A stretch of DNA of 46,943 bases from assembly GCA_944382895.1 (NCBI GenBank), contig CALWNV010000006.1:1-46943 (forward strand), in the 5' to 3' direction. A program made the position numbers and the translations under genes. The notes below the pieces were generated by a model. The model was not told where the DNA came from and did no database searches. It worked only from the letters and a program-made list of their open reading frames with translations. Positions 1-46,943 of the stretch are shown here, in pieces. This DNA comes from an uncultured Clostridia bacterium. Its GTDB lineage: Bacteria > Bacillota > Clostridia > Oscillospirales > UBA644. How positions within the stretch are numbered: position 1 is the first letter of the stretch; the number at the start of each line of letters is the position of its first letter.

Positions 1-1
1 A

Positions 2-247
2 AAAAAAATGAATATTGTTCTTAAACGAGCAAAACATTTCATATTATGTAATGGAAAGTTTTACGGCGGAGGATATAATGAAGAGACTCTCAGGTACACA
101 TTGACCTCTCCGGAATTTTCAGAAACGAACCCAGGACAAACCACATTATTTGATACATTTACAGAAAATCATGATACAAAAACCGTCAAATACGCCTCCC
201 CTGCTTTTTCCGAACTCATGTTAACATCAACCATAGGAGAATTATAA
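2..247 (+). CDS. C-terminal end of a putative DNA modification/repair radical SAM protein (5' truncated)
   Basis: The reading frame is already open at the first base of the window (AAA AAA before the ATG at 8), so this is probably the tail of a longer gene and not a 79-residue protein. The text LKRAKHFILCNGK followed by a GG pair and a terminal QTTLFD-like stretch resembles the C-terminus, as I recall it, of the radical SAM family described as linked to uracil-DNA glycosylase (TIGR03916), after its helix-hairpin-helix segment. The stop is immediately followed by the ATG of a DUF4130 gene, the usual partner of that family, which supports the reading. The radical SAM cysteines would be upstream of the window and cannot be checked. 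Confidence 0.65.
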   Translation, partial: KKMNIVLKRAKHFILCNGKFYGGGYNEETLRYTLTSPEFSETNPGQTTLFDTFTENHDTKTVKYASPAFSELMLTSTIGEL

Positions 248-994
248 ATGAATATTTTCAGATATGACGGAACACAAAACGGTTTTTTCACAGTTGTTTT
301 TGAAATTTATACCAAGAAATTACTTCCGGAAACAATAACGTCATCAGAAGATATACAACTTGCACTTGACGGATGTATATTTGAAATAAGTACCGATGAG
401 GAAAAATCAGACCGGATAAAAAACGGGATCATTAAACATATCGGTAAAGAAGGCCTGCGCTCTTTTAAGTACGCATTCGCATCATGTGATAAAGAAAAAG
501 AAATGAAGATGTTTTCGTATATACGCCTTATATTCAAACACGGAAATAATGTTTTACATATGCTTTCGCTTCCCGGAGTAATAGAATATAATCTTCTTGT
601 TGCCCGGGTAAAAACAGAAATTGAGCATATAAAAGGGTTTATGCGTTTCTCACAGCTTTCAAGCGGGGTTTTTCTGGGTGAGTACACCCCTGATAATGAT
701 ATAACAGATTTGCTGATGCCGTTTTTTGTGGAAAGACATTCCGACATGGATTTTATAATATTCGATAAAAACAGAAATAAAATGGGAATGTATAATAAAC
801 AAGAGTTTACTCTTATTTGTTGTGATCAAAAAATACCTGAGATATTTACGGAAGAAGAGGCCTGTTTTCAAAGTCTATGGCAACAATATTTTGAAACCGC
901 ATCAATATCATCACGAAAAAATAAACGCCTGCAAGACAGATTTCTTCCGAACCGCTACAGGCGAAATATGACTGAGTTTTCATCAAAAAGATAA
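248..994 (+). CDS. DUF4130 / TIGR03915-type putative DNA metabolism protein
   Basis: This 248-residue protein begins with a short N-terminal strand pattern (MNIFRYDGTQNGFFTVVFEIY) and ends with a DUF4130-like block: RFSQLSSGVFLGEYTPDNDI, then a run with FFVERHSDMDFIIFDKNRN and a tyrosine/lysine pair. That block is typical of the probable DNA-metabolism family that accompanies the TIGR03916 radical SAM protein and is sometimes fused to a uracil-DNA glycosylase domain. Here no glycosylase domain follows, since the protein stops soon after DUF4130. It starts at the base after the previous stop, so the two are translationally coupled. A repair or base-modification role is inferred from the pairing only. 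It converges with spoVAE, leaving three bases between the stops. Confidence 0.75.
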   Translation: MNIFRYDGTQNGFFTVVFEIYTKKLLPETITSSEDIQLALDGCIFEISTDEEKSDRIKNGIIKHIGKEGLRSFKYAFASCDKEKEMKMFSYIRLIFKHGNNVLHMLSLPGVIEYNLLVARVKTEIEHIKGFMRFSQLSSGVFLGEYTPDNDITDLLMPFFVERHSDMDFIIFDKNRNKMGMYNKQEFTLICCDQKIPEIFTEEEACFQSLWQQYFETASISSRKNKRLQDRFLPNRYRRNMTEFSSKR

Positions 995-997
995 TAT

Positions 998-1351
998 TCA
1001 TTTTTTTCTGGAATTGAAAATCAACGCGGCAATAACACCGAAAACTATCACAGCGCAAATACCTCCGGCTGTCGCAGTAAGTCCGCCTGTAAATATTCCG
1101 AGAAAACCTTTTTCATCTACTGCTTTTTCAACCCCGTTTGCAAGAGCGTATCCGAATCCGGTAAGCGGAACAGTAGCCCCGGCCCTTGCGAATTCCGCAA
1201 TTATCTTATAAATACCTAACGCCGATAAGATTACTCCGGTTACAACATATCCTACCAGTATCCTTGCCGGGGTCAACTTTGTTTTATCGATCAATATCTG
1301 CCCTACTATACAGAAAAGACCGCCAATAATAAAAGCATACAAATAATACAT
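998..1351 (-). CDS. spoVAE: Stage V sporulation protein AE (SpoVAEb-type)
   Basis: This small membrane protein of 117 residues has about four hydrophobic segments (YLYAFIIGGLFCIVGQILID, then three more) and the family stretch GFGYALANGVEKAVDEKGF. SpoVAE belongs to the inner-membrane SpoVA complex that moves Ca-dipicolinic acid into the forespore and out at germination. I chose the ATG at 1351 because GAGGTG lies five bases upstream; a further upstream start would run into spoVAD. It is the last gene of spoVAC-AD-AE. The sequence resembles SpoVAC (shared GGxxCxxGQxL and xPxTGFxxA motifs), as expected of these paralogous families. Confidence 0.93.
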   Translation of the reverse strand: MYYLYAFIIGGLFCIVGQILIDKTKLTPARILVGYVVTGVILSALGIYKIIAEFARAGATVPLTGFGYALANGVEKAVDEKGFLGIFTGGLTATAGGICAVIVFGVIAALIFNSRKK

Positions 1352-1352
1352 T

Positions 1353-2354
1353 TCACACCTCAAAACGGACAAGATGCGCAATCCCGGGAATACTTTCCCC
1401 CTGAAGAACCATCGTAGGGCTCATCAATGCCCCTGTAGCCACAAACAAGACATTTTTATATGTTCTTTTACGCATCTCCGGTAAAACAAAACCGCAAAGA
1501 ACGCTTGCCGAACATCCGCATCCGGAGCCTCCCGAATGAGCATCTTGTGAATGGTCATATATCAGCATCCCGCAATCATGATATTTATTTTTCGCGTCAT
1601 AATTTTCACGTTTCAGAAAATCAGACACGATTTCATGACCCACATGCCCGAGATCGCCTGTTAAAATAAGGTCATAATTTTCCGGAGTTGTCCCGGTATC
1701 TTCAAAAAACGAAATAAGTGTTTGGATAGCGGCAGGCGCCATTGCCGTTCCCATGTTATTTATATCGGTAATTTTTTTATCACAAATAACTCCCGGAGAA
1801 ATTTCCGTTATTCTGGGAAACCCTTCGTTTTTTGACAAAAGGACCCCCCCTGCTCCTGTTACCGTCCATTGCGCGGTTGAAGATCTTTGTGCACCGTATT
1901 CCAAAGGGAACCTGAACTGTCTTTCAGCGGCGCAAAAATGAGAACTCGTAACACATAACGTCTTCTCGGCAAAACCCCCGTCAATGGAAATCGACGCAAG
2001 GATCAATGTTTCAGCCATTGTGCTGCAAGCGCCATAAACTCCGAAATAGCTAATATCAAAACCACCAACACCATAGTTCGAGCCAGTACACTGATTGAGC
2101 AGATCCCCCGCGTAAATGAAGTCAATATCTTCCGGCTTTGTTTTTGCTTTTTCGATAACATCGCGTATTACCTCCCTTTGCATAAATGCTTCCGCTTTTT
2201 CAAATGTTTCCTGCCCAAAATACTCGTCTTCCGAATAATTTTCAAAACAGTGGCCAAGAGGGCCTTTTTTTTCTTTGTCGCCTACAATTGAGGAATATCC
2301 TGAGACCCCCACATAGTTTTCTATTTTGAAGGTACGTTTCCCGATTTTTTTCAC
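1353..2354 (-). CDS. spoVAD: Stage V sporulation protein AD
   Basis: This 333-residue protein is a thiolase-fold member of the SpoVA complex, where it binds dipicolinic acid on the outer face of the spore inner membrane. Visible signatures are the N-terminal GHCFENYSEDEYFGQETFEK region, GVYGACSTMAETLILASI, GAGGVLLSK and the glycine-rich GGSGCGCSASV near the C-terminus. The length is normal for the family. The start is GTG and overlaps the spoVAC stop by one base (TAGTG), so translation is coupled. Its stop lies one base before the spoVAE start. Expression late in the forespore is expected from the family. Confidence 0.96.
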   Translation of the reverse strand: MKKIGKRTFKIENYVGVSGYSSIVGDKEKKGPLGHCFENYSEDEYFGQETFEKAEAFMQREVIRDVIEKAKTKPEDIDFIYAGDLLNQCTGSNYGVGGFDISYFGVYGACSTMAETLILASISIDGGFAEKTLCVTSSHFCAAERQFRFPLEYGAQRSSTAQWTVTGAGGVLLSKNEGFPRITEISPGVICDKKITDINNMGTAMAPAAIQTLISFFEDTGTTPENYDLILTGDLGHVGHEIVSDFLKRENYDAKNKYHDCGMLIYDHSQDAHSGGSGCGCSASVLCGFVLPEMRKRTYKNVLFVATGALMSPTMVLQGESIPGIAHLVRFEV

Positions 2355-2797
2355 TATACCACCAACTTTGTAATATAATAATTCAATCCGTATATAAATG
2401 AAGCGAAAGTTCCGTAAACAATTACAGGGCCCGCAATTGAGAATATTTTTACACCTACACCTAAAATAATACCTTCTTTCTTAAACTCGATCGCAGATGA
2501 AACAATCGCGTTTGCAAAACCCGTAATCGGTACCAAAGTCCCGGCTCCCGCTATTTTCGCGATTTTATCATATAATCCGATCCCTGTAAAAAGAGCACTT
2601 AAAAAAATGAGTGAAATAGATGAAAACACCTGAGCTATATCCGCTTCAAGATTTAAAACACCCGTATACATATCATACAGTGCTTGACCTAAAACACAAA
2701 TAGTTCCGCCGATAATAAAAGCAAAAACGCAGTTTTTCAAAGTCGGAGATTTTTTTTCCTTCGTTTTTGCGACACTTTTGAATTCTTCTGTATTCAC
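2354..2797 (-). CDS. spoVAC: Stage V sporulation protein AC
   Basis: This 147-residue membrane protein begins with a basic cytoplasmic tail and then shows FAFIIGGTICVLGQALYDMY, FSSISLIFLSALFTGIGLYD, and the TGFANAIVSSAIEFKKEGI motif of SpoVAC. In B. subtilis SpoVAC acts as a mechanosensitive channel for dipicolinic acid release. The start is GTG at 2797, preceded by AAGGAAGTG at a suitable distance; no ATG fits. It is the first gene of the three-gene set; spoVAA and spoVAB are absent here, as in most Clostridia. Confidence 0.95.
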   Translation of the reverse strand: MNTEEFKSVAKTKEKKSPTLKNCVFAFIIGGTICVLGQALYDMYTGVLNLEADIAQVFSSISLIFLSALFTGIGLYDKIAKIAGAGTLVPITGFANAIVSSAIEFKKEGIILGVGVKIFSIAGPVIVYGTFASFIYGLNYYITKLVV

Positions 2798-2816
2798 AAA
2801 ACCACTTCCTTACAGA

Positions 2817-2845
2817 TATTATTGAATATAATTCCTCTTTTATAC
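2817..2845 (-). promoter_or_regulatory. Possible forespore-sigma promoter of spoVAC-AD-AE
   Basis: On the minus strand GTATA (2841-2845) is followed after 16 bases by CAATAATA (2817-2824). This loosely resembles the sigma-G pattern of a GTATA-like -35 and CATAnTA-like -10, and sits about 20 bases upstream of the spoVAC start. The region is very AT-rich, so a chance match is quite possible. Sigma-G control of spoVA is known in Bacillus and Clostridium; the site itself is inference. Confidence 0.25.
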
Positions 2846-2983
2846 TTTTTTTTCGTATAATGACAATAATTCACTTTTTTCTGCCACAAATTTCCCGAGA
2901 TAAATAATTTTATCTGATACATTTAATTTGTATAATAACTGTGTACAATAAAATATAATAAATACATTAAAGGGATGATATAT

Positions 2984-4210
2984 ATGTACGGACAATATCC
3001 TGATCCATTCCAACAACAACCGCCTGTATCCGGAAAACAGACAAAAAAAATACGTATCGGGATAGTTATAGTAATTGCTGTTTTTTCTATATTGGCGGGG
3101 GCTTTAGCGGCGGGCTTTGGAGTTTATTATGCGATAGACGGTAAAAACATGAGTGAAATTGAAAAAATGACCGGAGAAATTGAGCTTTTGCAAAACACTG
3201 TAAAGCAAATCGATAGTGATATCGCACCACAAAATATTAAAATCGATACAGATTCAGCCGGAGTTACAGTGATAGCTGAAAAAGTAAAACCATCAATTGC
3301 GGGGATACAGGTCACAATACCATCATCACGTGTTCAAAACGGAATTTTTTCTTACGATACAGAAGCACAAACTTCTTCCGGATCCGGAATAATACTCACG
3401 TCTGACGGCTATATCGGAACCAATCATCATGTGATACAAGATGCCATAAACAATCCGGATGCAATACTTCAGGTAGTACTGAACGACAAAAGCGTTTACA
3501 ACGCTGAAATAACCGGATTTGACAGCGAAAATGACCTTGCTGTCGTAAAAATTGACGCTTCCGGTCTGCCGGCAGCAGAACTTGGAGATTCTAACGAATT
3601 GAAAGTCGGGGAGATTGCTGTCGCAATAGGAAACCCTCTCGGCCTACAGTTTGCAGGAAGCGTAACTGTAGGATATATAAGCGCTCTTGATCGTAACATT
3701 AACGGTGAAAATACCGCGGAAACACTTATCCAGACAGATGCGGCTATTAATCCAGGAAACAGCGGTGGCGCACTTCTCAACGGGAAAGGTCAAGTTATAG
3801 GAATAACCTCAAGCAAAATATCATCAACTTCTGTCGAAGGCCTTAATTTCGCCATACCGATATCTTTTGCTTCACCTATATTTAATGATATTATTAAATA
3901 CGGGTATGTCAAAGACCGCCCGGCTACCGGGATCACAGGCGAGACTGTCTCGGAAATGATGTCAATCTGGTATAATATCCCTCAAGGTCTTTATGTAACA
4001 GACGTGGACGCGGGCAGCGGTGCTGCCGATGCCGGCATACGCACAGGTGATATAATAACTGCTGTAGAAGGCTCACCGATAAAATCAATGAGTGATCTTA
4101 AAGCTATAAATAAAAATCATTCCGTCGGGGACACACTTACTTTTACTGTATATCGTAATGGCTCAGAGTTTTCAGTTACTCTTACATTGAATGAAGACAA
4201 AGGCGGCTGA
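2984..4210 (+). CDS. HtrA/DegP-family membrane-anchored serine protease with PDZ domain
   Basis: This protein has 408 residues. After a Pro/Gln-rich cytoplasmic tail it has one membrane helix (about residues 24-50), a short coiled stretch, a trypsin-like domain with His149 (TNHHV), Asp184 (ENDLAVV) and Ser260 (NPGNSGGAL), and a C-terminal PDZ domain (about 310-400, containing PQGLYVTDV and GIRTGDIITAVEG). All three catalytic residues are present. Such proteases degrade misfolded proteins outside the membrane. I moved the start from the ATG at 2975 to 2984 because AAAGGG at 2969-2974 abuts the first ATG and is well spaced for the second. It is divergent from spoVAC and appears monocistronic. 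Confidence 0.93.
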   Translation: MYGQYPDPFQQQPPVSGKQTKKIRIGIVIVIAVFSILAGALAAGFGVYYAIDGKNMSEIEKMTGEIELLQNTVKQIDSDIAPQNIKIDTDSAGVTVIAEKVKPSIAGIQVTIPSSRVQNGIFSYDTEAQTSSGSGIILTSDGYIGTNHHVIQDAINNPDAILQVVLNDKSVYNAEITGFDSENDLAVVKIDASGLPAAELGDSNELKVGEIAVAIGNPLGLQFAGSVTVGYISALDRNINGENTAETLIQTDAAINPGNSGGALLNGKGQVIGITSSKISSTSVEGLNFAIPISFASPIFNDIIKYGYVKDRPATGITGETVSEMMSIWYNIPQGLYVTDVDAGSGAADAGIRTGDIITAVEGSPIKSMSDLKAINKNHSVGDTLTFTVYRNGSEFSVTLTLNEDKGG

Positions 4211-4231
4211 TGACATAAAAATATATAAATC

Positions 4232-4279
4232 GATCCGGGGTTACACTTTTCTGAAATCAGGAAAGCGCAGCGCCGGATC
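4232..4279 (+). terminator. Compound hairpin after the HtrA gene, possible terminator
   Basis: GATCCGG at 4232-4238 pairs with CCGGATC at 4273-4279, and the loop contains a smaller CTGA/TCAG hairpin. Only a short T run (CTTTCG) follows, so termination is uncertain. It could also be an operator-like dyad upstream of the XRE-cupin promoter. Confidence 0.35.
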
Positions 4280-4320
4280 TTTCGTAAATAAAATTATTAT
4301 GAAATGTTGTAAAAATGCCA

Positions 4321-4349
4321 TTGAAATATTTACCTGAAAGTGTTATAAT
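4321..4349 (+). promoter_or_regulatory. Housekeeping promoter of the XRE-cupin/acyl-CoA synthetase operon
   Basis: TTGAAA at 4321-4326 and TATAAT at 4344-4349 are separated by 17 bases. A strong AAGGAGG (4364-4370) follows at the correct distance from the ATG at 4379, giving a leader of roughly 25 bases. Confidence 0.8.
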
Positions 4350-4378
4350 AAAAAATCATAATCAAGGAGGTAATTATA

Positions 4379-4957
4379 ATGAACGAACAAGTTTTACAAA
4401 TTGCGGAGCGAATACGGGGGCTGCGAATAATACTTGATATAACAACCGCCGAAATGGCAGAAGTTTGTTCGACCTCCGAAGAAGACTACATTTCACATGA
4501 AAACGGAGAATTGGATTTTTCTTTTACGTTTTTATATAAATGCGCCAAACGCTTTGGTGTCGACATAACTGAAATTATCACCGGAGAAAAACCGAATTTG
4601 TCTTTTTACAGTATAGTGCGTAAAAACGAAGGGTTGCCCATAAAAAGACGCAAAGGCTTTGATTACCAACATCTTGCCGCACTCTTTAAGGAAAAAATAA
4701 GCGAGCCCTTTTTGGTTACAGCGAAATATGACGCCGAAGCTGAAAAAAATGAAATTGAACTTTCAACACATCAAGGAGAAGAGTTTGATTACATAATCGA
4801 AGGAAGTCTCAAGGTCAGACTTGAAAATCATATTGAAGTTCTGAACGAGGGAGACTGCATTTATTACAACAGCGGTCACGGACACGGAATGATTGCGACC
4901 GGAGGTAAGGATTGTAAATTCCTTGCAATAGTAATGAGTAAAAACGAGGAGAAATGA
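4379..4957 (+). CDS. XRE-family regulator with C-terminal cupin domain
   Basis: This 192-residue protein has an N-terminal XRE-type helix-turn-helix (about 5-65; ITTAEMAEVCSTSEEDYISH then CAKRFGVDITEIITG) and a C-terminal cupin_2 barrel (about 115-190; THQGEEFDYIIEGSLKV, then GDCIYYNSGHGHGMIATG). The two His residues after the second glycine motif and the earlier Glu could form a metal or ligand site. It is co-transcribed with the acyl-CoA synthetase (stop to start gap of three bases). Such pairs are common in Clostridia, where the cupin regulator is thought to sense a metabolite tied to the adjacent enzyme. The ligand is unknown. Confidence 0.9.
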   Translation: MNEQVLQIAERIRGLRIILDITTAEMAEVCSTSEEDYISHENGELDFSFTFLYKCAKRFGVDITEIITGEKPNLSFYSIVRKNEGLPIKRRKGFDYQHLAALFKEKISEPFLVTAKYDAEAEKNEIELSTHQGEEFDYIIEGSLKVRLENHIEVLNEGDCIYYNSGHGHGMIATGGKDCKFLAIVMSKNEEK

Positions 4958-4960
4958 TCT

Positions 4961-6628
4961 ATGCTTGTATATAAAAATTTTATTGATGACGAAGTTGATG
5001 AAAACGGCTGTTTGAAATCAATTTCTTTTCATCCGCCTGTAACATATAATTTTGGGTTTGATGTTGTCGACGCTGTAGCTGATAAGACACCTGACAAACT
5101 TGCGATGCTGTGGGTTTCCCGTTTTAACGAAGAAAAACGTTTTACTTTTTCCGACATCAAAAAATATTCAAATAAAACCGCAAACTACTTCAAAAAACTC
5201 GGTATCAAAAAAGGAGATCGTGTTTTACTTGTACTTAAACGACATTATCAGTTCTGGTTTGCGATAACCGCGCTTCATAAAATCGGCGCGATAGCAATCC
5301 CCGCAACATTTTTACTTACAAAAAAAGATTTTGTATATCGTTTTAATGCCGCGGGAGTAAAAGCAGTTGTCGCTACAAGTGAAAACGACATCCCAAACGC
5401 CATTGATGCAGCAGAACCGGAAAGCCCAACACTCAAAATCAAGTGTATTGTAAATGGAACACGGGACGGATGGTCTGGTTTTGATAAACGCATAGAAGAT
5501 GAAAGTGATGTTTTTCCCCGCCCTACCGGGGAAGATGAAGTCATGATCAATGATCTCGCTCTTATGTATTTTACATCCGGAACGACAGGTTACCCTAAAA
5601 TTGCGGCACATGACGGAACATATTCTCTCGGCCATCTTGTTACGGCAAGATATTGGCACAACATTGACCCGGACGGACTTCATCTTACGATATCAGATAC
5701 AGGCTGGGGTAAAGCGGTCTGGGGCAAATATTACGGGCAATGGCTTTGTGAAGCAAGTATTTTCGTGTATGATTTTGAAAAATTTGATGCGCATGATATA
5801 TTATCTAAAATTCAACAGTACAAAATCACAACTTTTTGCGCGCCGCCAACAATGTTCCGATTTTTTATAAAAGACGGCATGGAGGGATATGATCTCTCGT
5901 CGTTAAAATATGCTACTGTTGCCGGAGAAGCTCTGAATCCAGAAGTTTATAATAAATTTCTTGAGTATACCGGGATTTCATTAAAAGAAGGCTTTGGTCA
6001 AACAGAAACGACATTGACCATCGCAACACTCCCCGGGATGGAAGTCAAGGTTGGATCGATGGGGAAACCAACACCTCAGTATAAAATCAAGCTTGTTGAT
6101 GAGTCAGGAAAGGAAGTTAAAGTCGGAGCTGTCGGAGAGATTGTAATTGATACTTCCGAAAGTAAGCCATATGGACTTTTCCATGAATATTTTCTTGACC
6201 CTGTAAATACACAGAAAGTATGGCATGACGGTCTTTATCATACAGGAGACACCGCGTGGAAAGATGAAGACGGATATTACTGGTATTACGGAAGAACGGA
6301 TGATCTTATTAAATCAAGCGGATACAGAATCGGACCGTTTGAAATCGAAAGCGTTCTTATGGAGCATCCCGCAGTGCTCGAATGTGCTGTAACGGCGGTA
6401 CCTGATCCTGTACGCGGGCAGGCAGTCAAAGCAACTATAGTTCTGACAAAAGCATACAAGGATAAGGGAGATCAAAAACTTGTAAAAGAACTGCAGGATT
6501 ATGTTAAAAAACTTACCGCACCGTATAAATACCCGCGTGTCGTCGAATTTGTGGAAACACTCCCCAAAACTATCTCAGGAAAAATAAGACGTGGGGAAAT
6601 CAGAAAAAACAGTGAAAACGAAAAATAA
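4961..6628 (+). CDS. AMP-forming acyl-CoA synthetase (acetyl/medium-chain acyl-CoA synthetase-like)
   Basis: This is a full-length ANL-superfamily adenylating enzyme of 555 residues that would activate a carboxylic acid to the acyl-AMP and then the acyl-CoA. The phosphate-binding loop YFTSGTTGYPK lies near residue 203, GFGQTET near 344, YHTGDTAWKDEDGYYWYYGR and DLIKSSGYRIGPFEIES follow, and PKTISGKIRR near 535 carries the catalytic lysine. Overall it resembles the medium-chain acyl-CoA synthetase group. No signal peptide is present, so it acts in the cytoplasm. GAGGAGA precedes the ATG at 4961, which is downstream of the XRE-cupin gene in the same operon. The acid substrate cannot be read from sequence. 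Confidence 0.9.
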   Translation: MLVYKNFIDDEVDENGCLKSISFHPPVTYNFGFDVVDAVADKTPDKLAMLWVSRFNEEKRFTFSDIKKYSNKTANYFKKLGIKKGDRVLLVLKRHYQFWFAITALHKIGAIAIPATFLLTKKDFVYRFNAAGVKAVVATSENDIPNAIDAAEPESPTLKIKCIVNGTRDGWSGFDKRIEDESDVFPRPTGEDEVMINDLALMYFTSGTTGYPKIAAHDGTYSLGHLVTARYWHNIDPDGLHLTISDTGWGKAVWGKYYGQWLCEASIFVYDFEKFDAHDILSKIQQYKITTFCAPPTMFRFFIKDGMEGYDLSSLKYATVAGEALNPEVYNKFLEYTGISLKEGFGQTETTLTIATLPGMEVKVGSMGKPTPQYKIKLVDESGKEVKVGAVGEIVIDTSESKPYGLFHEYFLDPVNTQKVWHDGLYHTGDTAWKDEDGYYWYYGRTDDLIKSSGYRIGPFEIESVLMEHPAVLECAVTAVPDPVRGQAVKATIVLTKAYKDKGDQKLVKELQDYVKKLTAPYKYPRVVEFVETLPKTISGKIRRGEIRKNSENEK

Positions 6629-6784
6629 GAACAAAGCAGAGAAAAAGAGCATCAGAAAAGGCATGATCCGATAAGGATTTATTTAGGATACAACTTAACC
6701 GGTTGATTATATCCCGAACGATTCCCGTTTTACTCATAAACTACAGTGAACATCGTGAATCCATAATTGAGGAGATGCTTTTTC

Positions 6785-7822
6785 ATGTTTACGGTTACAA
6801 AAGAAGATATTGCCCTGATACTAAAAGATTTTGGTATTTTTTCGGATATCATAACTTTTTCAGAGTTACAAAGATATCATTACGAGAAAAATAATCCAGC
6901 ATCACAGGAAGTCCGCCTGATTATTAAGGCGAACCTTAACAACGGACAATCTGTTGTTGTTAGATTCAAAAATGAATGGGATACCACTCTGAAAGTCATC
7001 AATGATCAGAGCCGATTTGCCAAGTTTCTATCGGATAACGGTATTAAAACGCCCGCACTCTTCATGGCAAATCATGAATACGCCCGATGGTATACCATAA
7101 ACAAATACGATGTAATTGTGACCGTGGAAGAGTTTGTAACCGGAGAGATCCATATAGTCAGTAAGGAAATTGCCGAAAAAACCGGCAGACTATTGGCACA
7201 GATGCACAACATTGCAGAAGCCGGCAAATTTCATGTTCAAAACGGTGTAATATTTAATCCTCTGAACGAAAACGATCTTTTCAGCTTTCAGGATTTTCAA
7301 GTACAAAAAGATTTTTTGCTGTCTGTGGATGAATCCCTTTATAAAGATATCGTGAAGGAATATGACAGTCTTTATCAAAAGATTGGTGTTTTTGAAAATG
7401 AACCGAGGTATGCTGTTCAGGGAGATATCAGCAACTGTAATTTGTATCAAACCGCTGACGGCGAAGTCGGCGTATTTGATTTCAACCGATGCGGTGATAA
7501 TGTTCTCTACTATGATGCAATCATGCAGGCGATTTTCGAAGCGAGACTTATGGATTACCCAAAAGAAATCGACGGAAAGCAGGAAAGCGTGATCCTTCCC
7601 GCATTTTTACGTGGGTATCATCGGGAACGGCCTTTTACAGACAAGCAAAAAGATGTTTTCCCCTATCTGTACGCCATGATTTCCGCTTTCTGGCTCGGCA
7701 GCATTCGATTTGATGAAGACAGCCTTTGTCATGCCATTGAGGCGGGAGATACGAAGTCTGTACATAAATGGATGGAAGAAATCCATAGACGTACGGTATT
7801 CCGCCCGGAAATGACTCTTTAA
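6785..7822 (+). CDS. APH-fold phosphotransferase (aminoglycoside phosphotransferase/homoserine kinase-like)
   Basis: This 345-residue protein has the fold of the aminoglycoside phosphotransferase/choline kinase superfamily: an N-lobe with LIIKANLNNGQSVVVRFKNE, a hinge containing VTVEEFVTGE, the catalytic loop QGDISNCN near residue 211, and the metal-binding VFDFNRCGDN near 228. In the catalytic loop the usual His is Gln (QGD in place of HGD), while Asp and Asn are kept. I set the start at the ATG at 6785, since TTGAGGAG at 6767-6774 is the ribosome binding site. The substrate could be a sugar, amino acid or small molecule; nothing here specifically suggests resistance. It appears monocistronic. 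Confidence 0.82.
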   Translation: MFTVTKEDIALILKDFGIFSDIITFSELQRYHYEKNNPASQEVRLIIKANLNNGQSVVVRFKNEWDTTLKVINDQSRFAKFLSDNGIKTPALFMANHEYARWYTINKYDVIVTVEEFVTGEIHIVSKEIAEKTGRLLAQMHNIAEAGKFHVQNGVIFNPLNENDLFSFQDFQVQKDFLLSVDESLYKDIVKEYDSLYQKIGVFENEPRYAVQGDISNCNLYQTADGEVGVFDFNRCGDNVLYYDAIMQAIFEARLMDYPKEIDGKQESVILPAFLRGYHRERPFTDKQKDVFPYLYAMISAFWLGSIRFDEDSLCHAIEAGDTKSVHKWMEEIHRRTVFRPEMTL

Positions 7823-7912
7823 TCCTTCAGCATAGTGGCGGTAGTTTCCGGTATGTCTTTTACCGTAACAAGCAGGAAAACTGTGCGGACAGTTTTCAAA
7901 GATAATGAAAAT

Positions 7913-7951
7913 AAAAAGGTGTAGCACCCTTTTAGGTGTTACACCTTTTTT
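7913..7951. terminator. Bidirectional intrinsic terminator
   Basis: GGTGTAGCACC (7918-7928) pairs with GGTGTTACACC (7935-7945) around a six-base loop, with A5 before and T6 after, so it serves both strands. It lies between the convergent phosphotransferase and gpsA genes. A second dyad, AAAACTGT/ACAGTTTT at 7877-7896, lies just upstream. Confidence 0.9.
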
Positions 7952-8048
7952 GCTGATGAATGCCTTCCTTATCAGGCGCTTCCAAAAACGATGCTCTTTT
8001 TTATCAAACAATAAATATAAAAAATATACATAGTCGATTGTAACAACA

Positions 8049-9005
8049 TTAAAATTCGTTTTTTACGGAACGCATAAAAAGTTCTGCCATTGTGCCGCTT
8101 ATATCCGCGCCGTTATAAACAACATTATAAACCGCTTCGCATATAGGGAGTTCAACATCATACATATCTTTTAACTTCATGAGAGCCTTTACCGTATAAT
8201 AGCCCTCAGCCAATGAAGAGTATTTCTCACCTCTTACAAAAGTTTCTCCAAACATTCTGTTATGGCTGAATTTAGAAAAAACCGTTGCTTCATAATCACC
8301 AAGATGCGAAAGGCCGTAAGCTGTCATTTCATTGCCGCCCATCGCTTTGATAAGCCTAGCAATTTCTCTTGTACCACGAGACATAAGCGCGCCTTTCAGC
8401 GACGAGTATGAAAGTCCGTCAAGCATACCCGCGGCTATACCTATGACATTCTTTGAGGCGGCCCCGACCTCGTTTCCTATTAAATCAGTCCCGTAATAAA
8501 AGCGAATAAGCGGACCGGAAAACTCAAAAACAAGTTCTTTGACGATATCCTTATTTTTACTGTCGATAACCATACAATTGGGTCTTCCTTCAATAAATTC
8601 CTGAGGATGCCCGGGCCCCACCCATACAGCAGTTTTATTTTCAGGTAAAAATTCTTCAACAATTTCGGAAAGGCGCTTCCCTGTTTCTATTTCCAAACCT
8701 TTCATGCATAAAATAATAATTTTATCCGGACTGATATATTTCCCGTTTTCAGAAAGGAAAACGCGAAGGTTTTGCGAATTAATTGAAATAACTACAGCAT
8801 CCGCATTATAAAAACTTTCCGACGGATTACAGGATAAAGATATATCGTCACCGAACGTAACGATACCGTTTGTTTTATTTGTCAAAAAGGCTTCAAATGT
8901 AGGATCGTTCCTGATTCCGAAAGAAGTGATCTCATGTCCTGTTTTATTAAGATACCACGCTATAAACGACCCCCACCGGCCACAACCGACAACAGTAATT
9001 TTCAT
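8049..9005 (-). CDS. gpsA: NAD(P)-dependent glycerol-3-phosphate dehydrogenase
   Basis: This 318-residue enzyme reduces dihydroxyacetone phosphate to sn-glycerol 3-phosphate for phospholipid synthesis. The N-terminal Rossmann motif reads VVGCGRWGSFIAWYLNK (the third family Gly-x-Gly position is altered to GRWGS, common in clostridial GpsA). Other landmarks are WVGPGHPQEF, the catalytic lysine region GAASKNVIGIAAGMLDGL, and LGDYEATVFSKFSHNRMFG. The length is slightly short compared with about 330. AAAGGATT precedes the ATG at 9005. It diverges from the mecA-like gene. Confidence 0.93.
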   Translation of the reverse strand: MKITVVGCGRWGSFIAWYLNKTGHEITSFGIRNDPTFEAFLTNKTNGIVTFGDDISLSCNPSESFYNADAVVISINSQNLRVFLSENGKYISPDKIIILCMKGLEIETGKRLSEIVEEFLPENKTAVWVGPGHPQEFIEGRPNCMVIDSKNKDIVKELVFEFSGPLIRFYYGTDLIGNEVGAASKNVIGIAAGMLDGLSYSSLKGALMSRGTREIARLIKAMGGNEMTAYGLSHLGDYEATVFSKFSHNRMFGETFVRGEKYSSLAEGYYTVKALMKLKDMYDVELPICEAVYNVVYNGADISGTMAELFMRSVKNEF

Positions 9006-9050
9006 AGCCTAATCCTTTCATTTTTTAGTAAAATTACCATTATTTTTGCA

Positions 9051-9079
9051 TTGTCAAAACAGCGGAAATTTTATATAAT
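9051..9079 (+). promoter_or_regulatory. Housekeeping promoter of the mecA-like gene
   Basis: TTGTCA (9051-9056) and TATAAT (9074-9079) are 17 bases apart. On the opposite strand the same place reads TTGACA (9050-9055), which could be the -35 element of gpsA with a weak -10, so the two divergent promoters would overlap. Confidence 0.8.
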
Positions 9080-9107
9080 GATAATAAGAAATACTTCGGA
9101 GGCTATT

Positions 9108-9659
9108 ATGATAATCGAACAGATAAATAATGATAAAATAAAGGTCGTTGTCGATAAAAACGAACAACGGGAGTATGGTATTACATACGCCTCGATGAAT
9201 TACAGCGACCAAAACACACGTAAATTATGTGAAAAAATAATAAAAACCGCAAATCGACAAGTAGGATTTTATGTTGGGAATGCAAAACTTCTTGTTGAGG
9301 CACATCGCGGGAATAACGGAACAGTCACGATATATTTATCAAGAATCCCGCTTGAAACGGAAAACGGAGAGGAATTCCTTTGTCAAACCGTAAAATTTGA
9401 AAACGCTGATAATTTGTTTGACGGATGCCGCCTGTTTGAACCTATAACTCACAAACTTGAACGCAGTAAGCTTTTTTATTATAAAAATTCATATTATCTT
9501 TATTTTGAGATAATCTCAGATATGACGTTTGCAAGAAGATTTTTAGAAAATCTTCTTGAATACGGTGAAAGAACAGCTATTGACCCGTTGTTTATTGCAG
9601 AACACGGTGAAATAATAGAAAACAAGCATGCAATTGAGAAAATAATACTGAAACACTAA
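9108..9659 (+). CDS. MecA-like adaptor protein
   Basis: The 183-residue protein fits the MecA/YpbH family, adaptors that deliver substrates to ClpC/ClpP. The N-terminus MIIEQINNDKIKVVVDKNE matches the substrate-binding domain start, an acidic/polar linker is short, and the C-terminal ClpC-binding half is recognisable: a FENADNLFDGCRLF segment, SKLFYYKNSYYLYFEI, LEYGERTAIDPLFIAEHGE and a final NKHAIEKI. It is a little shorter than the typical 200-240 residues. I placed the start at the ATG at 9108 because GGAGG at 9098-9102 precedes it and the upstream extension would run antisense through the gpsA start. Which ClpC partner it serves is not visible here. Confidence 0.82.
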   Translation: MIIEQINNDKIKVVVDKNEQREYGITYASMNYSDQNTRKLCEKIIKTANRQVGFYVGNAKLLVEAHRGNNGTVTIYLSRIPLETENGEEFLCQTVKFENADNLFDGCRLFEPITHKLERSKLFYYKNSYYLYFEIISDMTFARRFLENLLEYGERTAIDPLFIAEHGEIIENKHAIEKIILKH

Positions 9660-9693
9660 TATATCATTTTGTGATCTCTGTTTTGCAATCAGA

Positions 9694-10404
9694 TCAGTAT
9701 ACACTGTATGTCCAAACATCGGACCGATATTTCTGATTTGCAATTTCCTGAACAAAATTTTCATCAGATTGAGTCAGTTTATAAACATCACTGTCCTTTA
9801 CAACTTCACGTAGCATTGATTTCTCAAAATCTTCAAATACAACAATGTCAGAAATATTGCAAACACGCTGTCTGACAGATTGTATTCCTTTTGAAATAAG
9901 CTTCATAGGATCAGGAGTAAGAGCTTGTACCATCGCATCTATATCCGTATTGTAAAGCAGAGATCCATGATGTAATATGTAATCGGATGTCAAATGTCTC
10001 GCATTCCCTGAAATTTTACGGCCACCTACCAAAATATCGTTACGATCATTAAATTCAGCTTTGATTCCGAAAGAAATCAAAGCATTCAATATGTCTTTAC
10101 CGGTTTCTTTAAATTCAGGCACAGTCTCACCTGTTCTCGGAAGAATATAAGTAAATTGCCATGCGCCTTCATCGGTATATATAGCACCTCCGCCGCTTTG
10201 ACGACGAACAAGTGTAATCCCGTTTTTTTCAACATAATCTTTATTTATCTCGTTTTGCGCAACCTGTCCGCTGCCTATCATAACAGTAGGGAATGTATGC
10301 CAAAACATAAAAACCGTATCCCTTAATTTCTTCCGGGTCATCAAATATTCTTCGAGCGCAAAATAATATGCAGCCTCCGTTGATGAAGAATTTATATAAA
10401 TCAT
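9694..10404 (-). CDS. lplA: Lipoate-protein ligase A-type enzyme lacking the C-terminal domain
   Basis: This 236-residue BPL/LplA-fold protein has VRRQSGGGAIYTDEGAW, GGRKISGNAR with the catalytic lysine, and HHGSLLYNTD, which bind lipoyl-AMP or octanoyl-AMP. It ends right after a remnant of the KYxxWxWxYG motif (here KYRSDVWTYSVY), so the C-terminal accessory domain of full LplA (about 330 residues) is absent. The start overlaps the lipA stop by four bases (ATGA), coupling it to lipoyl synthase. It would attach lipoate, or octanoate as substrate for LipA, to lipoyl domains. Whether it needs a separate C-terminal partner is unknown. No frameshift is visible downstream, where only 34 bases remain before the next stop. 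Confidence 0.88.
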   Translation of the reverse strand: MIYINSSSTEAAYYFALEEYLMTRKKLRDTVFMFWHTFPTVMIGSGQVAQNEINKDYVEKNGITLVRRQSGGGAIYTDEGAWQFTYILPRTGETVPEFKETGKDILNALISFGIKAEFNDRNDILVGGRKISGNARHLTSDYILHHGSLLYNTDIDAMVQALTPDPMKLISKGIQSVRQRVCNISDIVVFEDFEKSMLREVVKDSDVYKLTQSDENFVQEIANQKYRSDVWTYSVY

Positions 10405-11267
10405 TTCGCGACCACCGTTTCATACGCCTCGGCAGCATGATATGAGCTTCTGACCAAAGGTGCCGAAAAAACGTATTTGAATCCCTTCCCCTTCCCGACC
10501 TTCGCATATTCCTCAAATTGTTGAGGAGTAACATATTCAGCAAGCTCGATATGCTGTTTTGAAGGACGGAGATATTGCCCAATTGTCAAAATATCACATT
10601 TGACTTTAATAAGATCATCCATAACTGCAAACACTTCATCAGAAGTTTCTCCAAGACCGACCATAATGCCCGTTTTAGTGATCTGATCAGGATTATATAA
10701 TTTTGCGAAAGACAAAACATCAAGAGACCTTCTGTAATCCGCCTGAGGACGGACTGAATCATAAAGACGAGGGACGGTTTCTACATTATGTGAAAAAATC
10801 TCCGGCTTTTCATCCAATATGAGAGTAAGAGCTTTTTTATCGCCCTGCATATCCGGAATCAGTAGTTCCACCGCTGCACCGGGGATCTCGCGTCTTACAG
10901 CGCGGACAACCTTCACAAAATGAGAAGCCCCTCCGTCACAAAGATCATCTCTTGTGACGGAGGTTATAACCACATGTTTAAGGCCAAGCTGTTTTGCCGC
11001 ACGCGCAACATTTTCCGGTTCATTCACATCAAGCGGGCATACTTGATTTTTTGAAACATTGCAAAATCTGCAATGTCTGGTACAGTTTTCGCCCATAATC
11101 AAGAAAGTAGCCGTGTGTTTTTTATAACATTCACCCAGATTAGGACAATTTGCCTCCCGGCAAACTGTATGCAGATTCAATTCGCGCATCATTGATGCGA
11201 TCTTCTCAACTTCTGCTTTATCGTATGATACCTTAAGCCATTCAGGCTTTTTTGATATATTATTCAA
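10401..11267 (-). CDS. lipA: Lipoyl synthase
   Basis: This is a radical SAM enzyme that inserts two sulfurs into octanoyl-protein. With a start at the TTG at 11267 it has 288 residues. Auxiliary cluster cysteines are Cys36, Cys41 and Cys47 (CREANCPNLGEC), the radical SAM cysteines are Cys62, Cys66 and Cys69 (CTRHCRFC), and the terminal RSSY motif is near the end (APLVRSSYHA). No ATG fits the known N-terminus; the TTG is preceded by AGGGAAG and overlaps the dehydrogenase stop by eight bases. An alternative TTG start at 11312 would add an unrelated N-terminal tail. It precedes lplA in the same operon. Confidence 0.95.
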   Translation of the reverse strand: MNNISKKPEWLKVSYDKAEVEKIASMMRELNLHTVCREANCPNLGECYKKHTATFLIMGENCTRHCRFCNVSKNQVCPLDVNEPENVARAAKQLGLKHVVITSVTRDDLCDGGASHFVKVVRAVRREIPGAAVELLIPDMQGDKKALTLILDEKPEIFSHNVETVPRLYDSVRPQADYRRSLDVLSFAKLYNPDQITKTGIMVGLGETSDEVFAVMDDLIKVKCDILTIGQYLRPSKQHIELAEYVTPQQFEEYAKVGKGKGFKYVFSAPLVRSSYHAAEAYETVVAK

Positions 11268-12345
11268 AATAAACCGTCTTCCCTGTCTTTGAAGATTCGT
11301 AAACCGCTTCAAGAATGCGGCTTACAACATATGCCTGTTTCGGGCTGACACACGGCTCTTTATCATAGAGAACCGCATCTATCCACTGGCGTGCCTCGGT
11401 ATATGCGGGATCACCATCAGGAGAACCGGTATAAAAATCAACCCCGCCAACATCAAAAGAAGGTTTTTCAAGATAAAGCCTACCGAGTTTTTCTCCGTTT
11501 ATACGAAGGCCTCCGTCAAAATCAGCTCCTGCTTCTGTTCCGGCGAGCTGACATACCGCCTCCATGCTTTTTTCGATATTGATTGCCCACGAAGACTCTA
11601 TAAGTATCGTGGCCCCGTTTTTCATTTTTACAAAACCAAACGCGGAATCTTCAACAGTATATTCGTCAGGATTCCACGGCCCCCATATATTAGCGCTGTT
11701 TGCGCGTTTACCGAGTTTATGGAATACAGAACCTGTGACGCTTTCAACCTCATAATTATTCATCATCCACAAAGTAAGATCAAGTGAATGAGTCCCGATA
11801 TCTATAAGCGGACCGCCACCCTGCTCGTCCTCATTCATAAAAACACCCCATGTCGGAACACCGCGCCTTCTCAATGCAATAGCTCTTCCGAAATAGATAT
11901 CGCCTAAATCCCCCGCATCGCAAATAGCCTTAAGATATTTTACCTCAGGCCGCTGCCTGTTCTGATAACCTATAGTAAGCTTTGTCGCAGCTTTTTCCGC
12001 TGCGTCAAGCATAAGTTTTGCGTCCGCCGCGGTTTTTGCCATCGGTTTTTCACACATAACATGTTTTCCCGCCTCAAGAGCCGCTACGGTTATAGGGCAA
12101 TGAGATTTATTAGGCGTGCAAACATGAACAACATCGATTGACTTATCCGCTAATAAATCATTATAATTCTTATATACTTTAGCGCCTTCGGTCCCATATT
12201 GTTTTGCAGCTTCTTCCGCGCGTTCGATAATGATATCACAAAACGCGGTCATTTCAACTTCCGGTATTTTCTTTAGCGAAGGCATATGTTTTCCGTTAGC
12301 AATTCCTCCGCATCCGATTATACCTACCTTAAGTTTTTTATCCAT
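11260..12345 (-). CDS. Gfo/Idh/MocA-family oxidoreductase
   Basis: This is a 361-residue NAD(P)-dependent dehydrogenase. The N-terminal nucleotide-binding motif is VGIIGCGGIANGKHMPSL (residues 7-24), the family MCEKPMAKTA motif with the catalytic lysine is near residue 95, and the C-terminal half has DIGTHSLDLTLWMMNNYEVE with the conserved Asp and His. Such enzymes act on sugars, inositols or similar polyols; the substrate cannot be assigned. A clear GGAGG precedes the ATG. It is the first gene in an operon with lipA and lplA, which is not an obvious functional grouping. Confidence 0.9.
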   Translation of the reverse strand: MDKKLKVGIIGCGGIANGKHMPSLKKIPEVEMTAFCDIIIERAEEAAKQYGTEGAKVYKNYNDLLADKSIDVVHVCTPNKSHCPITVAALEAGKHVMCEKPMAKTAADAKLMLDAAEKAATKLTIGYQNRQRPEVKYLKAICDAGDLGDIYFGRAIALRRRGVPTWGVFMNEDEQGGGPLIDIGTHSLDLTLWMMNNYEVESVTGSVFHKLGKRANSANIWGPWNPDEYTVEDSAFGFVKMKNGATILIESSWAINIEKSMEAVCQLAGTEAGADFDGGLRINGEKLGRLYLEKPSFDVGGVDFYTGSPDGDPAYTEARQWIDAVLYDKEPCVSPKQAYVVSRILEAVYESSKTGKTVYFE

Positions 12346-12381
12346 ACTATAACCTCCGAAAATAAATTATCAACTACATAA

Positions 12382-12410
12382 ATAATAGCAGATATTTTAT
12401 TTCAAGTCAA
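12382..12410 (-). promoter_or_regulatory. Housekeeping promoter of the dehydrogenase-lipA-lplA operon
   Basis: On the minus strand TTGACT (12405-12410) and TATTAT (12382-12387) are 17 bases apart, about 37 bases upstream of the dehydrogenase ATG. Confidence 0.75.
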
Positions 12411-12438
12411 TAGAAAAAAACTTAAAAAAATATTTAAT

Positions 12439-14379
12439 TCAAAATATATTTAACTTACCGCTCACATAAAGAAAAACCATCATCGCATCATCGATCATAA
12501 CCGATCCGTTTTTATTTACATCAGCGCATATAAACATGTCATTTTCAATATTTATTTTACCTGACACAAATCTGAAAACAGTCATGGCATCTCCGATGGA
12601 AACTTTCCCGTCACCGTCAAGATCACCTTTTACAAGAGCATATTCATATACATCATACTTTTTGCTTGATATTGATGACTGACATGATCCTTTACCTGCC
12701 ACCATCACTGATATTTTTTCACCGGCGTCTTCCTGTTCAATATAATATTCATTTGAATTTTCACCGCGGATAGCAACCCCGTTTCTAAACCACTGAATCT
12801 CATATTCAGCATTTTTGGGGCTCATACGACTGAAATCTATTGTTAATATATTGCCCGGCTGAAATCTTCCAATAACAGATATTTCACCTTTGAGATCCGC
12901 CTTTCCGACAGAAAACGACGTACTTTCCAAAAGGCCGGTATATCTGCCTTTGCCACTCACAACAGCTGAAATACTTTTCCCGACATCCTCTTCACAGATA
13001 GTATATGTTCGTTCTGCTGCTCCCGATATCACATCGCCATCGCGAAGCCACATTATGTCCGTATCAGCATTTTGTGGCTCAATCTTCAATTCTGTTATAA
13101 TCTTTTCACCGTAAACAAAATCGCCTTTCAAAACCACCTCGCCTGAAATTTCAACTATATATGGATTATTTATCAGCTGCGGATAAGAAAAACCGGGGAC
13201 TGTCTGCCATATTTTATTAAAATCAAAACCGAAATAATTTTCGGATTTTTTCATTTCTGAGAACGAAAGAGCCTTACCGGAACCTTTTTCCCCACAGGTG
13301 TTGAGATAATAAGAGTCGATACAAACCGCGTTTATCCCACCGGAAACGCCCCCAGAATAAGACTCACCGGAAACCTTCCCTACATTATAGCTTGTACATA
13401 CCGCTCCGTTTGAAAAACCGCTTATCCCTCCTACATAATTCTTGCCGCTTACCTCCGCAAGATTGAAACTGTCTCTCACTCCGTTTTTATTATATCCGGA
13501 AAGTCCTCCTACAACATCAGAAGCGGCACAGACATTTCCCAAATTGAAACATTCAAAGAGGTCCTGACTGTTCTGACCGCATATCCCGCCGACATAAACA
13601 TTTCCAGAAATGGACCCTTCATTCGAGCATTCTGATACAACGCCGTAATTTATTCCGGCGATTCCGCCCAAATAGCCATATCCTGATACATTGCCGTAAT
13701 TTATGCAATCCGTGACAGCTCCCGAACTTAACGAACCTACTATACCTCCGGCATTACAAGTATCATCATCTGCCCCGGACACATAAGCGTAATTTCGGCA
13801 GTTAATAATACTTGTCCTAACCGCTTTTCCTATGACCCCTCCGCAAATATCCCCTTCTGCATTCCCGGAAACAACAACACAGTCGTTAATTTTACAGTCA
13901 GTTGCAAACCCGGCGACAGCACCTGAATATTTTGCACCTTGGTTGAGATCAGCATCTATTCGTAAACCACAAATATTTGCATCGACAATATATCCGAAAA
14001 AGCCCTGGATATCTGTATTGCCGTCACAAAACAACCCGCTTATAGTATGATTATTTCCCATGAAATTACCGCTGAACGGACAATCTTTATTTGATGAAAA
14101 TGTTCCGATAGACACCCATGGATTTTTTTCTTTAACAGAATTCATGATAATATCGGCCTCAAGAGAAAAAAACAAGCCCGAGCAGTTATTTCCGCTATTT
14201 ACTGTTTTTGAAAGTTTCTCCAGGTGCGATAAATCGGTAATAACGTATGGGTCGTCCGCCGTTCCTGTGCCGGACTTAAATCCTTTAAGTAACGAGAAAG
14301 AATTTATTGCTGATAAAGATAGTGACATTGAAAAAAATAATAATACCGAAATAACAGTGAACAAAGTTTTTTGTTTCAT
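12439..14379 (-). CDS. Exported GLUG-repeat, Ig-like and dockerin protein
   Basis: The 646-residue protein starts with a signal peptide (about 1-25). A GLUG/beta-solenoid region follows (about 80-380) with many repeats of the form GGIxGxNxGxVxxCxNxGxVSG, the pattern of bacterial adhesion and peptidase accessory domains. Two Ig-like repeats come next (about 405-490 and 495-580; each has a Trp-x-Arg-(D/N)-G and a DAGE or DVGK pattern). The C-terminus is a dockerin with two calcium loops, DLDGDGKVSIGDAM and DVNKNGSVMIDDAM. No catalytic domain is visible. It would dock on a cohesin or bind a surface. AAGGAGA precedes the ATG. Confidence 0.88.
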   Translation of the reverse strand: MKQKTLFTVISVLLFFSMSLSLSAINSFSLLKGFKSGTGTADDPYVITDLSHLEKLSKTVNSGNNCSGLFFSLEADIIMNSVKEKNPWVSIGTFSSNKDCPFSGNFMGNNHTISGLFCDGNTDIQGFFGYIVDANICGLRIDADLNQGAKYSGAVAGFATDCKINDCVVVSGNAEGDICGGVIGKAVRTSIINCRNYAYVSGADDDTCNAGGIVGSLSSGAVTDCINYGNVSGYGYLGGIAGINYGVVSECSNEGSISGNVYVGGICGQNSQDLFECFNLGNVCAASDVVGGLSGYNKNGVRDSFNLAEVSGKNYVGGISGFSNGAVCTSYNVGKVSGESYSGGVSGGINAVCIDSYYLNTCGEKGSGKALSFSEMKKSENYFGFDFNKIWQTVPGFSYPQLINNPYIVEISGEVVLKGDFVYGEKIITELKIEPQNADTDIMWLRDGDVISGAAERTYTICEEDVGKSISAVVSGKGRYTGLLESTSFSVGKADLKGEISVIGRFQPGNILTIDFSRMSPKNAEYEIQWFRNGVAIRGENSNEYYIEQEDAGEKISVMVAGKGSCQSSISSKKYDVYEYALVKGDLDGDGKVSIGDAMTVFRFVSGKINIENDMFICADVNKNGSVMIDDAMMVFLYVSGKLNIF

Positions 14380-14484
14380 ATCAAGGTCTCCTTTTATTTT
14401 TCCGAAAACTTTCCGGTAACTTCTTTATTTCCATTCGACCCCAAACAAAAAACTCTTTTTTGATATATCTGTATTATTTATTTT

Positions 14485-14513
14485 ATTTTAACATTGCTAT
14501 ATATCAGTGTCAA
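14485..14513 (-). promoter_or_regulatory. Housekeeping promoter of the GLUG-dockerin gene
   Basis: TTGACA (14508-14513) and TAAAAT (14485-14490) are 17 bases apart on the minus strand, about 105 bases upstream of the start codon. Confidence 0.75.
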
Positions 14514-14596
14514 GAAAAAGAATACCAAAAAATCCGACATAATTTTCAAAGCGATCAGATTAAAAGAAATATTACAATTGCTATCCATAATCCATG

Positions 14597-14647
14597 CAAA
14601 AACAAAATGGCCTTTGATAAGTTCCTGACATCTTATCAAAAGGCCAT
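14597..14647 (-). terminator. Intrinsic terminator of the CotH/glycosidase operon
   Basis: ATGGCCTTTGATAAG and CTTATCAAAAGGCCAT (14607-14647) form a long stem with one bulge. On the minus strand it is followed by TTTTGTTTTTG, which suits termination after the GH78-like gene at 14680. Confidence 0.85.
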
Positions 14648-14679
14648 GAAATTAAAAACACAATCCGCGAATTATATAT

Positions 14680-16758
14680 TTAATTTTCAACACCGTATTT
14701 CATATAGATATACGCCGGAGTAGCTGACCATCCGTGACACAAACTCCCCGCATTGCCGAAAGCCGCCGCCCCATCTTCTGTTTCCCAGAATGTAGTAGCG
14801 TTGTTAAACAACATTTTTCCCCATATTTTTGCAATATCATCAAAAACGAACTTTCGGTTACCCGGATATCTGAGAAGAGCCTCATACTTAAAAACAGCGT
14901 GACTCGGCGTAACCGGCAAAAGCTCTTTATTTTTTATTTTTTCCAAAACATAAGAACATCTGCTATCTTCTGCTGCACCGATATAAAGGATAAGAGATTG
15001 AGTAAGTTCGCAAAAATGAGAAAGATTACCGTTATGCATAAACGAAGCATATGCTTTTTGCTTCTCATCCCAGAAAATATCATTTATAGATTTGTTCATT
15101 GAAAGATGTAAACATGTATATTTTTTTTCATTTTCTGAATCAAATTTAGAATAAATTTTTGCAAGTGAGCGAAAACCGAGCGAAACAAACGCACATAAAG
15201 GGGCGTCATATGTTCGTTCATCTTCAGGAGTATCGCGTCCAATAACTCCGCTCAACCCATCTTGCCACTCATAGAAATTCCAGTAAATCCCCTCTTTGAA
15301 ACAACGTATAAGACCGTTAGCCTCTTTACACGAAATAAATTTCCCCGCAAGCCTCTCAAGAACAGGAAGGATTTCCAAAATAAAATCAAGATCTCCGGTA
15401 TATTCAAGATATTCAGCGGCAATAGTCAAAAAAATCGCGCTGAAAGACGGGATAGTTATAGAAACTCTTGCAGGTGAACATAATTCAAGCATATTATCAT
15501 CACGTATTGAAAGAGCCATCAAACGTATAGATGCTTTTGCAAATTCATGTTCCCGAAATACCCAATACCCCGCCAGCATTTGGTTACGTGAATCCATAGT
15601 ATACTGGGCTTGTTCTCTCATCGGGCAATCTTCATAATGCTCATGCATACAAAGCAAAAGAGTTCTTTTACAAACTTCAAATATTTTATTATGTAAAAAA
15701 TCTCCGCAGTCAAACATAGCATCAAAAGAAACAGGATATAAAGTTGAGCGGAATCCCGCATAATAAAGACAAAATCTTTTCGTATATACATGAAACTCCA
15801 TATATCGCAATCCGATACGTCTGAACGGGCACATAAAAGTATTACGACCTTTTTTAGCATAGTATCTTAATGCGTAATTATTTGCAGGAAGACAAGAACG
15901 AATACGCATATCTTCCGTATGTTCACCAAACCCAACAAGGATCAGGGCATCTTCTTCAAGCTCAATATCTATTGAAAAGAAACCGGTATTTTCCTCACCG
16001 TAATCCATAATAAAATAAATCCCGTCACAATCTTCATCCGTAGAAAAACTAACAAATCCCGGACAAGGGAAATATTGAATATAGTTATGAGGTTCCCGCA
16101 TCTTATATCCGTCAGTAAAAGAATTGAAAGAATACATTATCTCTCGTGCGAAATTCTCTTCGTCCTGCCGCAACACCCTGAAAACACCCTGTGTAATTAT
16201 TTTTCCACGAACATTTTCACTCAGAACAAGTTTTTTCACGGGTCTCGGATGAAAAACAGAAGCGTCGATTTCATATACGGAAACAGGTTTATACGGCCCG
16301 GAAATATTTCGGCTGTCATAATTTATTGTATATCCCAGCTGTGATGAAATGTGCGGGCAGGGAGATGAAATATAATTTTCATTCTTTCGTGCCAAAGTCT
16401 TTTCCCCGGAAAAAAGAAGCGGTTTTTCGGAATGAATCTCATAAATAACACCAGGAGGTTCTTTTCGGCAGCGCGAAGAATCTTCTCCTTGCCAATAAAC
16501 AGTTATAACGATATCATTTTTACCTTTTTTCAGAAAATTTGAAATGTATAGCGTATCATACACTCGCCAAAACGAATAATCCGCGTACTGACCTGATTCA
16601 ACATATCGGCCGTTTATATATACTGCGTAATCGGAACTGGCTGAGATATATAAAATATAATCACGGCCCTCTTCCGCATAAAAAATTTCATAAAAATCCA
16701 CGTAAGAGTTTTTTTCACATAAACCGTCAAGCCAGACTTGTTTTGATGATTCAAACAT
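14680..16758 (-). CDS. GH78-like six-hairpin glycosidase (alpha-L-rhamnosidase-like)
   Basis: This 692-residue protein has an N-terminal beta-sandwich with a carbohydrate-binding look (YILYISASSDYAVYINGRYV, LKKGKNDIVITVYWQG), then FRRIGLRYMEFHV, and a six-hairpin domain whose hallmark EDCPMREQAQYTMDSRNQML corresponds to the DCPxRxE..G-D region of rhamnosidases. The later WDEKQKAYASF and YPGNRKFVFDDIAKIWGKML pattern and C-terminal LCHGWSATPAYIYMKY also fit that family. No signal peptide is visible, so the enzyme is probably cytoplasmic. It is the last gene of a four-gene operon; the gap to the preceding stop is nine bases. The sugar specificity and catalytic acid are not certain. Confidence 0.78.
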   Translation of the reverse strand: MFESSKQVWLDGLCEKNSYVDFYEIFYAEEGRDYILYISASSDYAVYINGRYVESGQYADYSFWRVYDTLYISNFLKKGKNDIVITVYWQGEDSSRCRKEPPGVIYEIHSEKPLLFSGEKTLARKNENYISSPCPHISSQLGYTINYDSRNISGPYKPVSVYEIDASVFHPRPVKKLVLSENVRGKIITQGVFRVLRQDEENFAREIMYSFNSFTDGYKMREPHNYIQYFPCPGFVSFSTDEDCDGIYFIMDYGEENTGFFSIDIELEEDALILVGFGEHTEDMRIRSCLPANNYALRYYAKKGRNTFMCPFRRIGLRYMEFHVYTKRFCLYYAGFRSTLYPVSFDAMFDCGDFLHNKIFEVCKRTLLLCMHEHYEDCPMREQAQYTMDSRNQMLAGYWVFREHEFAKASIRLMALSIRDDNMLELCSPARVSITIPSFSAIFLTIAAEYLEYTGDLDFILEILPVLERLAGKFISCKEANGLIRCFKEGIYWNFYEWQDGLSGVIGRDTPEDERTYDAPLCAFVSLGFRSLAKIYSKFDSENEKKYTCLHLSMNKSINDIFWDEKQKAYASFMHNGNLSHFCELTQSLILYIGAAEDSRCSYVLEKIKNKELLPVTPSHAVFKYEALLRYPGNRKFVFDDIAKIWGKMLFNNATTFWETEDGAAAFGNAGSLCHGWSATPAYIYMKYGVEN

Positions 16759-16767
16759 ATCAAAACC

Positions 16768-19707
16768 TCATTTTTTCAAATTATTCAATATATCTTTAAG
16801 AACAATTTCAGCGCGGGAAGAAGCTATCTTACGTAAAATTTCAACTTCTCTGTCCCATTTTTCATAAGACAAATCCCATCTTTCACAGTTTCGCGGCATT
16901 TCGGCTTTCAGCAGATTATAAAGATTATCTATCCGTGCATTGACCGTATCTGCGGAAAATGAAGTAGACATGAGTTCCTCCGCCCTTGAAATAAAAAGAG
17001 CTTGAAAATCGGCATTTTCGAGGAGCTTACGAAAAAGTATATGCGACACAGTATATGTAACTTCTACAGGATTACCGTCAGACCCGGGTCTTTCAAGCTT
17101 TGTAATTTTATCATTATAAATACGTCCGAAGGGATTCCACGTTTCCCTGAAAGCATAGTCCTGATCATAAAATATCCAACGCCACTTTCCGTCAGACTCA
17201 TCAGATTTATAATATTTTACATTATGGAGATCTATATTCCCCGAATAACATTGAGCAAGCTTAAAATCAATATAATTTTCTACATCTATTTTTGATGCGA
17301 CATACGCATAAGCTTTTGCGTCTGATAATGAGTTTGATGAAACATAGCGTATAAGGGCATTATATTCGGAAGCTGTTCCGTATACTGTTTCCCCGTTTCT
17401 GTAAAGAAGCGTGACACTTTCCGGTGTGACGTTCTCATGAACGGAAACAAAATCCTCATCGACTTTTTCACGTATAAAATATATCCCCCAATATTCTCCG
17501 TTAAGATAGAGAACACATGGTTTATACGCTTGCGTCAGGACTGAAGTACCGTCATATACAATAGAAGTAAAAAGTTCATCACGAAACTTAGAACGCGAAA
17601 TATCCTGAGCTCCGGCCCGTAAAACAAGTGTATTGAATACCGAAACATCGTCATATCTGTCAAACATATTATAATGGAGTTCAGACAGACCGTATTTTTC
17701 CTTGAACTTAACTGAAAACGGCTTTTGAGCTTCAGCTCTTCCGAAATTTCCGAAAATTTTTATTCCGCATCCCGAAGAAAAACCGTCAGAACCTTCCTCG
17801 AAAAACGAAATATATGCAGGCTTTTCCCAGTCCATCCAGAAATTTGCGCCTTTATATGGATATTCAGATGAAGCATTGTTTCCCATAACATATATGCCGG
17901 TCTTAGTGTCCCAAAGATTTTCAGGCGAAGTAGTAAGTGAAACAACTGGAACAGAGTGATTCTCATTTATAATATATGAAAAAACAGATTCCTCACTTTT
18001 CATCTGACCGTCAGAATACGCAATAGCGCGTATAACGGTTGTTTCCGAAAGGATTATTGCTTCTTTGAAAGCAGGTGACGCTGACGTTGGTTCGGAGCAA
18101 TCAAGCGTATAACGAATTTCCGCACCGGGCTCTGATGATAAAACTATTTGTAAAGGCTCAACATTATTGTAAACACCTTCTTTGACAGATGAAACTGTTT
18201 TTCGTGTACGCTGACGAACTCCCTCCGCGTTTTCCGCGGCGGGAGTTACTTGTTCAATGAAAAAAAATCCGGCTCCGGCACTACTTCTTCCATAAGATAC
18301 ATCCGTGGGTAAATCATGAATAAAAACAGCGTCAACAATTTCATTACCGGATGATAAATACAACTCTTCTCCCGATGAACTTATTTTGAACGGCGCATGA
18401 ATATATGATGGAGATGAAAGTGATTCATCACCGGAAGCAAACACGATAAAGAAAGCACCCGGCGCAAGTTTTTTATCGGGAAGCTGCCACAACTGCAATG
18501 CAGAGCTATCGTTTGACAAAAAATATGATGAAAGATCTATCTCCTCGGTACCTGAATTATAAAGCTCAATAAAATCATATGCTCTTCCTCCGTTATGAAG
18601 AAGATATTTTGTATTTGACGCTACAACTTCATTTATCACAAGTGCGCTATCAGAATATGAATGAGCCGAAGAAGCGACACCTTCCGAATTATTTTCATAC
18701 CCGGGTGTCGGATATGCCGTAAGCTCAAAACCGTTATCTGTTTTTTCATACGAATAGTTTGCCGGGATTTCAGAATACTCCGTCTCATCCGAGACAGTTC
18801 CGGACGGCACACGAAGTCCTACATATCCGTTTATGTCGGAAAGATTGAATGAGGTATGTATTTGTCCGTCATGAACGGTATTTTTACCGGAACAATATAT
18901 AACAATAATTTCTCCGGGATAGATAAGATATTCAGGTAATGAATATTTATACGGACGAAGACTATCGTTTGACAGATAATAATTTTTAAGATTGATTTGA
19001 GTTGTTCCAGTATTTTTAATCTCGATCCAATCAGAAAATTCACCGAATCCGTCACGGTTAGTCATTTTATTTTTAGCCATGATCTCATTTATAACGATAC
19101 TTCCGAAACCGCTGTTATACGATGCAAGGAACGCGGCACGCCCGTCTTCCGAATTTTCGTATCCGGGAGTACATATATCCGATACATCCCATTTCCGCCT
19201 CAGAAAATCGGTCCGCACCATCACATTATCCGAAAGTGTTTTTTTAGTTTGAACTATATCAAGCTCTGTTCCTGACGCGTCGGAGAGTAAAAGTATTTTT
19301 CCCCCGTCACGATTAAGCCGGAAAGGGAGGTATAAACCTGATTCATAGTCTCCGGAAAAAAACAAAACTATATATCCCTTAGCCGGTATAACGGTATCCG
19401 CAGGAAATGTCCATACATATGTATCTGTCTTATCGGTGATTGTATATCCGGAAAGAAGGACATCTTCATCTTCATCATTATACAGTTCGATCCAATCATA
19501 AAAATTCCCGTTTTTATCCGGAAATGATTCTTTGTTTGAAAGCATGATTTCATTAAAATATATTTTTTTTCCGGAAAAAACAAAAGCAGAAACCGAATTT
19601 ATATATTCAAATGAAAAAAGAAGAAAAATGCCGAGCACAACAAAAGCAACGAGGACAATAAGCAGCGGCAAAATATTTTTTTTGAAAATATTGCCTGTAT
19701 CCGACAT
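16768..19707 (-). CDS. Membrane-anchored lamin-tail / CotH-kinase protein (copy 1)
   Basis: The 979-residue protein has an N-terminal membrane helix (ILPLLIVLVAFVVLGIFLLF), three lamin-tail-like repeats (each opening with INE(I/V)xxxN and DWIEL or DFIEL), a chitobiase C-terminal-like beta-hairpin (EIRYTLDCSEPTSASPAF), and a C-terminal CotH kinase-like domain of about 340 residues with VFNTLVLRAGAQD, CVLYLNGEYWGIYFIREK, NIDLHNVKYYK and WRWIFYDQDYAF. CotH proteins are atypical protein kinases first found in spore coats. The ATG at 19707 was chosen over the TTG at 19725 because AAAGGAA lies between them. It is a diverged duplicate of the gene at 21441. Targets are unknown. Confidence 0.88.
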   Translation of the reverse strand: MSDTGNIFKKNILPLLIVLVAFVVLGIFLLFSFEYINSVSAFVFSGKKIYFNEIMLSNKESFPDKNGNFYDWIELYNDEDEDVLLSGYTITDKTDTYVWTFPADTVIPAKGYIVLFFSGDYESGLYLPFRLNRDGGKILLLSDASGTELDIVQTKKTLSDNVMVRTDFLRRKWDVSDICTPGYENSEDGRAAFLASYNSGFGSIVINEIMAKNKMTNRDGFGEFSDWIEIKNTGTTQINLKNYYLSNDSLRPYKYSLPEYLIYPGEIIVIYCSGKNTVHDGQIHTSFNLSDINGYVGLRVPSGTVSDETEYSEIPANYSYEKTDNGFELTAYPTPGYENNSEGVASSAHSYSDSALVINEVVASNTKYLLHNGGRAYDFIELYNSGTEEIDLSSYFLSNDSSALQLWQLPDKKLAPGAFFIVFASGDESLSSPSYIHAPFKISSSGEELYLSSGNEIVDAVFIHDLPTDVSYGRSSAGAGFFFIEQVTPAAENAEGVRQRTRKTVSSVKEGVYNNVEPLQIVLSSEPGAEIRYTLDCSEPTSASPAFKEAIILSETTVIRAIAYSDGQMKSEESVFSYIINENHSVPVVSLTTSPENLWDTKTGIYVMGNNASSEYPYKGANFWMDWEKPAYISFFEEGSDGFSSGCGIKIFGNFGRAEAQKPFSVKFKEKYGLSELHYNMFDRYDDVSVFNTLVLRAGAQDISRSKFRDELFTSIVYDGTSVLTQAYKPCVLYLNGEYWGIYFIREKVDEDFVSVHENVTPESVTLLYRNGETVYGTASEYNALIRYVSSNSLSDAKAYAYVASKIDVENYIDFKLAQCYSGNIDLHNVKYYKSDESDGKWRWIFYDQDYAFRETWNPFGRIYNDKITKLERPGSDGNPVEVTYTVSHILFRKLLENADFQALFISRAEELMSTSFSADTVNARIDNLYNLLKAEMPRNCERWDLSYEKWDREVEILRKIASSRAEIVLKDILNNLKK

Positions 19708-19728
19708 CTGTTTGATTCCTTTCAAATA

Positions 19729-21435
19729 TTAAGCTTTTGGAAACGCCGTTATTCTCAATGCCGTACAACCATATGGGACAAGTTTTATCATTTCCTTTTT
19801 TTCAGAAGCTCTTACCGCAAGAGGTTTTTTTACCGGCTCTCCGTCTTTTATCTGCCATTCGACACGCTTTGCATACATATACGCTTCGACAGGAGGGGTC
19901 AAAACTGAAAACGGGAGCTGCGCGACAGGTTTCTCTTCATATGATATTTCTTTATAAATCGCGTCCTTGTTCGCCATTACAAGGCCAAATGACCAATCAG
20001 AAGATGCGGAAAGCAGATATGAAGATTCGCCTTTACCGTTCTCAAAAGTCTTTTTCCCATCAACAGGCATAGCATATAAAAGAATCCCTCTGGAAAGCGT
20101 AAACAAATCATCTTCACGTCTTGTAATCTTAAAATCAGCAGAAAAAGAGAGTGTTATTTCAGAAACATCGCTCCATATACCAGTAAATTTATAAAATGAG
20201 TTTTTAAGCGGATATATAGGCGAAGAACCCGCCGATATCCTGACTTCGTCCGCCCATGACGGAATACGCAGCGAAAGTGTAAATGAAACCGGTTCAGGGC
20301 ACGTCACAACTATTTTAACAGAATCTCTGAACGGATATTCAGATATCGTCTCAATTCTGACAGGGGTGCCGTTATACTGCAAATCAGCTGTAAAAGGTAT
20401 ATAGGAATTCACGCAAAACCCATCCTCCGTCCTTACGACACATGAAGAAACAAATTCCGGTAAAACTTTACCGAACGAAACAGTTTCCAAACTGGCAGAA
20501 GAATTAAATGAAGCGTTTATCTGATTAAGCTTTTCATATTTCTGAACGGCTGTCATTGTCGGATTAACTGACGCAAAATATGCATTAAATATAAGATTTT
20601 CTATCTTGTCATAAACCAAAGAAGATGTATTCTTTTCAAAAACCTTCAAAAGCGTAGCCAGATATTCAAACATTGTTGATGTCGCGGAACCCGCTGAAGC
20701 CGAGACACGCTCTAAAAAGCGAACACCGGAAACAGAACCGCAGGCAAGAACAAATTTCTCATCAAACTCCTTAAACGAAGAAAACGGGAGCATACGAAGG
20801 GACAATGCATTATTATATGCGTCCGACCAACGTGAGTTTCTGGCAATTGAATTTTCATAACGTTCCCATGAAAAGGCTTGACATTCAAGTTTCTTTGACA
20901 ATTCGGTCAAAAAAGAATCCTCTGTAAGTTTATATAAAAAATCAATTACGTTTTTTATGACTGAAAACCTCGCATGAGCGTTTTTTGTTAAAGCAAAATT
21001 ATCTGTATGGAAATCAATCGCCTTTACAGCTCTTAGAATCGCATCATAAACTGTTTTATCAGAGGAATGCTGAGCATATACGATGAGAGCGTTCAGCATA
21101 AGAAACGAAGGATATAAGTCTGTATCTTCTTTTGCAGGGAAGACTGACAACCATCCGTTTTCTTCCTGCCTATTAAGAATTTTGGCAACACACTTTCCCG
21201 CGGTCTCTTTCATTTTCTCATTTTCAGACATATAAGCAATACGCACAAAGCCCTCAAACCATACAGGGAAAAGTTCTCCGGACGGATCCGCATCCCCACC
21301 GAGCCAATACGACTTACCGATTTCATCACAATTATATAAAAGTGACGGGAAAAATCCTTCGGAAAGAACCCTGAGCTGTGTTGCGATCCAGCCTGTCGGT
21401 TTTATCATGCCGGGTTCAAAAAAATGAATATCCAT
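19729..21435 (-). CDS. GH127 (DUF1680)-like protein with degenerate active site
   Basis: This 568-residue protein follows the beta-L-arabinofuranosidase GH127 pattern: GWIATQLRVLSEGFFPSLLY, SYWLGGDADPSGELFPVWFE, a helical barrel, and a C-terminal beta-sandwich with FTLSLRIPSWADEVRI, and ILLYAMPVDGK. However the ETCA segment that carries zinc ligands and the CCP-type cysteine pair with the nucleophile are not visible: the first place reads SASAGSATSTMFEYLATLL and the second has a single cysteine followed by VVRTEDGF. It may be inactive, or use another mechanism. No signal peptide. It sits between the two CotH genes with gaps of 21 and 5 bases. Confidence 0.75.
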   Translation of the reverse strand: MDIHFFEPGMIKPTGWIATQLRVLSEGFFPSLLYNCDEIGKSYWLGGDADPSGELFPVWFEGFVRIAYMSENEKMKETAGKCVAKILNRQEENGWLSVFPAKEDTDLYPSFLMLNALIVYAQHSSDKTVYDAILRAVKAIDFHTDNFALTKNAHARFSVIKNVIDFLYKLTEDSFLTELSKKLECQAFSWERYENSIARNSRWSDAYNNALSLRMLPFSSFKEFDEKFVLACGSVSGVRFLERVSASAGSATSTMFEYLATLLKVFEKNTSSLVYDKIENLIFNAYFASVNPTMTAVQKYEKLNQINASFNSSASLETVSFGKVLPEFVSSCVVRTEDGFCVNSYIPFTADLQYNGTPVRIETISEYPFRDSVKIVVTCPEPVSFTLSLRIPSWADEVRISAGSSPIYPLKNSFYKFTGIWSDVSEITLSFSADFKITRREDDLFTLSRGILLYAMPVDGKKTFENGKGESSYLLSASSDWSFGLVMANKDAIYKEISYEEKPVAQLPFSVLTPPVEAYMYAKRVEWQIKDGEPVKKPLAVRASEKKEMIKLVPYGCTALRITAFPKA

Positions 21436-21440
21436 CCAAT

Positions 21441-24368
21441 TCAGCCTCCAAAATACTTGTTATATTCTTCGCTTGACATATTAAGAGAAGAACGAATATC
21501 TTCTATCAAAAACTCCGCACGTGCGCAAGCTCTTTCTTTAAGCCTGTTTACATTTTTTTCCCAAGCTGAAAAACTTCTCTCCCATCGTTCTGTCGTTCTT
21601 TCCATTTCGGATCGTATATCATCAGCCATTGAATCTATTTTTTTTGCAATATTTTCAGCTGAGTACGTCGTTTTCATCAAATAAGAAAATCTCGTAAGAA
21701 ATTTATCCCTGAAAGTATCGTTTTTCAGAAGGTTATAAATAAAAGTATAGATATACCGGAAACCAGGTCGGCCCTCTTCCCTTATATAAAAACTTATCGA
21801 CGTATTATAATAAAATGCCCAGTCAAGATCATAGTATATCCAACGCCACTTACCGTCACCATCCGTAGATTTGAAAAATTTTATATTCCCTGTATCCTGA
21901 TCAGCGGAAAACATACGAGCTATATTATAATCAATATAATTATCCACATCAATTCTTTCCGCAACATAATTATAATAATCCGGATTTGACATATCATGCG
22001 TCATAACATATTCCAAAAGTTCTTTATATTCAGAATTCGAACCGTGAATGGGAGTATAATTTGCCTGTAAAAGAGTTACAGAATCCGGATCAACATTAAG
22101 ATGCTGCGAAACATATTCAGCGTTCACCTTTTCACGAATATAATATACACCGAAATAATCCCCGTTGACATAAAGAACACAAGGTTTATATGCCTGTGTA
22201 AACAATGAAGTATTTTCCGCCGACTGGGCAAGCGATGTCAAAAACTCATCTCTCATCATCGCAACATCCCAATCCTGAGAACCTGAACGAAGAACCAAGT
22301 CGTTAAATTCTGAAATATCGTCAAGCTCATCAAAGAGCTTATATCTTAGTACGGATTCCCCATACATATCCCGGAATTTAAGCTGAAAAGATTTTTTATC
22401 TTCACCACGGCTGTACTGTCCGAATATTTTTATGCCGCAAGGGATAGAAAAACCATTGCGGCCGTCTTCAAAAAAATCGATTTGCCCTGTTTTTTCCCAA
22501 TCCTGCCAAAAATTCGCTCCGTTATAAGGGAATTCCGAAGAAGCCCCAGGACCTTTAACATATATCCCCGTTTCATATCCATACATATCTACAGGATCAA
22601 TTATCATGCTCATAACCGGCAATGAATTGTTTTCGTTTATAATATAGCTCCGACTTACAGACTTACTTTTTAACTTGTTGTCTGCATATGCCGCAACACG
22701 AAGGATCGATGTAGATGTCAACGATATCTCTCCGGTATACAAAGTGCTTGACTTTGTCGGCTCAGAGCCGTCAAGAGTATAGTACAACGTCCCTTCCCCG
22801 CTCACACTTACTTTAACAGATTCAACTCCGTTATATACTCCAGAATCAGTATTTATAACCGGTTCAGAAGTCACTGAGCGTACACCGGAATTATTTTCCG
22901 CTCCGGGAGTCGGTGACGCAATGTAAAAGAGCCCGCTTTCTCCCGAAACACGACCGAGACTGTAATCTATAGGTGTAGCTTTCAGACACATCCCATCTAT
23001 AAGCTCACCTGCTGAAGAATACAAAAATATCTGCTCTTCGTCATTTATTTTAAAATTTGAATGAACATAAGCGCTGTTTGAAAGAATCTCACTGCCCGAT
23101 GCGACAACCACATATAATTCTCCTGGTCCTAAAAGCACATCTGGTAACTGCCACATCGCGGGTTCATCTGAGTTTGAAGAAAGATAAAAATCTTTAAGAG
23201 AAATATCATTGTCGGAAATATTTTTCAGTTCGACCCAGTCGTAATACTTTCCTCCGTTTTGTTTAAGATAAGAAGAATTTTTTGACATCGCTTCATTAAT
23301 GACAAGTGTTTTTTTATTCGTATCCGAATAACTGTAAAACCCGGAATAATCCGAATTCTCAAAGCCGGGGGTAGGCTCGTATGTTTTCGCAAAATTTCCG
23401 TCAGCATCACGCGCATACGCGCAACTTTTCGCAAGACTGTCATAATAAACTGTGTCTAATATTTTCCCGTTGCTTGAAGACAGCATAACCACTCCGCCGG
23501 AAGCCTTTAGCTTAAAATCTGTATGGAGCTCTTTTTTAGTGCGATCTTTTTCAGACGCAAAAACCAGCGCACACTCACCCGCTCCTAAGGTCATATCCGG
23601 AAACTGCCATTTATACGGTGCAGATTCATCATCGGAAAGAGAATAATTTCTGAGATTTACAGACGCGGTGCCCGTGTTTCTAACTTCAATCCAATCAGAG
23701 TACTCCCCGTCCTCATCTGCGATCGTCAATTCATTTGCAGCCATAAATTCATTTATAACGATATCGGAAGCCGATGCGCTTTTACGGGATTCGATCAATG
23801 CAAGATATCCTTCTTCGTCGTTAGGATATCCCGGGGTACTTTGGTCGGAAATTTTCCATTCACCTTCAATATAAGCCATACTTTTATTGCTTTCGGCAGC
23901 CGTAGTCTTAACAGCGTCAAGCTGTATTCCGTCCCGATTTTTCAACACAAGAGTTTCACCGCCAGATTTAGCAAGAGTAAATGGGGCAAACAGCCCGCCT
24001 CTAGCAACGCCGCAACAATATACTATTAAAAATCCATGAGGATCAATAACCGTATTTGAGGGAATAGTCAATGATGTTTTTCCGTTAACAACAACATATC
24101 CGCTAATATCCGCAGCAGTGCCGGAATCGTTATAAAGCTCTATCCAATCGGATAAATTTCCCGCAGGATCAACTAAAACGCCTTTATTTGAAAGCATTAT
24201 TTCATTGATACGGATAGCAGTGGATCCTCCTGCGGCTCCGGGGGTTTTCCCCTCAGTCAATAAAAATATAAAAGCAGATACCGCGGCTATTATAATAAAA
24301 GCTGCAAATAACAACAAAATTTTTATTAAATTTCTTTTTGAAAGTCTCGGATCGTCTTTTTTGATCAA
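21441..24368 (-). CDS. Membrane-anchored lamin-tail / CotH-kinase protein (copy 2)
   Basis: The 975-residue protein has the same order as its paralogue at 16768: an N-terminal membrane helix (IKILLLFAAFIIIAAVSAFI), three lamin-tail-like repeats (IRINEIMLSN, IVINEFMAAN, LVINEAMSKN), a chitobiase-C-like element (LYYTLDGSEPTKSSTLYTGE) and a CotH kinase domain with FNDLVLRSGSQDW, CVLYVNGDYFGVYYIREKV and WRWIYYDLDWAF. The start is TTG at 24368 with AAGGAG eight bases upstream; there is no better ATG. It is the first gene of the four-gene operon and diverges from the DUF1540 gene. Export through the single helix would put the kinase domain outside the membrane. Confidence 0.88.
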   Translation of the reverse strand: MIKKDDPRLSKRNLIKILLLFAAFIIIAAVSAFIFLLTEGKTPGAAGGSTAIRINEIMLSNKGVLVDPAGNLSDWIELYNDSGTAADISGYVVVNGKTSLTIPSNTVIDPHGFLIVYCCGVARGGLFAPFTLAKSGGETLVLKNRDGIQLDAVKTTAAESNKSMAYIEGEWKISDQSTPGYPNDEEGYLALIESRKSASASDIVINEFMAANELTIADEDGEYSDWIEVRNTGTASVNLRNYSLSDDESAPYKWQFPDMTLGAGECALVFASEKDRTKKELHTDFKLKASGGVVMLSSSNGKILDTVYYDSLAKSCAYARDADGNFAKTYEPTPGFENSDYSGFYSYSDTNKKTLVINEAMSKNSSYLKQNGGKYYDWVELKNISDNDISLKDFYLSSNSDEPAMWQLPDVLLGPGELYVVVASGSEILSNSAYVHSNFKINDEEQIFLYSSAGELIDGMCLKATPIDYSLGRVSGESGLFYIASPTPGAENNSGVRSVTSEPVINTDSGVYNGVESVKVSVSGEGTLYYTLDGSEPTKSSTLYTGEISLTSTSILRVAAYADNKLKSKSVSRSYIINENNSLPVMSMIIDPVDMYGYETGIYVKGPGASSEFPYNGANFWQDWEKTGQIDFFEDGRNGFSIPCGIKIFGQYSRGEDKKSFQLKFRDMYGESVLRYKLFDELDDISEFNDLVLRSGSQDWDVAMMRDEFLTSLAQSAENTSLFTQAYKPCVLYVNGDYFGVYYIREKVNAEYVSQHLNVDPDSVTLLQANYTPIHGSNSEYKELLEYVMTHDMSNPDYYNYVAERIDVDNYIDYNIARMFSADQDTGNIKFFKSTDGDGKWRWIYYDLDWAFYYNTSISFYIREEGRPGFRYIYTFIYNLLKNDTFRDKFLTRFSYLMKTTYSAENIAKKIDSMADDIRSEMERTTERWERSFSAWEKNVNRLKERACARAEFLIEDIRSSLNMSSEEYNKYFGG

Positions 24369-24456
24369 GATAAAAACTCCTTAAAAACAATAGTTAAAAA
24401 AAGTATGATTAAATCAAACGTATAAGGAAACAATATAAACGAAAGGAAGTGTATAT

Positions 24457-24768
24457 ATGCCTAAAGTATATTGTTCAGCCTCAGCGTGCGTACACAATTC
24501 CGGAAATTGTTGTACACTGTCAAACCTTGACATTTGCGGTAAAGGTGCAAAAAAATCTTTTGACACAGAATGCGGAAGCTTTTATGAAAGACGTAATGAA
24601 ACAATGGTTTCAAATGAAGGAGCATGCAATTCCACAGAAATCAACTGTGAAGCAACAAAATGCGTGCATAATATCGATAAAAGCTGCAACGCTTCACAAA
24701 TAGACATTTCCGGCGTAGGAGCGTATAAATGCAGCCAGACAGAATGTGAAACCTACTGTAAAAAATAA
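24457..24768 (+). CDS. DUF1540 protein with two copies of the Cys-rich motif
   Basis: This is a 103-residue Cys-rich protein with two tandem DUF1540 units: CSASACVHNSGNCCTLSNLD ... ECGSFYE and CEATKCVHNIDKSCNASQID ... ECETYCK. Each has the spacing C-x4-C-x5-C (or -6-) and a terminal T/D-x-C-x-T-F/Y. Such proteins occur widely in spore-forming Clostridia but their role is unknown; a metal site is an inference from the cysteines. GAAAGGAAG precedes the ATG at 24457. The alternative frame at 24449 is a shadow. Confidence 0.9.
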   Translation: MPKVYCSASACVHNSGNCCTLSNLDICGKGAKKSFDTECGSFYERRNETMVSNEGACNSTEINCEATKCVHNIDKSCNASQIDISGVGAYKCSQTECETYCKK

Positions 24769-24802
24769 AATTTATCTGTAATTTTTATTATACCATTCTC
24801 AC

Positions 24803-24837
24803 CCACATATAGCAACAGCTATATGTGGATTTTTTAT
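24803..24837 (+). terminator. Intrinsic terminator after the DUF1540 gene
   Basis: CCACATATAG (24803-24812) and CTATATGTGG (24819-24828) form a perfect 10-bp stem with a six-base loop, followed by ATTTTTTAT. Confidence 0.93.
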
Positions 24838-24867
24838 AAAAAATCACCAAAATATCAAAATCTACTC

Positions 24868-27102
24868 TTACAATTTACCCGATATTATTTTGAACAATAA
24901 TAACGCATCGTTGATCCCGACATTCCCGTCAGCATTCATGTCAGCTCGTGACATGTTGATTTCGGGAAGTTTCCCGGCAACATATTTGAACAAAAGCATG
25001 GCGTCTGAAATAGTCACATCTCCGGAATAATTCACGTCTCCAATAATATCTGGAAGCTCATAACGATACATCGTACAAAACAGGAAATCTACACCCGGTA
25101 TTCTGTACGGTAAATATTCAGACCACGAACCGTCAGGCAAAATATAGGTAAAAAATATTGTATGCTCAACAGCGGTCCCTTCAGGAAGCTCAGGAAGAAA
25201 TGGTGCCCATTCACTCCATGCCGTTTGCCCGGATAAAACCGTAACAATACATTTTTTTACAACACTGCCGTCACCAGAAACAATATCAATAACGGCCGAA
25301 CCCATACTTTTCCCATATACTATACCTAAGGATGAAACGCTTGCAATACCCGGATCGGAAGACACGAAAACGACATCTTTGTTTGAAGCGTTGTCAGGGA
25401 CAACGTTAACAGTTATCCTGTCGGCAAATCCTATATCAATAAACATACTGTCCGTAGAGATTTCAATATCTGAAACCGGAACATCTGTTTCAAAAACGCG
25501 CACGGATATCGTTTCCTTTATACCGGAGGATGCCATAACATTTATTCTTGTCTCGCCCGGAGAAACAGCTCTGACAAGGCCGTTATCAACAACAGCTACA
25601 GTCTCGTCATCACTGCTCCACACAAGACTTTTATCCGAAGCATCTTCCGGAAGAACCTCTACATGTACGGAATATGTGTCCGAAGGTGCCATCGCGATCG
25701 TTATCGTATCTGACAATATTTGACTTACAGGAACAAAATGAGAAAAGAGATACCCTTTGATATCTTTTATAAAATCCGAAGTTTTTGCTTTCTTGATTTT
25801 ATATGATGTCTCATACGATGAATAGTAAACATATTCTTTTAAAGAATCCCCTTCGCGCGAAAATCCTTCTATTACACCTGCAGATCCATTATTTGTAATA
25901 TAGATAGCCCCCGATTGAGGTTGTCCGCCATATTGTGCGATTATACCTTTTTCCGCATTATTTTTATAAGCTTCTGTCAGCCAATTTGAAACATCAGGAC
26001 TGACTCCCTCCAACAGGATATCCGAAAGTTCCGCAAATCTTCCGTAAACATACCAAGCTTCAGTAAATGAAGTGAAATTGTTTTGGAATGTATATCTCTG
26101 TCCGTATATATCGGCGGCAACAACACCTATGCTGCCCTCAAGTTCTGTTTCACTCAATGCCCTGCCAATATTTTCGGTTCGTGCCGCCACACCTTCACGT
26201 AAATATTTATACGCGACATATCCGACACCTCCGCCATACTTAATCTTTATCCAGTCAAGGCCGTCAACACTTACAATGCTGTCAGGATATGCGGAAACGG
26301 AATCACGGTAAAAAAGACTGCCGATAACCGTTCCGCCCGGCGATGAACGTACGTTCACGGAACCGGGCAAGCAATTATTTGTAGCGATTGTATGCATTAT
26401 AAGTGTTTCCCCGTCCTGATCTCCCGGAAGGGCGGTTTCGTCAGTAAAAATATACCCGACAACACCGTTAACAAAAGATTCCAATGTCTTTTTCCGTACC
26501 TGACCGTCAGTCGGATCAAATAAATTAGTTTTTGAACCTGATATATTATAATTCGCGTCTGTATAATAAACATAACGACCGTCGTCGGAAATCCCCTCGA
26601 CAAAGCCGACATGCCCGAATGAAGAATTATTTTTTACGAATATTGAACCAACTACAGGGTTCCATACATCTGTAGAATATACAACACCCTGGTCGGCATT
26701 ATTAGACGGTATAACATTAAGCCAGTCACATGCGTTCGGGATCCTACCTTTCAGGGCAATACCGTAAACCTCAAGAAAACGCCCGTAGGCATACCATGTA
26801 CATTGCCCTATATACTGCGCGCAATGCCCGCTTCCCGCCGGATACTCGTTGTGTTCATCTGAATGTGAAGACCATGTACAATCGTCTGCCCATATCCAAT
26901 ATCCAATAGAAAGAGGATTTTTTTCTGTAAAATAACAGTCATCGCCGTCAGGATCAATATCTGCAATGACCGTACCTAAACAAGACTCAAGCTCATCCGC
27001 CGAAAGCAAAACGCTTTCTTTTGCCGAAAAAGAGAAAGAGAACGCCGTAAAAAGTGAAAAAACAAAAACGATCGCAAAAAAAAGTGATATCGACCTTTTC
27101 AC
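24868..27102 (-). CDS. Exported CHAP / SH3 / Ig-like / dockerin protein
   Basis: The 744-residue protein starts at GTG 27102 (AGGGAGGG upstream; an upstream ATG would lack a site) with a signal peptide (SISLFFAIVFVFSLFTAFSF). CHAP 1 (about 80-220) has the catalytic GQCTWYAYGRF and the histidine in SFGHVGFVEG. A bacterial SH3 domain (about 230-300; NVRSSPGGTVIGSL) follows. CHAP 2 (about 310-450) has the same fold but reads TEAWYVYGRF and GSAGVIEG, so both catalytic Cys and His are lost. Two BIG2-like Ig domains and a C-terminal dockerin (DVNYSGDVTISDAM, DMNADGNVGINDAL) complete it. It may hydrolyse peptidoglycan through copy 1. Confidence 0.9.
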   Translation of the reverse strand: MKRSISLFFAIVFVFSLFTAFSFSFSAKESVLLSADELESCLGTVIADIDPDGDDCYFTEKNPLSIGYWIWADDCTWSSHSDEHNEYPAGSGHCAQYIGQCTWYAYGRFLEVYGIALKGRIPNACDWLNVIPSNNADQGVVYSTDVWNPVVGSIFVKNNSSFGHVGFVEGISDDGRYVYYTDANYNISGSKTNLFDPTDGQVRKKTLESFVNGVVGYIFTDETALPGDQDGETLIMHTIATNNCLPGSVNVRSSPGGTVIGSLFYRDSVSAYPDSIVSVDGLDWIKIKYGGGVGYVAYKYLREGVAARTENIGRALSETELEGSIGVVAADIYGQRYTFQNNFTSFTEAWYVYGRFAELSDILLEGVSPDVSNWLTEAYKNNAEKGIIAQYGGQPQSGAIYITNNGSAGVIEGFSREGDSLKEYVYYSSYETSYKIKKAKTSDFIKDIKGYLFSHFVPVSQILSDTITIAMAPSDTYSVHVEVLPEDASDKSLVWSSDDETVAVVDNGLVRAVSPGETRINVMASSGIKETISVRVFETDVPVSDIEISTDSMFIDIGFADRITVNVVPDNASNKDVVFVSSDPGIASVSSLGIVYGKSMGSAVIDIVSGDGSVVKKCIVTVLSGQTAWSEWAPFLPELPEGTAVEHTIFFTYILPDGSWSEYLPYRIPGVDFLFCTMYRYELPDIIGDVNYSGDVTISDAMLLFKYVAGKLPEINMSRADMNADGNVGINDALLLFKIISGKL

Positions 27103-27142
27103 GGTGTGCCCTCCCTGTATATATAATATTATGATAATATCT

Positions 27143-27171
27143 ATTATACGACATATTATGACAAAAGTCAA
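27143..27171 (-). promoter_or_regulatory. Housekeeping promoter of the CHAP-dockerin gene
   Basis: On the minus strand TTGACT (27166-27171) and TATAAT (27143-27148) are 17 bases apart, about 40 bases upstream of the GTG start. Confidence 0.8.
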
Positions 27172-27211
27172 GCAATATCAATGTTATCATAGTAAAAATA
27201 ATTGTCATAAT
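27155..27211. repeat. 10-bp inverted repeat between divergent genes
   Basis: ATTATGACAA (27155-27164) is an exact inverted copy of TTGTCATAAT (27202-27211), with 37 bases between them. One arm lies inside the spacer of the CHAP gene promoter. The other lies in the upstream part of the YjbR/PfkB gene pair. A shared operator is possible. Confidence 0.4.
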
Positions 27212-27261
27212 GCTTGTATTAATCTATTTTTTATGATATCATATAAATGAGGTGAAATTAT

Positions 27262-27606
27262 ATGATGACCGAAGAAGATGTGATAAAGTTTGCGCTTTCA
27301 CTTGACGGAGCATGTGTACGTTATCCGTATGGCAATACTCCTCTGGTTCTCTCTACCCCTGATGTACACGAATTTTGCGATGTTTATGAAGGAACGTCGC
27401 CTCTACACCTCGTAATGAAATGCGCCCCCGAAGAAGCTATAATATTACGACAAAAATATCCGGAAAGCGTTTTACCCGGATACCGATGCAATAAAAAACA
27501 CTGGAATTCAGTTTATATCGACGGGAAAATCCCGGATGACGAAATCAAACAAATGATAGAAAACGCGTATAACCTCATGAGAAAAAACAGGAGGAAGAGA
27601 AAATGA
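27262..27606 (+). CDS. YjbR/MmcQ-family DNA-binding-like protein
   Basis: This 114-residue protein has the CyaY-like YjbR fold: ACVRYPYGNTPLV, then LHLVMKCAPEEAIILRQ, PGYRCNKKHWNSVYIDG and the final DDEIKQMIENAYNLM. YjbR-type proteins bind DNA in some structures but their cellular role is not settled. GAGGTG at 27249-27254 precedes the start; a second ATG three bases on is equally usable. It overlaps the next gene by four bases (ATGA), so they form a two-gene unit. Confidence 0.85.
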   Translation: MMTEEDVIKFALSLDGACVRYPYGNTPLVLSTPDVHEFCDVYEGTSPLHLVMKCAPEEAIILRQKYPESVLPGYRCNKKHWNSVYIDGKIPDDEIKQMIENAYNLMRKNRRKRK

Positions 27607-28448
27607 TTTATACCGTTACCTTCAACCCCGCGCTTGACTATGCGTTATGGTGTGACAATTTAATTGAAGGCAAAACAAACCGCGCTTTCGCAGCCGAGAT
27701 ATCTTTCGGAGGTAAAGGTATCAAAGTATCATATGCATTAAAAAAACTCGGCGTAGAAAGCACACCTATAATTTTTATAGCCGGATTTACAGGGAAAGAG
27801 TTTTCCCGTCTCGTCGCGCAAGATGGAATAAACGCTGAATATATTGAACTTAAAAACGGTTATACAAGAATAAACCTGAAAATAAAAACAAAAAGCGAAA
27901 CCGAAATCAACTGGATAGGTCCTGAAATTAACGAAGAAGCAATGAAGACTTTTTATGAAAAAATCAGCCATATCAAGAATGATGATACTCTTGTATTATC
28001 AGGCAGTGTCCCCCCATCATTACCTGATGATATCTATAAAACCGTAATGCAAAAAACGAAATGTCGGATAGTTGTAGACACAATAAAAAACAGCCTGATC
28101 CCGACTCTGTCATTAAACCCGTTTCTTATAAAACCAAACAAAGAAGAACTTGATACTATCTTCAATACTGATACAGGCGGCAACATCAGCAAATACGCAA
28201 AAGAACTTCAAAACGCCGGAGCGAAAAATGTTATGGTGTCTCTCGGCAAAGACGGAGCGTTTTTGCTTGACGAAAACGGGAACGAATACATTGAAAAAGC
28301 TCCGGAAGGTGTTTTGAAAAACTCGGTAGGAGCCGGTGACGCTACCGTTGCCGGGTTTTTGTATGAATATAATATATCGGCCGATTACAGAAAATGCCTT
28401 TCCAAAGCAGTTGAAACAGGGTCAAAATCAGCATTTGGATTATTATAA
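27603..28448 (+). CDS. PfkB-family hexose kinase (1-phosphofructokinase/tagatose-6-phosphate kinase-like)
   Basis: This 281-residue sugar kinase has the N-terminal TVTFNPALDYALWCDNLIEG, the glycine-rich EISFGGKGIKVSYALKKLGV, and the ATP-site signature NSVGAGDATVAGFLYEY with the catalytic Asp. These place it with FruK and LacC. It most likely phosphorylates a sugar 1- or 6-phosphate; no PTS permease lies nearby to fix the substrate. The length is a little short of the usual 300-310. It is coupled to the YjbR gene by a four-base overlap. Confidence 0.88.
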   Translation: MIYTVTFNPALDYALWCDNLIEGKTNRAFAAEISFGGKGIKVSYALKKLGVESTPIIFIAGFTGKEFSRLVAQDGINAEYIELKNGYTRINLKIKTKSETEINWIGPEINEEAMKTFYEKISHIKNDDTLVLSGSVPPSLPDDIYKTVMQKTKCRIVVDTIKNSLIPTLSLNPFLIKPNKEELDTIFNTDTGGNISKYAKELQNAGAKNVMVSLGKDGAFLLDENGNEYIEKAPEGVLKNSVGAGDATVAGFLYEYNISADYRKCLSKAVETGSKSAFGLL

Positions 28449-28503
28449 GAACTTATATGATTAAAGATTTATAAAAGAATATATAACATAATAACATAAA
28501 CAT

Positions 28504-28524
28504 AATATTTTCGCTAAAAATATT
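28504..28524 (+). promoter_or_regulatory. Inverted repeat upstream of the Phd-type gene
   Basis: AATATTTT (28504-28511) and AAAATATT (28517-28524) are exact inverted repeats around CGCTA, three bases before the GGAGG of the antitoxin-like gene. Phd/YefM proteins commonly repress themselves through such dyads. The region is AT-rich, so chance is possible. Confidence 0.35.
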
Positions 28525-28542
28525 CCCGGAGGCGATAATATT

Positions 28543-28716
28543 ATGGAAGTCGGAATAACTGAATTTAAAAAAAATATGGGGAAATATCTTGATCTCGCTT
28601 TAACAAACGATGTTTTTATAACAAAAAACGGGAAAGTCACCGCAAAAATAGTGACCACCCGTTTTAACTCAGAAGCAGCAGAGGAAGAGATTTTTAACAA
28701 AGTCAAACAAATATAA
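28543..28716 (+). CDS. Small Phd/YefM-type antitoxin-like protein, no toxin seen
   Basis: A 57-residue reading frame with CGGAGG at 28527-28532. Its N-terminal part, VGITEFKKNMGKYLDLALTN followed by DVFITKNGKVTAKIV, closely matches the start of Phd/YefM antitoxins (the first half, which dimerises and binds DNA). The C-terminal toxin-wrapping tail is very short. No Doc, RelE or YoeB toxin gene follows; a weak hairpin (28738-28772) and a terminator of the opposite gene lie downstream. It may be a solitary DNA-binding regulator. Confidence 0.75.
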   Translation: MEVGITEFKKNMGKYLDLALTNDVFITKNGKVTAKIVTTRFNSEAAEEEIFNKVKQI

Positions 28717-28848
28717 AATAAATCTGTAAAGACAAAAACCGAAAAATCTTTTATTCAAGCTTAATTTTCGGTCAGATTTATAAAAACTCTTAAAATCGAT
28801 GTTTTTTATTTTGTACCAGAATGACTAAATAAACTGAATTTGAACTAT

Positions 28849-28890
28849 AAAATCCGGATGTCGGAAATCAATATTCCACACCCGGATTTT
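28849..28890 (-). terminator. Probable terminator of the cohesin-like/barrel gene
   Basis: AAAATCCGG and CCGGATTTT form a 9-bp stem whose loop contains GGAA/TTCC, extending the helix. It lies 54 bases past the stop of the minus-strand gene. The U-run is short. Confidence 0.6.
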
Positions 28891-28943
28891 GTCAATAACA
28901 AAAAGAAACCAAAGAAAACCGATTAAATCTCAATAAAAATCAT

Positions 28944-31592
28944 TCACAGCTCAGCAACAGCAATAAAAGCACCCTCACCGCTTTCAAGAGTTATTGTCGC
29001 AGGAAGAACTGATTCCTTTATCATCCCCCTGTAAACTATTTTAACAGCAGAGGCGCCAATTGCAGTGAACTTCACACATATACTTTTATTAAGCGAAAGC
29101 TCCGTCGCGTTACAGAGCATATATGCTCTGCCTCCGCCTGGCTTAGAAAAAGAACCGATCAAAACACAATCGTCACATTCTACTGCAAGATCTCCTTTAT
29201 ATTCAACCTCAGCCGCTACATATCCAGGAGCAGGGTTTTTACCTTTATGAACTCCGGAATTTTGCCAGAGATATTCAGAATAAAGCAGAGAAAAAGGTTT
29301 TATCTCAGAGTTCACAAGCTTAACATAATCATATAATTTCGTATATCTGTGAGCATAATCTCTCATGCAGTACACTTCATCGGAATAGATTGATTTTTCA
29401 GGGTCATAACCCGAACAGTCATAACAATAATTCATAATCTTATCGGCACCGTATGCAAGCGATGAATAATACTGGAATCGTATGTCGGCAAGCGAAACAT
29501 CTCGCTGTTCATTCCCCTTCATTGTTTGGATATATGTCCAGAAATCCATATTATACTTCCGCGCATACTCAGCAGGGATATGTAATCCGGTATAATAATT
29601 GTCATATGTTTTTTTTACTCCGTCATAACCGGTAAGAGGATATGGATCAATACAAAGATGAAACGCGGGAACCTGATCGACAAAACCTCTTATATACTCA
29701 TCATAATCCATCCCACGAAGCAATGCTTCGACGCCCATATCAGAAAATAGATTCACATGGATATCGTATCCGGGCAAAGCTTCAATATATGCCCGGAAAA
29801 TTCCTGCTATTTTAGGATAATCGGAATGAGAAGGCTCATCGCAATAATCATTGCCTAAAAATATCGGCAAATCACGATACGGTAAAGTATAATGTAAGAC
29901 CTTCTCCGTTGTCCATTCAGTTTCGGCATTCAACGCGGAATCATGAATATAAACATAAATACCGTATTTTTCTGCCCAATTCAGACATTTTTCATGACAT
30001 TCCGAATCCGTTACATAATCCAGAATAATAAAATCCAGCCCACATTCCTTAATTTTCTTAAAATCGTCTTCGACTGCGAAAGCAGGATGAACAGCAATAT
30101 ATCCGCTGAACATAATTTCGCCGCGACGCATTTTCTTATGCAAAAGTATATTCCATTCCGGATAAAAAGCAATGTCCTCCGTTACGAACAGTTTATCAAG
30201 AATTTTCTTTTTATCTGATGTGTTCCAGCCTCCGAATACAAAGCCTTTACACTCCGGAATATCGGTTATTTCCATAAGGTCATATATATTGCACTGAAAG
30301 TCTCTGACGCCTTCAAGAGATATCTTTTTACTGTCTAACAATAACTTGTTGTCAAGCGTTGTTGATGAACCGGATACAGAATATTCCGCCAATAATCCAT
30401 CAGCGGTTCTTGGATTTTTAACTTCAAGAATCACGGGATAAAGTTTTTTTGAATTTTTAGGTATAAATTTCAGTGATACAATCGTGCACGCATCGCATAA
30501 ACCTTCATATTTGTCAAAATAAAAAGAAAGGCAATTATATCCTGAGGTTATTTTAGTGATATGTTTGTCCGGTATAAATTCCATAATACTACTGTCATAA
30601 TACAAAAAAAACTCCGCGTACGCTAAATCAGAACCGGATCCTACATTGATATCTATCATGACAAAATCCGGTGAAATATCCGAAATATCCACTGAAAATT
30701 TTATTATATTTATTTTGCGAAAACAAAGCCCGTCAATCGCATTTTTAAGATCAGTGATCGCTTCCTGGCACATCACATCGTCGGCATAAGGTTTTATAAT
30801 ATCACATGCATTCATCGCGTCGGAAACCGCCTTAGCAGTTTCCTTGGTATAACGATCAAGGTCTTTTGAAACCTCAGCATATACCTTACGAGCATTTTTT
30901 ATAAAAGCCGTATTCGTTCCAGTTTCCTCAAAAAGCTTAAGTCTCTGCTTTTCCAAGGAATCAATAATACCGGATATTTCCTCTGCTGTAACTGAATTGT
31001 CGCTTATCGCGCCGCACAAAGAATCCAATAAATCACAGTAAAAAACTGTCGCTTGACTTTTTTTGCTTTTTGTATCAAATGTTGTATAGAAAAAATACGC
31101 ATCATAATTTTTCAACGCTTCTGCTAACCTGGATATTCTATCCTTATTAAAGGTACATACGCCGTTAACAAGATCATCCGCTGCGCATTTAAGCAAATAA
31201 AGAATATCTTCCCCGGTTTTATCTGTCATATAATCACTGTTTTTCGCGATATCGGTCATTTCAACAACGCTGTTCCATACAGATACGGCATTTTTATCCG
31301 GACAAGACTGCAGATATCCGAATCCGCGCTGTAAATCGTTTTCACGCAACAAGTATATCCCTGCGCTCAACGCCATTCCTTTCCTCCATGCTCTGAAGCT
31401 TTTATCAAGTTCTGAAACCAATTTCGCGAGTTTCGTGTAATCCTTTTCATCAAAAGCGCTCTGAGCCGCTGGAAGAAGCTTTTCGACAAATTCAACATAT
31501 ACAGGATTTGTCTTGTTTTTTTTGAGCACAACTCTGTCTTTGAAATTTTTGAGCTTCTTGAATTGAATTTCATTTTCAGATAATATTCTCAT
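28944..31592 (-). CDS. Large protein with helical N-terminus, cohesin-like domain, Flg_new-type repeat and glycosidase-like TIM barrel
   Basis: From the ATG at 31592 the protein has 882 residues and no signal peptide. Residues 1-300 are largely helical. A cohesin-like beta domain follows (about 305-430; FFLYYDSSIMEFIP and ACTIVSLKFIPKNSKKLYPV). A short InlB/Flg_new-like repeat ends FYPEW. The C-terminal half looks like a TIM barrel: GYIAVHPAFAVEDDFKKIKE, the NDYCDEPSHSDYPKI segment with a possible acid, and IDPYPLTGYDGVKKTYD. The exact glycosidase family is not recognised. GGTGA precedes the ATG at 31592; an alternative ATG at 31604 is possible. Longer starts run into the tRNA terminator and tRNA-Trp. 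Confidence 0.65.
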   Translation of the reverse strand: MRILSENEIQFKKLKNFKDRVVLKKNKTNPVYVEFVEKLLPAAQSAFDEKDYTKLAKLVSELDKSFRAWRKGMALSAGIYLLRENDLQRGFGYLQSCPDKNAVSVWNSVVEMTDIAKNSDYMTDKTGEDILYLLKCAADDLVNGVCTFNKDRISRLAEALKNYDAYFFYTTFDTKSKKSQATVFYCDLLDSLCGAISDNSVTAEEISGIIDSLEKQRLKLFEETGTNTAFIKNARKVYAEVSKDLDRYTKETAKAVSDAMNACDIIKPYADDVMCQEAITDLKNAIDGLCFRKINIIKFSVDISDISPDFVMIDINVGSGSDLAYAEFFLYYDSSIMEFIPDKHITKITSGYNCLSFYFDKYEGLCDACTIVSLKFIPKNSKKLYPVILEVKNPRTADGLLAEYSVSGSSTTLDNKLLLDSKKISLEGVRDFQCNIYDLMEITDIPECKGFVFGGWNTSDKKKILDKLFVTEDIAFYPEWNILLHKKMRRGEIMFSGYIAVHPAFAVEDDFKKIKECGLDFIILDYVTDSECHEKCLNWAEKYGIYVYIHDSALNAETEWTTEKVLHYTLPYRDLPIFLGNDYCDEPSHSDYPKIAGIFRAYIEALPGYDIHVNLFSDMGVEALLRGMDYDEYIRGFVDQVPAFHLCIDPYPLTGYDGVKKTYDNYYTGLHIPAEYARKYNMDFWTYIQTMKGNEQRDVSLADIRFQYYSSLAYGADKIMNYCYDCSGYDPEKSIYSDEVYCMRDYAHRYTKLYDYVKLVNSEIKPFSLLYSEYLWQNSGVHKGKNPAPGYVAAEVEYKGDLAVECDDCVLIGSFSKPGGGRAYMLCNATELSLNKSICVKFTAIGASAVKIVYRGMIKESVLPATITLESGEGAFIAVAEL

Positions 31593-31654
31593 TTTTTTCA
31601 CCATGCGTTTCTTTTCAGAAATAATATTTATAATCAATAAAACACATCTCATAA

Positions 31655-31686
31655 ATAAAAAACCGAACCCATTAATAAAGGTTCGG
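31655..31686 (-). terminator. Terminator of the tRNA-Lys/tRNA-Trp unit
   Basis: CCGAACC(C) (31663-31670) pairs with GGTTCGG (31680-31686), followed on the minus strand by T6. It lies eight bases past the tRNA-Trp CCA end. Confidence 0.88.
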
Positions 31687-31694
31687 CGCTGTTC

Positions 31695-31770
31695 TGGCAG
31701 GGGCAGAAGGAATCGAACCCTCGGCACGCGGTTTTGGAGACCGCTGCTCTACCTGCTGAGCTATACCCCT
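31695..31770 (-). tRNA. tRNA-Trp (anticodon CCA)
   Basis: The minus strand folds into a 76-base cloverleaf: acceptor AGGGGTA/TGCCCCT with a G discriminator and encoded CCA, D-arm with TAGCTCAGCAGGTAGAGCA, anticodon arm GCGGT-CTCCAAA-ACCGC (anticodon CCA), and T-arm with GGTTCGATTCC. It lies 71 bases downstream of tRNA-Lys and shares its promoter. Confidence 0.97.
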
Positions 31771-31841
31771 ATTTTATCTGATATATAAAGCAGAAGTTAG
31801 ACGATAGGGAGGCAATCCGTCTATAATCTAACTTCTTCTTT

Positions 31842-31917
31842 TGGTGAGCCATCGGAGAGTCGAACTCCGGACACCATGATTAAAAGTCATGTGCTCTACC
31901 TTCTGAGCTAATGGCTC
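31842..31917 (-). tRNA. tRNA-Lys (anticodon TTT)
   Basis: The minus strand folds into a 76-base cloverleaf: acceptor GAGCCAT/ATGGCTC with A discriminator and encoded CCA, D-arm with TAGCTCAGAAGGTAGAGCA, anticodon arm CATGA-CTTTTAA-TCATG (anticodon TTT), and T-arm with AGTTCGACTC. Confidence 0.97.
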
Positions 31918-31934
31918 GTTTTTCCAACTCGTAT

Positions 31935-31963
31935 ATTATAACAGAGAAAAATATATTTGTCAA
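31935..31963 (-). promoter_or_regulatory. Housekeeping promoter of the tRNA-Lys/tRNA-Trp unit
   Basis: TTGACA (31958-31963) and TATAAT (31935-31940) are 17 bases apart on the minus strand, about 18 bases upstream of tRNA-Lys. It is a near-consensus promoter. AT-rich T-runs between it and the recN stop (32020) may also end recN transcription. Confidence 0.9.
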
Positions 31964-32019
31964 GCCCAAAAAAACAAAAAAAGCGTTTTTTTTCAAAAGT
32001 TACATTTTTGCCTAAATTT

Positions 32020-33681
32020 TTATATTTTCGCGCCCGCAATCAGCTCACGCGCTGATTCCATATACGAAGGGACAAGCTTTTCGCCCCCGATTATCCGCGC
32101 GATCTCTCTGACCCTGTCTTCGCCTGTGATTGTTTTTACTGTAGTATGTGTATTTTCTCCGTCATTTATTTTATCAATAAGAAGATGCTCATCCGCATAT
32201 GCTGCGATCTGCGCAAGATGTGTAACTGATATCACCTGCTTATCCAAAGATATCTCCTTCATTTTTTTTGCAATTTTTTCAGCAGTCGCGCCGCTTACGC
32301 CGGAATCTATTTCATCAAAAACCAGTGTTTCAACGCTGTCACAGGAGGCAAGAACAGTTTTGATACTCAACATAATACGTGATAGTTCTCCTCCGGAAGC
32401 CGCTTTAGAAATCGGACGAAGATCCTGTCCGGGGTTTGCGGAAATCAAAAATTCAATATGTTCACAACCGTTTTCAAAAGGTGCGCACGGCTCAATGGCC
32501 ACACAAAATTCAGCATTGGGCATATCCAGCGATTCAAGCTGTTCAGTAATAGCTTTTTCAAGGTCTTCAGCGGCTTTCTGCCTGGTAACAGTAAGCGCCT
32601 CACCAAACAATAAAATTTCTTTTTCCTTTAATAAAAGTTTTTCACAAAGCCGGGCCTCTTCGACCTCGGCAGACTCCATTTGCGACAGTTGTTTTTTCGC
32701 GTTTTCAAGATACTGAATGATATCTTTAACATCGTATCCGTATTTCCTCTTTAGGCGTGATATTTTATCAAGCCGATCCTCTATCCTGTCGAGATTTTCG
32801 CGGTTGTATTCAAGATTAGCGAGTGTATTACGGACAAGTACTGATAATGACGCAACAGCATCATAGGCCATTTCCGCAGAATTATAAAGCTCTTCATACT
32901 CTGTTCCGAAAGAGGCTATACCGGAAAGAACCTTTTTTATTTCTCGTGTAAGATCATCCGCACCATTATCTTTAGCCAAAATCTCACATACGTTTTCAAG
33001 CGCCGACCTTATTTTTTCAAAATTTTGCAAAGCTTTTCTCTCAGATTTAAGAGCATCCTCTTCACCTTCCTCGGGCGCGATGCTTTCTATTTCGTCAATT
33101 TCATATCGAAGAAGTTCCAATGCTTCTTCTTTTTTTTCTGTGTTTTTCTTTAACTTATCCAACATGGATCTGACAGACAAATACTCATTATATGCAGTTT
33201 TATATGCCGAAAGTTCTTTATCGTTTTTAGCATATTGATCAAGAAAAAAACAATGGCTCAAACTCCGCATAAGAGCATGATTATCATGCTGTCCGTGTAT
33301 ATTGACAAGGAGACAGCCCAACTGTTTCAAAGCCGACAACGTCACCATGTTTCCGTTAATAAAAGCACGTGAACGGCCATCTGTGTATATTTCACGCCTG
33401 ACAATTATTTCTCCGTCAAAATCTATCCCGTTATCATCACAAAAAACCGAAACGGCGTTATAACTTTCCTTAACAGAAAATAAAGCGGAAACCATAGCTT
33501 TATCACATCCGCTTCTGATCACTTCTTTAGAAACACGCTCTCCCAATATCATTTGCAATGAATCTATCAACAATGTTTTACCCGCGCCTGTCTGCCCTGT
33601 AAGAACGATAAATCCTTCTGACAGAAGAGCTTCTGTTTTTTCTATTACCGCAATATTTTCTATTTGAAGACAGGTAAGCAT
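32020..33681 (-). CDS. recN: DNA repair protein RecN
   Basis: This 553-residue SMC-like ATPase acts early in double-strand break repair. The Walker A motif GQTGAGKTLLIDSLQM is near residue 29, a helical coiled-coil region fills the centre, and the ABC signature SGGELSRIMLSIK (about 428) and Walker B LVFDEIDSGVSG (about 452) lie near the end, followed by SVTHLAQIAAYAD. The length is normal. It is the last gene of the nusB-to-recN operon, separated from argR by 29 bases. Confidence 0.97.
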   Translation of the reverse strand: MLTCLQIENIAVIEKTEALLSEGFIVLTGQTGAGKTLLIDSLQMILGERVSKEVIRSGCDKAMVSALFSVKESYNAVSVFCDDNGIDFDGEIIVRREIYTDGRSRAFINGNMVTLSALKQLGCLLVNIHGQHDNHALMRSLSHCFFLDQYAKNDKELSAYKTAYNEYLSVRSMLDKLKKNTEKKEEALELLRYEIDEIESIAPEEGEEDALKSERKALQNFEKIRSALENVCEILAKDNGADDLTREIKKVLSGIASFGTEYEELYNSAEMAYDAVASLSVLVRNTLANLEYNRENLDRIEDRLDKISRLKRKYGYDVKDIIQYLENAKKQLSQMESAEVEEARLCEKLLLKEKEILLFGEALTVTRQKAAEDLEKAITEQLESLDMPNAEFCVAIEPCAPFENGCEHIEFLISANPGQDLRPISKAASGGELSRIMLSIKTVLASCDSVETLVFDEIDSGVSGATAEKIAKKMKEISLDKQVISVTHLAQIAAYADEHLLIDKINDGENTHTTVKTITGEDRVREIARIIGGEKLVPSYMESARELIAGAKI

Positions 33682-33710
33682 AATTTTTCTCTGCGATCCT
33701 ATTTCATTTT

Positions 33711-34178
33711 TTATTTTGTAATAATCGATGTAATATCATTTTTAACCGTCTCGGCTGAGGCGTTATCGGAAGCTACAAGAAGTATAGTATCATCGCCGGC
33801 AATCGTCCCGATTATCATTTCATTATCAAGAGTATCGACCGCGGCGCAAGCAGCCTGAGCCATTCCTGAATAACATTTGACCACTATCAAGTTTTGCGCG
33901 GTTCTGAGTGAGATTATACTATCTCTCATTATCCCCTGAGATTTAGCTGTGATATGAGGGACAGCTGTCCCGGCTTTTTCACGCTGTTCATATCTGTAAA
34001 CATTATCTTTCGTAAGAATTTTCACCAAATGCAGTTCCTTTATATCACGTGAAACCGTTGCCTGAGTGGTTTTGAAACCGCTTGCGTTCAAAAAAAGCGT
34101 AAGTTCATCCTGTGTTTCAATATTATTATCTTTTATAAGTTCAAGGATTTTGGCGTGTCTTCTGTTTTTTACTTTCAT
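33711..34178 (-). CDS. argR: Arginine repressor ArgR
   Basis: This 155-residue transcription factor has an N-terminal winged helix (RRHAKILELIKDNNIETQDE and TTQATVSRDIKELHLVKI) and a C-terminal hexamerisation and arginine-binding domain with GTIAGDDTILLV. It represses arginine synthesis when arginine is bound. It lies between nadK and recN, as in most Firmicutes. GAGGG lies before the ATG, nine bases after the nadK stop. Confidence 0.96.
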   Translation of the reverse strand: MKVKNRRHAKILELIKDNNIETQDELTLFLNASGFKTTQATVSRDIKELHLVKILTKDNVYRYEQREKAGTAVPHITAKSQGIMRDSIISLRTAQNLIVVKCYSGMAQAACAAVDTLDNEMIIGTIAGDDTILLVASDNASAETVKNDITSIITK

Positions 34179-34187
34179 AAACCGCCC

Positions 34188-35027
34188 TCACTTCATCTTT
34201 TGAGAAAGAGTATCGTAAAAAGAAATATTTTTGAATTTGATAAGCTTAGTAACCTTACCGGATTTTTTCAGCCTGACCGTATCATTTTCCTGCAAAGGAT
34301 AGTTTATATATCCGTCAAGGGTAAGATAATAAGGAATCTTCATATCATTAAATGTAACGGAAAGATGAGCGTCATGATTAAATATAATCGATCTGGTAGA
34401 CAATGTGTGCGCACAAATAGGCGTAGCAATAATTGAAGACAAAGCCGGGTCGACAATCGGCCCTCCCGCAGATACAGAATATGCCGTTGAACCGGTAGGC
34501 GTTGCGAAAATTATTCCGTCGGCACGATAAGAAGAGATAAACTTATCATGATTATATACATTGATGTCTATAAGCCGTGAAACCACACCTCGTGAGATAA
34601 CGGCGTCATTAAGCGCATTATCGGTAAATATAAGACTGCCGTCACGCCAAAGCTTTACATCTATCATCATTCGCGGCTCAACCGTATATGCCTCGTTCAC
34701 AAGACCGTCAAGGATATCAATCTCATTTTGCTCTATTTCAGCCATAAAACCGACTTTTCCCATATTTATACCTATTATCGGCAAATCATTGAGCGCGGCT
34801 TCCTGTGCGACACGAAGAATAGTTCCGTCTCCGCCTATAGTAAACAAAAAATCAGACTCCCTGAAACAATCCTCTCTCGGCAAAAATTTAACGGCCGCGT
34901 CAAGCTCTGCGACACAAGGACTGTCGGCTAATATCTGTATGTCAAGACTGACAAGCTTTTTTATGAGCTTGTTTGTGACATATAGTCCGATATCACGTTC
35001 AGCGTTTGGCATTATTGCGGCTTTCAA
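34188..35027 (-). CDS. nadK: NAD kinase
   Basis: This 279-residue enzyme phosphorylates NAD to NADP. GGDGT at residues 65-69 with the following NMGKVGFM, and the later TPTGSTAYSVSAGGPIV, are diagnostic. It overlaps the tlyA stop by four bases (ATGA), so translation is coupled. Confidence 0.96.
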   Translation of the reverse strand: MKAAIMPNAERDIGLYVTNKLIKKLVSLDIQILADSPCVAELDAAVKFLPREDCFRESDFLFTIGGDGTILRVAQEAALNDLPIIGINMGKVGFMAEIEQNEIDILDGLVNEAYTVEPRMMIDVKLWRDGSLIFTDNALNDAVISRGVVSRLIDINVYNHDKFISSYRADGIIFATPTGSTAYSVSAGGPIVDPALSSIIATPICAHTLSTRSIIFNHDAHLSVTFNDMKIPYYLTLDGYINYPLQENDTVRLKKSGKVTKLIKFKNISFYDTLSQKMK

Positions 35028-35782
35028 TTCAGTTTCTCCTTTATAATGTGTTTCAGATCATATATAATCGGCAAATACCCATTTTTCATATAAAATAAAA
35101 ACTCCGTATTTCCGTCTCCGCCGAGTATAGGTGATTTAGTAATACCGACAACAGAATAATCGTTCTTTTCACATAAAACAATGACTTTTTGCAATACAGA
35201 CAACAAATCTTTTTCCGATTTTACTACACCGTTTTTTATTCTTTTCCTTCCTATCTCAAACTGAGGCTTGACAAGACATATTATAGCAGAATCCTCACGA
35301 ATATGTTTTCGTATATAAGGCAAAACATTTTCAAGGGATATAAATGAAACATCTACAGTCGCAATATCAAATAAAATGTCTGATTCATAATTTCTGATAT
35401 CAGTTCCTTCAAGATTAACAACTCTGTCATCATAGACAAGCTTTCTGTCAAGTTGACCGTGACCGACATCAAGCGCGTAAACTTTTGCCGCACCGTTTAT
35501 AAGCGCGCAATCTGTAAACCCGCCTGTCGAGGCACCTATATCCAGAACTGTTTTCCCGGAAAAATCGAGTTTAAATATATCAATTGCCTTTTCAAGCTTG
35601 TACCCGCCGCGACCTACATATTTCAAATTGTTCCGGACAGTTACAACATCCCCTGTCAAAACATCATATGAAGGTCTACAGTGAGCTCCGTTTACACCTA
35701 CGTCACCGTTGTTTATCGCAAACTGAGCTTTGGTGCGCGAAGAAAAAAAATTATTCTCAACCAAATATACATCAAGTCTCAT
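35024..35782 (-). CDS. tlyA: TlyA-family rRNA 2'-O-methyltransferase
   Basis: This 252-residue protein has an N-terminal S4 RNA-binding domain (MRLDVYLVENNFFSSRTKAQ) and a FtsJ-like methyltransferase domain with the SAM motif VLDIGASTGGFTDC (about 79-92), DVSFISLENV and VKPQFEIG. TlyA methylates 16S and 23S rRNA riboses in several bacteria. It follows the OapA-like gene with a four-base overlap. A dxs gene often lies between these two genes in other Firmicutes but is absent here. Confidence 0.94.
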   Translation of the reverse strand: MRLDVYLVENNFFSSRTKAQFAINNGDVGVNGAHCRPSYDVLTGDVVTVRNNLKYVGRGGYKLEKAIDIFKLDFSGKTVLDIGASTGGFTDCALINGAAKVYALDVGHGQLDRKLVYDDRVVNLEGTDIRNYESDILFDIATVDVSFISLENVLPYIRKHIREDSAIICLVKPQFEIGRKRIKNGVVKSEKDLLSVLQKVIVLCEKNDYSVVGITKSPILGGDGNTEFLFYMKNGYLPIIYDLKHIIKEKLN

Positions 35783-36411
35783 TTGCCAGAAAAAACCTTT
35801 TCAGGAATAATAAAACATATCAATCTCGCAAAAAAGAAAACAATATCATTGCTCTTTTTTATTGCAAAGTTTTTCCCGAGAGCTTTAATAGAAACAGTTA
35901 TCGCGGAAATAAGAGAAGTCACTATCAGCATTGTTAAAAAAGTATTGGCCGTAAACAGCGAAGATACCTGCGCCGCTATAACAGCTGACATCGTTCCGCT
36001 CAATACGTTCGCGACATCACCAATAACGTCGTTACAAAAACTTGAGACAGTATCCGCGCGAACTGTCAACCAAAACGCAGCCTTAGCTCCCTTGACTTTT
36101 TTTGTGGCCATGGAATTGAAAGGAGTACAATTTGCAGCGGCAACACTAACGCCTAAAATATCAAAAACCAGCCCTATAAATATAAATATACATAATACAG
36201 CGACAGCAAGCCATATATTTACATCGCTTCCACTTGCGCTTTCGGAAACCAATGACATCAATGCCGCAACAATAAAGGAAAGGATAAAAGCACGGGTCGC
36301 CCATTTGAAATTAAAAGTTTTCTGCCGCTGTTTTTTTATCGGCTTAGTTTGTTTTTCTGCTTTTTTATCGGTAATTTCGGAATCCACGTCCGGATTATCT
36401 TCGGTTTTCAT
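35779..36411 (-). CDS. oapA: OapA-like four-helix membrane protein (OLE RNA partner)
   Basis: From the ATG at 36411 (GAGGAGA upstream) the protein has 210 residues: a charged, Lys-rich tail of about 38 residues, then four predicted membrane segments (about 41-57, 66-90, 125-150, 157-177) and a basic C-terminus. The loop AAANCTPFNSMATKKVKGAK is between helices 2 and 3. Length, topology and place (between the structured RNA and tlyA) match OLE-associated protein A, which anchors OLE RNA at the membrane in Bacillus halodurans. The basic tail suits RNA contact. Identification rests mostly on position, since I cannot run a homology search. It overlaps tlyA by four bases. Confidence 0.72.
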   Translation of the reverse strand: MKTEDNPDVDSEITDKKAEKQTKPIKKQRQKTFNFKWATRAFILSFIVAALMSLVSESASGSDVNIWLAVAVLCIFIFIGLVFDILGVSVAAANCTPFNSMATKKVKGAKAAFWLTVRADTVSSFCNDVIGDVANVLSGTMSAVIAAQVSSLFTANTFLTMLIVTSLISAITVSIKALGKNFAIKKSNDIVFFFARLICFIIPEKVFSGK

Positions 36412-36436
36412 ATTTCTCCTCTCATAATAAAAAAAA

Positions 36437-37057
36437 GATGACAGCATGGAAGGTTAATCTTACGTCTTAGGTCAAGTAGGTTTCCCCATGACTTACCGTA
36501 TGTCGCCAAAACGGCGGTTTCCCTTTAAAAGCCACGAAAACTGCGTCACCGCAATTTTGACTTGATTGCCACTCAGTACGTACTGCAATCCCTTCCATGC
36601 ATCAGTCTAGGAGCTTTCCTCAACGGAATTTGAATAATTCTTAGTCTCTTTTGCAAATACGGTTTCTTATCGCAATAAAATTGCTTTACGGCCGTAAAGC
36701 AATTTTTGGCCGATATCCGCCGCACTCACTCAAGACAGGCTACACTGCACATAGCAAATCTCACATTTTTTGCAATCAGCTGCAGTCAAGCAGCGGAGAA
36801 ATACCACACTGCAGGTTCAATCCCAAGCCGTAGCGCGCAAAAACACCACGTTCTTGGGTCTCCAAGGCTGAAGGGTCGGTATTGCCGTATGCCATTACGG
36901 TTGCCCGGCAGCCCGTCGCCATTAAGCGACCCAACCAGCACCCACCCTATACTGGGCGTACAAAGCAGGCACCAGAAGTTTCACAGATATGCCCTTCGGT
37001 GGATTTTTAGCCCCACCCTGGTAATTATCAAATCCGACTAGAATACTGTATCATCGT
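36437..37057 (-). ncRNA. ole: OLE RNA (ornate, large, extremophilic RNA)
   Basis: About 620 bases lie between ispA and the OapA-like gene without a credible coding frame, and with higher G+C and many hairpins. These include a 30-base perfect palindrome (36677-36706), GTCGC/GCGAC, CGCC/GGCG, GATTGC/GCAATC (36564-36590), and a 10-bp closing stem GCATGGAAGG (36444-36453) with CCTTCCATGC (36591-36600). OLE RNA is about 610 bases and in other Firmicutes lies between ispA and oapA, in an operon with nusB, xseA, xseB, tlyA, nadK, argR and recN; this arrangement is matched here. Ends are inferred from the promoter at 37064-37092 and a U-run at 36429-36436. It is not RNase P or tmRNA by motif. Confidence 0.8.
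36677..36706. repeat. 30-base perfect palindrome within the OLE RNA
   Basis: The two 15-base halves (36677-36691 and 36692-36706) are exact reverse complements, with centre CGG|CCG. In RNA this would be an extended stem of one arm; its tight loop would open the central pairs. Confidence 0.9.
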
Positions 37058-37063
37058 TTTTAT

Positions 37064-37092
37064 ATTATAACATATTTCTGTGAAAATTTCAA
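37064..37092 (-). promoter_or_regulatory. Housekeeping promoter of the OLE RNA
   Basis: TTGAAA (37087-37092) and TATAAT (37064-37069) are 17 bases apart on the minus strand, after the ispA stop. A start near 37057 is predicted, which gives an RNA of about 620 bases to the U-run at 36429-36436. Confidence 0.8.
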
Positions 37093-37118
37093 GTATATTC
37101 AAAAATTTATATATGATT

Positions 37119-37976
37119 TCAGTTTTCACGCTTACAAAGCATATCGGCAAAATCACATAATTTCTCGCTGTTACCGAATTTTTTAATAGCACTGACTGCC
37201 GTTTCGGAAAGATTTTTCACCTTTTCCTGAGCACCTTCACAACCAAAAATATCCACAAACGTCGTCTTGCATTCTTTCTTATCTTTACCGATGCTTTTAC
37301 CCATTTTCTCTTTTGTTCCGACAACATCAAGTATATCATCCCGTATCTGAAATGCGAGACCGATATTTTCAGCGTATACATGGAGCGCGTCTTTTTTCTC
37401 GCCGTACTCATCCGCAGCGACAGCTCCACACAATACACACGCCTCAAGCATGGCGCTTGTTTTAAGACGATGTATACGTAAGACATCTTGTTCGGAAAGG
37501 GTATTCTTATTATTTTCCATATCCAAAACCTGACCCAGAACTATTCCATTAAAGCCGGAAGCATTAAGTAAAATATCTATTCCGGATAATTTTTGACGAT
37601 CAGTTAGATCGCTTGCAATAACAGTTTCATACGCGCGGGCATAAAGTCCCATCCCGGCCATCAGAGCCATCGCTTCTCCGTATACAACATGATTGGTGGG
37701 CCTCCCGCGACGAAGACTGTCATCATCCATACACGGCATATCATCGTATATCAGGGAATAGGTGTGTATAATCTCAAGCGCGCAAGCAAACGGTAAAGCG
37801 CGTTCAGGAGATTTACCGCAAAATTCACACGCAAGCATCGTCAGCACCGGTCTGACGCGCTTTCCTCCGGCAAAAATACTGTAGCGCATCGCTTCTGTAA
37901 GACGCTCATCATCTTGAGGGAAGCATTCTTCAAGAGCATTATTAACTTTTTCGATATACGGCCTGAAATCAGTCAT
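37119..37976 (-). CDS. ispA: Farnesyl (geranyl) diphosphate synthase
   Basis: This 285-residue trans-prenyltransferase has the first aspartate-rich motif DDMPCMDD at 78-85 and the second at FQIRDDILD, with GGKRVRP near residue 38. It makes C15 (or C10) diphosphates for undecaprenol and quinone synthesis. I set the start at the ATG at 37976 (AAAGGAG upstream, family N-terminus TDFRPYIEK) and not at the longer frame. It overlaps the xseB stop by eight bases. It is the last protein gene before the OLE RNA. Confidence 0.95.
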   Translation of the reverse strand: MTDFRPYIEKVNNALEECFPQDDERLTEAMRYSIFAGGKRVRPVLTMLACEFCGKSPERALPFACALEIIHTYSLIYDDMPCMDDDSLRRGRPTNHVVYGEAMALMAGMGLYARAYETVIASDLTDRQKLSGIDILLNASGFNGIVLGQVLDMENNKNTLSEQDVLRIHRLKTSAMLEACVLCGAVAADEYGEKKDALHVYAENIGLAFQIRDDILDVVGTKEKMGKSIGKDKKECKTTFVDIFGCEGAQEKVKNLSETAVSAIKKFGNSEKLCDFADMLCKREN

Positions 37977-38172
37977 CGGTATCTCCTTTTGAAAGAATCT
38001 CAATTTTAGCCTTGTATTCATTTAACTGCTTATAACAAAAATCCGCAAGCTTGACGCTTTCTTCATAAAGTTTCATCGCATCTTCTAAAGGAAGTTCGCC
38101 TTTTTCCAAAGTTTCGGCTATCGCTTCAAGGCGTTTTAACGCCTGCGTGTATGTTTGTTTTGTCTGTGACAT
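37969..38172 (-). CDS. xseB: Exodeoxyribonuclease VII small subunit
   Basis: The 67-residue protein has the family pattern ALKRLEAIAETLEKGELPLE and EESVKLADFCYKQL. Several XseB helices bind each XseA. The ATG at 38172 (SQTKQTYTQALKRL) matches the usual N-terminus; starts at 38190 or 38187 are also possible and would extend the overlap with xseA. It overlaps both neighbours. Confidence 0.93.
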   Translation of the reverse strand: MSQTKQTYTQALKRLEAIAETLEKGELPLEDAMKLYEESVKLADFCYKQLNEYKAKIEILSKGDTDD

Positions 38173-39334
38173 CGCAGAATATTTCACCATCTTTCAATAT
38201 TATTTCAATATTATCGCCTTTCCTGACAGAATCCACCGACGACACTAATCGCTCACCGCTGTAGGCAAGCGAATATCCGCGCGATAAAACAGATAATGGG
38301 CTTAATGCGTTTATCTCAGCAACAATCTTATCCAATAAATATCCGCAATCCGCAAAGCAGGAAGAAACAGAATAAGCGGAGCGCTCGCTGAGAGTTGCGA
38401 TATACGCACTGTTTTTATTAAGAACTTCATCAAAATCAATACGTTCCGAAAGATTGTCAATAAATGAAAAACTACTGTCTAAGAAATTATCAATAGCCCG
38501 TCTACATAAAGAAAAACAGGAATCTGTTTTCAAATATAATTCTTCTTTACTCGGTGTAACAGACTGGGCTGCCGCTGTCGGTGTCGCAGCACGAAAATCT
38601 GCAACAAAGTCGAGAATCGTAAAATCCGTTTCATGCCCGATCGCGCTGACAACCGGAACATCAAGTGCGTATACAGTTCTTGCAAGAGTTTCATCATTGA
38701 ATCCGGAAAGATCCTCAAACGAGCCGCCGCCACGGGTAATAACCAAAACATCGATATTTTTATTTTTTATCGTTTCTATCGCCCGGATAACTGATCGAGG
38801 ACAATCCTCTCCCTGAACAGTCGCCTCACATATAAGTATATCGGCAAACGGATATCTGTTCTGGACTGTAACACAGAAATCATGTATGGCTGCGCCGTTG
38901 AGTGAAGAAATAAGACCTATTTTTTCCGGATATCGAGGGACAGATTTTTTATTTTCCGGATCAAACAACCCCTCTTTTTCAAGCTTTCGCTTTAATTGTT
39001 CATAAGCTATAAATTCCGAACCTATACCGTCCGGTATCATATCGGAAACATAGAGCTGATACTGTCCTGTTTTCTCAAATACGGAAACACGTCCGGTCAC
39101 AAAAACTTTCATCCCGTCTTCAGGCCTGAATTTAAGTAAGGAAAACTCTTTTGCAAACATTACGGATGAAACCGCACTTTCAGAATCTTTTAATGTAAAA
39201 TAAGCATGTCCGCTATTGTACAGCTTGAAACCGGATATCTCTCCTGAAACAGTGATTCGTTGCAGATATTTATCAGATTCGAGTATATTGCGGACATAAA
39301 TATTCAGTTGTTTTACCGTCAGTATCACACTCAT
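38126..39334 (-). CDS. xseA: Exodeoxyribonuclease VII large subunit
   Basis: This 402-residue nuclease subunit has an N-terminal OB-fold (ITVSGEISGFKLYNSGHAYF), the catalytic region with TSLNGAAIHD-like (SSLNGAAIHDF), RGGGSFEDLSGFNDETLAR, and SAIGHETDFTILDFVADFRA. The C-terminus has GYSLAYSGERLVSSVDSVRKG and a short tail. It degrades single-stranded DNA. AGAGGG precedes the ATG; it overlaps the TsaD-like stop by four bases (ATGA). Confidence 0.96.
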   Translation of the reverse strand: MSVILTVKQLNIYVRNILESDKYLQRITVSGEISGFKLYNSGHAYFTLKDSESAVSSVMFAKEFSLLKFRPEDGMKVFVTGRVSVFEKTGQYQLYVSDMIPDGIGSEFIAYEQLKRKLEKEGLFDPENKKSVPRYPEKIGLISSLNGAAIHDFCVTVQNRYPFADILICEATVQGEDCPRSVIRAIETIKNKNIDVLVITRGGGSFEDLSGFNDETLARTVYALDVPVVSAIGHETDFTILDFVADFRAATPTAAAQSVTPSKEELYLKTDSCFSLCRRAIDNFLDSSFSFIDNLSERIDFDEVLNKNSAYIATLSERSAYSVSSCFADCGYLLDKIVAEINALSPLSVLSRGYSLAYSGERLVSSVDSVRKGDNIEIILKDGEIFCDVTDKTNIHAGVKTP

Positions 39335-40263
39335 AGTTTTCCCTCTGTTTTCAGTTTAGCAAGATACGCAATTCCTACTGCGTTATCAGATGAAAGCGGC
39401 GGAGGCGCAAAATATGCTTCACAAATATTTTTTACCGATTCCCTTAAAAACTGATTAGACATTACACCGCCGGCAAATACAACAGGATATGCTCCGAATT
39501 TGTTCATCGTATATGATATGGTGTTCTTAATATTCTCAAGGACAGCCGACTGAACAAAACGGGCAGTTTCAAAAGCATCAGAGGTTTCATCAAAAATTTT
39601 TCGAGCCGCATTTTCATATCCGGAAAGGCAAACATCCGCTTCTTTTCGCGCGATCTTAATTTTACTCTTAAAAGATATTCCCCCGGCAAGTTTTTCCATA
39701 GCGGCTCCGCAAGGAAACTCAAGCCCGAGAAAGACACCTACCCTGTCAATAAGTTGTCCCGCCGTTATATCAAGAGTCTTGGACACAATTTTTATATTAT
39801 CAAATCCATTCACAAAAAGCAACTCCATCGTCCCGCCCGAAAGATGATATGCAAAAAACGGTCTATGGATAAAATCTTCTTTCCCCTCAGCGAATAAAAC
39901 AGAAGCTATGTGTCCTTGCTGATGAGAAAAACCATAAAAAGGGACACCGGCCGCGCCAGCAACAGCCTTTGCGGCAAGGAGCCCCGGCAAAAAACACGGC
40001 ATATAAGAACCTTCGGTATTACGAGGGGAAACTGAAGCGCCTACCGCAATAGGATTCAATAAATCTAACTCCTGAATAAGTTCCGGTAGAGCTTTTACAT
40101 GCAAAAAAACAGCATCGGATTGCCTCAAGCCCTTCTCTCCCGACGGTACGGGCAAAGGCTTTTTTTTGCATATATAATACGCTGCCCCGGTCAGCACGCC
40201 GACCGAGGTGGTGTAGTTTGAGGTATCAAACCCAATATACTTATTTTCCGTTTTCGCGCACAT
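39331..40263 (-). CDS. TsaD/Kae1-family (peptidase M22-like) protein
   Basis: This 310-residue protein has the ASKHA ATPase pattern of TsaD: IGFDTSNYTTSVGVL at the start, GFSHQQGHIAS with an HxxxH iron or zinc site near residue 120, YHLSGGTMELLFV, and FAGGVMSNQFLRE near the end. It is shorter than true TsaD (about 340), and Clostridia carry a second such gene next to nusB/xseA, so this is probably a paralogue whose role in t6A tRNA modification is uncertain. It overlaps the nusB stop. Confidence 0.82.
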   Translation of the reverse strand: MCAKTENKYIGFDTSNYTTSVGVLTGAAYYICKKKPLPVPSGEKGLRQSDAVFLHVKALPELIQELDLLNPIAVGASVSPRNTEGSYMPCFLPGLLAAKAVAGAAGVPFYGFSHQQGHIASVLFAEGKEDFIHRPFFAYHLSGGTMELLFVNGFDNIKIVSKTLDITAGQLIDRVGVFLGLEFPCGAAMEKLAGGISFKSKIKIARKEADVCLSGYENAARKIFDETSDAFETARFVQSAVLENIKNTISYTMNKFGAYPVVFAGGVMSNQFLRESVKNICEAYFAPPPLSSDNAVGIAYLAKLKTEGKL

Positions 40264-40642
40264 ATGTACCTAATATCCCGTTTACAAACTTAGCGGAATT
40301 TTCTCCGTCAAATTTTTTCGTAAGTTCAACCGCTTCGTTTATTGCAGAGGCAGCAGGAACATCATCAACGTTATCAATTTCGTATATCGCAAGCCTTAAA
40401 ACGCAAAGACTCACTTTAGGAAGCCTTGTTGTTTTCCATCCTGAACTATACTTATTTATTTTTTCATCCAATGATTCTTGCTGCAAAACGACCTCTCGAA
40501 AAAGCCTTTCAGAATATTCATCATAATGAAAATCTGAATATTCCTTTGCAAGTAGTAAAAGCTCTTCAACATCCGGGGTATTGGAAAACGACGCTTCGAA
40601 CAAAAGCATAAACGCAGCCTCTCTCGATGCGCTTCTTGTCAT
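40241..40642 (-). CDS. nusB: Transcription antitermination factor NusB
   Basis: This 133-residue protein has the N-terminal SREAAFMLLFEASFS and the later AIYEIDNVDDVPAASAINEAVELTKKFDGE...FVNGILG, the hallmark of NusB, which with NusE/S10 binds boxA of rRNA operons. It overlaps the preceding gene by four bases. Confidence 0.95.
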   Translation of the reverse strand: MTRSASREAAFMLLFEASFSNTPDVEELLLLAKEYSDFHYDEYSERLFREVVLQQESLDEKINKYSSGWKTTRLPKVSLCVLRLAIYEIDNVDDVPAASAINEAVELTKKFDGENSAKFVNGILGTYVRENGK

Positions 40643-41013
40643 TTGTTTTCTTCCTTTTCAGAACTCTTGACATCAACAGCCGAAACAATCACAACATTGA
40701 CACGTGCAACTTCAAGCCCGGACATATTCCTAACAGCTTCAGCAACATTTGTCTGAACTTCTCCTGCGACCTTTTGCATCTTGCAACCTTGTTTAACCGA
40801 TATTTGGACAGTTATATCAAGCCCATCAGGTGTTGTTGCGATGCTTACGCCCTTCCCGGCGGCCTTAAAGTTCTCAACAAGAGCCTTCGCGTTCGTTATA
40901 CCTTTTGAAACAAGTTTTACAACACCGTCGACTTCACAGGCAGCCACATTTACTATTCCGGCAAGGACTTCCTCTGAAATTTTTATATTGCCAGAGCCAT
41001 ACTCTTTATCCAC
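40639..41013 (-). CDS. Asp23/Gls24 (DUF322) family protein
   Basis: This 124-residue protein is YqhY-like: GNIKISEEVLAGIVNVAACE, VSIATTPDGLDITVQISVKQG and a later VAGEVQTNVAEAVRNMSG. GGAGGTG lies eight bases before the GTG at 41013, so I prefer this to the ATG at 41037, which lacks a site. YqhY proteins relate to lipid metabolism or the cell envelope in B. subtilis. It is the first gene in the nusB-to-recN operon. Confidence 0.9.
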   Translation of the reverse strand: MDKEYGSGNIKISEEVLAGIVNVAACEVDGVVKLVSKGITNAKALVENFKAAGKGVSIATTPDGLDITVQISVKQGCKMQKVAGEVQTNVAEAVRNMSGLEVARVNVVIVSAVDVKSSEKEENK

Positions 41014-41094
41014 AATCGACACCTCCGCAAAATCCATATGTCTTTTTTTTGATTTTTGTCAAATAAAAAATAATACAGTTTATCTTACCGGGAT

Positions 41095-41123
41095 ATTATA
41101 TCATAAATTTAATAAAAATGCAA
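41095..41123 (-). promoter_or_regulatory. Housekeeping promoter of the Asp23-nusB-xseAB-ispA operon
   Basis: TTGCAT (41118-41123) and TATAAT (41095-41100) are 17 bases apart on the minus strand, in the gap after spoIIIAH, giving a leader of roughly 75 bases. Confidence 0.8.
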
Positions 41124-41129
41124 GGATTT

Positions 41130-41642
41130 TTATTGTGACAATTCAATTATTTTAACAACCGCTGCGGAAAATCCTGTCTCGGCCACCACAATATCAGTTA
41201 TCTGAGCAGCCTCTGCAGGCTCAAGCCCTTCGGTTTTTACTACAATGCTCGCATTATCCGCGCCTAAAAAAACTATACATTCTTCAAAACCCTTTGCTTT
41301 TATCTGATTTTCAATTGAAGTTTCCATTTCAGCTCTTTTTGCATATCCGCTTATGTCTTCACTTGCCGCCATACGCGTTTCTGCGTCAGCATTTTCATTA
41401 TCGGCAATTGTTTTAAGTACGCTTATCGCTTCATTACGCGACTGCTCGCGTGTATACCGAGCATTATCAAAATAGGAATCCTCAGCATTGACATACGATT
41501 GTTCCCCAAGGATTTTATCCTCATTTTCTTTTGACTTGTCTGATGTCTCATTTTTTATAAATTGCCAATTTACAAACACCGCGGCGGCAATGACAAGTGA
41601 AAGACCAAGAATCAACCAGCTTGTTTTTTTGAATTTAACCAT
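41130..41642 (-). CDS. spoIIIAH: Stage III sporulation protein AH
   Basis: This 170-residue single-pass membrane protein (TSWLILGLSLVIAAAVFVNW near the start) has a C-terminal ring-forming domain with ENADAETRMAASEDISGYAK. SpoIIIAH in the mother-cell membrane pairs with forespore SpoIIQ across the intermembrane space. It ends the spoIIIA operon. Confidence 0.95.
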   Translation of the reverse strand: MVKFKKTSWLILGLSLVIAAAVFVNWQFIKNETSDKSKENEDKILGEQSYVNAEDSYFDNARYTREQSRNEAISVLKTIADNENADAETRMAASEDISGYAKRAEMETSIENQIKAKGFEECIVFLGADNASIVVKTEGLEPAEAAQITDIVVAETGFSAAVVKIIELSQ

Positions 41643-41654
41643 TTTTTTCGCTCC

Positions 41655-42119
41655 TTACCTTAATTTACTGACACTTATTTTTATTTTATCAATACCAAAT
41701 AATCTACTGACAATATCCGTTACTTCATTTTTCACACTGCTTTTGTCTCCTCCGCGGCACACCACTAAAACACCGGCAATTTCAGGCGTTTTTTTACTGA
41801 TAAGAACTGTTTCACCGCCAACAACTGTATATTCTGTTTTTTCTTCAGAAATATCTTGCGCATAATTGTTTTCAAAACCGCCTTCAAAGGTTATCATGAT
41901 TTCACATGTGCCAACGCCTTCGATTTTTTCAAGTATTGATTTCAATTCATTTTTTGCGGTTACCGCGTATGTATTTTCGGGATCAACAATTTTTTCGTCC
42001 ACCTGCTCATTTCCTTTGAAAGTATCCGCGAGCAAAAGCAGACATGCGAGAGCTGCGGCACCTATCATTATCAAAGTAAAATTTTTTTTAATAAAATCAG
42101 CGAATTTATCCTTTCTCAT
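41655..42119 (-). CDS. spoIIIAG: Stage III sporulation protein AG
   Basis: This 154-residue protein has one N-terminal helix (LIMIGAAALACLLLLADTF) and a YscJ/FliF-like ring-forming domain with LKSILEKIEGVGTCEIMITF and GVLVVCRGGDKSSVKNEVTD. It forms a large ring of the channel connecting mother cell and forespore. I use the ATG at 42119 (GGGG upstream); a TTG at 42146 is unlikely. Confidence 0.95.
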   Translation of the reverse strand: MRKDKFADFIKKNFTLIMIGAAALACLLLLADTFKGNEQVDEKIVDPENTYAVTAKNELKSILEKIEGVGTCEIMITFEGGFENNYAQDISEEKTEYTVVGGETVLISKKTPEIAGVLVVCRGGDKSSVKNEVTDIVSRLFGIDKIKISVSKLR

Positions 42120-42123
42120 TTCC

Positions 42124-42525
42124 TTACCCCAATAAAATATTATCAAATCCGGTATCTTCTTTTAATTTTTCCAAAAAACGTTCATCTGACGTCTTTGTTA
42201 TAACTATTTTTTCAAGTTTAAAATCATCACTTATATATGCTTTTACCCCGCAATCGATTCCATATTCGGAAGCGATTTTCTTAATTTCAAGCTCAACTGC
42301 GCGCTCAGCTTCCGCTGTCCCTGCAATATCCGTATACGATTCATATTCATATTCAGGAATAGAAATATCGGAGACAAACCCGAACACAAATGACAAAGCT
42401 GTACAAACTATAACCAAAATAAGAATTAAACGTATAGGTTTTTCGCTTTTGGTTTTAGGAATAACGACGCCGAACAAACCGCCGAAAATCGCAAGCGAAA
42501 GAATTATTTTTATTACAGAGCTCAT
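42124..42525 (-). CDS. spoIIIAF: Stage III sporulation protein AF
   Basis: This 133-residue protein has two N-terminal membrane helices (IILSLAIFGGLFGVVI, IRLILILVIVCTALSFVFGF) and a soluble ring-like C-terminal domain with ELEIKKIASEYGI. It overlaps the spoIIIAE stop by four bases (ATGA). Confidence 0.94.
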   Translation of the reverse strand: MSSVIKIILSLAIFGGLFGVVIPKTKSEKPIRLILILVIVCTALSFVFGFVSDISIPEYEYESYTDIAGTAEAERAVELEIKKIASEYGIDCGVKAYISDDFKLEKIVITKTSDERFLEKLKEDTGFDNILLG

Positions 42526-43643
42526 AATCTCACCAAAACCGCAAGTGACAAAAAAACCATGAGAGCAGCGAGAACACTGACCGTTAAAAGAACAGCAAAA
42601 AGATTACTCATTACTGAAAAAAATGATGCCAATGCTTCATTCTCAAAAAAACCACAGATTGCGCGTGTAATCGCAATTAAAAAAAGGGTTGCGCCAATTT
42701 CCATCACAGGAGGGACTACAGTAAAAAAAAGAACAGCGACTCCAACACTTCCTACATTTGTCCTTAAGACCGCCGCACATGCGAAAGCTGTGTCAACACC
42801 TTCACTTATCCCCGAGCCTGCTAACGGAAGAAAGCTTCCTGCCGCAAATTTCAATGTTCTTCTCGAAAGGCTGTCTCCCGCGAGTGCAAAATATTTCTGA
42901 GAAACCATAATAGCCGAAAACACGCAAAAAATCGCTCCGAATATGCCGTTTACAATATTTCTGATGCTTTGCGCTATTTTTCTGAAATCCACGCTATCGG
43001 TCATTGAAGAGGCTATTCCTAAAGAAAGATACATTGCCGTAAAAGGCGTTATAAAGGAATTTATCAAAAAAGTAACAACAAAAATACCAAACGAAACTGC
43101 GGACCCGACAGCAGCGGCAGTAGCGGTATATCCTTCAGCCGCGGTCAGCGTAAGTAGAACAGGAATAAGTGAACTTAAGAAAGTAAACAGTTCTCCGAAC
43201 TGAGATATAAGTGTATCTGCCGTAACAAAAACAGCGTCAAAAAATATTGCGGAAGCCGCGGCAACTGTAACAAAATTTAAAATTTTTCCTATACCTGACT
43301 GCCTATTTTCTTCACTCAGAACATTAAACAACCACATAACAAAAGCGAGTGCGGCAAGCTCAATTATCAATCTTGCTTTATTACCAAAAACACTAAAAAA
43401 AACTTTTATACAAAATCCAATCGCGTTCTCAACGTTCAGAAGACTTTTGGCCTCATCTATCGTTATTTCACCATATTCTTCAGCATTTTCTTTAGCCGAA
43501 TCCGGAATATATTCTTCAATATCATCAACACCGTAATCCTCAATCTGTTCATCAATTATCTTATCCGTGTCCGTTGCATGAAACGGCACAGATAAAAAAA
43601 TAAGAATAAAAATAAATACTGCAATAAAAATCCTTGCTTTCAT
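42522..43643 (-). CDS. spoIIIAE: Stage III sporulation protein AE
   Basis: This 373-residue polytopic membrane protein starts with a signal-like helix, an acidic loop, and then about seven helices with LPLAGSGISEGVDTAFACA and FSVMSNLFAVLLTVSV. It is the export-gate-like part of the feeding-tube channel. Its ATG overlaps the spoIIIAD stop by one base. Confidence 0.95.
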   Translation of the reverse strand: MKARIFIAVFIFILIFLSVPFHATDTDKIIDEQIEDYGVDDIEEYIPDSAKENAEEYGEITIDEAKSLLNVENAIGFCIKVFFSVFGNKARLIIELAALAFVMWLFNVLSEENRQSGIGKILNFVTVAAASAIFFDAVFVTADTLISQFGELFTFLSSLIPVLLTLTAAEGYTATAAAVGSAVSFGIFVVTFLINSFITPFTAMYLSLGIASSMTDSVDFRKIAQSIRNIVNGIFGAIFCVFSAIMVSQKYFALAGDSLSRRTLKFAAGSFLPLAGSGISEGVDTAFACAAVLRTNVGSVGVAVLFFTVVPPVMEIGATLFLIAITRAICGFFENEALASFFSVMSNLFAVLLTVSVLAALMVFLSLAVLVRL

Positions 43644-44035
43644 TACACTATCCCCGAAATTTTTTCAACACTCTCAAATAAATTTTCCACAAGCGGTAAG
43701 CACATACACACAATTATTATTTTAGAAGCGATCTCAACCTTTTCCGCCAATGGCTCTTCTCCCGCGCTTCTGCATGCGTTTGCCCCAAACTGCGCAATAT
43801 ATCCTGTCCCTACCGCTTTTATCAAAAGCCTAAAATTCTCATCCGTTACACCTGAAATATCCGCAAAAACACGGCTCATATCAAATATTTTGCTGAATTC
43901 GTTTAATGTAGAAACAAGTATCAGTATTCCACACAATACAACTATTGCAACAGATGCCTGGGGGTTTGTCTTTTTTATTACTAACGATAACATCATACCG
44001 ATAACAGCAGCGGACACGACTGTTATAATACTCAT
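43643..44035 (-). CDS. spoIIIAD: Stage III sporulation protein AD
   Basis: This 130-residue membrane protein has AAVIGMMLSLVIKKTNPQAS and GTGYIAQFGANACRSAGEEP, the family signature. It overlaps spoIIIAC by four bases. Confidence 0.95.
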   Translation of the reverse strand: MSIITVVSAAVIGMMLSLVIKKTNPQASVAIVVLCGILILVSTLNEFSKIFDMSRVFADISGVTDENFRLLIKAVGTGYIAQFGANACRSAGEEPLAEKVEIASKIIIVCMCLPLVENLFESVEKISGIV

Positions 44036-44226
44036 AATCCGAAAACCGCTTTCATTGTTTCAAATAACTCACCTATACGACTCACCAGCATAAATAAAAC
44101 TACGATTATACCGGCAACGCTCACTAACATCGCCTGCTCAGAGCGATCTGATTTAACCAGTATTTGATTCAATACCGCCACTACGATCCCCACCGCAGCA
44201 ATCTGAAACAGAATATCAACGTTCAT
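44032..44226 (-). CDS. spoIIIAC: Stage III sporulation protein AC
   Basis: This 64-residue, two-helix protein has LFQIAAVGIVVAVLNQILVK and KSDRSEQAMLVSVAGIIVVL, typical of SpoIIIAC. It lies 12 bases after spoIIIAB. Confidence 0.95.
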   Translation of the reverse strand: MNVDILFQIAAVGIVVAVLNQILVKSDRSEQAMLVSVAGIIVVLFMLVSRIGELFETMKAVFGL

Positions 44227-44238
44227 TTGATCAGCGTC

Positions 44239-44718
44239 CTATATCATTAAAATTACAAAAAGGCTGCCTACAAGTATTCCGCTTGTCATATACAATCTTG
44301 AATAAGTATTATATTTTTTTTGAGCGTTTTCCTTGTGTTCTTCAAGTTCTACAAGAGTCTTTTTTACAAGTGAAAGCTGGTTTTCAATATCTACTGTTCC
44401 GAGCATTGAAAAAAAATTATCAAGTGTTAAAAAATCGTTTTCATCTATATAGGCTTGATTTCTGTTTATTTTTTTAAATGCTCCGTAAACATCGTCAGTA
44501 TTTTCCATTTCTCGAAATACAGGCAGTTTTTGTTTTTCCGGTAATGAGGTAAATACCTCTCTCGGAACCTTACGCTCATAGTCCGCACTTATTCCAAAAT
44601 ATTCAATTATCTTAATGATAGTATCAAGATCTTCTTTTCGTTTTTTCAATAAAAAAGTTTTATAAAAGCCCGTAAGAGAACACATTAACCAAATCAGAAG
44701 AATTGCCACGATTTTCAA
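44239..44718 (-). CDS. spoIIIAB: Stage III sporulation protein AB
   Basis: This 159-residue protein has an N-terminal helix (KIVAILLIWLMCSLTGFYKT), a GspF-like helical region with LDTIIKIIEYFGISADYERK, and a C-terminal helix (SGILVGSLFVILMI). GGGAGG is nine bases before a TTG at 44718, which matches the family N-terminus; a GTG at 44724 is the alternative but lies too close to the site. It overlaps spoIIIAA by 59 bases. Confidence 0.93.
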   Translation of the reverse strand: MKIVAILLIWLMCSLTGFYKTFLLKKRKEDLDTIIKIIEYFGISADYERKVPREVFTSLPEKQKLPVFREMENTDDVYGAFKKINRNQAYIDENDFLTLDNFFSMLGTVDIENQLSLVKKTLVELEEHKENAQKKYNTYSRLYMTSGILVGSLFVILMI

Positions 44719-45580
44719 GGTCACTCACCTCCCAGGGCTTTCCCACGCCTGTAAGAGTAATCAATTTCTGCACAAATCCGTAATATATTCCCCTTTTATC
44801 AAGATCTTCTTTGCTTTCGGCATGCGCCGAGACTATAAATGCAACACCGCTATTCAAACCTGATTTTATACTTTCCATTTCTTTTTCCGAGGCAATCTCA
44901 TCCATTATTATTACATCAGGCGCAAGCGTCCTTATAGCCCGAAGAACACCTTCCGCTTTAGGGAAACAGTTAAGGACATCGACACAATAACCAAGATTAT
45001 ATGCTGATATGCCATTATGCATCGCACATATTTCAGCCCGTTCATCAATTACGCAAACATTTATTTTTTTTAATGATAATATTCGTGCGATATCACGAAG
45101 TATTGTTGTTTTACCATATCCGGGAGGCGAAATTATCATAGTATTTTTCACGCGACCTTTACTCAAAATAGACGGGACAATTCCTTCCGCACAACCTATA
45201 ACTTCACGGCATACACGTATATTTAACCCGGAAATCTCCTTTACCGACGCAACTATTCCGTTTTTCAAAACGCAAGTTCCCGCAATTCCTACCCTATGAC
45301 CGCCGCTCATTGTTATAAAGCAGTTACGGATTTCTTCTTCATATGTATAAACAGAATGACGACATGCGGCTGAAAAAACCTCTAAAACATCATCATCATA
45401 AACAAATACGGCTTTTTCAGGTGTGGTAAAAGCCCCGTTTGGTGATAAAAATTCTTTTTCCCCGTCTACAGTCACAAGAAGCGGTGAGCCTTTTTTCAAG
45501 CGTATGTCGCTTATAGCGCCTTTACAACTGATTATCGGTTTTGTCAACCTTGAAGGTAATATCTGTAAAATTTCTCTCAT
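44660..45580 (-). CDS. spoIIIAA: Stage III sporulation protein AA (ATPase)
   Basis: This 306-residue secretion-type ATPase has the Walker A motif SPPGYGKTTILRDIARIL, VIDERAEI, DVIIMDEIASEKEMESIKSG (Walker B-like) and FIVSAHAESKEDL. It powers the channel between mother cell and forespore. It is the first gene in the eight-gene operon. No strong ribosome binding site is seen. It diverges from guaB. A sigma-E promoter is expected from the family, but I do not see a convincing one. Confidence 0.95.
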   Translation of the reverse strand: MREILQILPSRLTKPIISCKGAISDIRLKKGSPLLVTVDGEKEFLSPNGAFTTPEKAVFVYDDDVLEVFSAACRHSVYTYEEEIRNCFITMSGGHRVGIAGTCVLKNGIVASVKEISGLNIRVCREVIGCAEGIVPSILSKGRVKNTMIISPPGYGKTTILRDIARILSLKKINVCVIDERAEICAMHNGISAYNLGYCVDVLNCFPKAEGVLRAIRTLAPDVIIMDEIASEKEMESIKSGLNSGVAFIVSAHAESKEDLDKRGIYYGFVQKLITLTGVGKPWEVSDLENRGNSSDLVNVFSYGLL

Positions 45581-45616
45581 GATAAATATTATTACTTTCG
45601 TTTCACAATTATGCTA

Positions 45617-45646
45617 TTGACAAATATTGGAACGCTATGTTATAAT
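45617..45646 (+). promoter_or_regulatory. guaB: Housekeeping promoter of guaB
   Basis: TTGACA (45617-45622) and TATAAT (45641-45646) are 18 bases apart. GGAGGAG at 45671-45677 precedes the ATG at 45684. No purine riboswitch fold fits in the short leader. Confidence 0.88.
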
Positions 45647-45683
45647 TTTAATAATTAATAGATTATTATGGAGGAGCTGAATT

Positions 45684-46943
45684 ATGGCTTTTGTCTTTGA
45701 AGAACCTTCACATACTTTCGGAGAATATCTTCTTGTACCAGGATTTTCATCAAAAGAATGTATTCCTGCAAACGTAAGTCTGAAAACTCCTGTAGTCAAA
45801 TTTAGAAAAGGAGAAAAATCCCCTCTTTCAATGAATATTCCTCTTGTATCCGCGATTATGCAAGCTGTTTCCGATGACAAGATGGCGATTGCCCTTGCAA
45901 AAGAAGGAGGGATCTCATTTATCTTCGGTTCACAATCTGTTGAAAACGAAGCTGCAATGGTTTCACGAGTAAAAAACCATAAAGCAGGTTTCGTAACATC
46001 TGACAGCAATCTTACGCCGGATATGACTCTTGAAGACGTTATAAAACTTAAAGAAAAAACCGGACACTCAACAATGGCAGTCACAGAAAACGGCTCTGCC
46101 AACGGAAAACTTCTCGGCGTTGTTACCAGCCGGGATTATCGGGTAAGCAGAATGAGCCGAGATCTTAAAGTCTCAGAATTTATGACACCTTTTGAAAAGC
46201 TTGTTTACGCCGACACGAACACATCTCTTAAAGACGCAAATGATATTATATGGGATAATAAATTAAATTCCCTTCCGATAATTGATGAAAACAGAAATCT
46301 TAAATATTTCGTGTTTCGTAAAGACTACGATTCACACAAAGAAAACACTCTTGAACTTCTGGATAAGAACAAAAGACTTATTGTAGGCGCAGGAATAAAC
46401 ACTCGTGATTATGAAGAAAGAGTTCCTGCATTGCTTGATGCCGGAGCCGATGTCCTTTGTATTGACAGTTCTGAAGGATTTTCCGAATGGCAGGGAATGA
46501 CTTTGGACTGGATACGTAAAAAATACGGGGATACTGTTAAAATCGGAGCCGGAAATGTAATTGACAGAGAAGGCTTCTTATATCTTGCAAAAGCCGGCGC
46601 TGATTTTATTAAAATAGGCATCGGCGGCGGTTCCATATGTATAACAAGAGAGCAAAAAGGTATTGGCAGAGGTCAGGCCACAGCAGTTATGGACGTTGCG
46701 AAAGCTCGTAACGAGTATTTTGAAGAAACCGGAATATATATTCCCCTTTGTTCAGACGGAGGGATAGTACACGATTATCATATGACACTTGCACTTGCAA
46801 TGGGCGCCGATTTTATAATGCTTGGCAGATATTTCGCAAGATTTGACGAAAGCCCCTCAAACAAAGTTAATATAAACGGCAGCTATATGAAAGAATACTG
46901 GGGTGAGGGATCCAACCGCGCGCGAAACTGGCAGCGTTACGAC
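45684..46943 (+). CDS. guaB: IMP dehydrogenase (3' end outside the window)
   Basis: The frame is open for 420 codons to the end of the window. It has the IMPDH barrel start ([31 protein letters not shown]), two CBS-like domains (about 95-215; [12 protein letters not shown] and [11 protein letters not shown]), [11 protein letters not shown]-like ([12 protein letters not shown]), KIGAGNV, the catalytic Cys loop [19 protein letters not shown], and [20 protein letters not shown]. It converts IMP to XMP. The C-terminus, about 80 residues, is missing. The familiar GIGPGSICTT loop has Gly for Pro and Ile for Thr here. Confidence 0.95.

Follow-up and report, generated by a model that had tools for sequence, protein, structure and literature searches.

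The window, that is, the whole stretch of 46,943 nucleotides analysed here, carries a gene for the OLE RNA with oapA directly downstream of it on the minus strand. OLE, a large and structured RNA of bacteria, is located in the cell membrane, where its partner protein OapA accompanies it. The two genes belong to a cluster that reads, on the minus strand, spoIIIA genes, asp23, nusB, a tsaD-like gene, xseA, xseB, ispA, OLE, oapA, tlyA, nadK, argR, recN and two tRNAs; spoIIIA, asp23, xseA and xseB were named from sequence and gene order rather than from profiles. A sequence-only reading of the window had described this order as the same as that of the known OLE operon. The description holds for the operon genes it listed but not for dxs, which sits between oapA and tlyA in Bacillus-type relatives and is missing from that place both in the window and in its closer relatives. 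The gene between nusB and xseA (39331-40263, minus strand) encodes a TsaD/Kae1-like protein of 310 residues that scores 111 bits, well below the TsaD equivalog cutoff of 296. The coordinates of the locus are collected in Table 1.

Table 1. Features of the OLE-oapA locus, in ascending window coordinates.
Feature	Positions	Strand	Basis
tlyA, with S4 and FtsJ-like methyltransferase domains; overlaps the oapA stop at its start	35024..35782	minus	profile match
oapA, 210-residue membrane protein with invariant FCNDVIGD (DxxxD); ATG at 36411, stop at 35779	35779..36411	minus	alignment, motif, fold, position
OLE RNA gene, full-length type	36422..37070	minus	Rfam match span, covariation in 12 family members, no coding frame
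Two hairpins with GGUGAC and GGCGAC loops, P12.2/P13 region	36500..36558	minus	GGCGAC invariant in 12-member alignment
P9 palindromic loop ACGGCCGU	36688..36695	minus	GGCC in 12/12
P6 loop region GUAAUGGCAUAC	36887..36898	minus	GGCAU invariant in 12-member alignment
P5 loop ACGCCCAGU, includes GCCCA	36951..36959	minus	invariant in 12/12
Kink-turn region, 5' side	36975..36987	minus	GUGAAA/AUGAAA conserved in 12-member alignment
P4 hairpin, A-rich loop CUAAAAAU	36998..37017	minus	loop invariant in 12-member alignment
Sigma-70-type promoter, TTGAAA-17-TATAAT, TG before -10	37064..37092	minus	11/12 consensus bases
ispA, farnesyl diphosphate synthase, upstream neighbour of OLE	37119..38021	minus	profile match

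An Rfam scan of the whole window gave a single OLE match (RF01071, minus strand; 420 bits, E 4.4e-120), which covers positions 1-616 of the 616-position model and lies well above the gathering score of 50 bits. The OLE gene proposed in the sequence-only reading is thus borne out, and the position given for it (36437-37057) was nearly exact with respect to the Rfam span. The RNA proper runs from about 37055 to 36437; the model extends a few bases beyond it on both sides, and the start of the match overlaps the -10 box of the promoter. The segment of about 620 bases is non-coding, as had been claimed, with 5-13 stops in every frame and none open throughout. A coding origin was considered for a 111-residue frame on the plus strand (36706-37041) and rejected, as this frame is not conserved in relatives. 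A tRNA or another RNA family was likewise rejected, the only other Rfam matches in the window being the two separate tRNAs downstream of recN. The window holds an OLE gene, an ordinary member of an already-known family.

The claim that the segment has a promoter of its own also stands. The promoter departs from consensus at a single base, and 10 of 11 family relatives have comparable boxes, some of them weaker, ahead of their OLE genes (that of G004 is unclear), which indicates at the sequence level that the promoter is conserved in the family. An own promoter, a location directly upstream of oapA and a run of U at the end of the stretch, before the oapA ribosome site, are compatible with a long leader or attenuator of oapA-tlyA in place of a separate OLE-class RNA. 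We consider such a leader extremely improbable: the covariance match to OLE is full length, and in other genomes OLE stands away from oapA, either before dxs or flanked by recG and a glycosyltransferase gene, so that the RNA has no fixed link to oapA of the kind a leader would have.

The secondary structure of this separate OLE RNA was analyzed in an alignment of the 12 OLE genes of the host family (mean column identity 77%). The pairs examined are those of the Rfam structure, which comes from a wider set of sequences than these 12 and to which the window sequence was fitted. The window RNA forms standard pairs at 142 of the 150 mapped Rfam pairs, and across the 12 genes 88% of the cells are paired, a value that falls to 38-44% when the 3' partners are slid as a control. 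Both sides have changed in 64 of the 150 pairs, compared with a mean of 35 (sd 3.4) in shuffles, none of which is as high; the covariation score is 0.293, against 0.146 (sd 0.007) for the shuffles. These values argue for a secondary structure that is kept by compensatory changes within the host family.

With respect to the Rfam model, P8 of the window RNA is longer by about 45 bases, a 14-base insert precedes P6, and a small hairpin before P10 is missing. Because P7, P8 and a long P9 are all present, the RNA is of the full-length type and is not one of the reduced gut variants 1 (TANB77) or 2 (RF39) described previously (PMC11332333). It shares its secondary structure, dimer-contact loops, kink-turn region and OapB-site hairpins with the OLE RNAs of Halalkalibacterium halodurans and Clostridium acetobutylicum/C. 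botulinum, and its gene has like neighbours, with ispA upstream and oapA downstream.

The dimer-contact loops are invariant or compatible across the 12 family members. In cryo-EM structures, the A-rich loop of P4 forms an A-A dimer contact and the GGCC of P9 a kissing loop (PMC12286853), and the loop of P5 is the intermolecular kissing partner of that of P6 (PMC12265935). The kink-turn, which is the OapC site in H. halodurans (PMC9723947), forms without protein according to the cryo-EM work (PMC12286853), and its sequence is retained in the window RNA despite the fact that no OapC was detected in the host genome. The P12.2/P13 region corresponds to the place where OapB binds in H. halodurans (PMC9723947, PMC12054373).

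The frame that follows OLE encodes a protein with 23 Lys and Arg residues against 15 Asp and Glu, and its AlphaFold2 model (mean pLDDT 87) consists of four long helices (residues 35-59, 66-92, 119-153 and 157-185), in agreement with the four-helix basic membrane protein of 210 residues described beforehand. The protein has no match above cutoff in Pfam or NCBIfam, and no PDB relative was found with its sequence profile. Because it matches no standard family, its identity as OapA, which profiles thus failed to return, rests on relatives, motif, fold and position. In the alignment, 52 Bacillota OapA relatives are 33-47% identical to the window protein, and FCNDVIGD, D84, G87, F98, G139, K176 and K180 are invariant in 53 of 53 sequences. 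The DxxxD motif, D128-VIG-D132 in the window protein, separates OapA from CNNM domains, which lack it (PMC11332333).

A search of structural homologues of the model using Foldseek returned CNNM/CorB or CorC structures as all six of its best PDB matches. The top four are MtCorB (probability 0.99-1.00, E 9e-3 to 0.24), a resemblance that is weak in terms of its E-value (9e-3) and has a TM score of 0.44. Best structural matches of the CNNM type have reportedly been published for H. halodurans OapA as well, and weak Pfam CNNM matches occur in 33 of the 53 members of the OapA family. The best structural match of the model is therefore with the MpfA/CorB/CorC group of CNNM magnesium transporters. 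MpfA-type proteins, by contrast, are frames of 416-475 residues with CBS and CorC domains, both of which are absent from OapA. The frame is OapA; it shares the invariant FCNDVIGD, lysines 176 and 180, the four long helices and the CNNM-like fold with the known OapA proteins, and shows nothing beyond normal divergence from them.

OLE is present in 12 of the 20 genomes of the host family, and OapA in exactly those 12. CNNM proteins of MpfA size were found in six OLE-free genomes (G002 and G015-G019, 2-4 matches each) and not in any of the 12 genomes with OLE and OapA, in which the weak CNNM matches have the coordinates of OapA and represent that protein. Two family genomes with neither OLE nor an MpfA-type CNNM protein are 57-61% complete. 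At the two OLE-free loci that were read gene by gene (G016 and G002), tlyA lies directly after ispA. OLE-OapA and MpfA are mutually exclusive within the host family, a pattern that replicates the published avoidance of MpfA by OLE across Bacillota (PMC11332333). At the level of the host order, OLE occurs in 118 of 394 genomes, and strong CNNM matches in 22 of the 118 OLE-positive against 263 of the 276 OLE-negative genomes; these counts are non-independent through shared ancestry, and Fisher values overstate the strength of the pattern because it rests on few evolutionary events. Two genomes of the order (G094 and G182) display CNNM matches of OapA strength, i.e., weak ones, and no OLE match.

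A search of 60 OapA loci placed OLE on the same fragment in 57 of them. The other three (L051, L060 and L074) were considered as exceptions to the pairing of the two genes, and OLE was found elsewhere in two of the three genomes, whereas none was seen in the third. The two are uncultured Bacilli (L051/L145 and L074/L144) in which OLE has a glycosyltransferase gene on one side and recG on the other, with oapA elsewhere in the genome. The third, the uncultured Bacilli genome ABMPRH_31_1_2 (L060; G021), has an intact oapA and no OLE match in an assembly of 1.4 Mb, and could represent either the loss of OLE from the assembly or a true OapA-only genome. Clostridium senegalense JC122 (G025; L142 and L147) contains two full-length OLE genes (528 and 503 bits) that are 86% identical over aligned bases. 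One is located between ispA and dxs, with no adjoining oapA; the other is followed by oapA, next to an ABC transporter gene.

The accessory proteins OapB and OapC, to which the sequence-only reading had also pointed, were sought in the host assembly (G000; 1.79 Mb in 122 contigs, 92.8% complete). OapB, which a match to PDB 7k9b (E 1e-7; 'OLE-associated protein B') confirmed as such in the family, is encoded between map and infA in the OLE-positive genera read at that place, and was found in 10 of the 12 OLE-positive family genomes. It was not found in the host assembly or in G005. Both also lack infA, its neighbour in sister genera, and because infA is missing too, the gap probably corresponds to an unassembled region in each. 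At the map-infA place of the OLE-free genomes G002 (contig C111) and G015, OapB is absent. G002 is the only OLE-free genome of the family with a partial OapB-like match; we do not regard it as a genuine exception, since the match sits on a second adk-map-infA ribosomal contig that is probably contamination.

OapC (YbxF, L7Ae family) was not detected in the host either, no PF01248 match being found in the 92.8% complete assembly. Only one of the 12 OLE-positive family genomes, G005, has an OapC-type gene in the classic rpoC-rpsL place, and the weak L7Ae matches in G001 and G011 were rejected as OapC because they are YlxQ, encoded beside nusA/infB. OapC is essential in H. halodurans. A host without detected OapC is nevertheless not unusual, because the protein is carried by only about 45% of OLE hosts and is missing in about 55% (PMC11332333). 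Undetected OapC and OapB, together with a genome of only 1.79 Mb, would fit a decayed locus, one whose RNA and OapA can still be recognised although they are nonfunctional in a reduced genome that lacks their known partners. Such decay is very improbable given a full-length OLE match with no domain lost, pairs maintained by compensatory change, invariant protein-contact and dimer loops, an intact OapA with all invariant residues, and a conserved promoter; in addition, the OapB gap is probably one of assembly, and the lack of OapC is shared with that 55% of published hosts.

The window almost certainly contains a functional full-length OLE ribonucleoprotein locus; the identities of the RNA and of OapA, the conservation of structure and promoter, and the exclusion of MpfA in the family come from direct analysis of the genomes. 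Transcription of the 0.6 kb OLE RNA would begin at its own promoter, within the isoprenoid/recN operon, and the RNA would fold like known OLE RNAs. Dimerisation, membrane insertion and a function in stress are carried over from work on H. halodurans, C. acetobutylicum and C. botulinum. By this analogy, the RNA may dimerise via its P4, P5/P6 and P9 loops and be held in the membrane by a dimer of the OapA encoded just downstream, with OapB probably bound to the P12.2/P13 hairpins. The most likely role would be that of a membrane particle that adjusts the handling of divalent metals (Mg2+, possibly Mn2+) and stress adaptation, as proposed for OLE elsewhere, and the particle may do the work that is given to the CNNM transporter MpfA in other Bacillota. 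The description of OLE as a catalytic-style RNA is a hypothesis from the literature.

The sequence-only reading had considered OLE notable in a gut-type, spore-forming Clostridium, the RNA having been named for extremophiles. This point is already in print: OLE has been reported in 2,822 Bacillota genomes, gut clades have been described and a correlation with sporulation genes noted, and its occurrence in anaerobic and gut Bacillota, the partial lack of OapB/OapC and the avoidance of MpfA are all published (PMC11332333); the frequency of OLE in the host order is in keeping with this. The window copy adds no new kind of system, but one more full-length OLE host in an anaerobic, fibre-associated lineage. 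In the host family, OLE, OapA and OapB occur as a set or not at all, with MpfA where the set is missing, and the family thus provides closely related genomes for the published idea that OLE/OapA and MpfA overlap in metal handling. We tentatively propose, as a plausible though somewhat doubtful extension, that OLE-OapA-OapB and MpfA are interchangeable divalent-metal modules in this family, with sister genera carrying one or the other, and that the OLE particle works as a full-length RNA with OapA and OapB, mostly without OapC. If so, the host family would constitute a compact natural experiment on the work of the OLE RNA.

Outside the cluster, the minus strand of the window contains a frame of 927 residues (28944-31727) with no Pfam or NCBIfam match, whose true start is probably further in because a tRNA overlaps the start as listed. 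A pair of similar proteins, each about 980 residues long (16768-19725 and 21441-24368, minus strand), both carry a CotH kinase domain, a chitobiase C-terminal domain and lamin tail domains, the latter three in number in each; their genes flank a GH127-like gene and adjoin a rhamnosidase-like gene. Two further, probably secreted proteins (12439-14379 and 24868-27171, minus strand) have C-terminal dockerin type I domains, one of them with CHAP and Big_2 domains as well, which suggests cellulosome-like assemblies.
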